Positions 1 to 64,000 of a stretch of 64,000 nt of DNA are shown here, piece after piece. Where the stretch lies: assembly GCA_021738625.1 (NCBI GenBank), contig JAIPBS010000011.1, positions 1-64,000 on the forward strand. The letters are read 5' to 3'. The DNA comes from Bacteroidales bacterium (GTDB lineage Bacteria; Bacteroidota; Bacteroidia; Bacteroidales; JAIOZK01). The first letter of the stretch is position 1; each line of letters opens with the position of its first letter. Both the position numbers and the translations under genes were made by a program. Under the pieces are notes generated by a model. It was not told the origin of the DNA, did no database searches, and saw only the letters and a program-made list of their open reading frames with translations.

Positions 1-2
1 TT

Positions 3-149
3 TTTAAGAGCAATATCACCTATAACAAGTATTACGAAGAATTTGCGGTATTTCGACGATGCTGTCTTGATTTCTTTAAAGATATCGGCAAATACAGAGA
101 AGATTTAGATACTTTAATGACTGACAACTTTGAGTTGATGCAGGCCTGA
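3..149 (+). CDS. IS630-like transposase, C-terminal tail (partial, runs off the left edge)
   Basis: An open frame enters from the left edge and stops with TGA at 147-149, leaving 48 residues. The pattern YYEEF, then DFFKDIGKYREDL, then a short LMTDNFELM end resembles the C-terminus of IS630-family DDE transposases, where an aromatic FF..I..Y stretch is followed by a final 'L.T.NF' box. The catalytic residues lie outside the window, so activity cannot be judged. No terminal inverted repeat was recognised in the 20 bases after the stop. Assignment by pattern only. Confidence 0.5.
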   Translation, partial: FKSNITYNKYYEEFAVFRRCCLDFFKDIGKYREDLDTLMTDNFELMQA

Positions 150-170
150 ATTATTGCAAACCTGTTTTCT

Positions 171-749
171 TTAGGTATATATACCTCCCTGCGTTGAAAA
201 TTTTGCCCAATTTTCTTTAGGAATGCAATTAGGACAATCCCCTTCGTTTGCTGCTTTCCCTTTCTGAATATCTTCAACGTCAAAAGAAGATTCTTCATTT
301 TCGAACCATTTTTTATCAGCCGGAAAATTCAGAATGCCATATGGATTACTTTTATTTCCTCCGGTTGTATCAGCTTTAACCAGAAATCCACTCGGGTCAG
401 TGAACCGCAGAGGGTTGTTTAATACATAGCTATAACGGTTGAAGTTTTGCGAATATTCGGGTAATTGTACGATTGGATCCGGCGAGAGAAAACGGGCAAT
501 AATCGGATCATATATCCTGCCATTCATATTGATCAGCTGGAATTCATCAAGATGTTCATGAGAGGTAAACCCGCGTGAAAACATTAATTCAGGTGGGTCG
601 TCATTGTTCTCATAATAAGTCCAGGTATGAGGATTGCGCCGCCTGCCCCATGCATCAAAATTCACTTCCTGAACCACACCACCATCCTTGTCGAGGACAT
701 AATTCAGACTGCCAAGGTGATCTCTTAGTATGTAGTTCAGATTTGTCAT
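171..749 (-). CDS. RHS repeat-associated core domain protein, orphan tip
   Basis: Read from ATG at 749 this gives 192 residues that begin directly at the RHS core signature: DHLGSLNYVLD, FDAWGRRRNP, GFTSHEHLDEF, MNGRIYDPIIARFLSPDP and NRYSYVLNNPLRFTDPSG. In full RHS/YD proteins this core closes a shell of over 1000 residues and is followed by a variable C-terminal effector. Here the shell is missing and about 70 unfamiliar residues follow DPSG, with a CPNC pair near the end. It is an orphan tip, either a displaced cassette or a relic. The ATG lies five bases after the stop of a small lipoprotein frame, so coupled translation is possible. RHS identity is secure; function of the tail is unknown. 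Confidence 0.75.
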   Translation of the reverse strand: MTNLNYILRDHLGSLNYVLDKDGGVVQEVNFDAWGRRRNPHTWTYYENNDDPPELMFSRGFTSHEHLDEFQLINMNGRIYDPIIARFLSPDPIVQLPEYSQNFNRYSYVLNNPLRFTDPSGFLVKADTTGGNKSNPYGILNFPADKKWFENEESSFDVEDIQKGKAANEGDCPNCIPKENWAKFSTQGGIYT

Positions 750-753
750 TTTT

Positions 754-903
754 TCATTCTGAATAGTAAATATACCAAAAATTCCTCCATTCATTCATAA
801 AAAAGGATTGGCTCTTTGTGTAGGTTTTATTCTGCTGGAAGTAATTGCAGGATATTGCCAAAAGAATTAGCAGGAGGCTTAATATTTTTTTATTTCGTTC
901 CAT
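754..903 (-). CDS. Short lipoprotein-leader ORF just upstream of the RHS tip
   Basis: An ATG at 903 opens a 49-residue frame with a basic start (MERNKK), a leucine-rich core and a lipobox-like AISC ending at Cys19, which is a good lipoprotein signal peptide. The frame then runs into TGA at 756-754, five bases before the RHS ATG and in a different frame. A TATTTTTG sequence at 930-923 matches the Bacteroidetes -7 element, without a good -33 partner. It may be a real small lipoprotein coupled to the RHS tip, or the surviving start of a longer gene cut by recombination or a frameshift. Confidence 0.4.
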   Translation of the reverse strand: MERNKKILSLLLILLAISCNYFQQNKTYTKSQSFFMNEWRNFWYIYYSE

Positions 904-982
904 TTGTTTATGGTAGCCTTAACAAAAATAAATAATTTCCAAATGTTTATGATTTCCATTGTAGCAGATTTTATGGGATGCC

Positions 983-1011
983 ATTGCAGAGACGCCCAAT
1001 TTGGGCGTCTC
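983..1011. repeat. REP-like palindrome, copy 1
   Basis: A 9-bp perfect inverted repeat GAGACGCCC / GGGCGTCTC (989-997 and 1003-1011) with a five-base loop, preceded by TTGCA. The same element recurs at 12821 and 17854. Short GC-rich palindromes of this form, flanked by TTGCAGAGACG, are scattered between genes in many Bacteroidota genomes. It could fold as a hairpin in either transcript. Confidence 0.85.
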
Positions 1012-1325
1012 AACCTTCGTTGACCCATTTTATGATTCATAGAAGGCCGTCACCAAACCATCACCCAGTAACCCACCATCTGTTCTTTCTCCGACAGGGC
1101 GACGCCACGCGAAAATCCGTGTTTCCACGGACCGAGTTCCTGCGGGCGGAATACCTCAACCTTTTCTTTCCAGAAATAACCCGAATCGGCTTCGATCACA
1201 TGCACTTCCAGGTCTTCAGGTAGATTGTATGTTCGTACCGGTAATTCGGGATAATTGGGATCTTCATGTTCCGTGTACCCCAAACCAAAATCAAAGGATT
1301 CCATGCGGGGTACGGGCAGCTGCCC
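983..1325. repeat. Long direct repeat, left copy (about 340 bp)
   Basis: From the REP palindrome to about 1325 the sequence matches 12821-13163 in the same orientation, at roughly 85-90% by eye. The match covers the REP, the spacer and the C-terminal 84 codons of the small ORF at 1050-1454. It ends at CAGCTGCCC in both copies. The two copies enclose about 11.5 kb, containing the caspase-FGE gene, the HU gene and the restriction-modification operon. Confidence 0.8.
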
Positions 1326-1454
1326 CGGGACATAACGGTTGGCATAGGGGTAGCGGCCTACCGGGTCATTCACAAACTGTTCTTCTATGGTGAAACAATT
1401 GGCAGGATTATGATTTGATGATTTCTTAATTATTGTATTAATCAAACAATTCAA
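1050..1454 (-). CDS. Hypothetical protein, repeat-encoded (copy 1)
   Basis: A 134-residue frame whose last 84 residues recur almost unchanged at 12887-13141. Conserved pieces include DFGLGY, EDPNYP, NLPEDLEVHVIEADSGYFW, RPQELGPWKHGFSRG and a VALSEKEQMVGYW end. Substitutions between the copies are mostly conservative, which suggests that the C-terminal part was once selected as protein. The first 20 residues are lysine- and asparagine-rich and have no counterpart in the second copy, so the start is doubtful. I do not recognise the family; it may be the C-terminal piece of a larger gene that has been duplicated. Confidence 0.45.
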   Translation of the reverse strand: MNCLINTIIKKSSNHNPANCFTIEEQFVNDPVGRYPYANRYVPGQLPVPRMESFDFGLGYTEHEDPNYPELPVRTYNLPEDLEVHVIEADSGYFWKEKVEVFRPQELGPWKHGFSRGVALSEKEQMVGYWVMVW

Positions 1455-1456
1455 GT

Positions 1457-3346
1457 CTATTCATCCTTTGCCAATCTGAATCCTATGCAGTTTCTACTAA
1501 CATTAGGGCTTAGAAAATAACGATTTGCTACTCTGCAATGCTTTGCTCGGTTATACCAGCATCCTCCTCTGAAAACACAATTTGAGCCACTCTGAGGACC
1601 TTGAGGGTTAATTTCATTATTTTGGTCATAATAATTGCTTCCATAAATATCACTGCACCATTCCCAAACATTTCCGCTCATATCATATAAGCCCAATTGA
1701 TTAGGTTCTTTTCGACCAACTGGATGAGTTTTTCTTCCAGAATTCAAACCATACCAACCAACATCATAAATATCATTGCCTCCACTATATCTATGCTCTG
1801 AAATTAAATCTCCACCCCTTGCTGCATATTCCCATTCAGCCTCAGTGGGCAAACGTCCACCTGCCCATACACAGAATGCAGTCGCATCATTCCATGTGAC
1901 GTGAATAACGGGATGATCATATTCACTCTCTGATCGAACTACACCATTTACATCACACTTCCAATTCACCGAACTCTTCTTAATCCAGTCACTTCCGGTC
2001 CAAATCCAGCTATATCCAACTCTTTCAGCATCTGTCGTATATGAAGTAGCTTTCACAAATTCAGCAAATTCGCCAACAGATACTTCAAATTTGTCAAGGT
2101 GAAAACTATTAATACAAACTCTATGAAAAGGTTTCTCATCTTCATCACATTCAAATTGTTCATCAGTACATCCCATGATGTAACATCCACCCTTAACAAA
2201 AACCATGTTTTTAAGCACCTTTTTGGAATTTTCCCTTTTCACAAAAAGCTCTTTGTATTCATTTTTCTCTAAAAAAACACTCATAGCCCAATTAATATCA
2301 CCCTGTATTTTAAAACTGTGACTTCCCGATGTTAAATTATCTATAACCACTGAAGTGCCAGAATCAAGTATTCTATAAAAAACGTCATCCACATATAGTT
2401 CTCCGGTAATCTCTGTAATTATCTCAACCTTTCCGTAATTTTCTTGCAAAGTCTCATCCGCATGAAAAGTCTTTGTTGAATTGTTAGGATTTAAGATAAA
2501 CACAAAATCCCCTTTATCAAGATTGGGATTTCTTATTTTACCATACTGGGGATGTTGAGACTCATAAGTATAATTAATGACGGTAGTTTGCAAAAATTCA
2601 CCTAATTCACTTCCTGTTATATAACCATCCTCATTTTCATCAGCATCCCCACTTAAGCCAACAACAAATTGCTCACAAAAAACACTTTGATCAGGAACCT
2701 CTTCATTAGCATCTCCAGCCGTTATGAATTGTCTAACTGGCTCTCGTGTTTTGTAATTGATAATACTAGGAGCTGATTTGGACACATAAAATATGGAACC
2801 TGAGAAGCAACAATCAAACATAAACAAAACATGTTTTGAATCCATTCTTTTTGCATAAACCTCAATCAAGTCCATATTTATCGCTTTGTCTTTAAAACCT
2901 TTTGGGTCATTATGAGGATTAGGTGCATCTTTAGGAACAATATATCCCATTTCACCTCCCCATGATTGTTTCATCGTATATCCATGACCGGAGTAATAAA
3001 TAAATAATCTATTATGGAAATCTCTCGCGTAATCTGAAATAAAATCATCAAATGCCTTCTTGAACTCCGCAGAAGTTGGATCGCTTATGATTCTAATATT
3101 AAAACCGTGTTTTTCCAAAATCTTTCGGACCTTAATAATATCATTTTTAACACCGGGCAAATTAGACCATCCCTCGTCATAGGTACTCACACTAATTAAT
3201 AGTGCATGACTCTGAGAATATAATTCATCTATATCTTCAACATCTTCGAATTTAAGGACTTCTACACCTTTGCTTTGAGAAAAAGACTTATAATTGGTCA
3301 GCCATATCAGAAAGCAAATCAAAATGCATAACCTAATAGGAACCAT
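1457..3346 (-). CDS. Secreted caspase-like peptidase fused to a formylglycine-generating-enzyme (sulfatase-modifying) domain
   Basis: From ATG 3346 the protein has 629 residues. The frame is open further to a TTG at 3367, but a -7-like TATTTTTG sits at 3377-3370, so the ATG fits better. Order: signal peptide (about 1-24); peptidase C14 caspase-like domain (about 45-220) with YYSGHG (His121) and DCCFSG (Cys180) as the likely dyad; a calcium-loop match DENEDGYITGSE (236-247); a small beta region; then an FGE-sulfatase fold (about 380-627) with GGRLPTEAEWEYAARGG, SGNVWEWCSD, FRGGCWY and IGFRLAK. Orthocaspase/FGE fusions are known in bacteria. Ca-dependent proteolysis outside the cytoplasm is inference, and this FGE-like fold may not make formylglycine. 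Domain calls are firm. Confidence 0.85.
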   Translation of the reverse strand: MVPIRLCILICFLIWLTNYKSFSQSKGVEVLKFEDVEDIDELYSQSHALLISVSTYDEGWSNLPGVKNDIIKVRKILEKHGFNIRIISDPTSAEFKKAFDDFISDYARDFHNRLFIYYSGHGYTMKQSWGGEMGYIVPKDAPNPHNDPKGFKDKAINMDLIEVYAKRMDSKHVLFMFDCCFSGSIFYVSKSAPSIINYKTREPVRQFITAGDANEEVPDQSVFCEQFVVGLSGDADENEDGYITGSELGEFLQTTVINYTYESQHPQYGKIRNPNLDKGDFVFILNPNNSTKTFHADETLQENYGKVEIITEITGELYVDDVFYRILDSGTSVVIDNLTSGSHSFKIQGDINWAMSVFLEKNEYKELFVKRENSKKVLKNMVFVKGGCYIMGCTDEQFECDEDEKPFHRVCINSFHLDKFEVSVGEFAEFVKATSYTTDAERVGYSWIWTGSDWIKKSSVNWKCDVNGVVRSESEYDHPVIHVTWNDATAFCVWAGGRLPTEAEWEYAARGGDLISEHRYSGGNDIYDVGWYGLNSGRKTHPVGRKEPNQLGLYDMSGNVWEWCSDIYGSNYYDQNNEINPQGPQSGSNCVFRGGCWYNRAKHCRVANRYFLSPNVSRNCIGFRLAKDE

Positions 3347-3377
3347 TTGCAAAAAAATTTTACACAATTCAAAAATA

Positions 3378-3970
3378 AGATAATTTTTGTCACTGTCATC
3401 CGACTAAATCACAAATATAGTCCTTCGTGAAGGTAATTCATAGATTATCAATTGCTGTTTTTTTGTTTTCAAAATGACCTCCCTAAAAGTAAAATTGAAT
3501 TTTGCACTGCGGGCGGCGGCTTTGAAATCTTATACGTTCTCCTTTTGCTTCTGGGCAATTCAAAAACATCCAGCACACCGATCAGATGGCTGCGTACCAA
3601 CAATGCCACAACAGAAAATTCTTTCTTTTCACTAGCCATTTTTTGTATTACCGTTAACAGTAACTGTGCTATCATGGTGCACCAAACCTATGTGTATATT
3701 GCGTTTTCATTTTCCCTCTTTTTTTTATTGAATTAATTTAGTCGGACAATAGTGCTTTAAATTTTTCATGAGTTATTGATTTACTCTTTTATTTCAGCGA
3801 AAGACTTGCATAAATCTGGCTTTTTTACTTCACCAAATATAATTCAGTTAAATAAAATATGCAAAAAATTATTAAAGCAGTGGAACCTTTTCAAAAAATC
3901 AGGGATATGTAATATAAAGCTGTGTTCTTTTCACAATTGTAATGTTGATTTTATCAGAATGAAGTCATCT
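3378..3970. other. AT-rich stretch without a recognisable gene
   Basis: About 600 bp with short frames on both strands (for example 3469-3675 minus and 3452-3736 plus) that overlap each other, have no domain pattern and look fortuitous. It separates the divergent caspase-FGE gene and the HU gene. Possible -7 elements for the minus-strand gene lie at 3377-3370 and 3419-3412 (TATATTTG). I see no RNA gene or clear repeat here. Confidence 0.5.
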
Positions 3971-4085
3971 TTATAAAAACATGTGCGCATCATTTATAAA
4001 AAAACACAGGTGTTTCAGAATAAAAACACAGGTGTTTTGAGATAAAAACAGCTGTGTATTTGAATGAAAACACAGCACGTTCTGT
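3971..4085 (+). promoter_or_regulatory. Five degenerate ~22-26 bp direct repeats upstream of the HU gene
   Basis: Five units begin at 3971, 3994, 4020, 4042 and 4064. Each carries an AT-A-AAAACA start followed by a CACAGGTGTTT-type core. In units 2 and 3 the core is an inverted repeat (AAACAC, two bases, GTGTTT). Spacing near two helical turns would put all units on one face of the DNA. They end about 90 bp before the HU start. This looks like an operator array for a DNA-binding protein, possibly HU itself. The repeats are seen; the role is inference. Confidence 0.5.
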
Positions 4086-4175
4086 AGGCCTTAATGGCAA
4101 AGGGCTGCAGGAGCGAGTTTTCGCTTTTTATGCAGCACTCAAAATAACATATTTATCAATCAAAATTTTTTAGCT

Positions 4176-4562
4176 ATGGCAGTAAAATTTTATGCAATCG
4201 AAAAGGGTGAACCCGGCGTTGTGGGTGGTGGTACCAAAAAGTGGTATGCCTCCCTGCGTGCTGCAGGTACCCTTGATCTGAGTGATCTGGCCACTGATGT
4301 GGCCGACAACACAACCGTAAGTGAAACCGATGCCTACGCGGTATTAAAAGCCCTCGAAAAGCAAATACCCAAACAGCTATCCCGTGGGTTCTCCGTTAAG
4401 CTTGGTGATTTCGGAAGGTTTCGTCTTTCGATATCTTCCAACGGACACGATACTGAAGAAGAGGTTTCTGCATCAAGCATCAAAAAAAGCAGAATTCTTT
4501 TTTCACCCGGTTCAAAAATTAAAAATGCGTTAAAGTTGATTGACTTTGTAAAGGCGAATTAG
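4176..4562 (+). CDS. HU-related DNA-binding protein (Bacteroidetes HU_rel type)
   Basis: 128 residues starting MAVKFYAIEKGEPGVVGGGTK, the typical opening of the Bacteroidetes family of histone-like HU relatives (TIGR01201-type). The HU core follows: an N-terminal helical part with VSETDAYAVLKALEKQIP, then GFSVKLGDFGRFRLSISS, the strand region leading to the DNA-binding arm, and IKKSRILFSPGSKIKNAL. Such proteins bind DNA as nucleoid-like or architectural factors and are often found beside mobile or accessory regions. It stands alone, with the repeat array 5' and a hairpin terminator 3'. Confidence 0.85.
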   Translation: MAVKFYAIEKGEPGVVGGGTKKWYASLRAAGTLDLSDLATDVADNTTVSETDAYAVLKALEKQIPKQLSRGFSVKLGDFGRFRLSISSNGHDTEEEVSASSIKKSRILFSPGSKIKNALKLIDFVKAN

Positions 4563-4572
4563 TCACTGAAGA

Positions 4573-4602
4573 AACAGGCCGCTTAGTAATGGGCGGCCTG
4601 TT
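4573..4602 (+). terminator. Hairpin terminator after the HU gene
   Basis: AACAGGCCGC (4573-4582) pairs perfectly with GCGGCCTGTT (4593-4602) around a 10-base loop, 11 bases after the HU stop and followed by TCTATTAGTT. The T-run is weak. It also lies just beyond the end of the res gene arriving from the other side, so it may serve both. Confidence 0.7.
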
Positions 4603-4644
4603 CTATTAGTTAAAAATATGTAACGCATAAAAACATTAATATGG

Positions 4645-7281
4645 TTAAAATAGTTCCTCCACCTTCGTTACATGACGATATTCTACATCTTTGAATTTGT
4701 CAAAATGTGCCGTCCCGCACTTTATTTTCAACTTCTCTTCAATCCTAAGTTTTGAAAGGTCTTTTGTAGATTTGGTTTCAGCTACAAAATAGATTTTCTT
4801 TTCATTCTTGAAAACCAATGCCCAGTCGGGATTGTATTTTCCGATCGGTGTGTCGATGTGGAACCAGAATGGAAGTTTGAAGTAAAACTCAATGTCTTCA
4901 CGTGTTTCACATTCTTTGGCAAAACCGGTCTCAACATCCGAATCAAGCGGAATATACTTATCGTAAATGGTCTTGTCGTTTTTGCTTACTTCAAAAGTCA
5001 GATTGTCAAGGTAAGTTTCAATTTCGTTTTCTTCAAAGAGCAACATTTCATAGTCTTTGTTGCCTATTTTTTCATATTTGATGCCGTCTATCATTAATTT
5101 ATAGAGCACGTTTTTGATAGCGCCAACTGCTTTGTCAAGAAATAACTGTGGGTTGACCAGAATATCGTTCATTCGTTCCGATTGTTTCAGTATTTCCAGA
5201 ATTGTGCTACGCGTCAGTTCGGTTTTGCTCTGGATGTAACCAAGTACGTCAGGAATTTCATGGTCTTTTTCCGGTTCAAGTACCTTCGATCCTTTTACTT
5301 CATAATTTACCCCGGGCTCTTGGATGAGAATGCCAACTTTAACCGATTTGATACGTGGCCTTTTGATTTTTTCAATTTCTTTTACGGCTTTGGAAGCTGC
5401 TTTAATCAATTCGTCCGTGTCATACGCCACCCGGTAATAAGTTCGTGATTTGATCCGCTCCCATATTTCAAGGAATTTCGGATCTGCCTGAAAGCCTTTG
5501 CGGTATTCGACTTTTACTCGTTTGCGTTTGTCTTTAATACGTCCTTTAAATGCCACTCCGCAATCTTCTTTAATTTCCTCTTGCAGTTTTTTGGCAAAGT
5601 CTTCATAACTCTCATTGGCAATGACCGTAAGCCTGTTAATGTTCCGGTCGTGGATTCTGTTGCCGGTTTCGTCCACTGCCAAACGCAAACCTCTGCCTAT
5701 TTCCTGTCTCTTTTTCATGTCGGATTTGGTTTCGTTTAGTGTGCAAATTTGAAACACATTCGGACTGTCCCATCCTTCACGCAAAGCGGAGTGACTGAAG
5801 ATGAATCTCAAAGGTTCATTGTTGTCCAACAACCTTTCTTTGTCTTTCATGATGAGCCGGTAAGTATCATCATCCGCTTTGGTTTCACCGGAAGTATCTT
5901 TAAATCTTCCCTTTTTGTCTTGTGCGAAATAACCGTTATGAACCTGATCTACCGGAAAAGTAATCAAACCTTTAAAGGCCGGTTTTTCTGCAATCTCTTT
6001 AAAAGCCTCTTCAAACCATTGGGCAAAACGGCCCGGTAACGGATTCCCTGATTCATCATATTGCCGATAGTTGGCTACCTTGTCAATAAAAAACAGGGAA
6101 AGCGTTTTAATGCCCTTGTCTTTCAGTTTATGTTCCTTCTTGAAATGTTCTTCAATGGTTTTCTGAATCTGGAACTTCATAATTTCATCCGTCAAACCGC
6201 CTTGGGTGTCGCCTACATACAGCAAGGTTCCGTTGGTAAATGAAATGCACTGATTGGACACGTCAATTTCATCGATAATAAAGCCATCCTGATAGATTTC
6301 CCGCTTATTGGATAATGCGTATAGATCATCTCCAACTTTGGCGGTTAAAGTCTTTTTTGTTACACCGCTATCTTGATTTACATCGATCCTTAGTCTGGCG
6401 GAAGTGCGGGTTTTTGTGGCTTTAAGTGCCTCCAAACTAACGAAAGCATCGTTATAGTTGTTCTCAGCAAATACCGAATCCACTTCGATTTCCTTAACCA
6501 GGCCAAGGTCATAAGCTTTTACCGGGTCCAGACTGTAAACAAGGTTGTACAGGTTCAGGTGAGTTGCCGAGTATCGAAAGGTACAGGAAGGATGCAGGTT
6601 TTCAATGGCTTTTTTCCGAATGTCGGTTTCCATATTCTGCGGTTCATCCACAATTACGAAAGGACGTGTGTATTGAATAAACTCAATCGGACGCTTCCCG
6701 GTCAGCTTGTCGTTGGGTTTGTTAATGATATTTTCGTCCTTGGCAAAGGCATCAATGTTCATCACCCGTACCTGAACCGTATTACTCGATGCAAATCCTC
6801 TGAGCTGGGAAACTTTACCGGAATCGTACACGCCAAAATCAACAGGTACTTTGTCATAAAGCGTTTGAAAATGTTCGTAGGTGATTTCCAGATTTTTCAG
6901 AACACCTTCCCTTATAGCTACACTCGGTACAACAATCACAAACTTTTTAAAACCGTACTGTTTGTTGAGTTCGTAGATGGTTCGCAGGTACACATATGTT
7001 TTGCCGGTTCCGGTCTCCATTTCAACAGAGAAGTTCATACCGTCCAATTCGGAAATCGGTTCAATGTCGTTTCGTTGCTGAACCTCCTGCACGTTTTTCA
7101 GGATTTGTTCATCCGTCAACACGATATTGTTTCCAACGCCATTTTCAGAAAGGCTCAAACTGCCGTGCGTCAAAGTAAAGTCCAACTCGCTGCTACTCAA
7201 AGGCTGCCCTTCAAAGATGTCAACAATGGCGTTGATCGCCTGTTTTTGATAATCCTGGTTGGGGTTGAATTGGAGTTTCAT
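4645..7281 (-). CDS. res: Type III restriction enzyme, Res subunit
   Basis: 878 residues. Superfamily 2 helicase motor: Walker A METGTGKT (88-95), DEAH-like VIVDEP (near 212), FSHSALREGWDSPN and a QEIGRGLR arginine-finger motif. Near the C-terminus (about 822-845) PDWA followed by the AETK box gives the PD-(D/E)XK nuclease expected of Res. It should cut DNA after ATP-driven translocation when two unmethylated Mod sites are met. The ATG overlaps the stop of the DUF262 gene by one base (TAATG), so translation is coupled. All motor and nuclease motifs look intact. It is the last gene of the five-gene operon. Confidence 0.93.
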   Translation of the reverse strand: MKLQFNPNQDYQKQAINAIVDIFEGQPLSSSELDFTLTHGSLSLSENGVGNNIVLTDEQILKNVQEVQQRNDIEPISELDGMNFSVEMETGTGKTYVYLRTIYELNKQYGFKKFVIVVPSVAIREGVLKNLEITYEHFQTLYDKVPVDFGVYDSGKVSQLRGFASSNTVQVRVMNIDAFAKDENIINKPNDKLTGKRPIEFIQYTRPFVIVDEPQNMETDIRKKAIENLHPSCTFRYSATHLNLYNLVYSLDPVKAYDLGLVKEIEVDSVFAENNYNDAFVSLEALKATKTRTSARLRIDVNQDSGVTKKTLTAKVGDDLYALSNKREIYQDGFIIDEIDVSNQCISFTNGTLLYVGDTQGGLTDEIMKFQIQKTIEEHFKKEHKLKDKGIKTLSLFFIDKVANYRQYDESGNPLPGRFAQWFEEAFKEIAEKPAFKGLITFPVDQVHNGYFAQDKKGRFKDTSGETKADDDTYRLIMKDKERLLDNNEPLRFIFSHSALREGWDSPNVFQICTLNETKSDMKKRQEIGRGLRLAVDETGNRIHDRNINRLTVIANESYEDFAKKLQEEIKEDCGVAFKGRIKDKRKRVKVEYRKGFQADPKFLEIWERIKSRTYYRVAYDTDELIKAASKAVKEIEKIKRPRIKSVKVGILIQEPGVNYEVKGSKVLEPEKDHEIPDVLGYIQSKTELTRSTILEILKQSERMNDILVNPQLFLDKAVGAIKNVLYKLMIDGIKYEKIGNKDYEMLLFEENEIETYLDNLTFEVSKNDKTIYDKYIPLDSDVETGFAKECETREDIEFYFKLPFWFHIDTPIGKYNPDWALVFKNEKKIYFVAETKSTKDLSKLRIEEKLKIKCGTAHFDKFKDVEYRHVTKVEELF

Positions 7282-8366
7282 TAACTTAATATTTCACTGG
7301 ATTTTAAATAGTGTGAAAATGCTTTTTCTAAAAAGTCATGTCTACGTTTAATAGAATAAGCCTCAACAGAGGCCTGCGAAATGTATTTTTGAAAATCTTC
7401 AAGAATAATTTGGTTTTTTGGAGTTTCATATTGATTTAATAAGTTCATGTTCTCCTTAATTTTAAGTAGTAGTGACTCAAAAAAACTCGCAAACTTTTTA
7501 ACATCATTCTTCCTGTTGATTTTAACTAAATGCTCTGAAAAAAGATAAGCGGACACGGCAACTGCTCTACTGGAAATTATACCAGCCTTCCCGTCAAATG
7601 CTTCATCCATTATTTCAAGCACATTTTTGATTTGTGTAAGCTTACCATCATTTTTATCTAGATCGTGATAATCTTCAAAGAAGTCTTCTATATTCTCAAG
7701 TCTTGCTCTAATAAACTTTCCATTTAAAGACTGTTCAAAGGAGTTAATGCAGATTTGTGCCAAAGTAAATGGAATGGAAAACCTCTTACGTGATAAACTT
7801 GTCTTTCTGAAAAAGGGGCCATCATTGCCGATTTCTTTGTAGATAAAATCCCGGATTGTTCCTGTTCTTGTCTTCAGTAACTCACCAGAGTTTAAACGAA
7901 CTCCTAATTGGAGTCTTCGAAAAATCACTCGAACAAAATCATCATCGATAGAATTATAAATAGTAAAGCTTAGTAGGTATTTATCAACTTTATCAGCAAT
8001 TGTCGGATGTTCTTCTTTTAGGTCGGCATAGGTATACTTTTTCCCACCCATGCTAAGTTTGGGAGTTGGTTCATTAGTTGACTCAGGTTTGTAAAAATTC
8101 TGCAAACATGTCATTCGTTGTTTACCGTCAATACACTCAAAATCAAAGCTTTTATTTTTTGGAGATGTTTTAACCAAATACAACTTAGGAATGTCTATAT
8201 CCTGAAAAATTGAATCTAAAAGCTCCTCTTGTTGCTTGAGAGACCATATATGTTCTCGTTGATAATCCGCATCCAAATCGATTCGGAACATGTAATCATC
8301 AATTAATTCTTTGACAGAGATATTATTTAGCTCTCTATTTGAAGTAGATATATTTGATTGTGCCAT
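7281..8366 (-). CDS. DUF262 domain protein
   Basis: 361 residues. The N-terminal half has the DUF262 signature: YQREHIW (35-41), EELLDSIFQDIDIPKLYL and CIDGKQRMTCL, where DGKQR (80-84) is the usual DGQQR nucleotide-binding motif. DUF262 forms the N-terminal half of GmrSD-type modification-dependent restriction enzymes. Here no DUF1524/HNH half follows; the rest is helical and unfamiliar. It is tightly packed (four bases after the SIR2 gene, one-base overlap with res), so it should be made with the restriction operon. It may act as an accessory NTPase or a partner of the SIR2 protein. Domain call firm, role unknown. Confidence 0.85.
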   Translation of the reverse strand: MAQSNISTSNRELNNISVKELIDDYMFRIDLDADYQREHIWSLKQQEELLDSIFQDIDIPKLYLVKTSPKNKSFDFECIDGKQRMTCLQNFYKPESTNEPTPKLSMGGKKYTYADLKEEHPTIADKVDKYLLSFTIYNSIDDDFVRVIFRRLQLGVRLNSGELLKTRTGTIRDFIYKEIGNDGPFFRKTSLSRKRFSIPFTLAQICINSFEQSLNGKFIRARLENIEDFFEDYHDLDKNDGKLTQIKNVLEIMDEAFDGKAGIISSRAVAVSAYLFSEHLVKINRKNDVKKFASFFESLLLKIKENMNLLNQYETPKNQIILEDFQKYISQASVEAYSIKRRHDFLEKAFSHYLKSSEILS

Positions 8367-8370
8367 ATTA

Positions 8371-9363
8371 TTACATTAATTTTTTAAGATGCTTCGTATT
8401 GTTAATTTTTTCACCAAGTTCTGATTGAGCCTTTGACCTAATCCAAGTTTTAAAGGGATTGCCTGTATTATAGTCAGCTATTTCTTTGGGTGGAAGAAGC
8501 CCATTTTCAATTTCCAATGGATTTATAAAACCAGGAAGAAAACCATATTCTTCGACCAGCCTATGATTTTCCCCTATTCTCTGAAAATCAATTATTTCAA
8601 TATTTATTTTACTGTTCCTTTGCTGGTGTGCTTTAAACAAAAGATCAATCAATCCTAAATCATTTGAATTGAGAGAACACCCGATTACTCTCAAAATATC
8701 AGCATTTATTAAAAGTTCAAGGGCATTCGACCAGATAAAACTATAAGGTGGCATCAAGTAATTCTTGTTAGCACCGAGTGGGATAATAGGTATATATTTC
8801 TTTTGTCCAAATAGATTAACATTATTCCAATTAAATGAGCCGTGCAACTTTAGTAGGGGGAGGTTTTTTTTGTTTGAATCAGAACTGCTAAAGCTGTAAT
8901 AAGGCTTTTTCTTTATTACGGATCTATATGCCGTGTCAATCACATCGTCATAGTTAAGGCTAATAATTCCTGCTAATTCCTCTTTCCTTTTTGTATATTG
9001 ATGTAGTTCAAAAAGTGCTTTGTGTAAATAAAACTTACTTTTTCTATAAGGCGTTAAAACGGACTGAATGTCTTTTTCAACAAAATCCTTTAATTTGGAT
9101 ATATGTTCATCCGGAATCATGTTACTAACGAATAAACTTATTAATAACTCAATATTTGTGGAACCAGAAGGGTGAGCAAAAACATCTTTCTTGTCATCAA
9201 ACCAAGGGTCGCCTTTCAGCTTTCGCATTATCCTTTTTGATACTCCCTTAATCAATAAACCATATTTATCCAAATAGTTTTCGTCAATCTTATTAGTAGA
9301 ATTCACAATCTCTGCGTGAGTTGCTCCTGCTCCGAATAAATAAACGATTCTCTTTTTTGTCAT
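8371..9363 (-). CDS. SIR2-like NAD-binding domain protein
   Basis: 330 residues. Rossmann-type start LFGAGATHAE (GAGAT at 11-15), SLNYDDVIDTAY (Asn137 and Asp139, the NYD motif), LLKLHGSFNW (His174, catalytic position) and VIGCSLNSND (227-235). These are the marks of SIR2-like domains used as NADase effectors in anti-phage systems such as Thoeris ThsA and DSR. No STALD, TIR or membrane part is seen, so it is a compact cytosolic protein. Six bases separate it from the upstream methylase and four from the DUF262 gene. NAD depletion on failure of restriction is inference. Confidence 0.8.
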   Translation of the reverse strand: MTKKRIVYLFGAGATHAEIVNSTNKIDENYLDKYGLLIKGVSKRIMRKLKGDPWFDDKKDVFAHPSGSTNIELLISLFVSNMIPDEHISKLKDFVEKDIQSVLTPYRKSKFYLHKALFELHQYTKRKEELAGIISLNYDDVIDTAYRSVIKKKPYYSFSSSDSNKKNLPLLKLHGSFNWNNVNLFGQKKYIPIIPLGANKNYLMPPYSFIWSNALELLINADILRVIGCSLNSNDLGLIDLLFKAHQQRNSKINIEIIDFQRIGENHRLVEEYGFLPGFINPLEIENGLLPPKEIADYNTGNPFKTWIRSKAQSELGEKINNTKHLKKLM

Positions 9364-9369
9364 ATTAGC

Positions 9370-10596
9370 TTATTTTTCCCAGATGACAATACTTTCACGG
9401 GATGGTGTTCTTCTATATGTTTTCATTTGTTGAGAACTATTTCCCCTGTAACGAGCAAGCCAAATTCCTTTCGGTTTTAACCCAGCTTGTTTGCCAATTT
9501 CAGAGAGTATTTCATCAACAGGGATATTGATACCTGCAAACCGAACATTACTGACTACCAAAGCCACTTTCCCATTTTTATTCAGGTGACTACTCATTTC
9601 CAGGAGAGCCAAATACATATCCTCAAAATAACCTTTCAACATATCGATTACTTGAGGATTATTTACCCCGTTTTTTTCCATTTGGTTAATAAGTTGTTTC
9701 AGCGTTGGGTCTATTTTATACCCGTTCACTTCATATTTCTGTCTGGCTTCCACGTGTGAACGAAGGGTATCGTAACGTATTTTTTTTAACTCATCATTGT
9801 CCTTAACAAAGTCAAATACCAATTCAAGCGCATAAATGCGAGTATAATCATGTCGGTTAGGATAGGGTGGTGAAGTTATAATCGCATCATACATATTTGT
9901 TGTTGGAATCTCTCTGGCATCGCCATGGAAAGCTCTAACTTCTGTTTTTGCTTGCCCATTGATCTTCTTGTATGAATCAACATCAATAATCATTTTTTGT
10001 ATCCTATCCAGAAATAAGTTTTTTATCTCCTCAACTTGAATATTTCGATCCACAATTCTTAAGAAACCACCCGACTTAGAAGTATTGCTCACTGATTCCA
10101 GGATGCTCAAAAAACCAAGGTTGAAAAAATCACGTGTTTCTACATCTTCTATTTGCATGATTTGTTCTTTGATTTGAAGTAGCTGTTGTTCTGTTTCCTT
10201 GTTGAATGCCTTTTTTAATAGCAATATATCAGGAAGTGCACTTGAAGGAGTGGTCCATTTGTTAATTTCTCCAAACTTTTTATTGGTTTCTTTCAGATTT
10301 TCAATATCAAATTCTTTGGTTTTAACATTACTAAGAAATACAGAGAATGGCAAAATATCGAAACCGTGGGCGTTAACTCCGGCATGTTTACATGCTAACA
10401 GAGTTGTGCCTCCGCCACAAAAAGAATCCATTACCCAAGCTCCTTTTTTGAGATTAAATTCAGAAATAAATGTATCTACTAGTTCCTTTGAATAACTGTG
10501 TTTAAAGGAATGCCAGTTATAAATAGGCTTGTTAAGGTCTCTTCGTGGAGAGATCAAATGAGATAGAGTATCTATTTTATCAGTTATCAAAACCAT
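9370..10596 (-). CDS. DNA methyltransferase, TSPPY type (likely N4-cytosine or N6-adenine)
   Basis: 408 residues. The S-adenosylmethionine motif DSFCGGGTTLLACKHAG starts near residue 57 and the catalytic motif TSPPYPNRHDY lies near 245, so motif I comes before motif IV. (T)SPPY is commonest in m4C enzymes, with some m6A enzymes sharing it. A target-recognition part probably lies between the two motifs (about 90-240) or at the C-terminus. It is the second methylase of the operon, starts two bases after the mod stop, and has no nuclease of its own nearby. It may mark DNA for the SIR2/DUF262 pair rather than for Res; that is inference. Confidence 0.85.
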   Translation of the reverse strand: MVLITDKIDTLSHLISPRRDLNKPIYNWHSFKHSYSKELVDTFISEFNLKKGAWVMDSFCGGGTTLLACKHAGVNAHGFDILPFSVFLSNVKTKEFDIENLKETNKKFGEINKWTTPSSALPDILLLKKAFNKETEQQLLQIKEQIMQIEDVETRDFFNLGFLSILESVSNTSKSGGFLRIVDRNIQVEEIKNLFLDRIQKMIIDVDSYKKINGQAKTEVRAFHGDAREIPTTNMYDAIITSPPYPNRHDYTRIYALELVFDFVKDNDELKKIRYDTLRSHVEARQKYEVNGYKIDPTLKQLINQMEKNGVNNPQVIDMLKGYFEDMYLALLEMSSHLNKNGKVALVVSNVRFAGINIPVDEILSEIGKQAGLKPKGIWLARYRGNSSQQMKTYRRTPSRESIVIWEK

Positions 10597-10598
10597 TT

Positions 10599-12557
10599 TT
10601 ATATCGTTTTAAATTCAACCCCAGCATCCCGCATTTGCAGCACGGTATTGGTTTTTAACTGGTCGTTCCCTGCAAACAGTTTGTCCAGCGCAATACATTT
10701 AGTTGGTTTTAGGGAGATAATTTCTTTTACAATAGTCTCGTTCATTTTGGTGAGTGCAACGACCATTTCATTGCCGTTTACCACATAATAATTCCCTTTA
10801 TGATGAACGGTGCTGTTTAGGTCAAATCCGGATTTCAGAAGCAATTCGTACAGCATGTTTTCTTCTTCCGAACCTTCTTTCGTGGGGTCTGTAAAAGCAT
10901 CCAGTTGCTTTTCCAACTGCACTCCGTTTTCAAACTTGTTGCCTCTCCATATTTTGAAATTGGATGATTGAAGTTTGAACACCTTAAAGCCAAGGTCAAG
11001 TTTTAGGACTTCTTTTTCATCACTGAAATCCAACTTTCCGGCTTTTTCTTTCTTTTCAGCCTCTTGCTCACTCTGGATTTTATTGATGACCCTGCGGATT
11101 CGTTCTTTGGCTAAGTCGGTAATGGTTTTGTAACCGGATTTATATGCCTCCCTTTTTTCGTCTATTTTTTCAGGCAGTTGGACACATATAAATTTGCGTT
11201 TTTCTTCGTCTTCCTTGTTTTGGTTAAAGGTTGCATGACCGGTAGTCGCTGAACCCGAGAAAAAATCCAAAATAATATCGTCTTCATTTGTGGATAACTG
11301 GATGCATTGTTTTATCAGACTTACTGGCTTTGGAAAATCAAATGAATTTTCCATCTTAATTTGCCTAAGTTCTAGAGTCCCAGTTTCTGTCAAGAAGCTA
11401 TTATTTTCCCATATTGATTTAGGCTTGTAAGTGGTTTTGCGGTATTTCTCATAAATTCCAATGGATCCATCATTTTTTTTCTTGGCAACAAGATTACTTA
11501 TTGTTGTATCTTCATTAATATTTTCCAATGATTTACCCTTGCCCCATCGCCAACAGCTTTCTTTTCCTGATGAATTTAATGGAATTATTTCATGCAAAAA
11601 TAAATCAGTCTTTTTCAAAGAAACAGGGTGCAAATTGTTATCATCACCAAAGTCTAAATTCACATAAATTGGGTAAAACAAATTAGGTCTATTATGCTTA
11701 CCGAATTTTGGATTCCTATTTCTAAGTTCACGGAGATTAAAACTACCTATCTGGTCATTCAAGTTTAGATCAGATGTTTCAGCATCTTTCTCTAATTCAT
11801 TTAGTTCTGTTTCAGAATTTTTTGTGTAAACCAATATATATTCATGAGTTTTTGCAATCTGTTTATATGTTTGCCCTCTGCTATTGGCTCTTACAATTAT
11901 TTGCGCAAAAAAATTCTCCTCTCCAAAAACCTCATTCAACAATAGGCGTAGATTGTGCACCTCATTGTCGTCAATGGAAATGAAGATCACTCCGTCATCT
12001 TTCAGCAGGTTCCTGGCAAGGAACAGGCGGGGGTACATCATGTTGAGCCAGTTGGAATGGTAATGTCCGCTGTCCCGGCTGTTTTTCCGGTACATTCCTT
12101 CACGGGTTAGATACCCTTCTTCGTCTTTTTCGCCTACTCGCTTTAAATAATCTTCTTTGCTTTCCGAAAAGCGGTCTGGATAAATAAAGTGGTCGTTACC
12201 AGTATTGTAAGGAGGGTCAATGTAGATCATCTTCACCTTGCCGTAGTAGCTTTTTTGGAGCACTTTCAGCACTTCAAGGTTTTCGCCTTCAATGAAAATG
12301 TGTCCGGTATCTTCAAAATTTACGGATTCCTCTTTTGCAGGAGTGAGGGTAGCGGTTGTCGGAGACTGCAATATCTTAAAGGCATCACTTTTTCCCGCCC
12401 AGTTCAAAACGTAGCGTTCGTTGCTGAAGGTAATATCTTCTCCCAGTGTAGCTTTCAGCTTTTCCCAATCTACCTTTCCTTCGCTGATGGCTTCCGGGAA
12501 AAGCTCCTTTAGCTTTTCAAGTTGTATTTGTTGTATGTCGAGTGAGTTTCCGTCCAT
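10599..12557 (-). CDS. mod: Type III restriction-modification methyltransferase, Mod subunit
   Basis: 652 residues. The beta-class order is seen: catalytic motif IDPPYNTGND at 113-122 first, and SAM motif ILDFFSGSATTGHA near 430 later, with the variable target-recognition region between (about 240-400). DPPY indicates N6-adenine methylation of one strand, as in EcoP1-type Mod. The N-terminal helical segment and C-terminal part for Res contact are present at normal length. First gene of the operon; a weak promoter-like TGATTTTG lies just upstream. Recognition specificity cannot be read from sequence. Confidence 0.93.
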   Translation of the reverse strand: MDGNSLDIQQIQLEKLKELFPEAISEGKVDWEKLKATLGEDITFSNERYVLNWAGKSDAFKILQSPTTATLTPAKEESVNFEDTGHIFIEGENLEVLKVLQKSYYGKVKMIYIDPPYNTGNDHFIYPDRFSESKEDYLKRVGEKDEEGYLTREGMYRKNSRDSGHYHSNWLNMMYPRLFLARNLLKDDGVIFISIDDNEVHNLRLLLNEVFGEENFFAQIIVRANSRGQTYKQIAKTHEYILVYTKNSETELNELEKDAETSDLNLNDQIGSFNLRELRNRNPKFGKHNRPNLFYPIYVNLDFGDDNNLHPVSLKKTDLFLHEIIPLNSSGKESCWRWGKGKSLENINEDTTISNLVAKKKNDGSIGIYEKYRKTTYKPKSIWENNSFLTETGTLELRQIKMENSFDFPKPVSLIKQCIQLSTNEDDIILDFFSGSATTGHATFNQNKEDEEKRKFICVQLPEKIDEKREAYKSGYKTITDLAKERIRRVINKIQSEQEAEKKEKAGKLDFSDEKEVLKLDLGFKVFKLQSSNFKIWRGNKFENGVQLEKQLDAFTDPTKEGSEEENMLYELLLKSGFDLNSTVHHKGNYYVVNGNEMVVALTKMNETIVKEIISLKPTKCIALDKLFAGNDQLKTNTVLQMRDAGVEFKTI

Positions 12558-12790
12558 TTTATGTCAAACTGTTGTTTGTTTTTAAAACCAAAATCATTTT
12601 AACTTTTTAAAGTATCCGAAACTGAAAAGGTTAATGTGCTGCAACCTAACCATCTGATATTCAGCGCCGGTTAAATATACATACAGGACGCCGTTCCAAA
12701 TATACCCCTTCCCCAAATAAACTCCAAAGTAAAACATAATATTTTTTACATGAATCTTGAAAATGCTAAAGATTATATTTTGGAAAGATA
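12558..12790. other. Leader region of the mod operon, no gene seen
   Basis: AT-rich spacer with a poorly supported 80-codon frame on the minus strand (12594-12836), which runs on into the REP and has no family pattern. The mod promoter should lie here. I see TTTC and TGATTTTG with 21 bases between them on the minus strand, a loose match to the Bacteroidetes promoter. Confidence 0.4.
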
Positions 12791-12814
12791 ACCGGGAAAC
12801 TTGTTGTAAATTAG
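12791..12814 (+). pseudogene. Last eight codons of a lost T9SS type A protein
   Basis: The codons for TGKLVVN and a TAG stop are identical to the end of the secreted protein ending at 15900, and nearly so to the one ending at 17847. As at 17847, a REP palindrome follows within a few bases. Nothing upstream continues the frame, so this is a deletion scar of a third relative or a copied fragment of the 17.8-kb locus. Confidence 0.65.
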
Positions 12815-12820
12815 ATATCG

Positions 12821-13163
12821 TTGCAGAGACGCCCAATTTGGGCGTCTCTACGTTTCTAAATCCATTTCATGATCCATATAAGGCCATCACCAAACCATCA
12901 ACCAGTATCCCACCATCTGTTCTTTCTCCGACAGGGCGACGCCCCGCGAAAATCCGTGTTTCCACGGGCCGAGTTCCTGCGGGCGGAGTACCTCAGCCTT
13001 TTCACGCCAGAAATAACCCGAATCGGCTTCGATCACATGTACTTCCAGATCTTCAGGCAGATTGTAAATACGTACCGGTAAGTCGGGGTAGTTCGGATCT
13101 TCATGGTCCCTGTAGCCCAAACCAAAATCAAGGGACTCCATGCGGGGGACGTGCAGCTGCCCA
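12821..13163. repeat. Long direct repeat, right copy, with REP copy 2 (12821-12851)
   Basis: Begins with the REP palindrome (stems 12826-12834 and 12840-12848) and continues as a close match to 983-1325 in the same orientation. After about 13163 the similarity stops abruptly within the shared gene, showing that this copy is cut at its coding 5' side. Confidence 0.8.
12887..13141 (-). pseudogene. Hypothetical protein, repeat-encoded (copy 2, truncated)
   Basis: An 84-residue frame that matches the C-terminal part of the ORF at 1050-1454: DFGLGYRDHEDPNYP, NLPEDLEVHVIEADSGYFW and an LSEKEQMVGYWLMVW end. The N-terminal part is missing; upstream DNA is unrelated. Preserved frame and conservative changes argue that an ancestral protein existed. 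Unknown family. Confidence 0.45.
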
Positions 13164-13351
13164 AAGTTCTATTCTTAGAACTACTATCACAATTGAAAGG
13201 CTGACTAAACGTGGTTATTCATCCATGCTGGATTTGTACAAACAAATTTCCCCACAATTTAATGAACCGTCCTGCCTCAGGCGGAATGGTGTGATAGGTT
13301 CTCCCCGTCAGGGATTACTGGCGGGGCTGCTTACTCGATTCTATGCAGTTT

Positions 13352-13588
13352 TTATTCCGTATTTATCTTTAGCTTTACAAAAGCTCTCATCATTGGATTA
13401 TTAAACATATATCTTACACTCATTCCTTTTCCTAATTTAACAAGGATTTCACCTCTGTTTTCACACACTAATTGAGAAAGATTATATCTGATGCTGTCAT
13501 TTTTTACATTTTTCCCTGTGATTTTATTATACTGTTTAACGATTTCAGCTATCGGGAAAGCATTAAACTCATCAATGGCCAGAAGCAT
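13352..13588 (-). pseudogene. C-terminal gene fragment, possibly winged-helix
   Basis: 78 residues, with the piece FNAFPIAEIVKQYNKITGKN, then SIRYNLSQLVCENRGEILVK and a basic GKGMSVRYMFNNPMMRAF end. The helix-helix-strand pattern suggests a winged-helix tail, perhaps of an ATPase or regulator, but I do not recognise it. Its 5' end overlaps the start of a plus-strand T9SS fragment at 13575, so two gene scraps have been fused head to head at about 13575-13590. Low certainty. Confidence 0.3.
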
Positions 13589-13946
13589 ACTTTCCTATGC
13601 TTATAATTACAACTTTTGTGATTGTCTTGCATTGAACGATAGCAGCTATTATAAATCATCTCATGGCAGCAAATGGAATTCGCTGAACAATACATACGGG
13701 CCAGTTGTAAAAGTTGAACCCAACCCAGCGGATACATGGGTAGCATTTAATTATGAATTCAGCTCTAAAGAATCCGTGGGTTATCTAAAAATTTCAAGCA
13801 TTAGCGGTGAACAAGTACAGCACTTTGTTTTACATGGTAAAAAAGGACAACAAATATGGGACACACGTACAGTGGACCCTGGAGTTTACCTATATACATT
13901 GATTTCTAATGGATTGAAATCTACAGGTAAAATTGTTATCAAATAA
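13575..13946 (+). pseudogene. T9SS type A sorting domain fragment (C-terminus of a lost secreted protein)
   Basis: 123 codons from an in-frame ATG at 13575. The last 75 residues form a type A CTD: VKVEPNPADTWVAFNYEF, LKISSISGEQV, QQIWDTRTVDPGVYLYTL and SNGLKSTGKIVIK. No signal peptide or N-terminal passenger is present; upstream sequence belongs to an opposite-strand fragment. Without a signal peptide the product could not be exported, so this is a relic. A hairpin terminator follows. Confidence 0.7.
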
Positions 13947-13959
13947 ATTTTAACTTTAC

Positions 13960-13991
13960 AGGTGCTGAAGGAATTATTTCCTTCAACACCT
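13960..13991 (+). terminator. Hairpin terminator
   Basis: AGGTGCTGAAGGA pairs with TCCTTCAACACCT (one internal mismatch) around a six-base loop and is followed by GTTTAAAAA. It closes the CTD fragment and sits ten bases before the next gene. Confidence 0.6.
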
Positions 13992-14001
13992 GTTTAAAAA
14001 G

Positions 14002-15900
14002 ATGCATATGTTTAGTAAAAGATTTTTTTTAGCAACAATAATATTCTTATTCGTTGCTAGGCTTTTTTCACAGACAACAGATATCATGTGGCAAATGTGT
14101 CTGGGCACAAAAGAAAGAGATTTTGCTGAATCCGTAGTTGCTTTTAATCAAAGTTATTTTTTTGGAGTATCAATTGGTACTGATGATTCAGCTTTAACAA
14201 ATTACCATGGCAAAGGCGATGTCTGGATAGTAAATACGGATACTTCAGGTAACATTTTATGGGAAAGATGTTACGGTGGTAGTGAAGGGGAAGGAAGTAA
14301 TAAGATTATTCCTATTGACAAAAACTATTTATATTTATTGAATCATACTGCATCGTCGGACGGTGATATTCAATCCGGTAATAATGGATGGGTAGATGCT
14401 TGGGTAGTTAAAATTGATAGGCAGGGAAACATTATCTGGGAACAAACCTATGGTGGACCAAATAATGAACAAGTTCGTGACGCATTCTTAACTCCCGATG
14501 ACGGGCTTTTGTTCATGACCAGGACAACTTCAGCAGGCGGGGATATTAGCAATTATTATGGAGCCAGAGATATCTGGTTGTGTAGAATTGATTCTCTTGG
14601 AGGGATTATTTGGGAAAAAACCATAGGAAATCAGGGATATGATAATGCCATGAAAATGAAATTAACTTCTGATTCTACTTTTGTGGTTCTGGCCAATTTT
14701 AACGGGGATGGCGGAATGGTTGAATGTGATTTCATGGGCCCCTGGGACGGAACAGATATCTGGCTGGTGGAAATGGACCTGGATGGTAATATACTGAGGC
14801 AATCCTGCTATGGTGGGAGCCATGATGATCTCGGCTATGATATAGTCAAAACAGAAGATGGTTTTACATTTACTGCTACAACACGCTCATATGACGGAGA
14901 TGTGAGTGGCTGGCATGGTAACTATGATATTTGGGTGGTAAAACTGGATGATGATCTGAATATCATCTGGCAAAAATGCCTAGGAGGTTCTGATATGGAA
15001 TACCCGAATTATATCACACAAACAACGGATTCCGGCTACATAACCATTGGAACCACAATATCGCATGATGGAGATGTTTCCAACAACCATGGAATTCCTG
15101 GTTCCGGTAAAAGAGATATATGGATGGTAAAGCTCAATAAACACGGTGATCTAATTTGGGAACATTGTTTTGGCAGCTGGAATAGCGAGGATTTCGATGG
15201 ATTGCATGGTATTCTGAAGAAAAATGATTATAATTATATTATTGCGGGGCAGGCATTTATAGAGTCAGGAGATGTTGAATGCGACCTTTATGGCCCTAAT
15301 GATATGGATGGATGGATCTTCGAAATAAAGGACTGTGCTTTCTTATCCCCCCAAACTCCAAACCAACCCACAGGCCCCGATACACTATGCCACACAACCG
15401 ACTCCACAAGCACCTATTCAACCGGCCCTGCTGCAAATGCCTGGGGCTATGAATGGGATATAGCGCCGGATGAGGCCGGTACAGTTACAGTTGATTCCCT
15501 TTTTGCCTATGTCAACTGGAACCAGCAATATGAAGGAGAAGTGAAAATTTCAGCAAGAAGCTTTAACGATTGCGGTGAATCGGGTTGGTCGCAGGTGAAA
15601 ACAAGCTGGGTTTACAACTGTGTTGGCCTGGAAGAATTATTTGCCGGGAATGTAAAACTATTGGTGTATCCCAATCCTGCAAAAGAAAAAGTGATCTTTG
15701 AAATTGCCCATAAAGACACCGGAGTAACCACAACAAAGAATTTGAAATTGATTGTCCGGGATATTTACGGAAGAATCGTGCACAGCACAAACCTGCAGCA
15801 ACGTGATACATGGGATACCCGATCCATCAAAGCCGGCATTTATTTTTATACATTGAGATCAACCGGTTTATCGAAAACCGGGAAACTTGTTGTAAATTAG
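14002..15900 (+). CDS. Secreted repeat (propeller-like) protein with T9SS type A sorting domain, copy 1
   Basis: 632 residues: signal peptide (1-23); about seven repeats (30-440) with the pattern DGD...G..D.W.VK.D..G.I.WE...GG, which suggests a seven-bladed beta-propeller; an Ig/PKD-like domain (about 455-545, AWGYEWDIAPDEAG); and a type A CTD with VYPNPAKEKVIFEIA, DIYGRIVHSTN and GIYFYTL...KTGKLVVN. The CTD should direct it through the T9SS to the cell surface. The next gene is a paralogue. Their DNA is nearly identical over the Ig-like domain and much of the CTD but clearly diverged before it. Ligand or substrate unknown. Confidence 0.85.
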   Translation: MHMFSKRFFLATIIFLFVARLFSQTTDIMWQMCLGTKERDFAESVVAFNQSYFFGVSIGTDDSALTNYHGKGDVWIVNTDTSGNILWERCYGGSEGEGSNKIIPIDKNYLYLLNHTASSDGDIQSGNNGWVDAWVVKIDRQGNIIWEQTYGGPNNEQVRDAFLTPDDGLLFMTRTTSAGGDISNYYGARDIWLCRIDSLGGIIWEKTIGNQGYDNAMKMKLTSDSTFVVLANFNGDGGMVECDFMGPWDGTDIWLVEMDLDGNILRQSCYGGSHDDLGYDIVKTEDGFTFTATTRSYDGDVSGWHGNYDIWVVKLDDDLNIIWQKCLGGSDMEYPNYITQTTDSGYITIGTTISHDGDVSNNHGIPGSGKRDIWMVKLNKHGDLIWEHCFGSWNSEDFDGLHGILKKNDYNYIIAGQAFIESGDVECDLYGPNDMDGWIFEIKDCAFLSPQTPNQPTGPDTLCHTTDSTSTYSTGPAANAWGYEWDIAPDEAGTVTVDSLFAYVNWNQQYEGEVKISARSFNDCGESGWSQVKTSWVYNCVGLEELFAGNVKLLVYPNPAKEKVIFEIAHKDTGVTTTKNLKLIVRDIYGRIVHSTNLQQRDTWDTRSIKAGIYFYTLRSTGLSKTGKLVVN

Positions 15901-15913
15901 TATCAATAAACAG

Positions 15914-15942
15914 GGAAGTGATGCCAATACCGTATCACTTCC
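15914..15942 (+). terminator. Hairpin between the two tandem T9SS genes
   Basis: GGAAGTGAT pairs perfectly with ATCACTTCC around an 11-base loop, 14 bases after the stop of the first gene. Only GTT follows, so termination may be partial and the second gene, starting at 15961, may still be read through. Confidence 0.5.
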
Positions 15943-15960
15943 GTTAACCAGGCTGTCGCA

Positions 15961-17847
15961 ATGAAACAAGGATTTGTTTTTTTTCTGATTGCTTTTGTCT
16001 TTTCGGGTTTGAATGGAAGCGGTCAAATAGATACCATTACCAAACAGCAGTGTTTGGGAACAACCGGAAATGATATACCTTATGGTATCGCCAAAACAGG
16101 AAACAAATACTTTTATTCTATCCTGGTAAGCAGCGAGGATAGCGCTTTAACAAATTATCATGGAATGGCTGATTCATGGATTGTTTGCGCCGATAGCTCA
16201 GGCCATATTATATGGGAAAAATGTTATGGAGGAACTGATGGAGACAGACCGGAAAAAATTATTCCCATTGATTCATGCAGTCTTTATTTGTTTAACATAT
16301 CAGATTCTTTTGATGGTGATGTACAAAACGGCAAAGATGCTAGCTTTTGGATTGTCAAAATTGATACTTCGGGAAAAATTATCTGGGAAAACAGTTATGG
16401 AAACCGATCATGTTATCCACGAGATGCCATATTAACACCCGATAATGGCCTTTTGATAATGGGACGCATCATGTATGCCGGAGGGGATGTGAGCGTTTAT
16501 TATGGAAGAAATGACATATGGCTGTGCAAGATCGATTCGCTAGGCAACATTCAGTGGGAGAAAACATATGGCAACCAGGGGCAGGATAATGCAATCAAGT
16601 TGATACTCACCTCCGATTCCACCTATATGTTTATAGGGGGGCATTACGAAAGCGGAGGCATGATCCAGTGCGAAGATATGGGTAGCGACGGGGCTGATGT
16701 TTGGATCGTTGAGCTGGACATGAACGGTGAGATGATACGAGAGTATTGCTATGGAGGAAGCCATAATGATCTTGGGGAAGCTATAATCGAAACGGAAAAT
16801 GGTTATTTTTTTGTTGGCTCCACGAACTCCGACGACGGGGATGTAACCGGTCTGCATGGATTGCCGGGTAACTATTCGGATATTTGGGCCTGTAGGATTA
16901 CCCGTAAAGGACAAATCATATGGCAAAGGTGTCTTGGAGGTAGCTCTAGCGAATATGGGGTTTATACCACCCAAACCCAGGACAGCGGGTTCATCGTGAT
17001 GGGCAATACCACATCGCACAATGGTGATGTCAGCGGGAATCATTCCGTACAGGGACGTATGGACATTTGGGTGGTTAAGTTGAGCAAGGATGGCCAGCTT
17101 GAATGGGAGCATTGTTTCGGTGGCTATGGGTATGACAGGTTCTATGGAATTCATACGGTTTTGAAAAAAAGCGATTACAATTATGTGTTGGCGGCACAGT
17201 CCTATTCGGCCTCTTTTGATGTTACCTGCGATTTATACGGGATACAGGACAGCGATGCCTGGATCATTGAAATCAAAGACTGCCTGTTTCATGCGCCTCA
17301 TATTCCTGAAATACCATCGGGTCCGGACAGCCTATGCCACACAACCGACTCCACAAGCACCTATTCAATCGGCCCTGCTGCAAATGCCTGGGGCTATGAA
17401 TGGGATATAGCGCCGGATGAGGCCGGTACAGTTACAGAAGATTCCCTTTTTGCCTATGTCAACTGGAACCGGCAATACGAAGGAGAAGTGGAAATTTCAG
17501 CAAGAAGCTTTAACGATTGCGGTGAATCGGACTGGTCGGAAGCAAAAAAGACCTGGGTTTATAATTGTGTAGGTGTTGAAGAATTATCTGCCGGAGGATT
17601 TAAACTTCTGGTGTACCCCAATCCTGCTAAAGAAAAAGTGATCTTTGAAATTGCCCATAAGGACACAGGAATAACCACAACAAATAATTTGAAATTGATT
17701 GTCCGGGATATTTATGGAAGAATCGTGCATAAGACAAACATTCGAGACCGGCAGATATGGGACACCCGATCTGTTAAAGCCGGCATTTATTTTTATACCC
17801 TAATCTCGAACGGATTTTCTAAATCCGGGAAACTTGTTGTAAATTAG
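15961..17847 (+). CDS. Secreted repeat (propeller-like) protein with T9SS type A sorting domain, copy 2
   Basis: 628 residues with the same plan as its upstream neighbour: signal peptide (1-22), about seven DGD / D.W.VK.D / I.W...GG repeats, an Ig/PKD-like domain and a type A CTD ending SGKLVVN. Blades 1-7 differ from copy 1 at many positions, while the last ~170 codons are almost the same, which points to gene conversion or a recent exchange of the export module. A REP palindrome follows at 17854. Surface protein of unknown ligand. Confidence 0.85.
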   Translation: MKQGFVFFLIAFVFSGLNGSGQIDTITKQQCLGTTGNDIPYGIAKTGNKYFYSILVSSEDSALTNYHGMADSWIVCADSSGHIIWEKCYGGTDGDRPEKIIPIDSCSLYLFNISDSFDGDVQNGKDASFWIVKIDTSGKIIWENSYGNRSCYPRDAILTPDNGLLIMGRIMYAGGDVSVYYGRNDIWLCKIDSLGNIQWEKTYGNQGQDNAIKLILTSDSTYMFIGGHYESGGMIQCEDMGSDGADVWIVELDMNGEMIREYCYGGSHNDLGEAIIETENGYFFVGSTNSDDGDVTGLHGLPGNYSDIWACRITRKGQIIWQRCLGGSSSEYGVYTTQTQDSGFIVMGNTTSHNGDVSGNHSVQGRMDIWVVKLSKDGQLEWEHCFGGYGYDRFYGIHTVLKKSDYNYVLAAQSYSASFDVTCDLYGIQDSDAWIIEIKDCLFHAPHIPEIPSGPDSLCHTTDSTSTYSIGPAANAWGYEWDIAPDEAGTVTEDSLFAYVNWNRQYEGEVEISARSFNDCGESDWSEAKKTWVYNCVGVEELSAGGFKLLVYPNPAKEKVIFEIAHKDTGITTTNNLKLIVRDIYGRIVHKTNIRDRQIWDTRSVKAGIYFYTLISNGFSKSGKLVVN

Positions 17848-17853
17848 ATACCC

Positions 17854-17885
17854 TTGCAGAGACGCCCAAATTGGGCGTCTCTACG
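17854..17885. repeat. REP-like palindrome, copy 3
   Basis: GAGACGCCC (17859-17867) and GGGCGTCTC (17873-17881) around AAATT, six bases after the stop of the T9SS gene. Shares its TTGCA prefix and CTACG suffix with copy 2 at 12821. As a hairpin directly behind a stop codon it may act as a terminator or mRNA 3' stabiliser. Confidence 0.85.
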
Positions 17886-17978
17886 TGCGTTGGTCAGGCG
17901 ATCACACCTCCTTTTGTGAAATCAACATTTTTTAAAGGCACGGATGGGGACGTCCACGCCAGTATGGGGATGTACACC

Positions 17979-18007
17979 TGGATATTCGAAATTGGAATTG
18001 AATATCC
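17979..18007. repeat. AT-rich imperfect hairpin in the 17.85-18.26 kb intergenic region
   Basis: GGATATTC...AATT and AATT..ATATCC form an imperfect inverted repeat, followed by further variations on ATATCCAATATCGAATGTTCAATT. It belongs to the class of ATATTGAATATTCAA-like intergenic repeats. The rest of this 400-bp gap holds REP copy 3 on the left and the ATTACCAT repeats on the right; no gene is seen. Confidence 0.5.
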
Positions 18008-18144
18008 AATATCGAATGTTCAATTTCCTATGACCAGATTTTTGACCCACGCCCGCAAGTGAACCGATCAATTGGAAAGTCTTTTGATTAAAGCAAGGCA
18101 GTGGGCGATTCATCGGACAGGTAGCTCTCCATTACTCCAATCCA

Positions 18145-18189
18145 TAAATTACCATCAATTACAATGAATTACCATTAATTACCATGAAC
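18145..18189 (+). repeat. AATTACCAT tandem repeat, left copy of an inverted pair
   Basis: Four to five degenerate copies of AATTACCAT/AATTACAAT in a row. The reverse complement of the same pattern is found at 21041-21086, so the pair flanks the type B CTD gene at 18261-20933 in inverted orientation. Confidence 0.6.
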
Positions 18190-18260
18190 TATCTCCCTCA
18201 CCATCCCAAATTAGTGTAAATCATAATCAAATACCATTCGTGCATCCCTGGCTATCCATT

Positions 18261-20933
18261 TTACAGCACCACCACAACTCCACGCTCTTTACCAATTCCC
18301 GCACCCCTTCCGGCAATAACATATTCCAGCACCCACACATAGGTTCCCTGTGCGGCGCCGTCGGCTTCCCAGCCTTCATAGGGATCAATGGTTTCGAAGA
18401 GCAATTGTCCCCAGCGGCTGAAAATGCTGAGGCGATAGCTGCTGAACTCGCAGTTGGTAACGGGTTTGAAAAGGTCGTTGAGGCCGTCCCTGTTGGGCGA
18501 GAAGGCATTGGGGAAAGCAATGCCGCAATCGGGCTGAGGGGCCTGGTAGCTGATAAGGATGGTGTCGCTTGCGCTGCCGCAGTCGTTGCTCAGCTCAACA
18601 TAATAAGTGCCGGCGGTGTCGGCCGTGAAGTTTGCTGCGGTGGAGCCGTTCTGCCAGAGGTATTCCGAGCCGGGGAAGGAAGCCTCCAGCAGAATGCTTT
18701 GCCCGGGCTGCAAGATGGTATCCGGCCCCAGGTCCACTTCGGGCAATGGGTTCACGGCAAGTTCCGTGCTGATCAGGCTGTCGCAGCCCCAGATGCTTTG
18801 CAGGCTTTCGTTGTAGGTGCCGGCCTGGCTCTGCCAACTGCCGGCCAGCCAAACGGAATCCCCCTCGCAAATGGCGGTATCATGCTGCATATCATAAACG
18901 GGATCGACCAGCAGCTCTGTGATGGTGATGCTGTCGCAGCCGGCCACCGACTGGTTGGTGTCGTAGTAGGTTCCCGCCTGCTTCTGCCATCCGCCCTGCA
19001 AATAAACCGAATCGTCCTGGCAGATGGAAAAATCATAGTATGCATGGATGGTTTCGCTCACGAGCAGCTCCGTGGTCAGGGTGCTGTCGCAGCCGAATAC
19101 TGTCTGGTAAATATCGGTAAAAGTTCCGCTTTCGCTTTGCCATGCCCCTTGCAGGAAAACAGAATCGCCTTCACAGATCTCCATATCCCTGTATATATTA
19201 AAGGTATCCCTAACCATCAGTGCTGTTTGGATTACACTGTCGCAGCCGTGTATGCTGCTGAGGGTATCGTAATAGTTCCCGCCTTGTTTTTGCCATTCGC
19301 CTTGCAGGTAGATGGAATCCCCCCGGCAGATTTCCGTTTGCTGCTCCTGGAAATACTCTGGGTAAAATTGCAGGATGATACTGTCGCTGGCAGAACATCC
19401 GTTCTGGTTGGTCACTTCCACCCAGTACAATCCGGCAGTGTCGGTGGAGATGGTTTGCAGGGTATCACCCGTGTTCCAAACATAGCCTTGCATGCCGGGG
19501 CCGGCATCCAGTTCCACGGAAGTATCTCCGCAAAGGGAAAGATCATCCCCCAGGTTGACTTCCGGCAATTCGAAAACGCTCACATATTTGCGCACATCTT
19601 CGGTGGTATCCCTGAAATAAGCGGTCATGCTGACCTGGTAAAAACCGGGCGAGCTAAACACATGGGTGGGATCGAACAGGGTGGAGGTGTTCTGGCTGCC
19701 CGAGGCCGGATCACCGAAGTTCCACAGCACCGAATCGGGGGTGCGGGAGGAGTTTTCGTAAAACTGTGTGGGCTCGCCGAAGCAGCTTACGATAAAGGTG
19801 AAATCCGCCCCGATGTTGAAGATGGATTGTATGAAAGGCGGCAGGCCCGCGCCGGCCAACCTCAACTCGAGGTAAATGGCGTCTTTTTCAAAGTCACAGC
19901 CGCTGCCCGGTTCATTCGGGTTGTTGATGCGGGCCAGATAGAGGCGTGCCGTGCCGGCAATGTATATGCGGCCGTCGGGAGCCAGTTGCAGAGCGTCCAT
20001 CCAATAGTTCTCCGAAAAGTTGACTTCGGTCCTGGAGTCCAAAATTTCCTGCGGGCTGCCGGCAGTGAGGTCATACTGGTAAAGATAGCTGTTGATCAGC
20101 CCGCCGCTGGCCGTAACGTAAAGCACTTTGCTGTCGGGGGAGAACTCGATGCCGTATGGTTTGGGTTCATAATCATCATCAAGGATGGCATTGCTTACCA
20201 GCCCGGTTTCGTCGTCAAAGTCAAAGATCTCGACCGTCTGGCTGAAATGATTGGCTTTGGCAATTTTGGTGCCGTCGGGAGATGCCTTCAGATAGCCTGC
20301 CGCGTCGATCATATTGCCGGTGATCACCTTGCCCAGGCTGCTGATCACCGGGTTGTTGACGTCCACCCCGGAAGCGCTCACTTCATAGGCATAAAAGGAA
20401 TTGGTGTTGTATTCATGGGAGATCACCCAGAAGCCGTCGCCTGCGTTTTTTACAGCGGTCACCTTTTCGCAGGCCAGGGGCAGCATTTCAACATTTTTCT
20501 CGGAGCTGACCACATCGCCCAGGCCTCCATCCAGCTCCATATCCACCAGGGAATATTGCAGGCCGTTTTGCAGCTCGTTTTCTTCGGCGTCCACCGTAAA
20601 GATATAATAGTAACGATCGGATTCAGGCCTGGGGACAATGATGGCCGACTGGGTGCTGGAGAAATTCCCATTCAGGTTGATGCCGTTGGGCATTTGTTCA
20701 TGCTCCCGGTTCCAGACTTTGGAACCGTCGGTATAAAACAACAAATTACCCTCCTCATCCGAAATGGCCGAAGAGCCTTCCCAGGTGAGCAGGGCGCCGT
20801 CGGTGACGGCCACCGGATCGCCACCTGAAAAATCCAGACCGGCAAACTCCCCGAAGTACCAGTGGTCGGCGATGGTTTGCGACCAGGCCAGGACAGGTGT
20901 CAGCAGCAGCAGGATGAGCAATTGTTTTTTCAT
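18261..20933 (-). CDS. Large secreted protein with PKD domain, GCDS repeats and T9SS type B (gliding-type) C-terminal domain, copy 1
   Basis: 890 residues from ATG 20933. Signal peptide (1-19); a propeller-like region (about 25-365) with WYFGEFAGLDFSGG, EGNLLFYTDGSKVWN and SPDG motifs; a PKD-type domain (about 375-450, VLWNFGDPASGS); an Ig-like segment with LGDDLSLCGDTSVELDAG; about four ~50-residue repeats of the form ICEGDSVFLQG.W....GTY.D......GCDS...TEL.V; and a CHU_C/gliding-type CTD with FPNAFSPNRDGLNDLFKP and a VVVL end. Type B CTD proteins are exported by T9SS and often hold to the cell or glycans. Paralogue at 21278. A long frame on the opposite strand is only its shadow. Confidence 0.88.
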   Translation of the reverse strand: MKKQLLILLLLTPVLAWSQTIADHWYFGEFAGLDFSGGDPVAVTDGALLTWEGSSAISDEEGNLLFYTDGSKVWNREHEQMPNGINLNGNFSSTQSAIIVPRPESDRYYYIFTVDAEENELQNGLQYSLVDMELDGGLGDVVSSEKNVEMLPLACEKVTAVKNAGDGFWVISHEYNTNSFYAYEVSASGVDVNNPVISSLGKVITGNMIDAAGYLKASPDGTKIAKANHFSQTVEIFDFDDETGLVSNAILDDDYEPKPYGIEFSPDSKVLYVTASGGLINSYLYQYDLTAGSPQEILDSRTEVNFSENYWMDALQLAPDGRIYIAGTARLYLARINNPNEPGSGCDFEKDAIYLELRLAGAGLPPFIQSIFNIGADFTFIVSCFGEPTQFYENSSRTPDSVLWNFGDPASGSQNTSTLFDPTHVFSSPGFYQVSMTAYFRDTTEDVRKYVSVFELPEVNLGDDLSLCGDTSVELDAGPGMQGYVWNTGDTLQTISTDTAGLYWVEVTNQNGCSASDSIILQFYPEYFQEQQTEICRGDSIYLQGEWQKQGGNYYDTLSSIHGCDSVIQTALMVRDTFNIYRDMEICEGDSVFLQGAWQSESGTFTDIYQTVFGCDSTLTTELLVSETIHAYYDFSICQDDSVYLQGGWQKQAGTYYDTNQSVAGCDSITITELLVDPVYDMQHDTAICEGDSVWLAGSWQSQAGTYNESLQSIWGCDSLISTELAVNPLPEVDLGPDTILQPGQSILLEASFPGSEYLWQNGSTAANFTADTAGTYYVELSNDCGSASDTILISYQAPQPDCGIAFPNAFSPNRDGLNDLFKPVTNCEFSSYRLSIFSRWGQLLFETIDPYEGWEADGAAQGTYVWVLEYVIAGRGAGIGKERGVVVVL

Positions 20934-21040
20934 GGTGAACAAGTGGTTTCTTTTTCCGGTAAAACAAAAGTAAGGAATTGAAGAATGGAAGCCACGGATT
21001 CACGAATAATTTTGATTCTGCATAACACGAGTGTGGGAGG

Positions 21041-21086
21041 TAGTTAATAGTAATTCATGGTAATTGATTGTAATTTATTGTAATGA
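21041..21086 (-). repeat. AATTACCAT tandem repeat, right copy of an inverted pair
   Basis: On the minus strand this reads as the same ATTACAATCAATTACCATGAATTACT pattern (shown here in part) as 18145-18189. Between it and the next gene lies a second small repeat of TTATACCTGTATACCTCTATACC type (about 21108-21138). The remainder of the 340-bp gap has no gene. Confidence 0.55.
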
Positions 21087-21277
21087 GGTTGGCTCAGAAA
21101 ATCCCTTATAACCTTATACCTGTATACCTCTATACCCTGGTTGGCTGGGAAATGGAAGCGTTGGAGTGCTGAAGTACTTGAGTGATGGGGAGCATACAGC
21201 AACCTAAAATCATGAGATTAGCCTCCGGTTTCATCCATGGGGTAGAGATGAAAGAGATTGTTAGCCAGTTATCAAAG

Positions 21278-23962
21278 CTATCGCAGCACCACCACAGTTC
21301 CTTTCAGTTGCCGGGTAAATTCGTCGCCGCTGCGGCTGCTGTATTCCAGAACAAATGCGTAAGCTCCTGCCGGAACAGCTTTACCGCCGGCTGATCCGTC
21401 CCAGGCTTGCAGGGGATTGTCCGCATGAAAAATTTGCTTTCCCCATCTGTCGTAAATCCAAAGATTGTATTGAAAAGATTCGCATTCCATCACCGGCAGG
21501 AACACATCGTTCAAGCCGTCTCCGTTAGGCGTGAAGGCATTGGGCATGCGCAGCTCACATTCGACCGCACCGCCATTTTCATCATCGTATTCAACAACTA
21601 TGGTATCCGAGGCGAACCCACAAAGGTTGCTCACAAGTACATGGTAGGTTCCGGGCATGTCCACATAATACTGCGGATTGTCCGATTCGTCCTGCCATAA
21701 GTATTCCGCTCCCGGGAAGAAAGCATCCAGCAATAAAGTTTCTCCCTGTTGCAAAAGTGTATCATGACCGAGATTTACTTGCGGTATTGGATATACCTCC
21801 AGGCTGGTGGTGATCAGGCTGTCGCAGCCGGAGATGGTTTGAAATGCATCATAATACACACCTTCTTCCTGCCGGTATTCACCGCCAAGCAAAATGGAAT
21901 CGCCTGCGCATATGCCGATATCCTGCAGAATATCATACACCTCATTAACGAATAGTTCGGTGATGGTGATGCTGTCGCATCTGAAAGCGGACTGGGCGGT
22001 ATCGTAGTATATCCCTGCTTCGTGCCGGTAATCGCCCTGCAGGAAAATACTATCGCCCATGCAGATCGAGCTTTCCATGTTTGTGTGTATGACTGCACTC
22101 ACTGTCAAACCGGTAACAACCGTGCTGTCGCAGGCCAGCTGGCTTTGAAAAATATCGGTATAGCTTCCTGTTTGTGTTTGCCACTCCCCTTGCAGGAAAA
22201 CCGAATCGCCATCGCATATCTCCATTTTCTGATAAACCAGAAAAGTGTCCCGTACCGCCAGGTTGGTTTGCAGTATGCTGTCGCAGCCGTAAACAGTGCT
22301 CATCGAATCAGAATACACACCGCTTTCTTTTTGCCATTCATCCTGCAAATAAACCGAGTCGCCAAAGCAAATGGAGGTATCGTGGCTGATCAAATAGTTT
22401 TGATTGAATTGGATCATGATACTGTCTCTGTCAGCACAGCCATCTGGGGTTTCCACTTCCACCCAGTAGAGGCCGGAAGTGTCGGCTTGCAGTGTTTGGG
22501 TGACTTCTCCATTCTGCCACAAATAGGAAGCAAAGCCCGAACCCGGATCCAGGATAATGCTGTTGCCGTTGCAGAGGGATGTATCGTTGCCAAGGTCGAT
22601 TTCAGGACTTTCATGAATACTGATGAATTTGCTAACTGCATCTGTGGTGTCGCGAAAAAAAGCTGTCAATTTTACCTGGAATATCCCGCTGGAAGTAAAC
22701 ATATGAGAGGGATTGAATAATTTGGAAGTATTTAAACTTCCCGAAGCCGGGTCACCAAAATCCCAAAAAACCGAATCCGGCTCCCGGCTGCAATCTTGCT
22801 GAAAATAGGTTAATTCTCCAACACATACTCCCTGATAGGTAAAGTCGGAATTAATATAATATATTGACTGGGGAAGCTGCGGCAATCCTATATGGGCCAG
22901 TCCTCCTTCAAGAAAAATAACATCTTTTACATAATTACAACCGGCTCCAATAATATGCGGGTAATTGATCCTGTCAATATATTCTCGCATGGTACCGGTA
23001 GCGTATATTTTGAAATCAGGTGCAAGCTGCAAACCGGTAATCCCGTATTCTTCCGTATAAATAAGACTGATCCTGGAGTCGAGAATTTCCTGCGGATTCC
23101 CCGAAGCAAGGTTATATTGAAGAATTTCTCCTTTAAGCAACCCATGGTCTCTTGTAGCATACAATACGCTGCTATTTGATGCAAATGCGATCCCATAGGT
23201 ATAAACCGAATCCGAAAGAAAAAAAGAAAGTTCACCGCTGGCATCATTGAAATGAAACAATTCAAGTGTGCCCAATACATTGGATTTAGCCAATAATGTA
23301 CCGTCAGGACTGACCTTCATATTTCCAGCCGCCTGAATTTCTTCTGTCGTAACCATCCCGCCTGTACTTATTACCGGGCTTCCGGCATCGAAACCATCAA
23401 CGGTTATGGGGTATGCAAAGATTTGATTTGTTCCGAATTTGCTGGTGATCACCCAGTAATCTATACCGTTTGCATGTTTAACAGCTGTTACTTTCTCGCA
23501 AGCATGATACAACACTTCAACATTTTTGTATCCAGGAACCACATCACCCAGTCCGTTATCCAAATTCATATCAACAATGGAATAGCATAAACCTTTAGCA
23601 AGGTGATTTTCCACTGCATCAACTGTAAAAACAAAATATTGATTACTGTTGCCAGGATGGGGTACTATCAAACCAGACATGGTGCTTGAGATATTGCCGT
23701 ATAAGTTTGCGCCATCAGGCATAATCTCATGTTCCATGTTCCAAATCTTAACACCATTGGTGTAAAATAAGAGGTTTCCTTCCTCATCCGATATTGTTGA
23801 ACAGCCTTCCCAGGTGGCAAGTTCACCATTGGTTAAAACCTCAGGTTCGTCACCGGTAAAATGCATGCCGCAATATTCACCGAAATACCAGTAATCTGCA
23901 ATGGTTTGCGACCATGCTAAAGAGGGTATTGCCAGTATTAGGATGAACAAGCATTTTTTCAT
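21278..23962 (-). CDS. Large secreted protein with PKD domain, GCDS repeats and T9SS type B (gliding-type) C-terminal domain, copy 2
   Basis: 894 residues from ATG 23962, same order as its downstream neighbour: signal peptide, WYFGEYCGMHFTGDEPEV propeller-like region, PKD domain with FWDFGDPASGS, LGNDTSLCNGNSIILDPGSG, four GDS-LQG-W....GCDS repeats, a linker, then the type B CTD with MPNAFTPNGDGLNDVFLP and a GTVVVLR end. The CTD starts after an acidic YDDENGG linker absent from copy 1. Overall protein similarity is high, but the DNA is less GC-rich than copy 1, so the duplication is old or one copy has come from elsewhere. Probable surface-exposed adhesive or glycan-binding protein; ligand unknown. 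Confidence 0.88.
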   Translation of the reverse strand: MKKCLFILILAIPSLAWSQTIADYWYFGEYCGMHFTGDEPEVLTNGELATWEGCSTISDEEGNLLFYTNGVKIWNMEHEIMPDGANLYGNISSTMSGLIVPHPGNSNQYFVFTVDAVENHLAKGLCYSIVDMNLDNGLGDVVPGYKNVEVLYHACEKVTAVKHANGIDYWVITSKFGTNQIFAYPITVDGFDAGSPVISTGGMVTTEEIQAAGNMKVSPDGTLLAKSNVLGTLELFHFNDASGELSFFLSDSVYTYGIAFASNSSVLYATRDHGLLKGEILQYNLASGNPQEILDSRISLIYTEEYGITGLQLAPDFKIYATGTMREYIDRINYPHIIGAGCNYVKDVIFLEGGLAHIGLPQLPQSIYYINSDFTYQGVCVGELTYFQQDCSREPDSVFWDFGDPASGSLNTSKLFNPSHMFTSSGIFQVKLTAFFRDTTDAVSKFISIHESPEIDLGNDTSLCNGNSIILDPGSGFASYLWQNGEVTQTLQADTSGLYWVEVETPDGCADRDSIMIQFNQNYLISHDTSICFGDSVYLQDEWQKESGVYSDSMSTVYGCDSILQTNLAVRDTFLVYQKMEICDGDSVFLQGEWQTQTGSYTDIFQSQLACDSTVVTGLTVSAVIHTNMESSICMGDSIFLQGDYRHEAGIYYDTAQSAFRCDSITITELFVNEVYDILQDIGICAGDSILLGGEYRQEEGVYYDAFQTISGCDSLITTSLEVYPIPQVNLGHDTLLQQGETLLLDAFFPGAEYLWQDESDNPQYYVDMPGTYHVLVSNLCGFASDTIVVEYDDENGGAVECELRMPNAFTPNGDGLNDVFLPVMECESFQYNLWIYDRWGKQIFHADNPLQAWDGSAGGKAVPAGAYAFVLEYSSRSGDEFTRQLKGTVVVLR

Positions 23963-24073
23963 GGCTAAGGTTTTATCTCGTGTTGCTTGTAACAAAGATA
24001 GGAAATTAATGAAAAATTCGCTACTACATTAAACTAAGCGCTCCGCGGTTTTTGAATCTGCATTAATTCCGGC

Positions 24074-24514
24074 TCAATTCGTCACGGTCAGGTTAAAACC
24101 GTCGTAATGTGTCTTGTATTGCCGCAGTGACCGGATGGCTGGGCCGTCGAAAGGGGAGCCGTCGAGCATCAGGTAGCGGGAACCGCAACTCGGACAGGTG
24201 ATGAGGGTATTGTCTTCACCCACCTCCACTCTGGCGTCACTTTCAAGCGGATCGAAGGTGCAGGCGCGTTCGTAGGCATAAAAATCGTTTTGTGTGCGGT
24301 GATATATGATGATCCCCCTGTATCCTCCCGTAACATAAGCGTAATTGCCGGGTATGTCCAGGTCGCCGTATTCGACCGATTGCGGATTAATGGTAAAATT
24401 CACATAAACGTACGGGATGTCTTCCTGGTCGCTTTCATTGCAAGAAAAAGAAATGAGTACGGATGAAAAAACCAGCATCCATACAATTAAAGGCCGCTTT
24501 TTGGTGTTTAACAT
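24074..24514 (-). CDS. Lipoprotein with a Rieske-like fold lacking the cluster histidines
   Basis: 146 residues; lipobox SFSC at about 22-25. The middle and end follow the Rieske order seen in Bacteroidetes relatives: YAYERACTFDP, ITCPSCGSRYLMLDGSPFDGPA and a final RSLRQYKTHYDG. In a true [2Fe-2S] Rieske protein the two boxes are C-x-H and C-x-x-H. Here they read C-T-F and C-P-S-C, so both histidines are gone while cysteines remain. It may bind another metal, form a disulfide, or serve only as a fold. The gene is divergent from the small lipoprotein at 24584. Confidence 0.65.
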   Translation of the reverse strand: MLNTKKRPLIVWMLVFSSVLISFSCNESDQEDIPYVYVNFTINPQSVEYGDLDIPGNYAYVTGGYRGIIIYHRTQNDFYAYERACTFDPLESDARVEVGEDNTLITCPSCGSRYLMLDGSPFDGPAIRSLRQYKTHYDGFNLTVTN

Positions 24515-24583
24515 TCAAACTATTTTAAAGCATAACGACAGGTGTATTTAAATATTTCGGTTTGAATTCGCTAAATTCGTCCG

Positions 24584-24871
24584 GTGAACGATATGAGAGA
24601 TCCTAAAGCATTATATTTTTTGATAATCGCTCTTGTTGCGGTGTCACTTTCATCCTGTTCGCTTATGGAGAAAGTTGGATTGCGTGACGGTACGAGGAAA
24701 AATGAAGTGGCACAACAGGAAACTTCCATCGATATGAAAGAGGCCCGGAAAGCGCACTTTGAGCGTCAAAGTGAAAATACCCGGCGTATGATGAAGGAAT
24801 CCAGGAAGCGTTCCAGGAAACTCAATCGATCAAGGGGAAGATCATGGATTGAGCGTTTTCTCGGACTTTGA
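24584..24871 (+). CDS. Small lipoprotein with basic C-terminal tail
   Basis: 95 residues. Signal peptide with lipobox LSSC (Cys about 25), then a strongly charged, probably helical tail rich in Lys and Arg (ESRKRSRKLNRSRGRS) and ending IERFLGL. No family recognised. It ends 15 bases before the propeller kinase gene and is co-directional, so both may be transcribed together and the lipoprotein could be an accessory of the sensor. The GTG/ATG choice near the start is uncertain because no clear ribosome site is visible. Confidence 0.6.
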   Translation: MNDMRDPKALYFLIIALVAVSLSSCSLMEKVGLRDGTRKNEVAQQETSIDMKEARKAHFERQSENTRRMMKESRKRSRKLNRSRGRSWIERFLGL

Positions 24872-24886
24872 TTAGAATTCATTTGC

Positions 24887-27800
24887 ATGAAAAAAATTTT
24901 CACATACCTGATCCTGTTATTGACCATTCCTCCTGTTTTGAAATCCCAGGAAAAAGAAGTTGTATTTTTCGACCGGATCACTTCCGAGAACATCAAGATC
25001 GAGAAAGGGCTTTCCCAGAACACCGTCTTTTGCATTATGCAGGACCGGGAAGGATTTATGTGGTTTGGCACCTGGGACGGCCTGAACAAATATGATGGTG
25101 TGCGATTCACCATTTTTAACAGGGAAAGCGGCTTGCCCAATCAAACCATTTATTCGCTGCTTCAGGATTCGACCGGCCTGGTTTGGATCGGGACGGAGAA
25201 TGGGTTGAGTACTTACGACCCCATAAACGGTCATATTCGGAATTATTATCATGACCTGCAAGACAGCAATTCCCTGACCAGCAACCGCATCACACAAATC
25301 TACATAGACCACTACGGGCAGATCTGGATCGCCACCGCACGCGGCCTGAACAAGTACCGTCAGGAAACAGACGATTTCGCACAGTATCTGAATACCGAAC
25401 GCGACAATTTGGCCATTCGGAGCAATTATGGCAATCAGTTGCTGCAGGATGGATTTGACCATTACTGGATTGCGACCCGATATGGCCTGATACGTTATGA
25501 TATTGAGTCCACCGATGTCACCCGCTATTACCATAAACCAGACGATCCGAAGAGCCTGGCGGATAACTTCGTGAATTGCTTGCTGAAAGATCGGGAGGGC
25601 AATTTGTGGGTGGGTACGCGCAATGGCCTGAGCGTCTTGCAACATTCAACCAAAACATTTAGAAATTACATGCATCGCGAAGGAGCGGACTCCGGCCTTT
25701 CGCATAATCATATAAGCGCCCTTTTGCAGGATAGCCAGGGCAACATTTGGATTGGAACACAGGGCGGAGGACTGAATTTGTATGATGCGGAAAGCGATTC
25801 CTTTATCACTTTCAGACGTAGCAATATCAATACCAGCAGCATCAGCAACAACAATATATACAGTTTGCTTGAAGACCAGGCCGGCAATATCTGGGTGGGC
25901 ACCTTTAACGGGGTGAACAAGATTGATAGAAATTCAAGTAATTTCAAGGCATACAGGATTGATCCCGATAATCCGAACAGTTTGAGCAACAATTTTGTCA
26001 GATCGTTTTTTGAAGGTCCCGAAGGTTTGATTTGGATCGGCACGGAGCAAGGTATCAATCTATTCAATGAACAGACAGGTGAATTCTCGGTAATCAAAAA
26101 AAGTGAAAATAAAAACAGCTTCCTGCCCAGCAACGACATTCGTGATATTTTTCTGGATAGCCGCGGTTTTTATTGGATCGGTACACGCGACAGCGGCATT
26201 GTAAAGGTAAATATGCAAACACATGCTTATGAAATCTTCAGGCATGATCCCACGGATAGCATGAACCTTTGTGATAATTTTGTTTTGAAGATCAACGAAG
26301 ATATCGCAGGAAACATCTGGATTGCTACCGAACGCGGACTGAATGTTTACAATTATACCCACGGCTCGCTCAATGCTTATCCCTATGATCCCACCGATCC
26401 TGCCCGAGCGGGCGTGTTAAAGATCTATGATATTCATTCCGATGAAAGCGGAACCCTCTGGTTTGCTTCCAGGAACGGTTTATCAAGGTATTATCCTGAT
26501 AAGGATTCATTTGGAATCATCCGCCTGGAAAATCCGGAAGGGAATCAAAACGTAAGCAATGAACTGTTTGATATTTATGAAGATGATGCGCATAATTTCT
26601 GGCTGAGTACGAGAGGAAGCGGCCTGGTTCATTTTAACAGGAAGACCGGTGTATTCAGCTGGTACGATCAAAAAGACGGCCTGCCCAATAACGTGATTTA
26701 TGGGATGCTGAAAGACGAAGAAGGCGATTACTGGATCAGCACCAATTGGGGTATCTCCCACTTCAATCCTGAAAAAGAAAGCTTTGTGAATTATGACGTC
26801 CGTGACGGATTACAAAGCAACGAATTCAACAGCAACGCATTTATGAAAACCGAAAGCGGAAAGATGTTTTTCGGGGGCATGATGGGTTTCAATTGCTTTT
26901 ATCCCGATGAAATCAAGATCAACCCTTTTGTTCCTCCCGTGGAGATAACAGGGTTTAGCATATTTAATGAAAGCAAACCGCCTTCATGGTTCGAACGCGA
27001 CACCATACATTTGAACCATGATGAAAATTTTTTCACCATCCATTTTGCTGCATTGGATTATACCAATCCTATGAAAAACAAATACAGGTATATCCTGAAG
27101 AATTTTGATAAGAAGTGGCGTAGCACAGATGCTGCGAATCCATCCGCTGAATATACAAAGGTTAATCCCGGGTTATATGAATTTCAGGTGATTGGCTCTA
27201 ACAACGACGGCATTTGGAATAACACGGGAGAGAAGCGGATCATTGTGATCACGGCGCCCTGGTGGCAAAGATGGGTTTTCAGGATACCTCTGATTATTGT
27301 TTTGGTTACCACCGGTTCACTCCTTTTGTGGTCAAGAACAAGGGGACTGAAAAGAAAACATGAGGTGGAGAAAAAAATGCTTGATATAGAGAAACAAATG
27401 TTCGACCTGGAGCAAAAAGCATTGCAGCTTCAGATGAACCCGCATTTCATTTTCAACTCCTTGAATTCCATACAAAGTTTTGTTTTGAATAACGATACCG
27501 ACAAGGCCATCAGCTACCTCGCCAAATTTTCACAACTCATGCGACTGATCTTATCAAATTCACGCGAATCCTATATCCCACTCAAAGATGAGATCACTGC
27601 GCTGTCGTATTACATGGACATTGAAAAACTACGTTTCGACGATAAGTTTGATTACGAGATTATCATGGATCAGCACATCGATGCGGAATTCACGGAGATT
27701 CCTCCCATGATCATCCAGCCTTATCTTGAGAATGCCATCATACATGGCTTGATCAATTCGGAAAAGAAGGGGAAGATCAAGATTGGTTTTAGCCTGGACA

Positions 27801-28045
27801 AAAAGAACATAAGCTGTGTTGTTGAAGACAATGGCATTGGCCGTGAGCGGGCCGTGCAAATCAGAAATGAATCGGGTATCAAGCGAAAATCAAGGGGCAT
27901 GCTGATTACAAAAGAAAGACTTGAAATTCTCAAAAAACAACATAACGAAAAATTCTCCGTGAACATCATCGACCTAAAAAACCCGGATGGAAGTGCAAAG
28001 GGCACACGGGTTGAATTGATCATTCATTACAGGGAGTCTCTTTAA
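24887..28045 (+). CDS. Two-component propeller sensor with LytS-type histidine kinase
   Basis: 1052 residues. Signal peptide (1-20); periplasmic double propeller (about 25-700) of Reg_prop repeats seen as G.mWfGT..GL..yd and L.D..G.iWIGT; Y_Y_Y domain (about 715-785); one membrane helix near 797-817; a coiled linker; His_kinase domain with LQMNPHFIFNSLNSIQSFV (phospho-His about 852) and the ATP-binding parts PYLENAIIHGL and DNGIGR. No receiver or AraC domain is attached, unlike the HTCS hybrids. It should sense an outside ligand and phosphorylate the LytTR regulator encoded 48 bases downstream. The ligand is unknown. Confidence 0.92.
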   Translation: MKKIFTYLILLLTIPPVLKSQEKEVVFFDRITSENIKIEKGLSQNTVFCIMQDREGFMWFGTWDGLNKYDGVRFTIFNRESGLPNQTIYSLLQDSTGLVWIGTENGLSTYDPINGHIRNYYHDLQDSNSLTSNRITQIYIDHYGQIWIATARGLNKYRQETDDFAQYLNTERDNLAIRSNYGNQLLQDGFDHYWIATRYGLIRYDIESTDVTRYYHKPDDPKSLADNFVNCLLKDREGNLWVGTRNGLSVLQHSTKTFRNYMHREGADSGLSHNHISALLQDSQGNIWIGTQGGGLNLYDAESDSFITFRRSNINTSSISNNNIYSLLEDQAGNIWVGTFNGVNKIDRNSSNFKAYRIDPDNPNSLSNNFVRSFFEGPEGLIWIGTEQGINLFNEQTGEFSVIKKSENKNSFLPSNDIRDIFLDSRGFYWIGTRDSGIVKVNMQTHAYEIFRHDPTDSMNLCDNFVLKINEDIAGNIWIATERGLNVYNYTHGSLNAYPYDPTDPARAGVLKIYDIHSDESGTLWFASRNGLSRYYPDKDSFGIIRLENPEGNQNVSNELFDIYEDDAHNFWLSTRGSGLVHFNRKTGVFSWYDQKDGLPNNVIYGMLKDEEGDYWISTNWGISHFNPEKESFVNYDVRDGLQSNEFNSNAFMKTESGKMFFGGMMGFNCFYPDEIKINPFVPPVEITGFSIFNESKPPSWFERDTIHLNHDENFFTIHFAALDYTNPMKNKYRYILKNFDKKWRSTDAANPSAEYTKVNPGLYEFQVIGSNNDGIWNNTGEKRIIVITAPWWQRWVFRIPLIIVLVTTGSLLLWSRTRGLKRKHEVEKKMLDIEKQMFDLEQKALQLQMNPHFIFNSLNSIQSFVLNNDTDKAISYLAKFSQLMRLILSNSRESYIPLKDEITALSYYMDIEKLRFDDKFDYEIIMDQHIDAEFTEIPPMIIQPYLENAIIHGLINSEKKGKIKIGFSLDKKNISCVVEDNGIGRERAVQIRNESGIKRKSRGMLITKERLEILKKQHNEKFSVNIIDLKNPDGSAKGTRVELIIHYRESL

Positions 28046-28092
28046 AAAATTATTCCTAACTTTATCGGGAAATCAAAAAACAAATCGGTAAA

Positions 28093-28842
28093 TTGATCAG
28101 GGCAGCTATCATAGAAGACGAAAAAAAATCCCGTGAAACCCTATCCGGTTTGCTCAAACGTTATTGCAAAAGGGTAGAGATCGTTGCGGAAGCCGATGGC
28201 TTCAAGAGTGGGCTGGAAGCCATTCGGAAGTATGAACCAGAGGTTGTGTTTCTTGATATCCAGATGCCTGACGGAAGTGGTTTCAAATTGCTTGAAGAAC
28301 TGGGCGAGATCAATTTCGAGATCATATTCACCACCGCCTATGATCAGTTTGCCATCAAAGCCATAAAATACAGCGCCCTGGATTATTTGTTGAAGCCTAT
28401 TGTTCCGGAGGAGCTTATTAGCGCCGTTACCAAGGTTGAAAAGAAAAAGGAAAGCGGAAACCTCAACAAAAATGTCAATGTGCTGCTCGACAACCTCAGG
28501 AACAGGGATACCAATTCGGGTAAACTCGCTCTCTCCACGGCGGAAAAGATCCATATTGTTGAGATCAGCAATATCATCCGTTGCGAATCCGACAATTATT
28601 ACACCCGTTTCTTTTTCAATAACGGTCAAAAACTGCTGATTTCAAAAACCCTGAAGGAAAACGAGGAGCTGCTGGCCGATCACAACTTTATCCGGCCCCA
28701 TAAATCTCACCTTATTAATATAAGATATATCGAAAGCTTTAACCGCTACGAGGGTGGCTATATCATCATGACCGACGGCAGCAGGATACCGGTTTCAAGA
28801 CGAAAGAAAGAGAAAATAATTGACATCATTAACCATTTGTAA
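28093..28842 (+). CDS. LytTR-family response regulator
   Basis: 249 residues from a TTG start (28093); no in-frame ATG gives a complete receiver. Receiver domain (1-120) with IIEDE acidic pair, FLDIQMPDGSG (Asp55) and the LLKPI lysine. LytTR DNA-binding domain (about 145-249) with IIRCESDNYYTRFF, RPHKSHLIN and GSRIPVSRRKKE. The partner kinase lies directly upstream, so the two form one system. LytTR regulators bind paired short direct repeats; none was identified near the candidate targets. Confidence 0.92.
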   Translation: MIRAAIIEDEKKSRETLSGLLKRYCKRVEIVAEADGFKSGLEAIRKYEPEVVFLDIQMPDGSGFKLLEELGEINFEIIFTTAYDQFAIKAIKYSALDYLLKPIVPEELISAVTKVEKKKESGNLNKNVNVLLDNLRNRDTNSGKLALSTAEKIHIVEISNIIRCESDNYYTRFFFNNGQKLLISKTLKENEELLADHNFIRPHKSHLINIRYIESFNRYEGGYIIMTDGSRIPVSRRKKEKIIDIINHL

Positions 28843-28888
28843 GCTACAGGTTTAGCTTGACGGCACTGCTGCCGTAAACTGATTTCAT

Positions 28889-28920
28889 TTTGCCGTTAAC
28901 TGATTATCCCTTTATATTTG
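28889..28920 (+). promoter_or_regulatory. Bacteroidetes-type promoter for the membrane protein gene at 28971
   Basis: TTTG at 28889-28892, 20 bases, then TATATTTG at 28913-28920. This matches the Bacteroidetes housekeeping consensus TTTG / TAnnTTTG. Transcription would start near 28926, giving a leader of about 45 bases. Confidence 0.6.
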
Positions 28921-28970
28921 TGCCCGAATTTTCTATTTTTACAAATCGTTAACAATTCAAAAACCTGAAA

Positions 28971-29534
28971 ATGGATGATTTCATATACATATTATTAGGG
29001 GTCGCCTGGATTGGCTACAGCATTTACAGCTCTCAAAAAAAACTGAAGGAAAAGCAGCAAAAGGCAAGACGGTCAGGTGAGCAGTCACATGGCCAGTCCA
29101 CGGAATATTCCGAAGAAAGTAAACCCAAGTCATTCATAGACCGGTTGTTTGAAGAGTTTGAAGAGAAGCCAGAACCTTCTTATGAGGAAATTGGAAACGA
29201 TTTTGACCGGGCAAAGCAGAAAGTTAACCAACCCCAACGGGAAGTGAAAGAAACAAAATATCAACCAGCAACATATTCGGTGGAGGATGCGAGGACGATG
29301 AATGATATGGTTGAAAGCAATTCGGGACTCTCATCCGACTATTTTAAGAACAAATCAGGATCATCTGCCAGAACAAAGGATGAAGAATGGGAAGAGCGTA
29401 AAAAGAAGCATTATCAGACCTCTTTTTATGAAGATGAACAAGACGAAGAAGAGGTTGATTTTGACCTCAGGCAGGCGGTGGTTTTTTCAGAGATTTTGAA
29501 CCGCCCGAAATTCATGGAAGGTAGTGTTACGTAA
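28971..29534 (+). CDS. Small membrane protein with charged cytoplasmic tail
   Basis: 187 residues. One N-terminal membrane helix (about 3-18, IYILLGVAWIGYSIY), then a long polar and acidic tail with EEFEEKPEPSYEE and DEQDEEEVDFDLRQAVVFSEILNRPKF near the end. The short segment FDLRQAVVFSEILNRPKF at the C-terminus is a feature I associate with conserved Bacteroidetes hypothetical proteins. Its own promoter is visible at 28889. No function can be proposed. Confidence 0.7.
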   Translation: MDDFIYILLGVAWIGYSIYSSQKKLKEKQQKARRSGEQSHGQSTEYSEESKPKSFIDRLFEEFEEKPEPSYEEIGNDFDRAKQKVNQPQREVKETKYQPATYSVEDARTMNDMVESNSGLSSDYFKNKSGSSARTKDEEWEERKKKHYQTSFYEDEQDEEEVDFDLRQAVVFSEILNRPKFMEGSVT

Positions 29535-29567
29535 AGGTTAAAAAATGATAAAGCGAATTTTAATTTT

Positions 29568-29600
29568 TTTGGTTATTACATATTTTTATTATTAACTTTA
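29568..29600 (+). promoter_or_regulatory. Probable promoter of the TonB receptor operon
   Basis: TTTG (29568-29571), 21 bases, TAACTTTA (29593-29600): one change from the TAnnTTTG consensus. It stands 48 bases before the receptor start in an AT-rich gap and would serve the three-gene operon that follows. Confidence 0.4.
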
Positions 29601-29648
29601 CCGACTTTTAAAAAGCGCAATGTATAATCTAACATAAAACTTTACAGT

Positions 29649-32600
29649 ATGTTAAGAAATTTACTATTATCCTTATGCATCTTACTAACATCTAATCTGT
29701 TAGTATTTTCACAATCAGGTACGATCTCAGGTACGATCACAGACGCGAGCACAGGTGAGGCCTTGCCTTTTGCCAACATTGTTGCTGAACTGGGAGGAAC
29801 GCAGATAGGTGGAGCTTCCTCGGATATTGACGGAAGATTCACGATCAAGCCCATACAGCCCGGAACCTACAATGTTGTAGCTACCTATGCCGGGTATCAA
29901 AAGGCTATTTACGAAAGCGTGGTGGTTAAGGCTGATAAGATCACCGAACTTGATATCGAGCTGAATTCAACCGCAGTTGCCTTGAAGGAGGTAGAGATCA
30001 AGACCTATAAGGTTCCCGTTTTTGACAAGGACCAAACTGTGCAGGAAACCACTGTAACTTCCGAAGAAATTGAAAAAATGCCCAACAGGAATGCCAATGC
30101 CGTAGCCACAACGGTGGGTGGTGTATTCTCCAGGGACGGTGAACGAGGCAGTGTGCGTGGTGCACGCCCGGAGGGAACCGTTATGTATATTGACGGAATC
30201 AGGGTTACAGGTTCTTCTTCTTTGCCACCCTCAGCTATTGAGCAGGTGTCGGTGGTGCTTGGCGGTATCCCTGCCAAATACGGAGACGCCTCCAGTGTGA
30301 TCAACGTGACCACCAAAGGCCCTTCACGCCAGTTTGGCGCAGGCTTTGAGCTTGAATCCTCCCAATTCCTGGATGCATTTGGATACAACAGGTTGGGTTT
30401 TAATGTTAACGGACCATTGTTTACCAAGAAGAATGAGCGCGGTGAAGTGGTGAGTTCGTTGCTTGGTTTTTTTATTGCCGGTGACGCTACCTACAGGGAA
30501 GATGGCAATCCATCAGCAATTGGAATTTACAAAGCAACGCCCGGAACCCAGCAATACATTGAAGAAAATCCACTGAGGCCCTCCGGCCTTTCAGGAGGTG
30601 GTACTTTCCTGAATGCCGAGTTCCTGCGCCAGGATGATTTTGAGCATGTGAAGACCACACAAAACACTTCACGATACAATGTTAACCTTTCCGGTAAAAT
30701 TGATGTTCGGACAACCGAAACGACTACACTTACTTTCGGTGGGCAGTTTAACTATAGCGACAACAACGGATACAGCTATCGAGGATCGCTTTTTAACTAT
30801 GATAAAAATACCCATATCACCAACCAGACCTGGCGTGTATTCGGACGGTTCACTCAAAGGTTCAAAACCGATGAAGAAAAGGATCCGCTGATCAGCAATG
30901 TTTATTACTCCATTCAGGCGGACTATTCTCAGTTCCATAGCGTTTTTGAAGATCCCGATCACAAAGACAATATTTTCCATTACGGTTACCTGGGCGACTT
31001 TACCGTTCATAAAACGCCCACCTATGAACTGGGTGCAGATACCATTAACGGACAGGCATACCAGAATGTTTGGTTGCTGAACAGCTGGGATTTCGATACC
31101 CTGGTTACCTTCGAACCGGGCCGGTATAATCCACTGGTTGCCGAATGGACCTCTACCTATTATGATCTGTTTGCCGGCCGTCCCGAAGGCAACTACATGA
31201 ACTTTGACCAGATCCAGCTTGGCGGCGGCTTGATCAACGGACAGGGCCCCGATGCGATTTACGGCCTGTATCAAAGCCCGGGTCAAATCCAGAGCGGATA
31301 CGGCGTTACAGACAACTCCCAAATCGGGATCAACGGTTCCTTTGCTGCCGACATTGGAAATCACGAATTCCAGTTCGGTTTGCAATACGAACAAAGAATT
31401 CAAAGGAATTACGCTTATGCGGCCACACCGCTGTGGACCCTTATGAACGGTTTGACAAACTTCCATATTCGTGAGATCGACCGCAACAATCCCGAGCTGG
31501 TTTATGTGGACGGCGTATTTCAGGATACCATTCGATACCCCAGAAAGTATGATGCCAATTCCCAAAGATATTTTGATATCAACCTCAGGAAAAAACTCGG
31601 TTTGCCCGTTGACGGACTGGATTACATTGTGATCAACTCATACGACGTAGCCAATAACTCAATCACTTATTATGACGCCAATGGCAAAATGCAAGAAATT
31701 TTCCTGGAAGAGGATATTTTCTCCATTGATATGTTCAGCCCAGATGAGTTGCTCAACAATGGTAACTACCGGGTTGCATACCAGGGATTCGATTATACAG
31801 GCAAAAAGCTGACCTCCAAACCCAGCTTTAGCGATTTCTTTAATGAACAAAATGAAGACGGGATTTATACCCGCCCCATAGGCGCTTTTGAGCCCATTTA
31901 TATGGCCGGTTATATTCAGGATAAATTTGCATTTGAAGATCTGATCTTTAATGTTGGCGTGCGGGTTGACCGTTATGACGCCAACCAGCCCATATTAAAA
32001 GATCCTTATTTGCTTTATCCGGCACGAACCGTAAACGAAGTCTCCGAGATTGACGGTGTTCCGGTGAACCACCCGGGAAACATGGGCGATAATTATATAG
32101 TATATGTTGATAATCTGAACAATCCCTCACAGATTGTTGGTTATCGCGATGGAGATAACTGGTTCAATGCCGATGGCTTCGAAATTCAGGATATAACTGC
32201 CCTCTCCGGAAGTACGGGTATCAATCCTTATCTGGTGAACCCCAATCAGGATCGTATAAATGCCGAATCTTTCAAAGATTATGAGCCGCAGATCAGTGTT
32301 ATGCCGAGAATCTCCTTCTCATTCCCTATATCCGATCAGGCCAACTTCTTTGCTCACTATGATGTATTGACCCAGCGACCGACTTCGAATGTGATCGTAA
32401 GTCCTGCTGATTATTGGTTCTTTAACAACATTGGTGGAGTGATCAACAACCCCAATCTGAAACCAACAAAAACCATTGATTATGAAATTGGCTTCAAACA
32501 ATTGCTAACACAAAGCTCAGCGATTTCGATCACATCCTTCTACAGGGAAATGCGCGACATGATACAGATATTCAGATATTACGGAGCATACCCAAGAGAT

Positions 32601-33335
32601 TATACATCATACAGCAACCTCGACTTCGGCACGGTTAAAGGACTTACGGTTACTTATGACCTGAGAAGGACCAAGGGCGCCCGGGTCCGTGCTGCATATA
32701 CCCTGCAATTCGCCGATGCCACCGGTTCTTCACCGACAACGGCAGCGGCACTGGTGGCAGCGGGACTTCCTAATCTGAGAACCACTGTTCCGATGCCCTG
32801 GGACAGAAGGCATCAGATCAACCTGTTGCTGGATTATAGGTTTGCTGAAGCACATGGCAATGTGACTACGCCTTTTGCCAAGAAAGTATTAAATAACTCC
32901 GGATTCAGTCTTACCTTTAACGGCGGTTCCGGAACTCCCTATACAGCTTCGCGAAATATCCGTTCTCCCATTAGTGGCGGAAACAATTTGCTGAAGGGTA
33001 CCTATTTCGGATCCCGTCTGCCCTGGCAGTTCAGGATGGACGCCCGTATCGACAAAGAATTCTTCTTCGGCAGTGAAAATAATGGTCGCAGATCATACCT
33101 GAACGTCTATCTGCAGGTGCTGAATGTGCTTGATACCAAGAATGTGATCAATGTATATCCGTTTACCGGAAACGCCGATGATGACGGATACCTTGCCGCT
33201 GCCGAATGGCAATCGGAAATTGAGGAACAGCTCGATCCGCAGTCATTCCGCGATTACTACAGCATGTTTGTGAATAATCCGGGAAATTATAGCTCACCGA
33301 GAATGATCCGCCTGGGCCTTATTTTCAATTTTTAA
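29649..33335 (+). CDS. TonB-dependent receptor with carboxypeptidase-like regulatory domain
   Basis: 1228 residues. Signal peptide (1-21); CarboxypepD_reg-like domain (about 24-110: GTISGTITDASTGEALPFAN, GRFTIKPIQPGTYNVVATYAGY); plug domain (about 120-230: GVFSRDGERGSVRGARPEGTV... with YIDGIRV and IEQVSVVLGGIPAKYGDASS); 22-strand barrel to the end (final IRLGLIFNF). The plug lacks the SusC signature and no SusD follows, so this is not a usual glycan-uptake pair. Instead it precedes a giant secreted protein and a PorV/PorQ-like barrel. Such receptors import, or in some T9SS contexts assist surface assembly. Confidence 0.9.
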   Translation: MLRNLLLSLCILLTSNLLVFSQSGTISGTITDASTGEALPFANIVAELGGTQIGGASSDIDGRFTIKPIQPGTYNVVATYAGYQKAIYESVVVKADKITELDIELNSTAVALKEVEIKTYKVPVFDKDQTVQETTVTSEEIEKMPNRNANAVATTVGGVFSRDGERGSVRGARPEGTVMYIDGIRVTGSSSLPPSAIEQVSVVLGGIPAKYGDASSVINVTTKGPSRQFGAGFELESSQFLDAFGYNRLGFNVNGPLFTKKNERGEVVSSLLGFFIAGDATYREDGNPSAIGIYKATPGTQQYIEENPLRPSGLSGGGTFLNAEFLRQDDFEHVKTTQNTSRYNVNLSGKIDVRTTETTTLTFGGQFNYSDNNGYSYRGSLFNYDKNTHITNQTWRVFGRFTQRFKTDEEKDPLISNVYYSIQADYSQFHSVFEDPDHKDNIFHYGYLGDFTVHKTPTYELGADTINGQAYQNVWLLNSWDFDTLVTFEPGRYNPLVAEWTSTYYDLFAGRPEGNYMNFDQIQLGGGLINGQGPDAIYGLYQSPGQIQSGYGVTDNSQIGINGSFAADIGNHEFQFGLQYEQRIQRNYAYAATPLWTLMNGLTNFHIREIDRNNPELVYVDGVFQDTIRYPRKYDANSQRYFDINLRKKLGLPVDGLDYIVINSYDVANNSITYYDANGKMQEIFLEEDIFSIDMFSPDELLNNGNYRVAYQGFDYTGKKLTSKPSFSDFFNEQNEDGIYTRPIGAFEPIYMAGYIQDKFAFEDLIFNVGVRVDRYDANQPILKDPYLLYPARTVNEVSEIDGVPVNHPGNMGDNYIVYVDNLNNPSQIVGYRDGDNWFNADGFEIQDITALSGSTGINPYLVNPNQDRINAESFKDYEPQISVMPRISFSFPISDQANFFAHYDVLTQRPTSNVIVSPADYWFFNNIGGVINNPNLKPTKTIDYEIGFKQLLTQSSAISITSFYREMRDMIQIFRYYGAYPRDYTSYSNLDFGTVKGLTVTYDLRRTKGARVRAAYTLQFADATGSSPTTAAALVAAGLPNLRTTVPMPWDRRHQINLLLDYRFAEAHGNVTTPFAKKVLNNSGFSLTFNGGSGTPYTASRNIRSPISGGNNLLKGTYFGSRLPWQFRMDARIDKEFFFGSENNGRRSYLNVYLQVLNVLDTKNVINVYPFTGNADDDGYLAAAEWQSEIEEQLDPQSFRDYYSMFVNNPGNYSSPRMIRLGLIFNF

Positions 33336-33353
33336 TTCAAAAAAGAGTAACAA

Positions 33354-36300
33354 ATGATGATCAAAAATATCTCAGTGATGAAAAGAATTACACATAAACT
33401 CATCTTATTAATACTCGGGCTTCTTCTGATTAATCCTGTTTTTTCGGAGAGATTTGTTGGAGCTAAAAAACAAGTCAATAAGTATAAAAATACCACAGCC
33501 GGTTGTTCACCTGCTTCCAGTTTCAGGTTTTTGGACATCAATAATGTTCGGGCCAGGATCAATACCGGTGGTGATATGTGGTGGGATTTACCCGGCGGTG
33601 TGGGATCACAATATTTTGTCCCGAAGGAAGGGACTGCTACATCCCTTTTCTCCGGCTCACTCTGGATCGGTGGTCTGGATATTAACGACCAGCTGAAGCT
33701 TGCCGCTGTCCGATATCGCCAGATCGGTAATGATTACTGGACAGGTCCGCTTACAGTGGATGGCACGGCTGCAGTGGATGAGGCTACCTGCGCCAAATAC
33801 GATCAGCATTTTCTTATGAACAGGGAAATGGTTGACGAATACCTGGCCTGGTGGAGCAGCGATAATCCTGCAGAGGAATTCCCCGATTATGTGATACCGG
33901 ATGAAATTCTCGACTGGCCGGCGCATGGTAATGAAGCTTTAAATCAGAGTTTTTACCTTGCCCCGTTTAAGGATAATGACGGTGATGCCATTTATGATCC
34001 CTATAACGGTGATTATCCTTATTACGATATCGATAACTCACTGTGTCCGCTCAATCGCCAGCTCAACCCCGAAGACCCTCCGGCAAGAACCTATGAGGAA
34101 ATTTACACCGATTACGATGTAAAACTGTTCGGAAGTATACTTTCCGACCAGGTTATCAAAGGTGACCAGACCCTCTGGTGGGTGTTCAACGACAAAGGCA
34201 ACTTCCACTCAGAAACAGAGGGTGCTGCCATTGGTCTTGAAATCAGGGCGCAGGCTTTTGCATTTTCTACCAATGATGAGATCAATAATATGACCTTTTA
34301 CAGTTATGAGATCATCAACCGTTCTACTTTTGAACTTACCAACACCTTCTTTAGCCCATGGGTTGATACCGACCTTGGATATGCATGGGATGATTATGTA
34401 GGTTGTGATGTGGATCGTGGTTTGGGCTATTGCTACAATGGTACTGCTGTTGATGGCAACAGCGAACCGGAAGCCTATGGCGACCAACCTCCGGCAGTGG
34501 GCGTTGACTTTTTCCAGGGGCCCTATATCGATGCTGATGGCGTCGACAACCCGAAATTTACAGGAGATTGCTCCATCATCAACTCACCAAATGAGAACGA
34601 CCAGATGGCCATTAACGGCATCAACTTCGGTAACAATATCATTGACGACGAACGTTATGGTATGCGCCGGTTTGTATATCATAATAATTCTGGCGGACCA
34701 CAAGGCGACCCCAGGTATGCTCCCGAATATTACAATTACCTGAGGGGATTCTGGAAAGATAATACACGCATGCTTTATGGTGGTAACGCTCATACCAACT
34801 CCGGCGCACTGGGCCCGGAATGTGACTTCATGTTCCCCGGCGATTCAGACCCCTGTAACTGGGGAACCGATGGTGTGCAGCCCAATGGCGGATATAACCA
34901 AAACGGCAACTACTGGACGGAAGAAAATGTCGGGAACAACCCGAGCGACCGTAGGTTTATGCAGTCTGCCGGTCCATTTACATTGAAATCCGGTGCGGTT
35001 AACTATATCACAGTCGGTATTCCCTGGGCAAGGGCAACAACTGGCGGCCCGTGGGCGTCCGTTGAATTGCTCAGAAGTGTGGATGACAAATGTCAGAAAC
35101 TCTTTGAGAACTGCTTTAAAGTGCTGGATGGCCCCGATGCTCCCGATATGACTATTATTGAAAGAGACAGGGAATTGATCGTTCTGCTTTCCAACAGCAA
35201 AACATCAAATAACTTCAAGGAAGAGTATAACGAATATGACAACAGGATCCCGCAGCCTATCGATCCCGATTTGCCCAGAAATGACTCCACCTACAAATTT
35301 GAAGGATATCAGATTTACCAATTGAAAGATCCAACCGTTTCGGTTGAAAGCCTGCACGATCCTGATAAAGCCAGGCTTGTGGCCCAGTTTGATAAGAAGA
35401 ATGGCGTCACTACCCTAATTAACTATTACAAAAACCAGACTTACGGTATTCTTGAGCCTGTGGTTGAAGCAGAAGGCGGTGACAATGGTATTTCTCATTC
35501 ATTCAAATTGACTGAAGATGCTTTTGCAAGCGGGGACAACCAATTGGTTAACTACAAACAGTATTATTATTTAGGCATTGCATACGCATACAATGAGTTT
35601 AAACCTTACAACCCGCAATCACCTACCGGTCTTGACGGACAAAAAGAACCTTATCTGGCAGGCAGGAAGAATATCAAAACATACACAGGCATTCCGCATA
35701 AGGCACTCAACGGTACGGTTACTCAAAGTGATTATGGTGATCAACCCAAAACAATACGTTTGGAAGGTCAGGGCAATGGTGGAATGAACCTCGAGTTGAC
35801 CGAAGAAACAGTTCAGGAAATTCTTTCAAAAAAACCTGCGGGTTCAATAAACGATCAGGGTGACCCAATTGAGTTTGGCGATCCGGAATACCCTATAGCC
35901 TATGAACCCGTCTATAAGATCGGACATGGTCCGGTTAACATTAAAGTGGTTGATCCCCTCAATGTTGAAGAAGGTGATTATATTTTGAAATTCACTGATA
36001 TTGTCCATCCTGAAGGTGATTCTATACGAATTAACACGGCAAGATGGCAGCTGATCGATCAGCAGACCGGTGAAATATACAACTCGGATACAACCATAAA
36101 ATTGAAATATGAACAATTACTGCTTGATCTCGGACTATCTGTGAGCGTCTACCAGGTGCTGCCTCCGGGAGATACCTTTGCCGTTAATAATGGCTTTTTG
36201 GATGCACAGGTAAAATATGCAGATAGCTCGCGTCAGTGGCTTAGCGGCATACCGGATAATGATGTGCCTACCAGTCCGCAAAACTGGATCAGATCGGGTA

Positions 36301-37652
36301 CTTACCGGGCCACGGAAGGTGGCGATCCAAAAGCCAATGACTGGAACCTGCCCGGCAACCCATGGGATCCTTTTGAAGATTATGAGAAGATTGCCGGAAG
36401 AACATGGGCCCCCTATAGCCTGACGGCCAGTGGTGATCAAAGCGCGATCGGCCCTTCTACGGGCGTGGCTGGTAATGTTTCTAAGATCGAATCCAAACTG
36501 GAATACCTGAGCAGTGTAGATATTGTGATGACACCCGATAAAGACAAATGGAGCAGGGCCGTTGTTCTTGAAATGAGTGCTGATCCGGTACTGGCACAAC
36601 CCTATCCCGATGGTCGCCCGGTGGAACGTTTCTACATTCGGGCCGGGCAATCCGTTGATAAGGATGGTAATCCGGCTCCGGTTGGAAGCGGATCAAGCGA
36701 CAATCCGGAAGATCCGAACTATATCAGTGAAACCGGAATGGGATGGTTCCCGGGCTATGCCATTAACCTCGAAACAGGTGAACGTCTCAATATTATGTAT
36801 GGTGAAGATTCCTGGTTGGTTGGACAAAACGGACGTGATATGATGTTTAATCCGACCAGCAGAGACCTGGACGTTGACGAACTATCCGATCCGAATCTTT
36901 ACAATCCCGTTAACGGCGATATTCTCTTCGGAGGCAAACATTTCGTTTACATATGGGGTAGCAATACCATCACCAGGGTATGGCCACAAATTGGCGCCAG
37001 GTTCAGCTTTACCAGCCCGCCTTATGATGCAAGTAAATGGGCAAGAACTGTACTTGACACATTGCATGCAGAAGGTGTCCCATCTTACTACCCGCAGATC
37101 GCAAGTATTGCTTATGCAAATATTATGTATGTTGGTATGCCGATGGGTGTTGAAGGCCAGGAGTGGTTGTCGAATGATGCTACTGTCAAAATCAGGATAT
37201 CGAAACCATATAGCAGATACAAGTCACAACCTGTTTCAGGTGAGGAAGTGACAGCTGATAACAACTTTTATCCTATGTACAATTTCTCAACCGAAGGCAT
37301 TTTCACAAAGGAAAATGTGCCCAGTGTTGCAGAATCGGATCTGGATCTTATCAATGTGGTTCCCAATCCTTATTATGCATATTCAGGTTATGAAAACAAC
37401 TCACTGGATAACCGGGTACGGATCATCAATCTGCCTGAGAGATGTACGGTAACCATATACAATGTGAAAGGTACCTTGATACGCCAGTATAAAAAAGACA
37501 GCCCGATACCATTCATCGATTGGGATTTGAAGAACTTTGCCGGTGTTCCGATCGCAGGAGGCGTTTACATGATGCATGTGGAAGCCGACGCGGGAGAGCG
37601 GGTAATTAAATGGTTTGGTTCATTAAGAACCCCGGATCTGAATATTTTCTAA
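33354..37652 (+). CDS. Giant secreted protein with C-terminal T9SS-like sorting segment
   Basis: 1432 residues; ATG at 33354, with another in-frame ATG at 33378 closer to the signal peptide (MKRITHKLILLILGLLL). The passenger is rich in Trp, Tyr, Asp and Gly (GGDMWWDLPGGVGSQYF, DNDGDAIYDPYNGDYPYYD), with a calcium-binding look. The C-terminus has NVVPNPYYAYSGYE, RVRIINLPERCTVTIYNVKG, then GVPIAGGVYMMHVE and a WFGSLR end, which fits a variant of the type A sorting domain. No enzyme family was recognised. It lies 18 bases after the receptor and 35 before the PorV/PorQ-like gene, so all three should be co-expressed. Confidence 0.8.
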   Translation: MMIKNISVMKRITHKLILLILGLLLINPVFSERFVGAKKQVNKYKNTTAGCSPASSFRFLDINNVRARINTGGDMWWDLPGGVGSQYFVPKEGTATSLFSGSLWIGGLDINDQLKLAAVRYRQIGNDYWTGPLTVDGTAAVDEATCAKYDQHFLMNREMVDEYLAWWSSDNPAEEFPDYVIPDEILDWPAHGNEALNQSFYLAPFKDNDGDAIYDPYNGDYPYYDIDNSLCPLNRQLNPEDPPARTYEEIYTDYDVKLFGSILSDQVIKGDQTLWWVFNDKGNFHSETEGAAIGLEIRAQAFAFSTNDEINNMTFYSYEIINRSTFELTNTFFSPWVDTDLGYAWDDYVGCDVDRGLGYCYNGTAVDGNSEPEAYGDQPPAVGVDFFQGPYIDADGVDNPKFTGDCSIINSPNENDQMAINGINFGNNIIDDERYGMRRFVYHNNSGGPQGDPRYAPEYYNYLRGFWKDNTRMLYGGNAHTNSGALGPECDFMFPGDSDPCNWGTDGVQPNGGYNQNGNYWTEENVGNNPSDRRFMQSAGPFTLKSGAVNYITVGIPWARATTGGPWASVELLRSVDDKCQKLFENCFKVLDGPDAPDMTIIERDRELIVLLSNSKTSNNFKEEYNEYDNRIPQPIDPDLPRNDSTYKFEGYQIYQLKDPTVSVESLHDPDKARLVAQFDKKNGVTTLINYYKNQTYGILEPVVEAEGGDNGISHSFKLTEDAFASGDNQLVNYKQYYYLGIAYAYNEFKPYNPQSPTGLDGQKEPYLAGRKNIKTYTGIPHKALNGTVTQSDYGDQPKTIRLEGQGNGGMNLELTEETVQEILSKKPAGSINDQGDPIEFGDPEYPIAYEPVYKIGHGPVNIKVVDPLNVEEGDYILKFTDIVHPEGDSIRINTARWQLIDQQTGEIYNSDTTIKLKYEQLLLDLGLSVSVYQVLPPGDTFAVNNGFLDAQVKYADSSRQWLSGIPDNDVPTSPQNWIRSGTYRATEGGDPKANDWNLPGNPWDPFEDYEKIAGRTWAPYSLTASGDQSAIGPSTGVAGNVSKIESKLEYLSSVDIVMTPDKDKWSRAVVLEMSADPVLAQPYPDGRPVERFYIRAGQSVDKDGNPAPVGSGSSDNPEDPNYISETGMGWFPGYAINLETGERLNIMYGEDSWLVGQNGRDMMFNPTSRDLDVDELSDPNLYNPVNGDILFGGKHFVYIWGSNTITRVWPQIGARFSFTSPPYDASKWARTVLDTLHAEGVPSYYPQIASIAYANIMYVGMPMGVEGQEWLSNDATVKIRISKPYSRYKSQPVSGEEVTADNNFYPMYNFSTEGIFTKENVPSVAESDLDLINVVPNPYYAYSGYENNSLDNRVRIINLPERCTVTIYNVKGTLIRQYKKDSPIPFIDWDLKNFAGVPIAGGVYMMHVEADAGERVIKWFGSLRTPDLNIF

Positions 37653-37687
37653 AACGACGAATTGATAACAATAAAAAAGTATAAGGC

Positions 37688-38755
37688 ATGAAGAACTTTT
37701 ATAAATATTTATTGATAGTTTGCCTGATCGGATTACTCACTACTGAGGTTGAAATGATGCAGGCCGGAAATAAGGACAGATCCGGACAGGCAGGGGCCAG
37801 CGAGCTCCTGTTGAATCCCTGGGCCAGAAGCTCCGGCTGGGGTAGTGTTAATATTGCCGGTGTGCGTGGCATTGAAGGGATGTATATCAATGTAGCAGGT
37901 GTGGCTTTCACCGAGGGTACCGAAATCGCTTTTACGCATACCGATTGGCTAAAGGGCGCCGATATCAACATCTATTCTTTTGGTTTTAGCCAGAAGATGG
38001 GTGAGTCGGGTGCACTCGGCCTTGCCGTTATGTCGATGAACTTCGGCGACATACCCATCACTACCTACGATCTGCCGGAAGGTGGGATCGGTAATTTCAG
38101 CCCGAGTTATCTCAATGTGAATGTTGCCTATTCGCACATATTCTCCAATAGTATCTACGGAGGTATTAACCTAAAGATCATATCCGAGTCTGTTTCGGAT
38201 ATGAGTGCTCAGGGAATAGCTATTGACGCCGGTATACAGTACGTTACCGGTCCCCTGCAAAACATAAAATTCGGGATTGCACTGAAAAATGTCGGACCAA
38301 GTATGAAGTTCTCAGGCGATGGTTTATCACTTCAATCATTCATCCCGGGCCAAAACAATGCCTTCACTCTGGAACAACGCGTATCTGCCTTTGAATTGCC
38401 TGCGCAGTTGCTTATCGGCGGTGCCTATGATATTCATATGGAAGGAAGCAACAGGCTTACTCTTGCCGGTAGCTTCACCTCCAACTCATTCTCAAAAGAT
38501 CAATTTACACTTGGAGGTGAATTCAGTCTGAAAGAATATGTGATGCTAAGGGCTGGTTATACATATGAAGAAGGAATAACCGGTGATCTCGGCTCCGAAG
38601 AAAAAACCAACGTTTTCAAAGGTTTTAGCGCTGGTTTGAGCGTGCAGGTGCCGTTAAACAAAGAGGCTGGCACCAGGTTCGCCGTTGATTATTCGTTCAG
38701 GTCAACCGAACATTTCGACAATACACATAGCATTGGAGCTAAAATTTACTTGTAA
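37688..38755 (+). CDS. PorV/PorQ-family outer-membrane barrel protein
   Basis: 355 residues. Signal peptide; then the family opening GQAGASELLLNPWARSSGWG, in which PorV-like proteins name a list of strains of 'surface' repeats (GSVNIAGVRGIEGMYIN). Alternating beta strands continue to a C-terminal GAKIYL. PorV is the T9SS shuttle that receives CTD cargo at the translocon and PorQ a related partner. A copy dedicated to the adjacent giant secreted protein is plausible but not shown. It ends the three-gene operon and is followed by a strong terminator. Confidence 0.85.
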   Translation: MKNFYKYLLIVCLIGLLTTEVEMMQAGNKDRSGQAGASELLLNPWARSSGWGSVNIAGVRGIEGMYINVAGVAFTEGTEIAFTHTDWLKGADINIYSFGFSQKMGESGALGLAVMSMNFGDIPITTYDLPEGGIGNFSPSYLNVNVAYSHIFSNSIYGGINLKIISESVSDMSAQGIAIDAGIQYVTGPLQNIKFGIALKNVGPSMKFSGDGLSLQSFIPGQNNAFTLEQRVSAFELPAQLLIGGAYDIHMEGSNRLTLAGSFTSNSFSKDQFTLGGEFSLKEYVMLRAGYTYEEGITGDLGSEEKTNVFKGFSAGLSVQVPLNKEAGTRFAVDYSFRSTEHFDNTHSIGAKIYL

Positions 38756-38780
38756 AACAGCTTCATTTGTTATATATTTG
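38749..38780 (+). promoter_or_regulatory. Probable greA promoter, upstream of the terminator hairpin
   Basis: CTTG (38749-38752), 20 bases, then a perfect TATATTTG (38773-38780). Transcription would start near 38786 and pass through the hairpin at 38819 before reaching greA, so the leader would contain an attenuator-like element. The alternative is a second greA promoter after the hairpin, which I do not see. Confidence 0.35.
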
Positions 38781-38818
38781 TAAGGCTTAAACAATTAGAA
38801 CATTTTCGAAACGAAAAG

Positions 38819-38841
38819 GACCCTTTAGAAAGGGTCTTTTT
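38819..38841 (+). terminator. Intrinsic terminator
   Basis: GACCCTTT and AAAGGGTC around a short loop, followed by TTTTTCG: a classic hairpin with T-run, 63 bases after the PorV/PorQ-like gene. It closes the TonB-receptor operon and lies between the predicted greA promoter and greA. Confidence 0.8.
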
Positions 38842-38879
38842 CGCTTATTATATACCGTCAGGAAAGGAAATATCACAAA

Positions 38880-39356
38880 ATGGTACAAGTAAGGTATTAC
38901 ACAAAAGCGGGCTTGCAAAAGCTAATAGAAGAACTGGATCAAATGATACATGTTGAACGGCCCAAAATTTCCCAGCAAATTGCTGAAGCCAGGGATAAAG
39001 GTGATTTATCTGAAAATGCAGAATACGATGCAGCTAAGGATGCACAAGGGTTGCTTGAGCTCAAAATTTCGCGATTGCAGGAGATCGTCAGCAATGCCCG
39101 CATAATTGATGAATCCAAAATGGATAATACCAAAGTGCTTTTGCTGTCAACCGTTAAGCTGAAAAATCTTAACAATGAAACAACGATGGCATACACCCTG
39201 GTGCCAGAGAAAGAGGCAAACTTGAAGGAAAAGAAACTTTCTGTGAATTCGCCGATTGCCAAAGGACTACTTGGTAAAAAAGTAGGAGAGAAGGTCGATA
39301 TACAAGTGCCGGCTGGTACACAGACATTTGAAATCCTTGAAATCAGCAGAGCATAA
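38880..39356 (+). CDS. greA: Transcription elongation factor GreA
   Basis: 158 residues, full length. N-terminal coiled-coil finger with ELDQMIHVERPKISQQIAEA and the tip DKGDLSENAEYDAAKDAQ, which holds the acidic residues (DLSENAEY) that place Mg2+ for RNA cleavage in backtracked polymerase. C-terminal FKBP-like domain with INNE/TYTLVPEKEA-type strands and SPIAKGLLGKKVGEKVDIQVP. Twelve bases separate it from the HIT gene, the common greA-HIT pairing in Bacteroidetes. Confidence 0.97.
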   Translation: MVQVRYYTKAGLQKLIEELDQMIHVERPKISQQIAEARDKGDLSENAEYDAAKDAQGLLELKISRLQEIVSNARIIDESKMDNTKVLLLSTVKLKNLNNETTMAYTLVPEKEANLKEKKLSVNSPIAKGLLGKKVGEKVDIQVPAGTQTFEILEISRA

Positions 39357-39368
39357 AATTTAGCAGTT

Positions 39369-39776
39369 ATGGCAAGCATATTCACCAAAATCATAAAAGG
39401 CGAGATCCCTTCATATAAAATCGCGGAAAATGATCAGTGTTTTGCATTTTTGGATATCAATCCACTGGCGAAGGGACATACTCTGGTTGTTCCTAAAAAA
39501 GAAATCGACTATCTGTTTGATGTGGAAGATGAACTTTACAGGTTGCTTTTCACCTTTTCGAAACAGGTAGCCAAAGCCATTGAAAAAGTAATACCCTGTG
39601 AGCGCGTCGGAATTGCGGTGCTGGGTCTTGAAGTGCCTCATGCCCACATACATTTGATACCCATTAACTCTATTTATGATATTGAATTCTCCAGACCCAA
39701 GCTCAAGCTATCGGAAGAAGAGTTTAAAGATATTGCCTCCGGGATCAGGCAGGAGTATGAAAAGATCAATCAATAA
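39369..39776 (+). CDS. HIT-family nucleotide hydrolase/transferase
   Basis: 135 residues with SIFTKIIKGEIPSYKI at the start, FLDINPLAKGHTLVVPK in the middle and the histidine triad HAHIHL near residue 96, of Hint type. It should hydrolyse nucleotide phosphoramidates or related adenylates. Forms an operon with greA. Its stop overlaps the convergent purF end by seven bases (39770-39776). Confidence 0.93.
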   Translation: MASIFTKIIKGEIPSYKIAENDQCFAFLDINPLAKGHTLVVPKKEIDYLFDVEDELYRLLFTFSKQVAKAIEKVIPCERVGIAVLGLEVPHAHIHLIPINSIYDIEFSRPKLKLSEEEFKDIASGIRQEYEKINQ

Positions 39777-41671
39777 GCCCGTTCGTCTCTTCCTTCAATA
39801 TAGTTGATAAACGATCTGTTAACCACCCTGTTTCCGCCAGGCGTCGGATAATTCCCCGTAAAATACCAGTCCCCCTTATGTTCGGGAATTGCCTTGTGAA
39901 GATGTTCTATGCTTTGATAAACTATTTTTAGTTCCGCCTTGATTTCATTTGAGCGCAGCATCTCAGATATCTTATTGGAAATTTGCCCGGCAGTGAGAGG
40001 TTTGTAGATCATCTTGACAAGGTTACGCTGCTGGTCAATCGGAAGCTTTTCTTCTTCTTTTGCCAGTTTGTAAACTTCATTGATCACACTTGTTTGTCCA
40101 CCCTGCTTCAGCAACTCGATGGCAGCCCGGAAGGCGATGAAGTCGCTTAGTTTGGCCATGTCGATACCATAACAGTCGGGATACCTGATCTGAGGCGCAG
40201 AACTGGCTACGACAATCCTTTTGGGATTAAGCCGGTCGAGTATTCTGATAATGCTTTGGCGAAGGGTAGTACCCCTGACAATGGAATCATCCAGCACCAC
40301 CAGATTGTCCTGATGTGGCCGAACCGATCCATAGGTGATGTCATAAACGTGAGCCACCAGGTCTTCACGTTTCTGGTCCTGGGTGATAAAAGTTCTGAGT
40401 TTTACGTCTTTTACTGCAACTTCCTCAACCCTGGGTTTAAGTTCCAGTATTTTATCGATCTTTTTCTTAATAGGATCTTTGCCCAGTTCAAGCAGTTTGT
40501 CGGATTTGATCTGATCGCAGAAATTATGTAATTCCTCTACCATTCCTCTGAAAGCCACGGATGCGGTATTGGGAATATAGGAAAACACCGTATTTTCAAG
40601 GTCGTGGTCGATGGCTTGTAAAACATAAGGAGTCAATAGTTTGCCAAGCGACTTACGCTCGGTATAAATCTCTTTATCACTACCTCTTGAAAAATAAATG
40701 CGTTCAAATGAGCAGGAACGTTTTTCCTTGGGTTTTTTGCATTGATATTCACCGCTGTTACCATTTTTTTTGATGATGAGCGCATGGCCGGGTTTCAATT
40801 CTTTAACCCCGTCGAATTCCACGTTTAATGCAGTTTGAATAACAGCCCTTTCTGACGCAGCCACAATAATTTCATCGTCACGGTAATAGTAAGCCGGACG
40901 GATGCCGCATTCGTCGCGCATCACAAACGCATCTCCATGACCGATCATGCCTGCAATAACATAACCTCCGTCCCAATGCTCGCAGGAGTCTGTAAGGATT
41001 TTTTGCAGGTTCAGATCTTTGGCGATCTTGTAAGAAATTTTCTGCTTGCTGAAGCCTTCCTTTCTGAATTTTTGGTACAGCCTTTCATTCTCTTCATCCA
41101 GAAAATGGCCGATCTTTTCCAGTATGGTGAGGGTGTCGGAAGTTTCAACCGGATATTGGCCAAGCTCGATCAGCTTTTCGAAAAGCTCCTCTACATTGGT
41201 CATATTGAAATTTCCTGCCAGAACCAGGTTTCGCGTCATCCAGTTGTTTTTACGTGCTACCGGATGCAGGTTGGAAGTTTTATTCAATCCATATGTACCA
41301 TAGCGCAAATGCCCCAGGAATAATTCCGCGGAAAAATCAAAATTTTCGCGCAACCAGCCAATATCGTTCAGTCGGGTTTTGTTATACGATTCAATATGGT
41401 TGAGTTTCTGATAGATTTTGTTGAAGATATCGGTAATGGGTGAAGTTGCTTTGGATCTAACCCTTGATATGTATTTGGTGCCCGGTTCCAGATCGTATTT
41501 AATAGAAGCTATTCCGGCGCCATCCTGACCGCGGTTATGCTGTTTTTGCATGAGCAGGTGCAACTTGTTGAGCCCATACAAAGCTGTTCCGTATTTGCCG
41601 TAATAATGCTCCAGCGGTTTTAGCAGGCGAACCAGGGCGATGCCACATTCATGATTCAGGAAGTCACTCAT
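39770..41671 (-). CDS. purF: Amidophosphoribosyltransferase (long Bacteroidetes type)
   Basis: 633 residues from ATG 41671. The frame continues to 41695, but a -7 element TACCTTTG on the minus strand (41700-41693) shows that the ATG is the start. Glutamine amidotransferase domain with ECGIALVR (Cys9, nucleophile after processing), QHNRGQDGAGIAS, FLGHLRYGTYG; PRPP domain with VVLDDSIVRGTT, the PRPP-binding loop, and IRYPDCYGIDM. It catalyses the first step of purine synthesis. It is over 120 residues longer than the E. coli enzyme, with an insertion around 370-440, as in other Bacteroidetes. Divergent from the dipeptidase gene. Confidence 0.88.
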   Translation of the reverse strand: MSDFLNHECGIALVRLLKPLEHYYGKYGTALYGLNKLHLLMQKQHNRGQDGAGIASIKYDLEPGTKYISRVRSKATSPITDIFNKIYQKLNHIESYNKTRLNDIGWLRENFDFSAELFLGHLRYGTYGLNKTSNLHPVARKNNWMTRNLVLAGNFNMTNVEELFEKLIELGQYPVETSDTLTILEKIGHFLDEENERLYQKFRKEGFSKQKISYKIAKDLNLQKILTDSCEHWDGGYVIAGMIGHGDAFVMRDECGIRPAYYYRDDEIIVAASERAVIQTALNVEFDGVKELKPGHALIIKKNGNSGEYQCKKPKEKRSCSFERIYFSRGSDKEIYTERKSLGKLLTPYVLQAIDHDLENTVFSYIPNTASVAFRGMVEELHNFCDQIKSDKLLELGKDPIKKKIDKILELKPRVEEVAVKDVKLRTFITQDQKREDLVAHVYDITYGSVRPHQDNLVVLDDSIVRGTTLRQSIIRILDRLNPKRIVVASSAPQIRYPDCYGIDMAKLSDFIAFRAAIELLKQGGQTSVINEVYKLAKEEEKLPIDQQRNLVKMIYKPLTAGQISNKISEMLRSNEIKAELKIVYQSIEHLHKAIPEHKGDWYFTGNYPTPGGNRVVNRSFINYIEGRDERAY

Positions 41672-41810
41672 CTTTAGTACTATTAATGATTGCAAAGGTA
41701 CGGCTTTATCAGCAACAATAAAGCATATGTTTTCCGGTATTTTAATCGATTCTACGAGGCTGTTTGCCTGAAATTCTTATTTTTGCTGGATTCCCAAAAA
41801 TGCAACGAAT

Positions 41811-43415
41811 ATGAAAAAACTGAATTCATTAAAAATTATTTCAAGTGTATTGATCATTTTTATCATTCCTGTTTTGACTTCCGCTCAGGACAAAAGCGAC
41901 TGGGAGGGTGGCGTACCCGACGGCTGCACTTCCATCACCGTTGGCAAGATGGCAACTGCCGATGGTTCGGTGATTACTTCGCATACCGATGACAGCCATC
42001 GAACTCGCTCATGGATAGACATTGTGCCGGCTAGGGATCATAAACCTGGCAGTACGGTTCCGATGTTCAAAAGGGTGGCCTGCGACAGTTTTGCCATGCC
42101 AACCTATTCGCATATCAAAATAGGGGAGATCCCACAGGTGGTTCATACCTACGGATATATAAATACAGCTTACCCTTGCATGAATGAACATCAGCTGGGC
42201 ATTGGCGAAAGCACGTTCGGAGGCAGGGAAAGCCTGCAATCCAACGAAGGCCTGATCGATTGCCAGAGGCTTTGCCAACTGATGCTCGAGCGATGCACCA
42301 CGGCCAGGCAGGCCCTCGAACTTACCCGTGAACTGACCAAAAAATACGGCTGGAACGACTATGGTGAATGCCTGACCATTTCCGATAAAAACGAAGTATG
42401 GCATTTGGAGATCGTGGGGCCCGGAAAAGGAAAAGCTGGAAGCATTTGGGTAGCTCAGCGCGTGCCGGATGATGAATTGTCGGTGAATGCCAATGCCAGC
42501 CGCATCATGGAGATCGATCTCAACAATCCCGATTATTTCATGGCATCTGAGAATATTTACGATATGGCCCTTGATTCGGGCTGGTGCAAAAGCAAGGAAG
42601 ATTTCCGCTTTGCCTATGCTTATGCCCCAAAAAGTCGTACTTCATTCGCTGCCCGCAGAAGAGAATGGCGTGTGTTTGATATGGTGGCCCCTTCGCTCAA
42701 ACTGGATCCCAATGCCGAAAATTTCCCCTTTTCAGTAAAACCCGATAAACCGGTCACCATGGAAAAGCTGGTCGATATTTTTGCTGATTACTACGAAGGC
42801 ACTCCTTTCGACATGACCAAAAACCTTACGGTTGAAGATGAAGACGGCCAATGTGTGGTTAGTCCCCTGGCCAACCCACAAATGCCTTACGATGAAAACA
42901 AACTGTTCGACATCAATGGAGGTTGGGGCTGGCGTGGCGAGCGCACCATTGCCCGATGGTACACCATGTATGCCACCATCATACAGAGCCGTGATTGGTT
43001 ACCGGATGCCGTTGGTGGCGTGGTTTGGCTTGCCATGGACAATGTGGCCACTTCCATCTACGTCCCTGTTTTTTGCAGCGTGACCGATCTTCACGAAGCC
43101 TACAAAACACCCGGCAGGCCCAATGGCTTTACCCGGGAATCAGCCTGGTGGGCATTTAATCGCATGAGTACCCTTGCACACCAGCGCTGGGGCGATATGC
43201 GCTACGATGTGGAAAAAGTCTGGAAACCTATGCAGGAAGAACTTTTTGAAAGTCAATCCGGGATTGATGAGGAGGCTGTTGAGTTGTTTGACAAAAAGCC
43301 CAAAAAGGCAATCGAATTCCTCACGGAATACAGCATGATGTGGGGAAATAAAGTGGTGGAAGAAGCATGGAAACTGGGCGACTTCCTGTGGACGAAATAC
43401 GATGAGAAGTTCTAA
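41811..43415 (+). CDS. C69-family dipeptidase
   Basis: 534 residues. Signal peptide (1-25) then GCTSITVGKMATADGSVITSHT, where Cys39 is the N-terminal nucleophile of the Ntn-type C69 (PepD-like) dipeptidases, probably exposed after cleavage. GIGESTFGG, YGECLTISDKNEVWHLEIVG and WGWRGERTIARW are family segments. Exported location suggests periplasmic cleavage of peptides. A -7 box TATTTTTG lies at 41778-41785. Seventeen bases separate it from the YfcC-type carrier, so peptide hydrolysis and uptake of products are likely linked. Confidence 0.9.
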   Translation: MKKLNSLKIISSVLIIFIIPVLTSAQDKSDWEGGVPDGCTSITVGKMATADGSVITSHTDDSHRTRSWIDIVPARDHKPGSTVPMFKRVACDSFAMPTYSHIKIGEIPQVVHTYGYINTAYPCMNEHQLGIGESTFGGRESLQSNEGLIDCQRLCQLMLERCTTARQALELTRELTKKYGWNDYGECLTISDKNEVWHLEIVGPGKGKAGSIWVAQRVPDDELSVNANASRIMEIDLNNPDYFMASENIYDMALDSGWCKSKEDFRFAYAYAPKSRTSFAARRREWRVFDMVAPSLKLDPNAENFPFSVKPDKPVTMEKLVDIFADYYEGTPFDMTKNLTVEDEDGQCVVSPLANPQMPYDENKLFDINGGWGWRGERTIARWYTMYATIIQSRDWLPDAVGGVVWLAMDNVATSIYVPVFCSVTDLHEAYKTPGRPNGFTRESAWWAFNRMSTLAHQRWGDMRYDVEKVWKPMQEELFESQSGIDEEAVELFDKKPKKAIEFLTEYSMMWGNKVVEEAWKLGDFLWTKYDEKF

Positions 43416-43432
43416 AGAATAAAATTCTGTTT

Positions 43433-45043
43433 ATGGCGAAAAAGAAGAAAATACCACACACCTATGTAATCATTTTTTCGATCATCATTTTTGCTGCCAT
43501 GCTTACCTGGGTGATTCCCGGCGGCTCTTTTCAAAGAGAACACATCGCCTTGCCCAGCGGAGCGGAACGAGAGGTGATCGTGCCCGGATCTTTTGAATTT
43601 ACACAAAGCGATCCGCAGACCTGGGAAGTGTTTTCAGCTTTGTATGACGCCTTTGTGGATCCTGAAAAGGCGGCCATTATTATTTTTATACTACTGATCG
43701 GCGGTGCATTCTGGATTATGAATGACAGCAAGGCAATCGACGTGGCCATCTTTTCTTTTTTAAAAAGAACCCGTAAGCTGGAGAAATACCGCTTTTTCAG
43801 AAAGCTGGGGGTGAACAACATCATCATGACTTTGATCATGTTGATGTTCAGTGTTTTCGGGGCGGTGTTCGGGATGAGTGAAGAAACCATCGCCTTCATC
43901 ATCATATTTGTCCCCCTGGCCATATCCATGGGTTACGACTCCATAGTTGGGGTGAGCCTGTGCTTTGTGGCCGCCGGCCTCGGTTTTGCCGGCGCCATGC
44001 TGAATCCCTTTACCATCGGGATTGCACAGGGCTTGTCGAGTGTGCCTATGTTTTCAGGTATTGAATACCGTTTTATTTGCTGGGTGATCATTAACATTGT
44101 GGGGATAACCTATGTGTTGCGCTATGCCGCCAAAGTGAGAAAGCGGCCCGAGAAATCACTGGTTTATGAAGAGGATAAATATTGGAGAGATAAGGCATCG
44201 GGCGATATAAAGGAAATCAATTATAAAACGCCTGCCGCGGCCTGGTTTACATTTGTGGCCATTCTTGCCGGATTGATCGCTTTTTCGGTTTTCTTTCCCC
44301 AATCAGAATTAAGCGTAGGCAACGATTCAGTGGTTCTGCCGATCATCCCGCTTTTAACCGGTTTGTATGTGGTCGTAAGCATTATCATGCTCAGAAGGTC
44401 GGCGCATTTTTTCGTTTTTAATTTGTTGATCTTTACCATTCTTTTTCTGATCGTGGGTGTGATGGGTTACGACTGGTACATCAAGGAGATCGCAACTTTG
44501 TTTTTCGTGATGGGGCTGGCCAGCGGTTTTGCCATGAGCAAATCCCCCAGCAAGATCACCGTGTTATTTCTGGATGGAGTGAAAGATATCATGTCGGCCG
44601 CTCTCATCGTAGGACTGGCAGGCGGTATTATCATCATCCTGAACAATGGAAATAACACTGACACCCTGCTTTATTATGCTTCAGAATCAATGAAAAACGT
44701 GGGACGTGTCGGGTCCATAGCGGTGATGTATGTAATCCAAACCCTGATCAACATCATCATTCCTTCGGGTTCGGCCAAGGCGGCGCTGACCATGCCGATC
44801 ATGGCTCCCTTCTCCGATCTGATCGGGATATCCCGGCAGTCAACAATCATGGCGTTTCAGTTTGGCGATGGGTTCACCAATATGATCACACCGACTTCAG
44901 GCGTGCTGATCGGTGTTTTGGGAGTGGCTAAAATTCCTTACGACAAATGGGTTAGATGGATCACACCGATCATGATCGTTTTGATCCTGCTGGGCTTTTT
45001 GTTGCTCATCCCGACCGTTACTATGGATCTTGAAGGATTTTAG
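43433..45043 (+). CDS. YfcC-family membrane carrier (C4-dicarboxylate/basic amino acid type)
   Basis: 536 residues, about 12 membrane helices. Family marks are TWVIPGGSFQRE near the start, the GAFWIMNDSKAIDVAI stretch, the FGMSEETIAFIIIFVPLAISMGYD repeat region, and LINIIIPSGSAKAALTMPIM with FGDGFTNMITPTSGVL in the second half, as in DcuC-like YfcC proteins. The substrate is probably an amino acid or dicarboxylate. In operon with the secreted C69 dipeptidase, which supports a role in taking up the products of peptide breakdown. Confidence 0.88.
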   Translation: MAKKKKIPHTYVIIFSIIIFAAMLTWVIPGGSFQREHIALPSGAEREVIVPGSFEFTQSDPQTWEVFSALYDAFVDPEKAAIIIFILLIGGAFWIMNDSKAIDVAIFSFLKRTRKLEKYRFFRKLGVNNIIMTLIMLMFSVFGAVFGMSEETIAFIIIFVPLAISMGYDSIVGVSLCFVAAGLGFAGAMLNPFTIGIAQGLSSVPMFSGIEYRFICWVIINIVGITYVLRYAAKVRKRPEKSLVYEEDKYWRDKASGDIKEINYKTPAAAWFTFVAILAGLIAFSVFFPQSELSVGNDSVVLPIIPLLTGLYVVVSIIMLRRSAHFFVFNLLIFTILFLIVGVMGYDWYIKEIATLFFVMGLASGFAMSKSPSKITVLFLDGVKDIMSAALIVGLAGGIIIILNNGNNTDTLLYYASESMKNVGRVGSIAVMYVIQTLINIIIPSGSAKAALTMPIMAPFSDLIGISRQSTIMAFQFGDGFTNMITPTSGVLIGVLGVAKIPYDKWVRWITPIMIVLILLGFLLLIPTVTMDLEGF

Positions 45044-45103
45044 GCGGTCAATCCGTTCCGGCTTCAGAAAGCTTTATTTTGACTTATCCGGGCGTAATGG
45101 ATG

Positions 45104-46048
45104 TCACATTCCCGTATTAAAATAGCGGGCGATGCCTTCGGACTTTTGCGTCATCCAAATGCCGGCGAGCAGAAATAGCAGGCTTAGCAGGAAATAGCCT
45201 TTTAAAATGATAGGTTCGCAAAAAACCAGTGAAACGATCAGCAGCGAAAGAGCCGGCAGCACAAATATGATTGAAGCAATTATTGAAACATCTGCTTTTT
45301 TCACTTTGGCCAGCCGCAGCGAGCGCGTCCACATGATATAGCCCAGTGCGTCCACCAGAACACCCATGGCAAAAGCAAACAGGATGTCATGGAGCGTTAT
45401 CTCGGCAAGTACTTTTAGCGGCATGGGATTCTTTAAAAGAAAGGTGATCAGCATGGCAATCAGGCTGGATGAGAGTGCTGCTATCAAAAACAAGGGATGA
45501 TCTTCTTTACGAACCCTCGAACTGTATGCGCTGAAGAAGCCATATGCCATGCCGCCTCCCAGGCCCCAGAGCAATCCGTGAAGATTCCGGAATGCAAAAA
45601 GGCCTGTTGAGCCTCCGGTGGCGAGCATGTAAACGGATATGAAACACAATAACAATCCTGCATAAGCCGGTATCAGAGCGACTAGCTTTTTTGATTGATC
45701 CCGAAACATCAATTGAAAAAAAACCACTGTGAAGATCAGCCAGGTATAGTTCAGAACAGTGGTTTCAGAGGCGCTGTTGTAACTGAGAAAGCTTTCGGTA
45801 TTGCCCAGCCAGATCGCGTAATATCCAAACAAGCCGATCACAAAATATCTGAAGGGTATGGTTTTAAGTTTTTTTATAAGGTCTTTATGATAGGTTCTTT
45901 GTGCATAAAAGAGATATATGACGAGTGCGAAAAGGAAAGACAAGCAAAACAACAGGTAAGGTGAAGAAAACGACAACATCCTGGCAAGGGTGCTGGAAAA
46001 ACTCCAGAAAACAACTGTTAAGATAGCAAGTGTTCTTGGATTGTTCAT
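45104..46048 (-). CDS. EamA/DMT-family transporter
   Basis: 315-residue frame, of which 314 from the ATG at 46048 (overlapping the previous stop as TGATG). Ten predicted membrane helices in two EamA halves: FWSFSSTLARML, ASETTVLNYTWLIFTVVF and the second half from LLWGLGGGMAYGFFSAYSS, ending IFVLPALSLLIVSLVFCEPI. This is the drug/metabolite exporter fold; substrates range from amino acids to sugars and cannot be told here. Coupled translation with the preceding two-TM protein suggests one transcript. Confidence 0.88.
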   Translation of the reverse strand: MNNPRTLAILTVVFWSFSSTLARMLSFSSPYLLFCLSFLFALVIYLFYAQRTYHKDLIKKLKTIPFRYFVIGLFGYYAIWLGNTESFLSYNSASETTVLNYTWLIFTVVFFQLMFRDQSKKLVALIPAYAGLLLCFISVYMLATGGSTGLFAFRNLHGLLWGLGGGMAYGFFSAYSSRVRKEDHPLFLIAALSSSLIAMLITFLLKNPMPLKVLAEITLHDILFAFAMGVLVDALGYIMWTRSLRLAKVKKADVSIIASIIFVLPALSLLIVSLVFCEPIILKGYFLLSLLFLLAGIWMTQKSEGIARYFNTGM

Positions 46049-47490
46049 CAATCCTTATCTTTCAGCAGTCTGAAATAGATCACGAAGACAATGGCAAACA
46101 GCAGCAAACCGATCCACATCATGGTATTGGGTTCAACCACCTTGCCGATGTTGTAAAGCCCCCAAACATCATGGGTGATGCTTTCGGGCTTATGGAAGAA
46201 TTCTGAAAGGCCTTTCAGAAATTCAAGAATGGCGAATCCGCTGATGAAGAACAAGAGCAGTTCGGCAACCTTCTGGCTTCTGTTAAAAGCTTGCTGGTAT
46301 ATCTTGCTGATGTTGTCTTTGCAAAGCGTGATCTTCTTCTGCACATTTTCCATGATGTTGTCGATGGTCCATTGCCTGACTAGCACACCAAAGAAAAATG
46401 CCCTGTTTCGCTGCAGTCCCTGGTTGATATCCGAAAAATTGATCTTGATCAGGTCGGTCACAAAGATCATCTCTTCAAGCATTTTTTTGTATTGCCTGGT
46501 TTGCTTCACCGATCTTCTCTTGTGTGAGATGCCAATGATCTGGGAAAGATTCTGGTTAAGACTGTCAAAAATTGCGTAATAATACTGGGCCAGTCCCAGG
46601 GCGTAAAAGGCGTCTTTAATTACCTTATCTTTGATGTTGCCCAGCATCAGGCTGTGCATCCATCCAAGATATATTCTGTTTTTTTCGTCGTCTTTTTGTT
46701 TGCTGAACTGCTGTGCGATCTCCTCTTTCGATTCTGCTGCGATCACCCATCGGTTCAAAAGTTCCTCAAAGCCTTCATCACGTTGTTCAACCACCAGCGA
46801 TCTGCTCACCCACAATGGAATGCCGCATCTTACCGAACGCTTGATCATCCGCTTTGGCGAGCTATCATCATAAACATCGGGAAACCCGATATGCTTGCCC
46901 GAAGCGCAAAAGAAACTGTATTTATTATCAAACGATCTGAGTTTATTGATAAAAGGAAGCAGGATGTTTTTGTATGCATAATCAACCATATAAGCAGAAA
47001 AATCATTCGACCATTGTTCCAGTTTTTTAATACAGTCGCGGCAAATTTCTTTGTTTTCCATGTTCAGGCTGAAGGTGAACTCAATGGTGGACAGGGTGTT
47101 TTTATACAGGGTAATGCGGCAGGAATTACTTAGATATTGCATCTTTTTACAATCCTCTTCTCCAAAGCAGTTGCTGAAAAATGCAGCCGATTTCCTATCA
47201 ATGATCTCTTCAAACCACTCCTGGGGTGTGATGTGCAAAACAATGGGCGAAAAAGCGTCGATCATGCTGGAATCTTTGTCAACACTTTCAAATTGCAACT
47301 CATCTTCTTCAAAGCAGTGATGCAGGTAGGTTGCCCGGACTGTTTTGCCGTCGGGTAGGTGGTTGATGTCTGATCGTTTAATCCGGTTCCAAAGTTCGCC
47401 ATATGCAGATTGGTTTTCAAGGATATTTCCTTCCCGCAGGCTGAAATCGGAACGGAAAGGGACTTTAAAATAAAAATAGTTTTTCGCCAT
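46048..47490 (-). CDS. Hypothetical protein with large soluble domain and two C-terminal membrane helices
   Basis: 480 residues. A soluble part (1-390) with several Cys (FSNCFGEEDCKKM, ICRDCIKKL), a basic middle (HKRRSVKQTRQY) and a helical, coiled-coil-like stretch, then two membrane helices (about 405-425 and 455-472) joined by a short loop. The layout recalls CorA-type channels, but the GMN motif of the loop is not present. No family recognised. A -7 box TACTTTTG is found at 47529-47522. Co-transcribed with the EamA gene. Confidence 0.6.
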   Translation of the reverse strand: MAKNYFYFKVPFRSDFSLREGNILENQSAYGELWNRIKRSDINHLPDGKTVRATYLHHCFEEDELQFESVDKDSSMIDAFSPIVLHITPQEWFEEIIDRKSAAFFSNCFGEEDCKKMQYLSNSCRITLYKNTLSTIEFTFSLNMENKEICRDCIKKLEQWSNDFSAYMVDYAYKNILLPFINKLRSFDNKYSFFCASGKHIGFPDVYDDSSPKRMIKRSVRCGIPLWVSRSLVVEQRDEGFEELLNRWVIAAESKEEIAQQFSKQKDDEKNRIYLGWMHSLMLGNIKDKVIKDAFYALGLAQYYYAIFDSLNQNLSQIIGISHKRRSVKQTRQYKKMLEEMIFVTDLIKINFSDINQGLQRNRAFFFGVLVRQWTIDNIMENVQKKITLCKDNISKIYQQAFNRSQKVAELLLFFISGFAILEFLKGLSEFFHKPESITHDVWGLYNIGKVVEPNTMMWIGLLLFAIVFVIYFRLLKDKD

Positions 47491-47605
47491 AGTACATTCA
47501 ATTGTTGCACAGTATATTGGACAAAAGTATGGTTTTGCTTAAATGGCATGCCAATCCGCCTGCTGAATTAAAAAATTTATAATGATTCCAAACACGCCAA
47601 AAGAA

Positions 47606-47636
47606 AAAGCTGTCCCGTTTTTAACGAGACAGCTTT
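47606..47636. terminator. Bidirectional hairpin terminator
   Basis: AAAGCTGTC pairs with GACAGCTTT, with an inner CGTT/AACG stem and T-rich flanks on both sides. It lies 30 bases beyond the lipoprotein gene ending at 47667 and serves that minus-strand transcript. Confidence 0.75.
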
Positions 47637-47666
47637 CTTTGAACTTAAAGTCTTTGAAGTAGAGGG

Positions 47667-48074
47667 TTAATACATTTTAACTTTCCATTTACCGTTCTGT
47701 TTGATCATCTTAACAGTTTCTTCATCTTCCGACTCGTCGCCGTAGACCATCTTCATCTTAACTTCGGCTTCATTACCGTCTTCTGTAACTTCTTCACTGA
47801 TGATCTCCACCTTTTTGAGGCCTTCTTTCTTTTCAATTTCTTTCTGGCCATAGTCGAGCATCATCTGGAGCTGTTCCATATCTTCATCGGAGATCTCTTC
47901 ACCTTCTTCCATGTACACCAGTTTAACGAAACCTTCCGCATCCGCGTCAGCAGCGGTCATCATAGCTTTTTCAGCGGTTTTACCCGGTGAGTTTCCGCCA
48001 CCGCCGCATGATACAGCCAGAAATAAAACAAATACACTCAACACTGTTGAGGCAATCAGACTTAACTTTTTCAT
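47667..48074 (-). CDS. DUF4878-like lipoprotein
   Basis: 135 residues from ATG 48074; the frame is open 14 codons further, but the signal peptide starts here. Lipobox AVSC followed by GGGGNSPG, then a small alpha+beta domain: KTAEKAMMTAADADAEGFVKLV, an acidic segment, and the strands EAEVKMKMVYGDES and QNGKWKVKMY. This is the NTF2-like pattern of DUF4878 and allied lipoproteins of Bacteroidetes. Function unknown. Confidence 0.75.
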   Translation of the reverse strand: MKKLSLIASTVLSVFVLFLAVSCGGGGNSPGKTAEKAMMTAADADAEGFVKLVYMEEGEEISDEDMEQLQMMLDYGQKEIEKKEGLKKVEIISEEVTEDGNEAEVKMKMVYGDESEDEETVKMIKQNGKWKVKMY

Positions 48075-48282
48075 AACGATTTTGATTTTGGTTAATAATT
48101 GGATTTTTTGCTTCATTAAAAAGTAAAGGTAGTAAAATTATCAAACCATGTGAAGAACAAAGGCTTATATTTTTGTGATCCCCATATTAAGGGTTGCTTA
48201 AGTGTCAGTATTTCAGAAAAATAACCGGATGGATTTATTTTTGCCATGCGCTTGCCTGTTCGATTCTTGATATGTGTTAAGC

Positions 48283-48315
48283 TTTCCGATAAATTCATGA
48301 TTTTTTGTAAATTTG
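48283..48315 (+). promoter_or_regulatory. Probable tRNA promoter
   Basis: TTTC (48283-48286), 21 bases, then a perfect TAnnTTTG element TAAATTTG (48308-48315). Transcription would start near 48321, 14 bases before the mature tRNA 5' end, and would read on into the repeat array. Confidence 0.5.
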
Positions 48316-48334
48316 CACTCCTGTTTCAGGTACA

Positions 48335-48407
<73 letters not shown>

Positions 48408-48596
48408 CAATTGGCAGCGCAGTCTCGCCCCGGGCGAGACGGGTCCAGGGTTCGAATCCTGCCTGGGAGACAATTGGCAGAGCAGTCTCGCCTCGGGCGA
48501 GACGGGTCCAAGGTTCGAATCCTTGCGGGGAGACGGTTGGCAGCGCAGTCTCGCCCCGGGCGAGACGGGTCCAGGGTTCGAGTTCCGCCAGGCAGA
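48408..48596 (+). repeat. Tandem array of three 63-bp tRNA-Lys-derived units with a palindrome in place of the anticodon arm
   Basis: Units 48408-48470, 48471-48533 and 48534-48596 follow the tRNA without spacers. Each matches tRNA bases 13-73 (CA-TTGGCAG.GCAG ... GGTTCGA ... GAGA) but lacks the 5' acceptor strand and part of the D arm. The 17-base anticodon arm is replaced by a 19-base perfect hairpin, GTCTCGCC - CCG or TCG - GGCGAGAC. Unit 2 repeats the tRNA-Lys T arm and 3' end exactly; units 1 and 3 carry CCAGGG variants, and unit 3 ends in GACCA. They cannot fold as normal tRNAs. Small ORFs over this array are artefacts of the repeat. Confidence 0.85.
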
Positions 48597-48881
48597 CCAT
48601 ATAAAACAACTGCTGTTTATTTTGAGGTAGTCTTTTCTTACTGTAAATCAATACCCTGTTATTCCTGATGATGCATCCAGTGATCTTATTGATCTCATTT
48701 TTCTGTTGCCGGGTGATGTTTGTGTTTTTATCTGTGTTTATCCGGGTAATCTGTGGTGAGTTTTACCACAGATGGCCACAGATTTTCACAGATTGAAATT
48801 TAAAAAGTGAAATTGTTCACCTTTACAATGCGTTCGGCGCAAAACTGAAAAAAACATCTGTGTTTTAGAGAAAAAAATAAG
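48597..48881. other. Gene-free spacer with ACAGAT repeats
   Basis: Contains a perfect hairpin ATCTGTGGT / ACCACAGAT (48749-48773, seven-base loop), followed by GGCCACAGATTTTCACAGAT, and preceded by TCTGTGTTTATC. CCACAGAT-type repeats are common between genes of Bacteroidota. No gene is seen. Confidence 0.5.
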
Positions 48882-48889
48882 TATTTTTG
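48882..48889 (+). promoter_or_regulatory. -7 element directly in front of the MntA-like gene
   Basis: TATTTTTG, a perfect TAnnTTTG match, ends four bases before the ATG at 48894. A weak TCTG lies 21 bases upstream. If used, the transcript begins at or next to the start codon and is leaderless, just as for the higB gene at 50957. Confidence 0.4.
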
Positions 48890-48893
48890 GGAT

Positions 48894-49196
48894 ATGAGTA
48901 TTGTTGATCAAAATATTGACAGAATTCGTAAACTATGCGAACAGCATTATGTTTCGCACTTATCCGTATTTGGTTCGATTTTGACTGATAAATTCGACAA
49001 AAATAGCGATATTGATTTTTTGGTAGACTTTTCCAATATGGACTTGAAAAACTATGCAGACAATTATTTCAGCCTGAAACAAGCTTTCGAAAAAATATTT
49101 GGACGACAGGTTGATCTGTTGGAAAACAAAGCGATCAAAAACCCTTATTTACGACAATCAATCAACTCTTCAAGGCGACTTTTATATGAATCCTGA
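48894..49196 (+). CDS. mntA: MNT-type nucleotidyltransferase, antitoxin of a HEPN/MNT pair
   Basis: 100 residues with the minimal nucleotidyltransferase core VFGSILTDKFDKNSDIDFLVDF, where GS and DxD bind nucleotide and Mg2+. In MntA/HepT systems this enzyme adds AMP to a tyrosine of the HEPN toxin and silences it. The partner gene overlaps its 3' end by 11 bases. Length and motifs are normal for an active enzyme. Confidence 0.88.
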   Translation: MSIVDQNIDRIRKLCEQHYVSHLSVFGSILTDKFDKNSDIDFLVDFSNMDLKNYADNYFSLKQAFEKIFGRQVDLLENKAIKNPYLRQSINSSRRLLYES

Positions 49197-49503
49197 AATC
49201 AAAACCTGGCTTTTCGATATTCTTCAATCAATAAATGAAATTGAAAGCTATTATAAGGACAGACCAAAAATTTTCGCTGAATATGAAAATGACATCAGAA
49301 CAAAGCGGGCGGTTGAGCGAAATATCGAAATTATTGGAGAGGCTGTAAACCGGATTCTAAAAAAAGACAAGGGTTTTGAGATTGATAATGCTCAACAGAT
49401 TATTGGGACCCGGAACCGGATAATTCATGGATACGACAGAGTTTCTGACGACATGATTTGGAGTATTGTGATAAATCATTTGCCAAAACTAAAAACTTCC
49501 TAA
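49186..49503 (+). CDS. hepT: HEPN-domain RNase toxin (HepT type)
   Basis: 105 residues from ATG 49186, chosen because the upstream frame overlaps the antitoxin. Helical HEPN fold with RAVERNIEIIGEAVNRILK and the RNase motif RNRIIHGYD (R-x4-6-H), whose nearby Tyr (HGY) is the site modified by MntA in known pairs. Directly followed, after two bases, by a small lipoprotein gene. Expected to be a growth-stopping RNase held by the partner. Confidence 0.88.
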   Translation: MNPEIKTWLFDILQSINEIESYYKDRPKIFAEYENDIRTKRAVERNIEIIGEAVNRILKKDKGFEIDNAQQIIGTRNRIIHGYDRVSDDMIWSIVINHLPKLKTS

Positions 49504-49505
49504 TT

Positions 49506-49946
49506 ATGAAAACTGGTAACTTTACGATCATTCTTTTTGCTTTATTATTTTTCAGCAGCTGTTGCCGTGAAAAGGAAAGCATTATCGGCACCTGGAGTTT
49601 TTGCCTTGATGGCATCTATCATGAACTTTATATAAATGAGTCACTTATCGCAGAGTGTACTCATGGTATTATGGCTGTATCTCCTTCAAACCAATATATA
49701 CTGAATAATGATACAATATTTATTTATAGAGATGAAAATATTGTGAATCATATTCCGATTCCGATAATTGAGAAAAACAAAATAGTTATATTTTATGATG
49801 ACAATTGGGTGGTTTGTGATAGGGTTTCGGAGGTAGAAAGTATATACTATCAGGAAACTTTTGTAAATCGGAAAGAACTAAATAGATTTATATTCAGGTT
49901 TAAATTAAGAGCGCAGAAAACAGATTGTGAAGGCAGTCCATTTTGA
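49506..49946 (+). CDS. Hypothetical small lipoprotein
   Basis: 146 residues from ATG 49506. Lipobox FFSSC (Cys19 or 20) and a beta-rich domain starting IIGTWSFCLDGIYHELYI, a lipocalin/META-like pattern. It starts two bases after hepT and is likely on the same transcript, though no link to the toxin system is known. Family not recognised. Confidence 0.6.
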   Translation: MKTGNFTIILFALLFFSSCCREKESIIGTWSFCLDGIYHELYINESLIAECTHGIMAVSPSNQYILNNDTIFIYRDENIVNHIPIPIIEKNKIVIFYDDNWVVCDRVSEVESIYYQETFVNRKELNRFIFRFKLRAQKTDCEGSPF

Positions 49947-50007
49947 ACTTTGTCTGAGGAATTATTCAGTCGCCACTTAATAATTCCACAGAACCATTGA
50001 CTAAAAT

Positions 50008-50211
50008 ATGTTGATAGAAAACACATTCAAATACAATCTGCCTGGCCGGCAGGCAGGCGGAAAAGAACTTAACGAAACCAACGGCCTCAGATGGTACGAT
50101 TACGGTTTCAGAAGATATGACCCTCAAACAGGACGTATGCATGTGATCGATCCTAAGGCTGAATCAAATCAATTCATGTCACCTTATATTTATGCAAGTA
50201 ACACCCGCTAA
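50008..50211 (+). pseudogene. RHS core fragment interrupted by a palindromic insert
   Basis: 67 codons. After ten leading codons ending FKYN, the RHS core signature GKELNETNGLRWYDYGFRRYDPQTGRMHVIDP appears, and the frame stops after YIYASNTR where an RHS protein would read Y-A-N-NP..DPDG. Both ends are missing. FKYN and GKEL, normally joined, are parted by the seven extra codons LPGRQAG. A relic of a second RHS gene. Confidence 0.65.
50038..50058. repeat. 21-bp palindromic mini-insert within the RHS fragment
   Basis: CTGCCTG and CAGGCAG around GCCGG (50038-50056), plus GC, inserted in frame between the codons for FKYN and GKEL. Its length of 21 bases kept the reading frame. Confidence 0.65.
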
Positions 50212-50253
50212 AATGAAACAAAATGCTTGAAAGAACGTTTATTTTAATATATA

Positions 50254-50270
50254 TGTACCACAATGGTACA
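50254..50270. promoter_or_regulatory. Operator-like palindrome before the Phd/YefM antitoxin
   Basis: TGTACCA-CAA-TGGTACA, a 7-bp perfect inverted repeat ending 16 bases before the antitoxin ATG. YefM-type antitoxins autoregulate through palindromes with TGTACA cores, so the fit is good. Confidence 0.6.
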
Positions 50271-50286
50271 CGAAAAATTTAATGGT

Positions 50287-50538
50287 ATGTTAGTAATTAG
50301 CAGTAGAGAATTTAGACAAAATCAGAAGCTTTACTTTGAAAGAGCTGATAAAGGTGAGCAAATTATTGTTCAACGAGGAAAAGATAAAGCTTATGCTTTA
50401 ACTCCTATAAATGAAGATGACGTTTATTTTAACGCTGAAATGATCAAGAAAATAAAACTCAGCGCAGAACAGGCGAAAAATGGTGAAGTGAAAAAAATTA
50501 CAAGTTCTGAAGAAATAAACGACTTACTTGGATTATGA
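50287..50538 (+). CDS. Phd/YefM-type antitoxin
   Basis: 83 residues from ATG 50287; an earlier ATG at 50263 lies inside the operator palindrome. VISSREFRQNQKLYFERADKGEQIIVQRGKDKAYALTP (split here: SREFRQNQ, KGEQIIVQRG) is the Phd/YefM DNA-binding fold, and the acidic C-terminal helix IKKIKLSAEQA...INDLLGL would wrap the toxin. The partner toxin is broken, so this is an orphan that may still repress its promoter or neutralise toxins made elsewhere. Confidence 0.8.
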   Translation: MLVISSREFRQNQKLYFERADKGEQIIVQRGKDKAYALTPINEDDVYFNAEMIKKIKLSAEQAKNGEVKKITSSEEINDLLGL

Positions 50539-50645
50539 GTTATGTTCTGGAATTCACCACAATAGCCTTAAGAGATATAGAAAAGCACAATCAGGAAAAG
50601 CGGTATTCCCGCTACTGCGCTATTGTATCGCGTGGGTGTCTTTAA
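50535..50645 (+). pseudogene. Truncated RelE/YoeB-type toxin
   Basis: Starts inside the antitoxin stop (ATGA overlap). The first 18 residues, MSYVLEFTTIALRDIEKH, match the opening of RelE-superfamily toxins. Sequence then turns to an unrelated GC-rich stretch and stops at codon 37. The catalytic part is missing, so toxin activity is lost. The break is probably an insertion of, or recombination with, the repeat-like DNA that follows. Confidence 0.65.
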
Positions 50646-50921
50646 TACTTTGTCGGGCCTTTTGTTCTGAGTTGCCATAAACAAGGCAATCGACAGAATC
50701 AAAACAACTTATTTCAAATCCCCTCACCTCCCCTGCAAATGAAACCATCCCGCCTTTTTCAGATCATCATTTCTTAATGGCCGGGTTTTCCGGGAAAGCA
50801 ATCCCGAAGGGATTTAATACGAATAGCGCCGCATGCAATGCGGTGTTAAAAGACAACAGAGATGTGCGGGAACCGCGCTGCGGTTCAATATATGCCCAAA
50901 TCAATATTTTCTCATAAAAAT
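50646..50921. other. Gene-free spacer with small hairpins
   Basis: Contains two short perfect palindromes: CCGCAT-GCA-ATGCGG (50829-50843) and GAACCG-CGCTG-CGGTTC (50870-50886). Such GCATGCAATGC and CCGCGCTGCGG elements are common intergenic repeats in this group. The left part is the probable foreign sequence that cut the toxin. No coding frame is convincing. Confidence 0.45.
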
Positions 50922-50952
50922 TTTGAACCAAGTAACTTTTAAGTTACCTTTG
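50922..50952 (+). promoter_or_regulatory. Consensus promoter and operator of higBA, giving a leaderless transcript
   Basis: TTTG (50922-50925), 19 bases, TACCTTTG (50945-50952): an exact match to TTTG-N19-TAnnTTTG. The inverted repeat GTAACTT-TT-AAGTTAC (50932-50947) overlaps the -7 element, a typical place for the HigA antitoxin to repress. The ATG of higB begins four bases after the -7 element, so transcription should start at about the start codon. Confidence 0.7.
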
Positions 50953-50956
50953 CGAA

Positions 50957-51307
50957 ATGAATAATGTAAGAAAGGTTATAGCCTATAAGCATTACTTCGA
51001 GGAGTTTTTATTGAGTTTACCTATAAAAACTCAAAACAAGGTTTTTAAGATCATTGAAGCCATTGAGACCTTTGAAAGAGTTCCATCTAACTACCTGAAA
51101 TACATAAAAGGTACAGAAGGTCTTTTTGAAGCAAGAGTCAAGCTTGGCAGTGATATATGGAGAGTATTCTGTTTTTTTGATGAAGGTAATTTGGTAATTT
51201 TATTGAATGGATTCGCTAAAAAAACACAAAAAACTCCCAGGAATGAAATTGCAAAAGCAGAAAAGCTAATGAAAGCGTATTATCTTGAAAAAAGGAGGAA
51301 ATCATGA
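50957..51307 (+). CDS. higB: HigB/RelE-type toxin
   Basis: 116 residues of the phage-derived Gp49-like/HigB type: YFEEFLLSLPIKTQNKVFKI, VPSNYLKYIKGTEGLFEARVK, then DIWRVFCFFDEGNLVILLNGFAKKTQKTP. RelE fold mRNA interferase; the Arg and Lys residues at the end are in place. Overlaps the antitoxin start by four bases (ATGA). Toxin first, antitoxin second is the usual higBA order. Confidence 0.9.
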   Translation: MNNVRKVIAYKHYFEEFLLSLPIKTQNKVFKIIEAIETFERVPSNYLKYIKGTEGLFEARVKLGSDIWRVFCFFDEGNLVILLNGFAKKTQKTPRNEIAKAEKLMKAYYLEKRRKS

Positions 51308-51597
51308 ATACCAAAAGTTGGAGTGAAATAAAGGATCAGGTTTATGGAAAAAAGGGGACGAAAAGAAGAGATGAACTTGACAGAGAGTTTGAGTCTTTTA
51401 AGATCGGATTAATGTTGCGCAAAGCAAGGGAAGAAAAGCAGTTAACACAAGAGCAATTGGCAACAAAACTTGAAAAAAAGAGGACTTATATTTCCAGAGT
51501 CGAGAACGATGGAAGTAATCTTACTTTAAAAACGCTTTATGACATTGTTGAAAAGGGTTTGGGTGGGAAGGTAAATATTTCAATTGACTTGAAATGA
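51304..51597 (+). CDS. higA: HigA-type XRE antitoxin
   Basis: 97 residues. Unstructured start, then a helix-turn-helix of the XRE kind: LMLRKAREEKQLTQEQLATK, KKRTYISRVENDGSNLTLKT and LYDIVEKGLGGKVNI. It should bind HigB and the palindrome at 50932-50947. The last gene of the toxin-antitoxin hotspot. Confidence 0.9.
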   Translation: MNTKSWSEIKDQVYGKKGTKRRDELDREFESFKIGLMLRKAREEKQLTQEQLATKLEKKRTYISRVENDGSNLTLKTLYDIVEKGLGGKVNISIDLK

Positions 51598-51660
51598 AAT
51601 CCTCCGGCACAAAACTGAAAAAAGAAGTGTGGGATAACAGCGATCCGTCCTCAAAATCTC

Positions 51661-54600
51661 CTATTCTGCCTCGTATCTGAATATCTCTCCTGACCTGAGG
51701 CCTTTTTCTTCCAGCCGTTTCAACTCTGTCCGGGCTTCCCCTCGTGTGTTGTAGTGATTGGTAAAAATATACATTACGCTTGAGGATGCATCATAGCCCA
51801 GGTAGGATCTCACTCCCTGCTCATGAAAAATCCTGATCAGTTTTACAGCGGCTCTTTTGTTTGATGTGGTGTCGAGCAATACATAATATTTGCCATCTTC
51901 CATCTGCTTTTCGCTGTAGTCGAATGTATCGATGTTGAATTCGGGGATGCTGTTTTTATCAGGCGGACTTTCACCTGTTTTTTCATAAACTTCACCGGAA
52001 AGCACTTTGAATTTTTGCAAATCTTCTTTTTCCCCGGCCGGTTTGGCCTTTTTAAATTTGATCTTCCTGCTCATTTCCACAACTTTGAAAATTGTGCTGT
52101 CCGAAATGCTGTCGTTGACCTCGGCCAGGATGTCGTTTTTCATGATCTTGAAACTGCTGCCGAAAACATTTTGCATACGGACGTGGTAAGTGTTGTTTCC
52201 AGGGACATATATGGCGAAACGACCGTCCTTGCCGGTAAAGGCCGAATAGCTATTCCCTTTTTCATTGTAAGCCGTAATTCTGATATTGTCGAGTTTGATA
52301 CGTTGATCGGTTTCGGAGATAAATTTTTGGCGTTGCATATCTATTTTTCCTTCAATCCTGCTGGCCTTTTGAAATGGAATTTCGTAGGTTGCCCGTTCAA
52401 GTATTTCGAGTGTTTCGATGTTTTTTCCAACAAAGAAATATTCTTTGAGGTCGGAGAGCGGGGTGATGGTGATGTCATATTGTCCCATAGGAACCTTGTT
52501 GAATCGCACCACTCCTTTGTCATTGGTGAGCAGGCTGACGTCAAAAGGCAATTTTCTTGTCCCGGCTTCAACCGGTTCTATCAGCCTCAGCCCCACCTTC
52601 ACCGAACGAATCCCCTTTTCACCTCTATCTTTTCTGCCATTCCCATTTTCATCTCTGAAAAGCTGAATTCGTATTTTTCGCAATTGCCTTGATCGGTTTT
52701 TTTTATCCGACTTCCCCCACTTTTTCTTTAGTGAGAACTCCGCATAATAGAAGGTATTGTGGGTTTTTTTGCCGTTGAATTCCTGTGTGGTATAACTGTA
52801 TGTGCCACCCGCCACAACATACCAGTCTCTGAAAAGGTAGGTTTCAACTTTGGGGTTGATATTCAAAGAACCGTATTCCAGGTCGAAGCGGTAGGTGTAA
52901 TTGGTGAAAAAGGTAAGGTAAACGCGGTCGTTGAACAATTCTTTGATGGCATAAGGTGAAACGTTGATCCGGCTGTTGCCGGCGTCGATGGCGAACTGGT
53001 ACAGCCCTTTGTTTACAACCGGTCCGTAATCATAGGCCAGCTGGATGCCATATCCTTTCATATCCCAGGAAGCCAGCGCGTGAATATCAAATTTGCGTTC
53101 GGCGATGCTATCGGTGTCTTCATGAAAAATATGGCCAATGCCGGTTTTAAGATTCAACATAAGATGACGCCCAAGCAGGGCCTTATATTCCATCCTGTAT
53201 TTATTCACTTTATAGATATCCATGCCGGTTTCCTCCGAACCGGGACGATAAGAGCGATAGAATTCGACGCTGGGGCCGGCCAGCCAGCGGTAGAACTTCC
53301 CCCGGTTGTCATGATAGAGCACATTGGCATATTGATCTTTCAAAAGAATATTGGATTTGCGAACACCCTCATAAGTCATGTTGTAGTAGTCTCTTTTGCT
53401 GTTGATATAATTTGCCGAAACATAGTTTTTCTTGTCGATAAAATACCTGGCTTTGGCATAAAAATTCAGCAAGCCCATCTGTCGGCCCGGTATATCAGGA
53501 GATCCGTAGTTATTGGTCAGTTGATAGCTAAGTTTGTCGCCGATCTTACCAAAAAAATTAAGGTCGTAGGCCACACCCATCAGGCTGTATTTTTTATCCC
53601 GGTAATGATGTTCGTGAAATGCATACAACACCCCGCCGACCTCATGATTTTTAAACAAAGGCAAGCGTCCCAGTTGAACGATCGCCGATGCGGTATTTCT
53701 TTTCCTACCCTCATCCATATTGTAAGCAAGCGAAGTTTTTATATCCCTGTTGTCTTTTTGCAGATGGTATCCAAGTGCCGCACTCGTATTCGGCGTCAGC
53801 AGGCTTGTGCTTGCATAGGCTTCGATGCTGCTGCTTTTGTTCAGTTCAATTTTATCGGCAACCATAATGCTGCTGCGGTTGTAGAGGTTTCTGCCAAGCT
53901 GAGAGCTGAATGCTCCCAGGCCTACCCTCAAATCTTGGCGCCTGTAAAGAAAGCTATAGTAGCTATTGCTCACAAAGTTCTCATTGGCCGTGATATCGTA
54001 ATAATTGAAATTGTACTTGAAGCTGCTTTCGTTGCTGATATCGACAAATCCCCTGGCTTTGATGAAGGGCAACACTTCGTTATTATGTGAAAAAGTCCTG
54101 ACGCCGGCTTCGGTTTCATGCGGCAGGTTTCTGTCGAATTCAAGGGGAGCATAAGTGTCGGAATATTTTTCCAGAATCACCGAGCGGTGTAGAATCTGAT
54201 CGCCCGATGAAGCCGTGATCCTGACTTTATCCAGATCGAATACCCGCTCGTCATCCGATTTAAAAAATGCTTTGAATTCCAGAGTTGTATCCCGGTTCGC
54301 TTCCAGGGTGATTTCATTGTAAGCATCGATGATGCCGACCTGTTCCAGTTTTATTTTATTTCCGGGTTCAATATCCAGTTGTATGGTTTCGGGCGTGTTG
54401 CCCCGGTTGCTCACCACCACATCAAACCTCACAAATTGCAAATTGGGTTGGAAAATTATGCGTCTTTCAGGGATCAGCACATTCCAGTTATGGACAGCCT
54501 CCAGTTCAATGCTCAGATCGCTTTCAGCAAGCAGGTTGCCATTGGGGGAGAGGGCTTTAAAATTTACCTTATGGCTGATATTGCCATTTGCATGTGTCGG

Positions 54601-54954
54601 TATTTTTAGCCGGAATGGCAGGCTGATGGTATCTTTTGCACCCACCAGCGTGTCTCTGAATACGGCGCCGAACATGGCCCAGCCATCGGGTATATTGATT
54701 ATTGGCCTGATGGGGATTGCATCCGTTGAAGGGTTGATCACACGGACAACATTGAACATGATGCTGCCCGCGTTTTCGTGGATTTCGGGTTTTACGAAGT
54801 AGGCCCTTAGTTTTTGATAATCTTGTGAAAAGGAGGAGGTGATGCCGAGAAATGCAAAGCAGAAAAACAGCAGCAAAGTATTTTTTGCCGGCTGTAATTG
54901 TTTTATGGTATTTCTTTCTTCAAGACTTATTTTGATGAATTGACTGGTTCGCAC
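51661..54954 (-). CDS. Large outer-membrane barrel-like protein in usher position, with CNA-B-like and SPOR-like C-terminal domains
   Basis: 1097 residues from a GTG at 54954 (no ATG fits), overlapping the previous gene by 28 bases. Order seen: signal peptide ending SSFSQ; two Ig-like domains (about 45-270) with NGNISHKVNFKALSP and VVSNRGNTPETIQLDIEP; a long alternating, aromatic-rich strand region (about 290-770), as in outer-membrane barrels; a calcium-loop CNA-B/SdrD-like domain (IQLFRDENGNGRKDRGEKG, about 790-880); a second such domain; a linker; and a SPOR-like end (KYYVLLDTT...AVKLIRIF...GEARTELKRL). By position it would be the usher of the cluster. No standard usher family signature was recognised, so this is inference. 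Confidence 0.6.
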   Translation of the reverse strand: MRTSQFIKISLEERNTIKQLQPAKNTLLLFFCFAFLGITSSFSQDYQKLRAYFVKPEIHENAGSIMFNVVRVINPSTDAIPIRPIINIPDGWAMFGAVFRDTLVGAKDTISLPFRLKIPTHANGNISHKVNFKALSPNGNLLAESDLSIELEAVHNWNVLIPERRIIFQPNLQFVRFDVVVSNRGNTPETIQLDIEPGNKIKLEQVGIIDAYNEITLEANRDTTLEFKAFFKSDDERVFDLDKVRITASSGDQILHRSVILEKYSDTYAPLEFDRNLPHETEAGVRTFSHNNEVLPFIKARGFVDISNESSFKYNFNYYDITANENFVSNSYYSFLYRRQDLRVGLGAFSSQLGRNLYNRSSIMVADKIELNKSSSIEAYASTSLLTPNTSAALGYHLQKDNRDIKTSLAYNMDEGRKRNTASAIVQLGRLPLFKNHEVGGVLYAFHEHHYRDKKYSLMGVAYDLNFFGKIGDKLSYQLTNNYGSPDIPGRQMGLLNFYAKARYFIDKKNYVSANYINSKRDYYNMTYEGVRKSNILLKDQYANVLYHDNRGKFYRWLAGPSVEFYRSYRPGSEETGMDIYKVNKYRMEYKALLGRHLMLNLKTGIGHIFHEDTDSIAERKFDIHALASWDMKGYGIQLAYDYGPVVNKGLYQFAIDAGNSRINVSPYAIKELFNDRVYLTFFTNYTYRFDLEYGSLNINPKVETYLFRDWYVVAGGTYSYTTQEFNGKKTHNTFYYAEFSLKKKWGKSDKKNRSRQLRKIRIQLFRDENGNGRKDRGEKGIRSVKVGLRLIEPVEAGTRKLPFDVSLLTNDKGVVRFNKVPMGQYDITITPLSDLKEYFFVGKNIETLEILERATYEIPFQKASRIEGKIDMQRQKFISETDQRIKLDNIRITAYNEKGNSYSAFTGKDGRFAIYVPGNNTYHVRMQNVFGSSFKIMKNDILAEVNDSISDSTIFKVVEMSRKIKFKKAKPAGEKEDLQKFKVLSGEVYEKTGESPPDKNSIPEFNIDTFDYSEKQMEDGKYYVLLDTTSNKRAAVKLIRIFHEQGVRSYLGYDASSSVMYIFTNHYNTRGEARTELKRLEEKGLRSGEIFRYEAE

Positions 54955-55559
54955 TCCGATAAAGTTAGATAAAATCTTCCCGTAAAATAATCATCTTCCA
55001 CATTCAGCCTTGAAAACCGCTTGACTTTGGCCACTTCATCTTCAAAGGTAAATTGCCATCTCAGTATAAAGGCGTTTTCTGCCGAGCCGCCGATATTGTT
55101 CCGGCTTCCGTTCACCAAAACCATATTTTCATTGGGCGTAAGAGAAATGACTGTGTCTTTTGCTTTATTGGTAATGTTGGAGAACAGACCATTGTCCCAG
55201 TTATCTCCGCGGTTTTCTATGCTGTATCCCAGGAATTCAACAGGTATTTTTTGTGTTGAGTCTTTTTTCCCTTTAAAAAAGTCGGCTTCGGTTGAAATGG
55301 ACAGGTTCCAGTTGCTGGTGGATTCCACGCTAAAATAAACATCTTCAGGAGGCTTGCTAATTTGGTAAAGATTATCGTTGACCTTTTTAACGCCAAACTC
55401 GATAAGGGTTTCTGGTTTGATATTAAGCACCAGCACCGATTCCAGTTTGGCTTCGAACTGGGTTTCAAACTGACTTTCCTGGGCATGCAAATGGCCCGGC
55501 AGTTTTAAAACAGCCAGGCCGGTCAAAATCAACCAAAAAGTTTTCCTCAAGAAAAACAT
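54927..55559 (-). CDS. Secreted DUF4402-like subunit protein, member B
   Basis: 210 residues from ATG 55559 (the frame is open 20 codons further, but the signal peptide starts here: FFLRKTFWLILTGLAVL). Beta-rich, with FEAKLESVLVLNIKP, VESTSNWNLSISTEADFF and NNIGGSAENAFILRWQFTF. The STSNW and NAFxLxW pieces are shared with the products at 55641 and 59063. Twenty-eight bases of overlap with the usher-like gene suggest strict coupling. Likely a structural subunit or an adaptor at the usher. Confidence 0.65.
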   Translation of the reverse strand: MFFLRKTFWLILTGLAVLKLPGHLHAQESQFETQFEAKLESVLVLNIKPETLIEFGVKKVNDNLYQISKPPEDVYFSVESTSNWNLSISTEADFFKGKKDSTQKIPVEFLGYSIENRGDNWDNGLFSNITNKAKDTVISLTPNENMVLVNGSRNNIGGSAENAFILRWQFTFEDEVAKVKRFSRLNVEDDYFTGRFYLTLSECEPVNSSK

Positions 55560-55640
55560 AAATAAGGATTTTATAAATGGACAATAAGGAAATGCAGCAC
55601 TCAGCCGCATTTCCTTCACACATAATGAACCAAAAATCGC

Positions 55641-56234
55641 CTACAATGCTGTAAGTGTTAAGTTTACAGTTGTGGTAAAAGTACCGATATTGGCAATTGT
55701 TCCATCAGAAAGTTGCTGGAAGATACTGGCGGCATTCATCGTACCGTTCATCGTGCCCATTGTCCAGTTCAGGTTAAATGCATTGTCTGCGGCGTCACCG
55801 CTGTTTTCTCCACCGTTGCCCAGAAGAGTCTGATCAGTTGCGGTTATTCCCATTGCATTGGCAAGTGAAGTATAATCACAGGTAACTTCCGTGCCGATTT
55901 GGTGAGCGCCTGTTGCTTCACACCATACTCCTAAATTGTCGATTGGGATAAGGGCAGTTGCTCCGTCTGAAAAATCAGCGGCATTTATCTTCACATCCCA
56001 GTTACTGGTTGATTCAACGGTGATGGTTGTGGTTCCAACCGCATCAATACCCAGGTTATATTTGTCCGGTGTGTCGAATGTTGCGGTCTGGTCCTGACCA
56101 CTTGTTACATTAATATTCAGTACTGACTGTAGAATAGCCGTAAAGTTTACTACGTCCGTGTCCGTATCCTGAGAAAAAATATTCGTTGCCTGCATGGCTA
56201 CGAAGATGGTCAGGATGAGTGTAAGCTTTTTCAT
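55641..56234 (-). CDS. Secreted DUF4402-like subunit protein, member A
   Basis: 197 residues. Signal peptide ending IFSQ; strands FTAILQSVLNINVTSGQDQT, VESTSNWDVKINAADFSDG, then CEATGA..VTCDY (two Cys for a likely disulfide) and DNAFNLNWTMGTMNGTM with a VNLTLTAL end. This is the DUF4402-like beta-sandwich seen in pilin-like subunits of chaperone-usher neighbours. The glycine-, threonine- and asparagine-rich make-up and the position 5' of member B and the barrel fit the major subunit. About 240 bp without a gene lie upstream, where its own promoter is probable. Confidence 0.7.
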   Translation of the reverse strand: MKKLTLILTIFVAMQATNIFSQDTDTDVVNFTAILQSVLNINVTSGQDQTATFDTPDKYNLGIDAVGTTTITVESTSNWDVKINAADFSDGATALIPIDNLGVWCEATGAHQIGTEVTCDYTSLANAMGITATDQTLLGNGGENSGDAADNAFNLNWTMGTMNGTMNAASIFQQLSDGTIANIGTFTTTVNLTLTAL

Positions 56235-56475
56235 GATTCAAATGTTTTAAATTAATAAGTTTTAATTTTTTGTCTTTTTAAAAATAGCCTTGAAATTAAA
56301 AGGCGACTTTTTGCTCCTGTTACAAAGTCTTAAGGTTAATTCCCTTTATGGACAAAAAGTATCCCGCATTTATCGCTGATTTGGTGGAAATATTTGCTGA
56401 AAAGCAACTTCAAAAAAACTGATAAAAGGACTGACGGCAAACTTCCCAGGCTTGATTTGTGTTACGAGTCTTTTG

Positions 56476-57120
56476 CTATTCAAGGGATACAAGGCCGTTT
56501 CGAATGGCGTATTTCACCATGTCGGCGGTGCTGTTGAGGTTCAGCTTTTCGAGAATGTGTTGCCTGTGGGTACCCACGGTTTTAATGCTAACAAAGATTT
56601 CATCGGCGATTTCCTTGGTTGATTTCCCTTCTGCAAACAAAATCAGTACTTCGAGTTCACGAGCAGTAAGTCCGGTGGTTTCCGCTTTGTTTTCATCCTT
56701 GTTCAGATACTCCTGGATTAAAACCTCCGTAATGTCGTTGCTCAGATATTTTTTACCTGAATGAACTGAATTGATGGCGTCGATCAATTGATCATAGGTG
56801 CAGTTTTTAAAAAGGTATCCCCTTGCGCCGGCTTCAAGCATTGCTTTAACATAATGCTGATCGGAGTGCATGGTAAGTGCGATCACTTTTACTTCGGGGT
56901 GATTTTTGAGGATGTTCCGGGTGGCTTCCACACCGCTCATTACCGGCATGCTAACATCCATAAGAACCACATTGGGATTCAATTTCTCAATTTGTTCAAG
57001 GGCCATTTTCCCGTTTTCGGCCTCGCCAACAATTTCGATGTCACCGGCGTCCGACAACAGGTTTACCAGTCCTTCGCGGAACAACTTATGATCGTCAGCT
57101 ATGATAATTTTTATGGCCAT
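56476..57120 (-). CDS. NarL/FixJ-type response regulator
   Basis: 214 residues from ATG 57120 (a TTG six bases upstream gives a slightly longer frame). Receiver with IIADDHK, VLMDVSMPVMSG (Asp55) and LFKN.T near Lys104; LuxR-type helix-turn-helix TARELEVLILFAEGKSTKEI...IFVSIKTVGTHRQHILEKL. Starts right after the kinase gene. Its place inside the subunit cluster makes the pilin-like genes and the barrel gene likely targets, for example from the 240-bp gap at 56235-56475. Confidence 0.93.
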   Translation of the reverse strand: MAIKIIIADDHKLFREGLVNLLSDAGDIEIVGEAENGKMALEQIEKLNPNVVLMDVSMPVMSGVEATRNILKNHPEVKVIALTMHSDQHYVKAMLEAGARGYLFKNCTYDQLIDAINSVHSGKKYLSNDITEVLIQEYLNKDENKAETTGLTARELEVLILFAEGKSTKEIADEIFVSIKTVGTHRQHILEKLNLNSTADMVKYAIRNGLVSLE

Positions 57121-57126
57121 AATCAA

Positions 57127-58986
57127 TTATTGTTTAAGTGGTACTTTAATGCATACGCTTGTACCCTTGTTTATCCGGGATTCGATCTGCATACTGCCCT
57201 GAATGGAATCAAGTCGCTCCTTTATGCTGAACAATCCCTTGCCGCCGTAATCGGATAAATTGGCAGTAGGTTTGTAATTGAACCCCTTCCCGTTATCCGA
57301 TACCGCAAGATATAAAAAATCCTTTTTCTCATGCAGTTCAACTCTAACTTTATCGGCATGGGCATGCTTGCCCGTATTTGCCAGTAGTTCACATAAGATT
57401 CGATAAATCAGGATCCGAAGATGGTTATCGAGTGCATACCTTTCTTTTTCACTGATCACTTTGCATTTCAGATTAAATTCGTCGGATACCTGATCCAGTT
57501 TCCATCTTATGGCAGGTAAAAGACCAAGCTCAAACAAAATGGGCGGGCTCAGATCGTAGCTAAGCAACCTTGTCTTTTTTATGGCCTCATTGAGCAAATT
57601 TGAAGCCTCACCAATGGTTTTCTTCACTTTAGGCAGCAATTCAAGTTTACCCAGTGAAGTTAGTTTAAGGTTGGCAATGGAGAGTTCCTGCCCGATCCCG
57701 TCATGGATGTATTCGGCAATGCGCTTTCGCTCACTTTCCTCGGCATTAACAAGTTCTGTATTTAGCTGCTTCAGTCGTTTCTGATAGTTCCTTATCCGGT
57801 TAAGGTCTTTTTTGCGGGCTTTCTCCGCCAGTTTCTCTTTTGTGATATCCCGGATAAAAATATAACGCTGGTCTTTTTCAAGACCCAGATGGTTGATGCT
57901 GATCTCAACATTGATGATGTTATCTTTTTTTTGCCGGTGCGTGGATTCGAATCGCTTGTGGCCATCCTCTTTATTGGATAAATAGTGGGAGTTGATCCTT
58001 TTACTGTTTGATGCCTCCAGATCGAAGATGCTCATTTGAAGCAATTCTTCCTCTGTATAGCCCGTCATGTTAATGATCGCCATATTTACTTCCTGGATAT
58101 GGCCTTGTTGATCGATGAGGCAGAAACCGTCGATGGATGTGTTGATGACGGTACTCAGTTTTTCTTCATGAAGCATGCGCTCGGTAATGTTCTGACTGGC
58201 GCCCCGGTACCCTGTAAACTCATTTTGTTCGTTGAAAATGGGAAAGCCACTGATGGCGAGCCAGACCCTGTTTCCGTTAAAGGCTGAAAACAAAAACTTT
58301 TCCCTTTCAAATTTTTTCTTTTTTTTCAGGAGTTTAAGAAAAAAGGCTTTGGTTTGCTTCCGGTGGTCTTTGTGGCTATGATCCCAAAGATATTTTCGAC
58401 CGGTGAAGTCTCCTTTTGCAAATCCCAATACATCTTCCACAACCGGGCTGATGTACTGGAAACAACCGGTTTGATCCACCTCCCAGAATATTTCATTGGC
58501 ATAACCGGCTATCTGATGTATTCTTTCCTCACTATTGGAAAATTCTTTAAGTTGACGTTTAATGGTTTGCTCGAGCTGGATGTTCTGTTCACGCAACTGG
58601 TCTTCTGCATTTTTAATGCGCAACATAACCCTGACCAGGGCGACCAGTTCCGCGGCGTCGTAAGGTTTAATGATAAAAGCGTCAGCACCTTCATTCAAAC
58701 CCTTGATCCTGATTTTGGGATCATAACCATAGGCGGAAACCAAAATGATGGGAATGCTTTTTGTTTGATCGCTGCTTTTAAGCAAAGAACAGACCTCGAA
58801 TCCGCTCAAATCGGGCATAAAGATATCCAGCAGTATGGTTTCGGGAAGATGTTGCTGGGCCAGGTGAACGCCTTCCGATCCTGAACCGGCCAGCAATATT
58901 TCATAATCAGGCATCTTCTTTTGAAGCACATACCTGATCAAAGTAAGATTATCGCTATTGTCGTCTATGGCGAGAATTTTTTTCAT
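57127..58986 (-). CDS. Hybrid sensor kinase: receiver, two PAS domains, HisKA_3 kinase
   Basis: 619 residues from ATG 58986. Receiver (1-120) with AIDDNSDN, LLDIFMPDLSG (Asp54) and the IKPYD lysine; coiled-coil linker; PAS 1 (about 150-270, with ISPVVEDVLGFAKGDF) and PAS 2 (about 275-395, with CLIDQQGHIQEVNMAIINMTGYTEEELL); HisKA_3 with AEYIHDGIGQELS (His428); HATPase with GKGFNYKP and GGKGLFSIKERL. No membrane segment, so it is a cytoplasmic kinase that reads an inside signal or another kinase through its receiver. Pairs with the downstream NarL-type regulator. Confidence 0.92.
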   Translation of the reverse strand: MKKILAIDDNSDNLTLIRYVLQKKMPDYEILLAGSGSEGVHLAQQHLPETILLDIFMPDLSGFEVCSLLKSSDQTKSIPIILVSAYGYDPKIRIKGLNEGADAFIIKPYDAAELVALVRVMLRIKNAEDQLREQNIQLEQTIKRQLKEFSNSEERIHQIAGYANEIFWEVDQTGCFQYISPVVEDVLGFAKGDFTGRKYLWDHSHKDHRKQTKAFFLKLLKKKKKFEREKFLFSAFNGNRVWLAISGFPIFNEQNEFTGYRGASQNITERMLHEEKLSTVINTSIDGFCLIDQQGHIQEVNMAIINMTGYTEEELLQMSIFDLEASNSKRINSHYLSNKEDGHKRFESTHRQKKDNIINVEISINHLGLEKDQRYIFIRDITKEKLAEKARKKDLNRIRNYQKRLKQLNTELVNAEESERKRIAEYIHDGIGQELSIANLKLTSLGKLELLPKVKKTIGEASNLLNEAIKKTRLLSYDLSPPILFELGLLPAIRWKLDQVSDEFNLKCKVISEKERYALDNHLRILIYRILCELLANTGKHAHADKVRVELHEKKDFLYLAVSDNGKGFNYKPTANLSDYGGKGLFSIKERLDSIQGSMQIESRINKGTSVCIKVPLKQ

Positions 58987-59062
58987 CTGCAAAACACCAT
59001 TTACCGGATATTCACCGGCTCAAAATATGATTATCCTTTTTAAGCTGCAAATTTCATAGCTG

Positions 59063-59629
59063 TCAGGGGATAACCGAAACAGTTAAAATAATATTTACCG
59101 AATAACTGTCCGCTTCGATCATTTGTTCCAGTATGCTTAGGTTTTTCATATTGCCGCGTTGGGTCCCCATTTCCCAGTTCAATGTAAAAGCATTCCTGAT
59201 GCCGTAACCTTTGTTGGTTTCACTGCCTTTGGTTAGTAACAGCACCTCATTACTTTCAAGTGCTATTGGTGCTGTTTTGGCGTAGTTGATGATATTGGAG
59301 CCGTCATCCAGGTTCGTGCCGGTTGAAACTACAACAACGCCCACATTGTTGAGTTCCATTTGGTTCGTGGGGTCGTTATCTCCATAAAACATATCCTGGT
59401 CCGCACTAAAATGCAGCTGCCAGTTGGTGATGGACCCAACCCGGATAAAGGTGGATTGAGGCCCGTTCATGATCCCGTTCTTGTATTCGTCCATATCATC
59501 AAAGTTGAAAACGATGCTATAGCCCGAAACGATACTAACCCGCAAGGAAGGATTGCCCGGCGGAATATCCTGGGCCGGCAGGGTTTCGTATAAAAACAAT
59601 ATGAGCAGCAGCGAAAGCAGTTTTCTCAT
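59063..59629 (-). CDS. Secreted DUF4402-like subunit protein, member C
   Basis: 188 residues. Signal peptide ending LPAQ; SIVSGYSIVFNFDDMDEYKNG, SITNWQLHFSADQDMFYGD and GYGIRNAFTLNWEMGTQRGNM, with a VNIILTVSVIP end. The NW and NAF-L-W-MGT pieces match members A and B across the same length. No cysteine pair as in A. It stands on the far side of the kinase/regulator pair, so it may be a tip or adaptor subunit. Confidence 0.65.
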   Translation of the reverse strand: MRKLLSLLLILFLYETLPAQDIPPGNPSLRVSIVSGYSIVFNFDDMDEYKNGIMNGPQSTFIRVGSITNWQLHFSADQDMFYGDNDPTNQMELNNVGVVVVSTGTNLDDGSNIINYAKTAPIALESNEVLLLTKGSETNKGYGIRNAFTLNWEMGTQRGNMKNLSILEQMIEADSYSVNIILTVSVIP

Positions 59630-59716
59630 CTTTTCTTCCTCAGTAAGTTATGCCGATCGGAGCATACAATCAATCATTTCAAAGCTGTTCCGAATCGGTA
59701 TAAACCGGCCATTGAC

Positions 59717-60901
59717 TTATTTAATCTGCCTGACCAGCTTATTATCATAAAATTCAGCCTGTTCGAGGATGTTGCCCTCCTCGTCGTAGGCTGTTAGTAT
59801 GCCTTCCAGTTTTCCGTGCTTATAGTAAAGGTCCAGTTTGATGGAGCCATTTTCATAATAATAAACCCAATGACCGTGCTCCAGGTTGTCCTCATAGGTT
59901 CCTTTTTTCTTGATCTGACCGTTTTCATAATAAAAAAGCCATTTACCCTCGGACTCACCTTTCCTGTAATTCCCTTTTTGCTTAAGCCCGCCGTTCGGGT
60001 GATAGATTAACCAGAGCCCCTCGGCAAAACCATTTGCATATTGACCTTTCATGTATGTGGTCGAGTCATGATACAAGGAGGTCCATTCCCCGGTCCTCTT
60101 GCCTTTTTCATACCTGCCTTTTTCGTAAAGGCTACCGTCAGCATAAAATTGCTTCCATACTCCTTCTATCCGGCCGTTTTCATAATGCGCTTTTATCATC
60201 AATTGCCCGTTCTCGTGGTAAACAAGGTAGGGCCCGTCAATTTTAAACGACTTGTTGTAGGAATATTCTTTCTCTTTTTGCCCGTTTTTATAGAATGATT
60301 TGTAGTCACCATAAAAACGTTTCCCGATCATCGTTCCCTGCTCTTTCAATTCACCTGAGGGATAATAGATCTCATATATCCCGTTTTGAACGCTGTCGGC
60401 AAAATTCATCCTGTAGGCGGGATTTCCATTCGGATAATAACCTTCTGTCAATCCATTCAGGCGGTTGCCCATATAAATCCTGCTTTCTTGTAGTTGGCCC
60501 CCGGGATAATACAGGCTCATTTTGCCGTTCAGCGAATCATTGATATAAAAACCCTCATCCTTAACACTGCCATTGTGGTAATAATTGTGGAATGAACCGT
60601 TTTTCAGCCCATCCCTGTAAAGGGCTTTTCTTTTCAAATGGCCATCCGGAAACCAGGTGGTCCAGATCCCTTCCATTTTTCCGTTATGAAAGAATCCATC
60701 CTGCCAGGGTTTTCCGTTGGAATAATAAAAATAAGCGCTTCCCTGCCAGAGCGTGTCATTGGCGGTGACCTTTCTGTCGATTACGGATTTGATCATACCG
60801 TTTACATGGTATAATGTATCGGTATAAAAATCCTGGCTATGCGCAGTAAACTGCATAAACAGGAACAGGATAATCAGTTTTACTTTACAGGCAAATGGCA
60901 T
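59717..60901 (-). CDS. Secreted MORN-repeat (YwqK-like) protein
   Basis: 394 residues. Signal peptide, then about 15 MORN_2 repeats of about 23 residues, G.w..Y..nG.....Y..G...G.., e.g. DGHLKRKALYRDGLKNGSF and NGQIKKKGTYEDNLEHGHW. Such proteins are elongated beta sheets that often bind partner proteins or membranes. The start is eight bases after the chaperone-like gene, so they share a transcript. In this setting a scaffold or periplasmic guide of the export system is possible; no direct evidence. Confidence 0.85.
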   Translation of the reverse strand: MPFACKVKLIILFLFMQFTAHSQDFYTDTLYHVNGMIKSVIDRKVTANDTLWQGSAYFYYSNGKPWQDGFFHNGKMEGIWTTWFPDGHLKRKALYRDGLKNGSFHNYYHNGSVKDEGFYINDSLNGKMSLYYPGGQLQESRIYMGNRLNGLTEGYYPNGNPAYRMNFADSVQNGIYEIYYPSGELKEQGTMIGKRFYGDYKSFYKNGQKEKEYSYNKSFKIDGPYLVYHENGQLMIKAHYENGRIEGVWKQFYADGSLYEKGRYEKGKRTGEWTSLYHDSTTYMKGQYANGFAEGLWLIYHPNGGLKQKGNYRKGESEGKWLFYYENGQIKKKGTYEDNLEHGHWVYYYENGSIKLDLYYKHGKLEGILTAYDEEGNILEQAEFYDNKLVRQIK

Positions 60902-60908
60902 GTATTGT

Positions 60909-61721
60909 TTATTTCACCTCTATTTCCAATTGTATACCCTCGAGTTCTTCGTTGTAGCCGTAATCAAGAATAGCTGCAACCGAGTAGAGGCCCTTGTCAA
61001 GTTTTTCTTCGAGTGCATATTCAACATCTTTGCTTGATTCGGGCAATACTGAGAATTCGATGGGTTCTGATGTGAATTCTTCAGCTGTCTCCAGATTTGA
61101 AACTGTAAAGAACACTTTGCAATTCAATATCTTATCACCCAGGTTGATTACTTTCGTTTGGTAAATGCGCGAAGTATCCGTTACCTTTTCTGATAAACCT
61201 TCGATGGTGCCTTTATACAGGGTGTTGCTCGAAGGCGATTGAAAAACCGGCACGGCAATGCGTGCGGCAACCTGCAGGCCCATGCGCACGTCTTTGTCGA
61301 TGGCTTCGGGGCCTGTTCTTTCTTCAGCAGATTCAACAAAGACCACCGCCCATTTGGTTGCATTGTTACCTTCAGGAACGAGCATGGTTACATTCACGCC
61401 CACCGATTCGTTTGGTTGTAATGTAACCAGCGATGGGGTGATGGTGATCCACTCGGCGCAGGAACGTGAAACCGATCCCGGGCTGAAATATTTCACTTCA
61501 CCCGATTCGTCGGTTAGCCAGTCGGCAATGTTAAAAACAAATGATTGTTCGGTTTTGGCTTTGTTTCTAACGTAAATCTGCTGGGTTTGCGATGAACCCG
61601 GATTGGCAGTAAACATCATTGAGCCTGGCGAAACTTCTATTTCTTGGGCATTGGCGATACCCGAAAAGATCAACATAAAGCATAAACCAGACATCATGAA
61701 ATAACTAGCGATTGTTTTCAT
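60909..61721 (-). CDS. PapD-like periplasmic chaperone (fimbrial chaperone type)
   Basis: 270 residues from ATG 61721. Signal peptide ending NAQ; N-terminal Ig-like domain EIEVSPGSMMFTANPGSSQTQQIYVRN, then QSFVFNIADWL, EWITITPSLVTLQPNESVGVN and KWAVVFVES; then VAARIAVPVFQS and a second beta domain to YGYNEELEGIQLEIEV. The start (strand A1/G1 pattern with P-S-x-V-T-L-Q-P-N-E) resembles PapD/FGS-type pilus chaperones and the DUF916-like proteins that bind surface WxL proteins. Chaperone role is inferred from fold and from neighbours. Confidence 0.6.
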   Translation of the reverse strand: MKTIASYFMMSGLCFMLIFSGIANAQEIEVSPGSMMFTANPGSSQTQQIYVRNKAKTEQSFVFNIADWLTDESGEVKYFSPGSVSRSCAEWITITPSLVTLQPNESVGVNVTMLVPEGNNATKWAVVFVESAEERTGPEAIDKDVRMGLQVAARIAVPVFQSPSSNTLYKGTIEGLSEKVTDTSRIYQTKVINLGDKILNCKVFFTVSNLETAEEFTSEPIEFSVLPESSKDVEYALEEKLDKGLYSVAAILDYGYNEELEGIQLEIEVK

Positions 61722-61791
61722 AATTTCAATTTTTTTTGTGTTGCGAATTGGTTTTACAGCATTTTGGTTCATTTTCTTTCATTTTAATTAA

Positions 61792-63300
61792 TTATCTTGT
61801 TACGAATATTTTACAGTTAAAGTTGCCCTTTTGATGGATAATATTCACAATATAGCATCCCGGTTCCGTATTCAAAGGTATACTTTCTTTATCGAAAACA
61901 AATGAAGGCAGATTTATAACAAGCTGTCCGGAAATGTTGTAAACTTTAACCAGGGCAGATATTTGTTTGTCTGTTTGTTTTTGGATATGCAAGCTGTTAC
62001 CCTCGTAAAAAACTTCAAAATATGATTTGGACTGATCGTTTTGAAGCATTTCCTCAGAGGGATTCAGGAGCAAACTGAAGCGGTTCCGGGCGTAGTTTGT
62101 TTGATGAAAGAATTGGTATGCGGAGTCCCGGCTGATTTCAGTAAGTTGTTGTGTGAGATGATCTTTTAAATATACTTTGGTTGACGGGGGCAAATTGCTT
62201 TTCTTGTCAAGCATGATGCTATATTCGCCATCAGTGCCACAACGAAATCGCAGGTCGAAACTCAAACCATCTTTAATTGTCTTTACTGAATTTATCGTCA
62301 GGTTGCTTTTCGACTGAAAAGTCCATATTTGCGGCGCATTTTCATTCAAGCTGAAAAGCTTGGCGGCGTCGGTGTTTGCATCGAAGGCATTTGTTGCGTA
62401 AGGTAAAAATCTTATCAGGGTTTCATCGCTGTATCCATTGGCAGCAGTGCTAAGGAAAATTGCCGGATAATCTTCCCGCCCCGATTTATAGTAATCCGGT
62501 GTGGAAGGCGTTTGCGTTATGCGGCAATTGTTGTTCACCTGCAGCGTGCCGTTTTGCGCTGCCTGCACCCAGAACCCCTGGTTGGAAGGAATGTATCTTG
62601 TGCCTCCGTTTATCCCGACCGGATCGTTCCCGCCCAGAAAGATCGTATAGTTTCCATTTGACGGATTCCAGATATATTTTGCGTCGTTGATGGCGGTTTT
62701 ACCCCAGCCTGATTCAGTTAGCCAGTCGACCGGCGAAGGGTAGGGGTTGCCTACCAGGTTCCAGCCTTTGTGGCTTTCGATCTCTCCATTCTGCGGATCG
62801 GTTTTGAAAACGCTTATGCTGTATGCGCCTGTATTAAGGGAACTTGGGCCGGACCCAGTGTATTCGGCGGTAATGGCCGAAGGCAGATAAACATCGTAGC
62901 CTTTCATCACATCGAGCGACCCTTCATACATCACCCAGCCAAAGTTCCAGTCGTTCTGAATGATGGTTTCATCATAGTAAAAGACCAGATCGGTTCCCGT
63001 GTATACACTGCTGTTTGCACTACCGACGGGTGAAGAGGTGTTGTGCCATCCGTTGGCCGTCAAATATCTTTCTATGCTGATGCTTCCTGTGATATTGCAG
63101 TTTCCTCCCGTGTTTTGATCGGCCAGGTAACCCGAGCCGCCTGCATCCGATTTGATGTAAAGATTTGTTCCGATATGCAGGCTCGAACCGTCTTTAACAG
63201 TAATGGCGCTTGTCGGGCTGATGGTGAACTGGGCGAAACTCACTATTGACCCGACAGGCAGTAAAAGCAAAATTATGATATGTAGCCGTATGATTTTCAT
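61792..63300 (-). CDS. Secreted protein with T9SS-like C-terminus
   Basis: 502 residues from ATG 63300, two bases after the upstream stop (TGAACATG). Signal peptide ending VSFAQ; FTISPTSAITVKDGSSLHIG, GNCNITGSISIERYLTANGW (the T9SS-associated opening of autotransporter-like passenger proteins), GWNLVGNPYPSPVDW, and a C-terminus with VKVYNISGQLVINL and GCYIVNIIHQKGNFNCKIFVTR (shown here in part as GCYIVNII). The end has the YNISGQLV / G-Y-V-I / KI-V pattern of type A sorting domains. Surface protein of the cluster. Confidence 0.75.
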   Translation of the reverse strand: MKIIRLHIIILLLLPVGSIVSFAQFTISPTSAITVKDGSSLHIGTNLYIKSDAGGSGYLADQNTGGNCNITGSISIERYLTANGWHNTSSPVGSANSSVYTGTDLVFYYDETIIQNDWNFGWVMYEGSLDVMKGYDVYLPSAITAEYTGSGPSSLNTGAYSISVFKTDPQNGEIESHKGWNLVGNPYPSPVDWLTESGWGKTAINDAKYIWNPSNGNYTIFLGGNDPVGINGGTRYIPSNQGFWVQAAQNGTLQVNNNCRITQTPSTPDYYKSGREDYPAIFLSTAANGYSDETLIRFLPYATNAFDANTDAAKLFSLNENAPQIWTFQSKSNLTINSVKTIKDGLSFDLRFRCGTDGEYSIMLDKKSNLPPSTKVYLKDHLTQQLTEISRDSAYQFFHQTNYARNRFSLLLNPSEEMLQNDQSKSYFEVFYEGNSLHIQKQTDKQISALVKVYNISGQLVINLPSFVFDKESIPLNTEPGCYIVNIIHQKGNFNCKIFVTR

Positions 63301-63302
63301 GT

Positions 63303-64000
63303 TCACCAACTCCTCATAATTCTTATAAAGAACAAATTTTCATTTGGGATCAATAACACATCACCGCTATTGGTTTGTCCGTTTACCATTACTTCGATAT
63401 AATCATTTGCATTCAAATCTACCAGAAACGAACTGCTAATATGGGAAGATTTATCATCCGATTTACTATAAGTAAAAGAATAAGATGAACTGCTTTGAAT
63501 ATAAGTTGTTCCGTTTTTCCTTAACCTGGAGCGCAGGGTTTTTCGCTGGTTGTCGTCATTCTCAATACTGAACATATAGTTCAGCTCATAGGTGCCGTCA
63601 TACTTCACCTGAATGCGGCTGGGATTGGAGGTGTTCGAATGGACAAATGTTGCAGTATCTTTAAACATCTCCACATCCCATGGTAGGGAAACATCACCCG
63701 TAAGGTAATTCAGGTTGATGTTTGAGGTCGAACCGAGCTGCATCACTTCTTCTTCGGAAATGCTCTCGGTAACAGTCACCGTAGATTTGTTGTTGCCGTT
63801 GTCAATAACTTCTACGGCCCCTTCGAAATTCAAAACATTAACTCCATCCACAATCAGGAAATCATCCTTTTCAATATCCAGAGGAAGGGCTTCATCCCAG
63901 CTTGCATTGCCGTTGGCGTCAGAAATCAACACCTTATCCTGGCCTGCATTTGTTGGCATGGTAAAACCACTGGTAGTGACTTTATTCACTCCGCTGACGT
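63303..64000 (-). CDS. Tip-like protein with C1q/TNF-like C-terminal domain (partial, runs off the right edge)
   Basis: The frame is open through the right edge, so the 5' part is missing; a GTG at 63989 is internal. VSGVNKVTTSGFTMPTNAGQ (edge), DANGNASWDEALPL, then a C-terminal jelly-roll of C1q kind (about the last 140 residues: LPWDVEMFKDTATFVHSN, IQVKYDGTYELNYMF, NDYIEVMVNGQTNSG). Such trimeric heads end fibre, phage-tail and collagen-like proteins. It ends two bases before the T9SS-like gene's ATG. It may be the adhesive tip or an anchored fibre; the missing part would tell. Confidence 0.7.
   Translation of the reverse strand, partial: VSGVNKVTTSGFTMPTNAGQDKVLISDANGNASWDEALPLDIEKDDFLIVDGVNVLNFEGAVEVIDNGNNKSTVTVTESISEEEVMQLGSTSNINLNYLTGDVSLPWDVEMFKDTATFVHSNTSNPSRIQVKYDGTYELNYMFSIENDDNQRKTLRSRLRKNGTTYIQSSSSYSFTYSKSDDKSSHISSSFLVDLNANDYIEVMVNGQTNSGDVLLIPNENLFFIRIMRSW

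Follow-up and report, generated by a model that had tools for sequence, protein, structure and literature searches.

What does an ordered array of short repeats do directly ahead of a gene for an HU-like protein? The array in question occupies positions 3971–4085 of the window (the whole 64,000-nucleotide stretch of DNA analysed here) and is not assigned to either strand. Sequence inspection, shuffle tests and a dyad scan resolve it into five units of about 22 bp, each consisting of an A-tract, a dyad-symmetric core and a T-tract. We think it rather probable that the array is a gene-linked, phase-locked landing platform for the neighbouring HU-HIG protein.

When the units are placed in a common register of 14 bp, unit 1 (AAACATGTGCGCAT, 3977–3990) is degenerate and weak and falls 1–3 bp outside the exact register. 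Units 2 (4002–4015) and 3 (4024–4037) are identical (AAACACAGGTGTTT) and have dyad centres at 4008.5 and 4030.5, respectively. Unit 4 (AAACAGCTGTGTAT, 4046–4059) is centred at 4051.5, and unit 5 (AAACACAGCACGTT, 4068–4081) has a weak dyad and is identified by its lag-22 match. The starts of units 2 to 5 (4002, 4024, 4046 and 4068) are spaced by exactly 22 bp, and unit 1 is offset by 25 bp in the common register, or by 23 bp if the TGCGCA core is taken as its centre. A preliminary description of this DNA, made from the sequence alone, had given a spacing of 22–26 bp, which is correct yet understates the regularity of units 2 to 5. Centres with at least six of eight complementary pairs, found at 0.5% of window positions, mark clear dyads in three array units, at 4008.5, 4030.5 and 4051.5, and also occur at 3974.5, 4041.5 and 4078.5.

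The array lies approximately 91–205 bp ahead of the start codon of the HU-HIG gene, in an 808-bp gap between a minus-strand open reading frame (1457–3367) and that plus-strand gene (4176–4562). Its lag-22 segment scores 21.0. When the 808 bp preceding the gene were shuffled 2000 times with dinucleotides preserved, this value was never reached (maximum 11.5); when all lags from 9 to 60 are considered, none of 500 shuffles reaches the array score (maximum 14.0). No other lag-22 segment within the 64 kb scores 14 or more. An 11-mer from the repeat, allowing up to two mismatches, has 25 matches in the window, six of them inside the array, versus 16.6 expected, and 3 of 100 shuffles reach 25. Since this word is barely more frequent in the window than chance would have it, the improbable part is the phased order and not the word.

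The downstream gene encodes a protein of 128 amino acids that is a clear member of the HU-HIG family (PF18291; TIGR01201 HU_rel), a clade of the HU/IHF superfamily. In a Pfam profile search, residues 1–124 of 128 match PF18291 with 102.6 bits (cut-off 26.2). The canonical HU profile, PF00216, gives 33.1 bits; this exceeds the cut-off for that profile (22.4) yet stays well under the PF18291 score, so that by its best profile the protein is not a canonical HU. Together with the shuffle tests, this match confirms the earlier claim of five phased repeats ahead of an HU-like gene. The gene is the sole match in its genome, whether the query is the protein itself (E≤0.001) or the Pfam profile (1e-10), and all 55 members of one sequence set (A4), including the window protein, match PF18291 at E≤0.001. 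We found no fusion part (wHTH, Ig or Gly-rich) in the window protein, whose 128 amino acids are filled by the profile with no second Pfam domain type. We read the family title as listing fusions of some members, and on this reading the lack of a fusion does not expel the protein from HU-HIG. The protein belongs to the PGVxGGG subfamily.

An AlphaFold2 model of the window protein, built from 55 sequences (pLDDT 94.5), has the HU/IHF fold. Its HU core consists of helices 35–45, 50–69 and 113–120 and strands 80–88 and 102–111, and extra N-terminal strands (2–10 and 22–27) lie beyond this core. Among solved structures, the closest chain is 4fmr from Bacteroides vulgatus (Z 9.8 and rmsd 3.2 over 114 residues), followed by HU chains with Z of about 8; structural matches outside HU/IHF (Z 4.5 and less) were set aside. 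The segment equivalent to the basic arm of HU contains few basic residues in the window protein, which counts against a landing platform, and this segment contains no proline in either the window protein or the consensus.

A leader hairpin on the plus strand between the array and the start codon (4102–4139) has modest support (z -2.36, with 5 of 200 shuffles equally good), and a terminator-like hairpin lies 3' of the gene on the same strand (4573–4602; one found versus 0.7 expected). There are no Rfam matches at E≤1 in 3301–4700. Promoter scans gave no excess, either of sigma-70-like sites (three versus 2.9 expected) or of TANNTTTG (61 matches versus 60.5 expected).

To place the array among relatives of the gene, we used a first set of 81 loci, each including flanks of at most 6 kb, made up of the window and 80 more (59 from an order search and 21 from a phylum search). 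The order search gave 98 places, 64 in the set with 6-kb flanks and 34 outside it; the phylum search gave 40 places with at least 60 bits, 22 of which are in the set (window included), and its weaker matches resembled ordinary HU. Repeat segments scoring at least 14 at lags 9–60 were counted as near (within 300 bp of the gene) or far (more than 1 kb away). In this set, near and far counts are 34 versus 5 at lag 22, 27 versus 2 at lag 44, 7 versus 0 at lag 43, and 12 versus 14 at lag 21, with 64 kb of near DNA and 710 kb (11 times more) of far DNA. A segment at lag 22 or 44 is present in 37 of the 81 loci. Five loci from the first scan only, outside the set (L044, L048, L050, L055 and L056), have no lag-22 array within 300 bp; L048 carries a 10/20-bp array, and L056 has a lag-22 repeat at 321–382.

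A similar picture comes from a second set, which was retrieved separately and consists of the 80 best among 116 loci, all carrying organism names. Near and far counts are 35 versus 0 at lag 22, 17 versus 0 at lag 44, 8 versus 0 at lag 43 and 12 versus 1 at lag 21, in 63 kb and 141 kb of DNA, respectively, and 40 of the 80 loci have a segment at lag 22 or 44. A few repeats at other lags also occur near these genes (e.g., lag 16, five near versus two far; lag 37, three versus none), which weighs against the platform. At least four loci are common to both sets (L171/L160, L233/L138, L241/L141 and L245/L140).

Removal of proteins with inner stops and of those at least 85% identical in ungapped comparison left 130 non-redundant loci. 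An array (lag 21–23 or 43–45, score at least 12, within 300 bp) is present in 94 of them (72%). The frequency falls to 1.8% in 1198 distant window pairs (300 bp per window) from the same loci, and two sets of control lags give 3.8% and 4.6%. At a threshold of 14 the count is 81 of 130, versus 1.4% of far pairs. Within the PGVxGGG subfamily, 54 of 66 loci have the array. By comparison, none of 30 canonical HU genes (30 of 78 matches, with a single locus taken per genome of the set) has a lag 22 or 44 segment, and there is one lag-20 segment among these loci. Within the Bacteroidota loci examined, the array is specifically linked to HU-HIG genes, and the preliminary proposal of ordered, phased sites tied to the HU-like gene extends, with the same arrangement in other letters, to its relatives. 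The 36 loci without an array, among them all four fetched loci of one genome (G024), speak against the platform.

The position of the array relative to the gene is variable. It is only downstream in 69 of the 130 loci, only upstream in 21 and on both sides in four. Among 63 arrays for which positions were compiled, the 48 downstream arrays extend from about 42 to 130 bp past the stop codon and the upstream arrays from -176 to -89 (medians). The open reading frame beyond a downstream array runs in the same direction in 25 cases and in the opposite direction in 19, and is absent in four. These positions bear on the possibility that the array has no role other than as operator of the HU-HIG gene, which would be subject to classical negative autoregulation at its own promoter. 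The window array, placed shortly before the start codon, and the upstream-only loci are as expected for such an operator. However, an array found only downstream, as in 69 of the 130 loci, cannot act as operator at the promoter of its gene. This majority disfavours a general role as a promoter operator, and we consider this explanation unlikely.

Genes flanking the module do not recur. Among 632 open reading frames from the 81 loci, no neighbour is found in more than six genomes, and the next cluster covers three; this clustering used blastp at E≤1e-8 and frames of at least 100 amino acids within 6 kb, a level at which distant families would escape. There is consequently no sign of defence genes or a partition motor as part of the module, and, on the lack of a recurring neighbour at the blastp level in 81 loci, we reject a link to the defence island at whose left side the array had earlier been placed. 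Rep, ParA and ParM are absent from the seven window proteins scanned (the HU-HIG protein included), and none recurs near the 81 loci at the blastp level. Thus, of the features of an iteron-type origin, phased direct repeats are present and an adjacent Rep initiator gene is not, and the motor NTPase partner of a partition locus is likewise missing from the scanned window proteins and, at the blastp level, from the neighbours.

Relatives of the protein occur in 15 of 72,556 plasmid records and 5 of 50,697 phage records, none above 60% identity, and two viral scans found none in IMG/VR. Six of these 20 records were fetched, and all but one lack a repeat at lag 21–23 or 43–45; the exception, from Treponema, carries a 21/43-bp repeat. 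This record (L280), a Treponema saccharophilum plasmid from another phylum, carries a distant HU-like gene with a 21-bp-lag repeat (score 21.5) approximately 250–330 bp upstream, and hints that the module may reach beyond Bacteroidota.

These data also bear on whether the array is a centromere- or origin-like site, analogous to an iteron or partition site, and the module serves to maintain an integrated mobile element. Phased repeats of 22 bp are typical of iterons and some partition sites, duplicated gene-plus-array cassettes exist in Bergeyella and Riemerella, and the gene and its island were not found in the draft genome of one sister species, an empty result for the island that is weak by itself. 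However, the scarcity of relatives on plasmids and viruses and the lack of recurring Rep, ParA or ParM genes make this explanation quite improbable, and the phage or plasmid iteron or partition site proposed in the preliminary description finds no support.

The surroundings of the array in the window have several features of their own. The minus-strand frame at 1457–3367 encodes caspase and FGE-sulfatase domains. A short element at 3392–3755, just ahead of the array, has near-inverted ends (ATCCGACTAAAT and ATTTAGTCGGAC), resembles (at 85%) what appears to be the end of an insertion sequence in the sister species, and looks like a cut-down insertion sequence or MITE. Synteny with this species was considered and rejected, as its match to 3374–3716 is that insertion-sequence end and not the HU-HIG locus; its draft genome has no match to window positions 4560–12900, although the empty result is weak by itself. 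A minus-strand run at 4645–12557 encodes a Res-type helicase/endonuclease, GmrSD_N (DUF262-like) and SIR2-like proteins and two DNA methylases; this is a restriction operon of type III-like make-up into which GmrSD_N and SIR2 genes have been inserted. A 342-bp direct repeat (984–1325 and 12821–13162; 89% identical, in one orientation) brackets the entire segment that comprises the gene with caspase and FGE domains, the HU-HIG gene with its array, and the genes of restriction type. This segment may come and go as a unit. Further along, two tandem paralogs at 14002–17847 encode large proteins, share approximately 70% DNA identity over 1744 columns, and the first carries a Por secretion tail. In the single genome searched from the same genus (G001), there is no HU-HIG match at 1e-10; two weak profile matches (40.7 and 36.6 bits), with one stop in each matched stretch, are probably canonical HU.

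Searching the window's own genome with the unit consensus (up to two mismatches) gave 84 strand-wise matches (45 + 39), versus 35 (13 + 22) for the reversed control. This roughly two-fold excess counts against the platform. The matches fall at 72 separate places, three in the array and 69 outside; at 12 of the 72, both strands were counted. No pair of matches outside the array lies within 100 bp, and there is thus no second array of the motif in this genome. Of the 23 outside places inspected, 21 are inside open reading frames and two are intergenic, so that the scatter over unrelated intergenic DNA that would have spoken against the preliminary description was not seen. We also rejected a scattered regulon in this genome on the basis of the same spacing and the mostly coding locations of the inspected places.

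Core letters are common within one locus and different between loci. Mean core similarity is 0.93 for proteins more than 90% identical (8 pairs), 0.55 and 0.61 between 70 and 90%, and 0.32–0.36 below this, so that motifs become more alike with closer proteins only where identity exceeds roughly 70% (Mantel r 0.17, p 0.001 for 61 arrays; r 0.13, p 0.017 for the PGVxGGG subfamily). Common descent alone could explain this correlation. Array length changes fast: two loci whose proteins are 88% identical have arrays of about six (L146) versus three (L147) units, and one array (L139) has approximately 17 near-identical units.

Genomes with several HU-HIG genes offer a closer comparison. Riemerella anatipestifer CCUG25054 has at least eight paralogs (L192, L199, L206, L210, L215, L216, L232 and L238), three of them near scaffold ends. 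L216 has CCTAGCTAGG-type cores, versus ACGCGT-type cores in L206, L210, L215 and L238, at approximately 87–88% protein identity; the segments picked automatically for L210 and L215 are not the visible repeats just 3' of the gene, and core similarity is understated there. Such differences argue against a strict one-protein-one-motif code, and strict co-variation of core letters and protein, which we had entertained, is weak only. Since the cores of close paralogs differ, the letters are not simply read from the protein sequence: either few residues decide the letters, or phase, dyad and A/T flanks are the main features that the protein reads. L216 and L238 are each followed by a protein with a signal-like start; the two resemble each other and match no Pfam family. 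The R. anatipestifer and R. columbina copies L238 and L237 share a main alignment block of 498 bp (90%) that begins 16 bp ahead of the start codon and extends 96 bp past the stop codon, where the array ends, with one further 86-bp aligned piece upstream. In Bergeyella zoohelcum, near-identical HU-HIG-plus-array cassettes of approximately 800 bp are present in at least four copies (L173, L174 and L176, two of them in tandem in L176), and L173 and L174 have 9-bp repeats upstream.

Some other, host-wide regulator might bind the sites, with HU-HIG genes merely its targets. Binding of the array by the HU-HIG protein is something we infer, which leaves room for such a regulator. However, a single regulator does not sit well with Riemerella paralogs of one genome that differ in core letters, with arrays that are mostly downstream, or with the single motif array in the window's genome, and we regard it as very improbable.

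Among the 90 loci with a best lag between 14 and 33 and a score of at least 12, 81 have that lag at 21–23 (52 at 22, 22 at 21 and 7 at 23); the remaining nine have best lags of 14, 16, 20, 25 or 33, with one at 16 and none at 17 or 27. The unit layout is an A-tract, a palindrome of 8–10 bp and a T-tract, as in AAACCTGCGCAGGTTT (L161), AAGCTCGCGAGCTCTT (L145) and TTTCAAACGTTTGAAA (L157). Of 77 arrays, reduced to 63 non-redundant ones for a dyad test, 42 have dyad symmetry at p<0.05, 20 of these at p<0.01; the 21 arrays with no significant dyad count against the platform. A weak common grammar emerges from 56 usable arrays relative to column-shuffled ones, with A at -8.5 (z 7.0) and -7.5 (z 4.4), C at -4.5 (z 4.9) and T at -2.5 (z 3.8). 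In addition, G is avoided at -2.5 and T is infrequent at -3.5, -1.5 and -0.5.

Palindromic repeats might instead act as RNA, with neighbouring units pairing to form tandem terminators or 3'-UTR hairpins, and some downstream arrays (e.g., L142 and L159) do contain terminator-like inverted pairs. However, hairpins need no spacing of 22 (or 21 or 23) bp, spacings that are off by half a turn are nearly absent, and upstream arrays obey the same rule, which makes a role as RNA highly unlikely. Although the DNA is AT-rich and some arrays, such as L139, are near-identical tandem copies, an origin by chance or slippage is hardly credible given the shuffle results, the 72% of loci versus 1.8% of far pairs and about 4% at control lags, and the absence of such arrays from all 30 canonical HU loci.

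A landing platform would work as follows. Gene and array would be two halves of one module, whose protein, presumably a homodimer made of the HU core and the added N-terminal beta pair, would bind its own adjacent array with one dimer per dyad-symmetric unit. Because the units are 22 bp (two helical turns) apart, all dimers would lie on one face of the helix and touch. Such face-aligned dimers could load cooperatively and form a short, bent nucleoprotein fibre at their own locus. The core letters would drift and be re-homogenised within each array, and the spacing, dyad and flanking A/T tracts would be retained. A likely local outcome is that the amount of HU-HIG protein is sensed and limited, and that the locus is insulated or silenced. 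A local fibre fits both array positions and the absence of partners.

A broader proposal, to which we would give slightly less than an even chance, is that this is a phylum-wide, two-part module in which a sequence- and phase-reading HU relative is paired with a private, fast-turnover array beside its gene. Under the same tentative proposal, the array would evolve with its protein much like a centromere or satellite with its binder, and every paralog would assemble a nucleoprotein fibre of its own and thereby mark the locus that encodes it.

HU is the textbook case of DNA binding that is largely indifferent to sequence. If the platform reading is true, a widespread branch of HU has private, phase-locked arrays, which would point to sequence-guided nucleoid architecture in Bacteroidota. 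The arrays supply natural candidate targets for proteins that carry no annotation beyond 'HU family DNA-binding protein', which makes binding, bending and function accessible to experiment, and the dozens of gene-array pairs found in nature offer material for examining how the HU fold gains specificity. The HU-HIG clade was reportedly defined among the HU/IHF clades by Burroughs and colleagues in Cell Cycle in 2017. Our search of titles and abstract openings, in which subscription literature is poorly covered, found no description of arrays beside HU-HIG genes, and the association seems unreported, subject to the possibility that the 2017 article mentions the repeats. The data suggest that HU-HIG and its array are an unrecognised pair of protein and landing site.

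Several known systems resemble this pair in part. HU-HIG shares its fold with canonical HU and IHF, and IHF bends specific sites. Canonical HU has basic, proline-tipped arms, whereas HU-HIG adds an N-terminal beta pair and lacks the arm proline (in the window protein and the consensus); moreover, canonical HU genes have no 22/44-bp array (30 loci). Iterons with Rep initiators, such as those of F, R6K and RK2, are likewise direct repeats of approximately 22 bp on one helix face beside the gene of the presumed binder. In contrast, the presumed binder here is of HU type and not Rep, is rare on plasmids, and has an array that lies on either side of the gene with letters that vary between most loci. 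REP/REPIN elements with RAYT transposases also tie palindromic repeats to a single gene family, but they are dispersed in many extragenic copies, whereas the HU-HIG array is the one motif cluster in the window's genome (21 of the 23 inspected matches elsewhere being in open reading frames), has a fixed 22-bp phasing and comes with no transposase. ParR and omega partition sites likewise consist of short repeats in an array linked to the gene for their binding protein, which is small and dimeric; in contrast, no motor NTPase partner recurs beside HU-HIG at the blastp level. A DNA-binding protein with a linked array of sites is thus a known kind of system, and what seems new here is the HU-type protein and the private letters of its array.

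Follow-up and report, generated by a model that had tools for sequence, protein, structure and literature searches.

A conserved Bacteroidota gene cluster that very likely builds a surface fibre in the chaperone-usher manner, with sister loci homologous to the TLP-1 fibrils

The gene cluster at the end of the window (the whole stretch of 64,000 nucleotides analysed, contig JAIPBS010000011.1 of a Bacteroidales bacterium) is a genuine member of a conserved system of the Bacteroidota. The core of this system includes a PapD-like two-domain chaperone, at least two related secreted subunits, and an outer-membrane protein of about 1000 residues whose barrel is predicted by modelling. The gene content, the conservation, the co-occurrence of the genes and the two forms of subunit are shown. 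The cluster very likely builds a hair-like surface fibre, whose subunits would pass from the chaperone through an outer-membrane pore in the chaperone-usher manner of E. coli pili, the pore itself looking unrelated; no complex was modelled and there are no wet-lab data. Moreover, a separate pathway of this kind, its assembly being inferred, is likely to make fibrils of the TLP-1 type, because the subunits of sister loci match TLP-1 over their full length and the barrel gene is found in all the longer TLP-1-like loci.

An earlier note on the sequence had claimed ten co-directional genes. All ten open reading frames are present on the minus strand, with intergenic gaps of -28 to +241 bp, and are as follows:

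51661..54954 (-): predicted usher-like outer-membrane assembly protein, 1097 aa (AlphaFold2, Foldseek, VIA-align 2, Pfam)
54927..55619 (-): pilin-like subunit c, 230 aa, putative N-terminal donor extension (profile A6, E 2e-34)
55641..56234 (-): pilin-like subunit b, 197 aa, probable major subunit, putative N-terminal donor extension (AlphaFold2, TLP-1b fold match)
56476..57126 (-): NarL-type response regulator, locus-specific accessory (Pfam Response_reg and GerE)
57127..58992 (-): hybrid sensor kinase with receiver, two PAS, HisKA_3 and HATPase domains, locus-specific accessory (Pfam)
59063..59629 (-): pilin-like subunit a, 188 aa, short N-terminus, probable cap or tip (profile, E 5e-42)
59717..60901 (-): MORN_2-repeat secreted protein, recurrent neighbour of the chaperone (Pfam, E 8e-46)
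60909..61772 (-): PapD-like periplasmic chaperone, two Ig-like domains, G1 motif RIAVPVFQSP (hhalign)
61792..63309 (-): secreted protein with T9SS type-A tail, 505 aa, accessory (TIGR04183 over cut-off)
63303..64000 (-): C1q-like or tail-fibre-like secreted protein, accessory (supported only by weak PHROG tail matches); truncated at the window edge, full length 381 aa

The chaperone sequence on its own gave only a weak Pfam match (PapD_N, E 0.008, below the cut-off) and nothing useful in the PDB, so that a profile was required. The family profile built with 30 relatives was aligned by hhalign to the E. coli PapD-family chaperones (96%, E 2e-9, 213 columns) with the G1 strands in register, and the alternating hydrophobic G1 positions are conserved in 29/30, 30/30 and 30/30 family members. 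The PapD-like label is therefore correct, and profile homology to the PapD-type chaperones is shown. The best PDB sequence match of the profile is the Gram-positive WxL-interacting protein EfmWxLIP1 (E 3e-7, over its length), and for this reason the fold alone is no proof of a role in pilus assembly; 20 of the 30 family members also match WxLIP_PGBD.

A single profile recovers exactly the subunits a, b and c strongly from the whole genome, which form one family. The extension at the N-terminus has 17 residues in subunit c and 18 in b, and only 10 in a. Across the loci, nearly all extensions have either 2-10 or 16-20 residues, and in most loci one subunit with a short N-terminus is encoded together with at least one long form. 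Counterparts of subunit a were found in the loci L015 and L112. In the TLP-1-like loci, the alternating-hydrophobic donor motif is present in 68/78 first subunits and in 0/78 second subunits, as expected for a fibre with donor-strand exchange and a cap subunit. The short N-terminus of subunit a makes it the likely candidate for the fibre's cap or tip. Other orders of the class have, in place of the extension-less subunit, a protein of 340-480 aa carrying the subunit domain at its C-terminus, like FimH or CsuE.

The AlphaFold2 model of subunit b (pLDDT 92, residues 18-38 unpaired) predicts an incomplete Ig fold with a free N-terminal extension. Its best structural match in the PDB is TLP-1b (VIA Z 10.8 over 158 residues); the matches after TLP-1a and TLP-1b are mostly chaperone-usher pilins (Z 5.6-6.7). 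No relation to the FimA-type pilins was found by sequence (hhalign 8%), and none of 80 subunits matched the Mfa/FimA-family Pfam models or, at E 0.1, DUF4402. In the three subunits of the window, inspection by eye showed no lipobox cysteine behind the predicted signal peptide, and a T9SS sorting tail was found only on the 505-aa protein and on none of the subunits.

The AlphaFold2 model of the 1097-aa protein (pLDDT 80) comprises two Ig-like domains (about 47-264), a 26-strand barrel (279-746), two beta domains (about 758-960) and a SPOR-like C-terminus (about 1020-1093). The predicted order of a periplasmic N-domain, a barrel and two C-terminal beta domains matches that of the ushers. The Pfam matches in this protein are SdrD_B and CarboxypepD_reg; the SPOR-like label of its own C-terminus rests on secondary structure, and a SPOR match is found in 4/42 members of the barrel family and an OmpA domain in 15/42. 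The longest barrel loop has 17 residues, and no large barrel insertion occurs in any of 41 relatives. A pore without a plug is thus predicted, and its gating would therefore differ from that of the ushers.

In the Foldseek search, FimD (E 8e-11) and then PapC were the top outer-membrane matches of the barrel model by E-value, with BtuB behind at 2e-7. By VIA-align 2, the best match was MtrB (Z 19.1), which is not an usher, and PapC was second by Z; such VIA Z-scores are generic for barrels. Both points count against the usher reading. The VIA alignments to FimD covered 496-516 residues, the barrel running into the C-terminal domains, but at an rmsd of 13 A. Sequence homology to the FimD family was not supported (hhalign only 0.5%), and PF00577 exceeded its cut-off in 0/149 genomes of the order, the E. 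coli control being positive. A direct scan for peptide patterns of the 1097-aa protein returned no match, and its phmmer search of the PDB yielded nothing but spurious lysozyme matches. The barrel profile was trimmed because the full-length search of the phylum was swamped by OmpA-domain matches from the tails of relatives.

Among 393 genomes of the order, the barrel gene was found in 60 and the chaperone gene in 79. Both occur together in 57 of the 60 barrel-bearing genomes, with 12 expected (Fisher p = 2e-46, phylogeny not corrected for), and the gene arrangement is far beyond chance, with the same reservation. Subunit genes were present in 38 of 41 barrel-gene loci that were read, and a chaperone gene was nearby in 30. 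In a set of 16 barrel-bearing genomes, 15 have a completeness of at least 90%, and every one of these encodes the chaperone. Some genomes of this completeness carry the chaperone away from the barrel gene. The cassette is distributed widely and deeply within the Bacteroidota; its cultured carriers include Flavicella, Wenyingzhuangia, Natronoflexus and Alkalitalea.

The earlier note fared well on the core. The PapD-like label, weak by Pfam alone, became clear with the 30 relatives; the three related secreted subunits held as one family, whereas their DUF4402 label failed. The barrel-like protein in usher position held as a model prediction, and of the N-terminal domain and plug that had been queried, the model shows Ig-like domains and no plug. 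The proposal would have been refuted by a non-usher prediction for this protein, or by a gene order conserved in no relative. Neither was the case: the model has a large barrel flanked by domains of periplasmic type, the ushers FimD/PapC rank first among its outer-membrane matches by Foldseek E-value, and the layout is kept in dozens of relatives. The chaperone-usher-like layout is supported, the assembly itself being inferred. The novelty of the fibre held only in part, since TLP-1 filaments had already been deposited in the PDB (2024) and such a fibre is not wholly unseen.

The cryo-EM fibrils of TLP-1a and TLP-1b (PDB 9IKJ and 9IKK, released 2024-11-13) are 16-chain filaments. A subunit of a sister locus matches TLP-1b over the full chain (E 4e-43), and the sister-locus subunits share 40-55% identity with TLP-1 over the full chain. 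The N-terminal donor segments are nearly identical between the two (LISEQNVTVTMDLQPVLQ against LIDEKNVTVTMDLQPVLQ), and the solved TLP-1b chain begins at the predicted signal-peptide cleavage site. The homology of the sister subunits to TLP-1 is shown, and it is likely that these sister systems supply the subunits of the TLP-1a/TLP-1b fibrils. The TLP-1-like loci contain the barrel gene in 76/80 cases and the chaperone in 69/80; in loci of at least 12 kb, the barrel gene is present in 61/61. The link is indirect for the locus of the window, because its own subunit b is only 18% identical to TLP-1b, with a family profile match and the fold match given above. No maker of the TLP-1 fibrils was found in the literature searched, which did not include the original CryoSeek paper; according to a 2026 review, the CryoSeek pond-water filaments were not identifiable by proteomics or metagenomics (PMC12967142).

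The remaining genes lie outside the core. The kinase and the NarL-type regulator held by Pfam; however, their place as a core part failed. Among the loci read, the pair was found only in this one, and no such pair adjoins the system in the relatives without it. It was rejected as a core part, since only some relatives carry regulators and these are of other kinds, such as LuxR-type regulators in L096-L098 and L100; a TPR-SpoIIE protein is found in at least eight Bacteroidales loci. A sigma-70 scan was uninformative (29 sites vs 23.6 expected). The MORN protein was confirmed (11 stretches of MORN_2 repeats); it adjoins the chaperone in 14/42 loci read and is absent from 80 TLP-1-like loci. The 505-aa protein has a type-A T9SS tail (TIGR04183, 26.6 bits, cut-off 23), and a relative lies next to the chaperone only in L112, the closest relative, among the loci read. 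The T9SS component SprA is encoded in the genome; export of the subunits by the T9SS was rejected, as they have no T9SS tails. The C1q-like protein has no Pfam match and its C1q identity was rejected; a second similar protein of 366 aa is encoded just upstream of its gene (L014). The claim that it forms the tip failed: this is unlikely, and the subunit without an extension suits that role better.

What is inferred is donor-strand exchange, the order in which the subunits are added, passage of the fibre out through the barrel, and control by the kinase-regulator pair. In the proposed pathway, the subunits and the chaperone would enter the periplasm via their signal peptides, and the G1 strand of the chaperone would complete the open Ig fold of each subunit. 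The 1097-aa protein might take up the chaperone-subunit complexes by its periplasmic Ig-like domains. Subunit a, which has no donor extension, would enter first and cap the fibre; subunits b and c would join next, each inserting its extension of 17-18 residues into the groove of the preceding subunit. The fibre would exit via the 26-strand barrel, and the SPOR-like domain (OmpA in many relatives) may tie the barrel protein to the peptidoglycan.

The best surviving alternative, still unlikely, is that the fibre leaves by the T9SS or some other route and the barrel is a mere anchor to the outer membrane and peptidoglycan. The SPOR and OmpA domains of the family, the absence of a plug, the SprA gene and the T9SS-tailed protein in the operon speak for it. 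However, no tail match was found on the subunits and almost none of the other loci carry the 505-aa protein; a mere anchor could do without a 26-strand pore flanked by Ig domains, and the domain order of the protein is usher-like. A classical chaperone-usher operon that came from Proteobacteria and then diverged is very unlikely and strongly disfavoured. The overall layout, the detectably related chaperone and the usher-like fold ranking agree with such an origin; whereas the lack of PF00577 in the order, the hhalign results for barrel and subunits, the predicted 26 strands without plug (with no large insertion in relatives), and the wide, deep distribution in Bacteroidota contradict it. A variant of the type V (Mfa/Fim) pilus, with lipoprotein subunits polymerising after protease cleavage and no usher, is also very unlikely: the phylum is the same and the polymer is likewise built by strand exchange, but the Mfa/Fim matches and the lipobox cysteine are missing, and in most loci the subunits come with a large barrel and a PapD-like chaperone. 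It is also very unlikely that there is no fibre and the genes encode a periplasmic or cell-surface complex akin to the Gram-positive WxL clusters, as the EfmWxLIP1 and WxLIP_PGBD matches might suggest, whereas the TLP-1 proteins, to which the sister subunits compared here are 40-43% identical, demonstrably form filaments and the subunit fold matches mostly pilins.

The preferred reading thus remains chaperone-usher-like assembly. The balance at present tips slightly against a bolder version: a second, independent chaperone-usher solution in Bacteroidota, with a PapD/WxLIP-type chaperone and a non-homologous pore (26 strands, plugless, peptidoglycan-binding tail), which would be the maker of TLP-1 and widespread among Bacteroidota of fresh water, sediments and the sea. 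Chaperone-usher pili have been reported from Proteobacteria, Cyanobacteria and Deinococcus-Thermus (PMC4654587); a distinct Bacteroidota branch would be added to this range. To our knowledge, no usher is without gating by a plug, and the Bacteroidota pore seems to function without it. The TLP-1 fibrils would gain genes, a route of assembly and lineages that may host them, and the cultured carriers of the cassette make the question directly testable.

Compared with known systems, the type V pili of Bacteroidales are likewise strand-exchange pili of this phylum; however, their families are unmatched in the present subunits. Type V pili are not known to use a chaperone or usher, and their subunits are protease-matured lipoproteins. 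The WxL-interacting proteins (DUF916/DUF3324) share the two-domain Ig-like architecture and the profile match with the chaperone family, whereas they belong to Gram-positive hosts with no outer membrane and have other partners. The chaperone-usher systems (Fim, Pap, Csu, CFA/I and ECP; classical, archaic and alternative) also have a compact operon, a PapD-like two-Ig chaperone with alternating G1 residues, incomplete Ig-like subunits with donor N-termini (predicted in the window), one extension-less cap or tip subunit, and a single large barrel protein whose barrel is flanked by periplasmic domains. They differ in that ushers have 24 strands and a plug, whereas the barrel of the window is predicted to have 26 strands and no plug, lacks PF00577 homology, and has two Ig-like N-terminal domains and an added SPOR/OmpA domain; the subunits are unrelated by sequence and the phylum is Bacteroidota. 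The fold of TLP-1 is common to the modelled subunit b of the window, and the sister-locus subunits are homologous to TLP-1 over the full chain. Its fibrils were solved with neither genes nor an organism assigned; the present analysis has found the assembly genes.

The earlier note described ten genes on the minus strand (51661-64000), and all ten exist as described; its labels of kinase, regulator, MORN repeats and T9SS tail also held in library searches. In these searches the 287-aa protein (60909-61772), read as a PapD-like chaperone, gave weak Ig-type matches, SdrD_B and CarboxypepD_reg domains were found close to the end of the 1097-aa barrel protein (51661-54954), and the three small secreted proteins (the putative subunits a, b and c) had no match. 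The operon extends beyond the window edge, where a second tail-fibre-like gene is located; the assembly of the source genome amounts to 4.1 Mb. Just past the operon's downstream end, several short genes on the other strand (48894-51597, +) resemble toxin-antitoxin pairs by sequence:

48894-49503, plus strand, nucleotidyltransferase with HEPN-like protein
50263-50538, plus strand, Phd/YefM-like protein
50957-51597, plus strand, RelE/HigB-like protein with Xre-type regulator

Overlapping ORFs at 48350-48668, on both strands, run across an apparent tandem repeat of about 20 codons (QGSNPCGETIGSAVSPRARR) and probably do not encode proteins.

The best PDB matches of the subunit b model (55641-56234) were the cryo-EM fibrils TLP-1b (Z 10.8) and TLP-1a (Z 10.7), followed mostly by chaperone-usher pilins at Z 5.6-6.7, values which are middling alone and notable for their consistency. 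A profile from the first 24 subunits matched the same TLP-1 chains (E 1e-9). In the sister loci, relatives whose subunits resemble TLP-1, a subunit matched the full chain of TLP-1b (E 4e-43), and the first residue of the solved chain is its predicted mature N-terminus. TLP refers to what we take to be a pond-water cryo-EM survey (CryoSeek); identification of the pond-water filaments of those studies failed, according to a 2026 perspective (PMC12967142). When named genomes were scanned with an alignment led by TLP-1, 104 relatives turned up; the top one, from a MAG that bears the name Chitinophaga pinensis, is 55% identical over 235 residues. The records are labelled nearly all Bacteroidota, with one Chlorobiota. 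Among the 80 TLP-1-like loci kept, the barrel gene was present in 76, a second subunit in 78 and the chaperone in 69 (61, 61 and 57 of the 61 loci of at least 12 kb), usually in the order chaperone, extension-bearing subunit, extension-less subunit, barrel. For the sister loci the TLP-1 identity is strong; the window's own subunits, at 18% identity, are linked to TLP-1 only indirectly.

Relatives of the 1097-aa protein were found in 11 of 60 near genomes. With a trimmed profile, 60 of the order's 393 genomes proved to carry the barrel family. In a phylum-wide sample of 395 the count was 9: the source genome itself, and eight that belong to other orders within the class. In nearly all of the 41 loci read around barrel genes, at least two relatives of the small secreted proteins adjoin the barrel gene; at least one subunit gene occurs in 38 and a chaperone nearby in 30. 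Non-adjacent chaperones are encoded elsewhere: 16 genomes with the barrel gene were checked, and a chaperone is present in every one of the 15 whose completeness is 90% or more. The two families share 57 carriers across the 393 genomes (12 expected); the p-value is only nominal, since the test ignores phylogeny. The MORN gene adjoins the chaperone in 14 loci, and the T9SS protein was seen again only in the closest full cluster (L112). The only other genome of the genus lacks both barrel and chaperone genes; the patchy distribution reflects partly assembly gaps and partly real absence.

A chaperone profile (30 members) matched seven E. coli PapD-family chaperones over both domains (96% probability, E 2e-9), with part of the score contributed by the signal peptide. 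The segment RIAVPVFQSP aligns with the G1 donor strand of these proteins, and its alternate positions are hydrophobic in 29/30, 30/30 and 30/30 members. The profile's top PDB hit by sequence is a WxL-interacting protein from Enterococcus faecium, and the family matches Gram-positive WxL-interacting proteins along its full length (E 3e-7). This suggests that strand-binding proteins with two Ig domains form a wider family, and hints at a common ancestry of the two groups.

The barrel protein was predicted to comprise two Ig-like domains, 26 strands (residues 279-746), two beta domains and a SPOR-like end (pLDDT 80); domain placement is unsure because pTM is 0.46. Loops longer than 17 residues are absent from the modelled barrel and no large barrel insertion occurs in relatives, so the protein is predicted to lack the plug that known ushers have. 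With Foldseek, FimD and PapC (E 8e-11 to 9e-8) ranked top among outer-membrane barrels, above BtuB (E 2e-7); long Ig arrays ranked beside them, matched to other domains. VIA-align 2 placed the 26-strand MtrB first (Z 19.1) and PapC second (15.7), with LptD and porins close. No sequence link to FimD was found, and PF00577 exceeded its cut-off in none of 149 genomes of the order. Given usher structural matches but no such sequence link, the protein is considered usher-like in predicted architecture and inferred role, not an usher-family member. Of the claim of a barrel in usher position, the Ig-bearing barrel (as a prediction) and the conserved order held. Separately, a 1078-aa ORF (locus L227, G033:C11:802-1296) with a sub-threshold PF00577 match (E 2.5e-4) is possibly another usher-like protein.

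With few exceptions, either 16-20 or 2-10 residues separate signal peptide and core in the subunits, and in most loci a single short form is accompanied by one or more long ones. The long extension is hydrophobic at alternate positions (IPVSVTL, VTVTMDL). In 78 TLP-1-related loci, a strict alternation test was passed by 68 first subunits and no second subunits; eight more first subunits, which have a YNYVTMDLRGIL version in common, failed narrowly, and the long N-terminus of some second subunits has a cysteine pair without an alternating strand. In the subunit b model (pLDDT 92), residues 18-38 are unpaired. Loci L096-L101, from other orders of the class, contain several tandem near-identical long-form subunits with an adhesin-like protein of 340-480 aa, some next to a LuxR-type regulator; the tandem copies could be a source of subunit variation.

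Expression may be under the control of the kinase-regulator pair, in whose place relatives have other signalling genes. The pair resembles an insertion or late addition, since only a gap or unrelated ORF occupies its site in L015 and L112, relatives with counterparts of subunit a. In many Bacteroidales loci a protein of about 630 aa adjoins the subunit genes, possibly as a conserved regulator of the pilus:

L111:12137-14026 and L113:4574-6478, TPR and SpoIIE-phosphatase protein; similar in L104 and L114-L117

All steps of the proposed mechanism beyond gene content and homology are inferred. Chaperone-bound subunits would dock at the barrel protein's Ig-like domains; subunit a (59063-59629) would be the fibre cap, after which b and c (54927-55619) would be added through strand exchange; the barrel would be the exit route, and a SPOR or OmpA domain might tether the pore to peptidoglycan. 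The 340-480-aa protein of other orders carries extra domains in front of a C-terminal subunit domain, which is the domain layout of FimH and CsuE. Two subunit forms, an alternating donor motif and such a C-terminal-domain protein are the pattern predicted by donor-strand exchange with a cap subunit.
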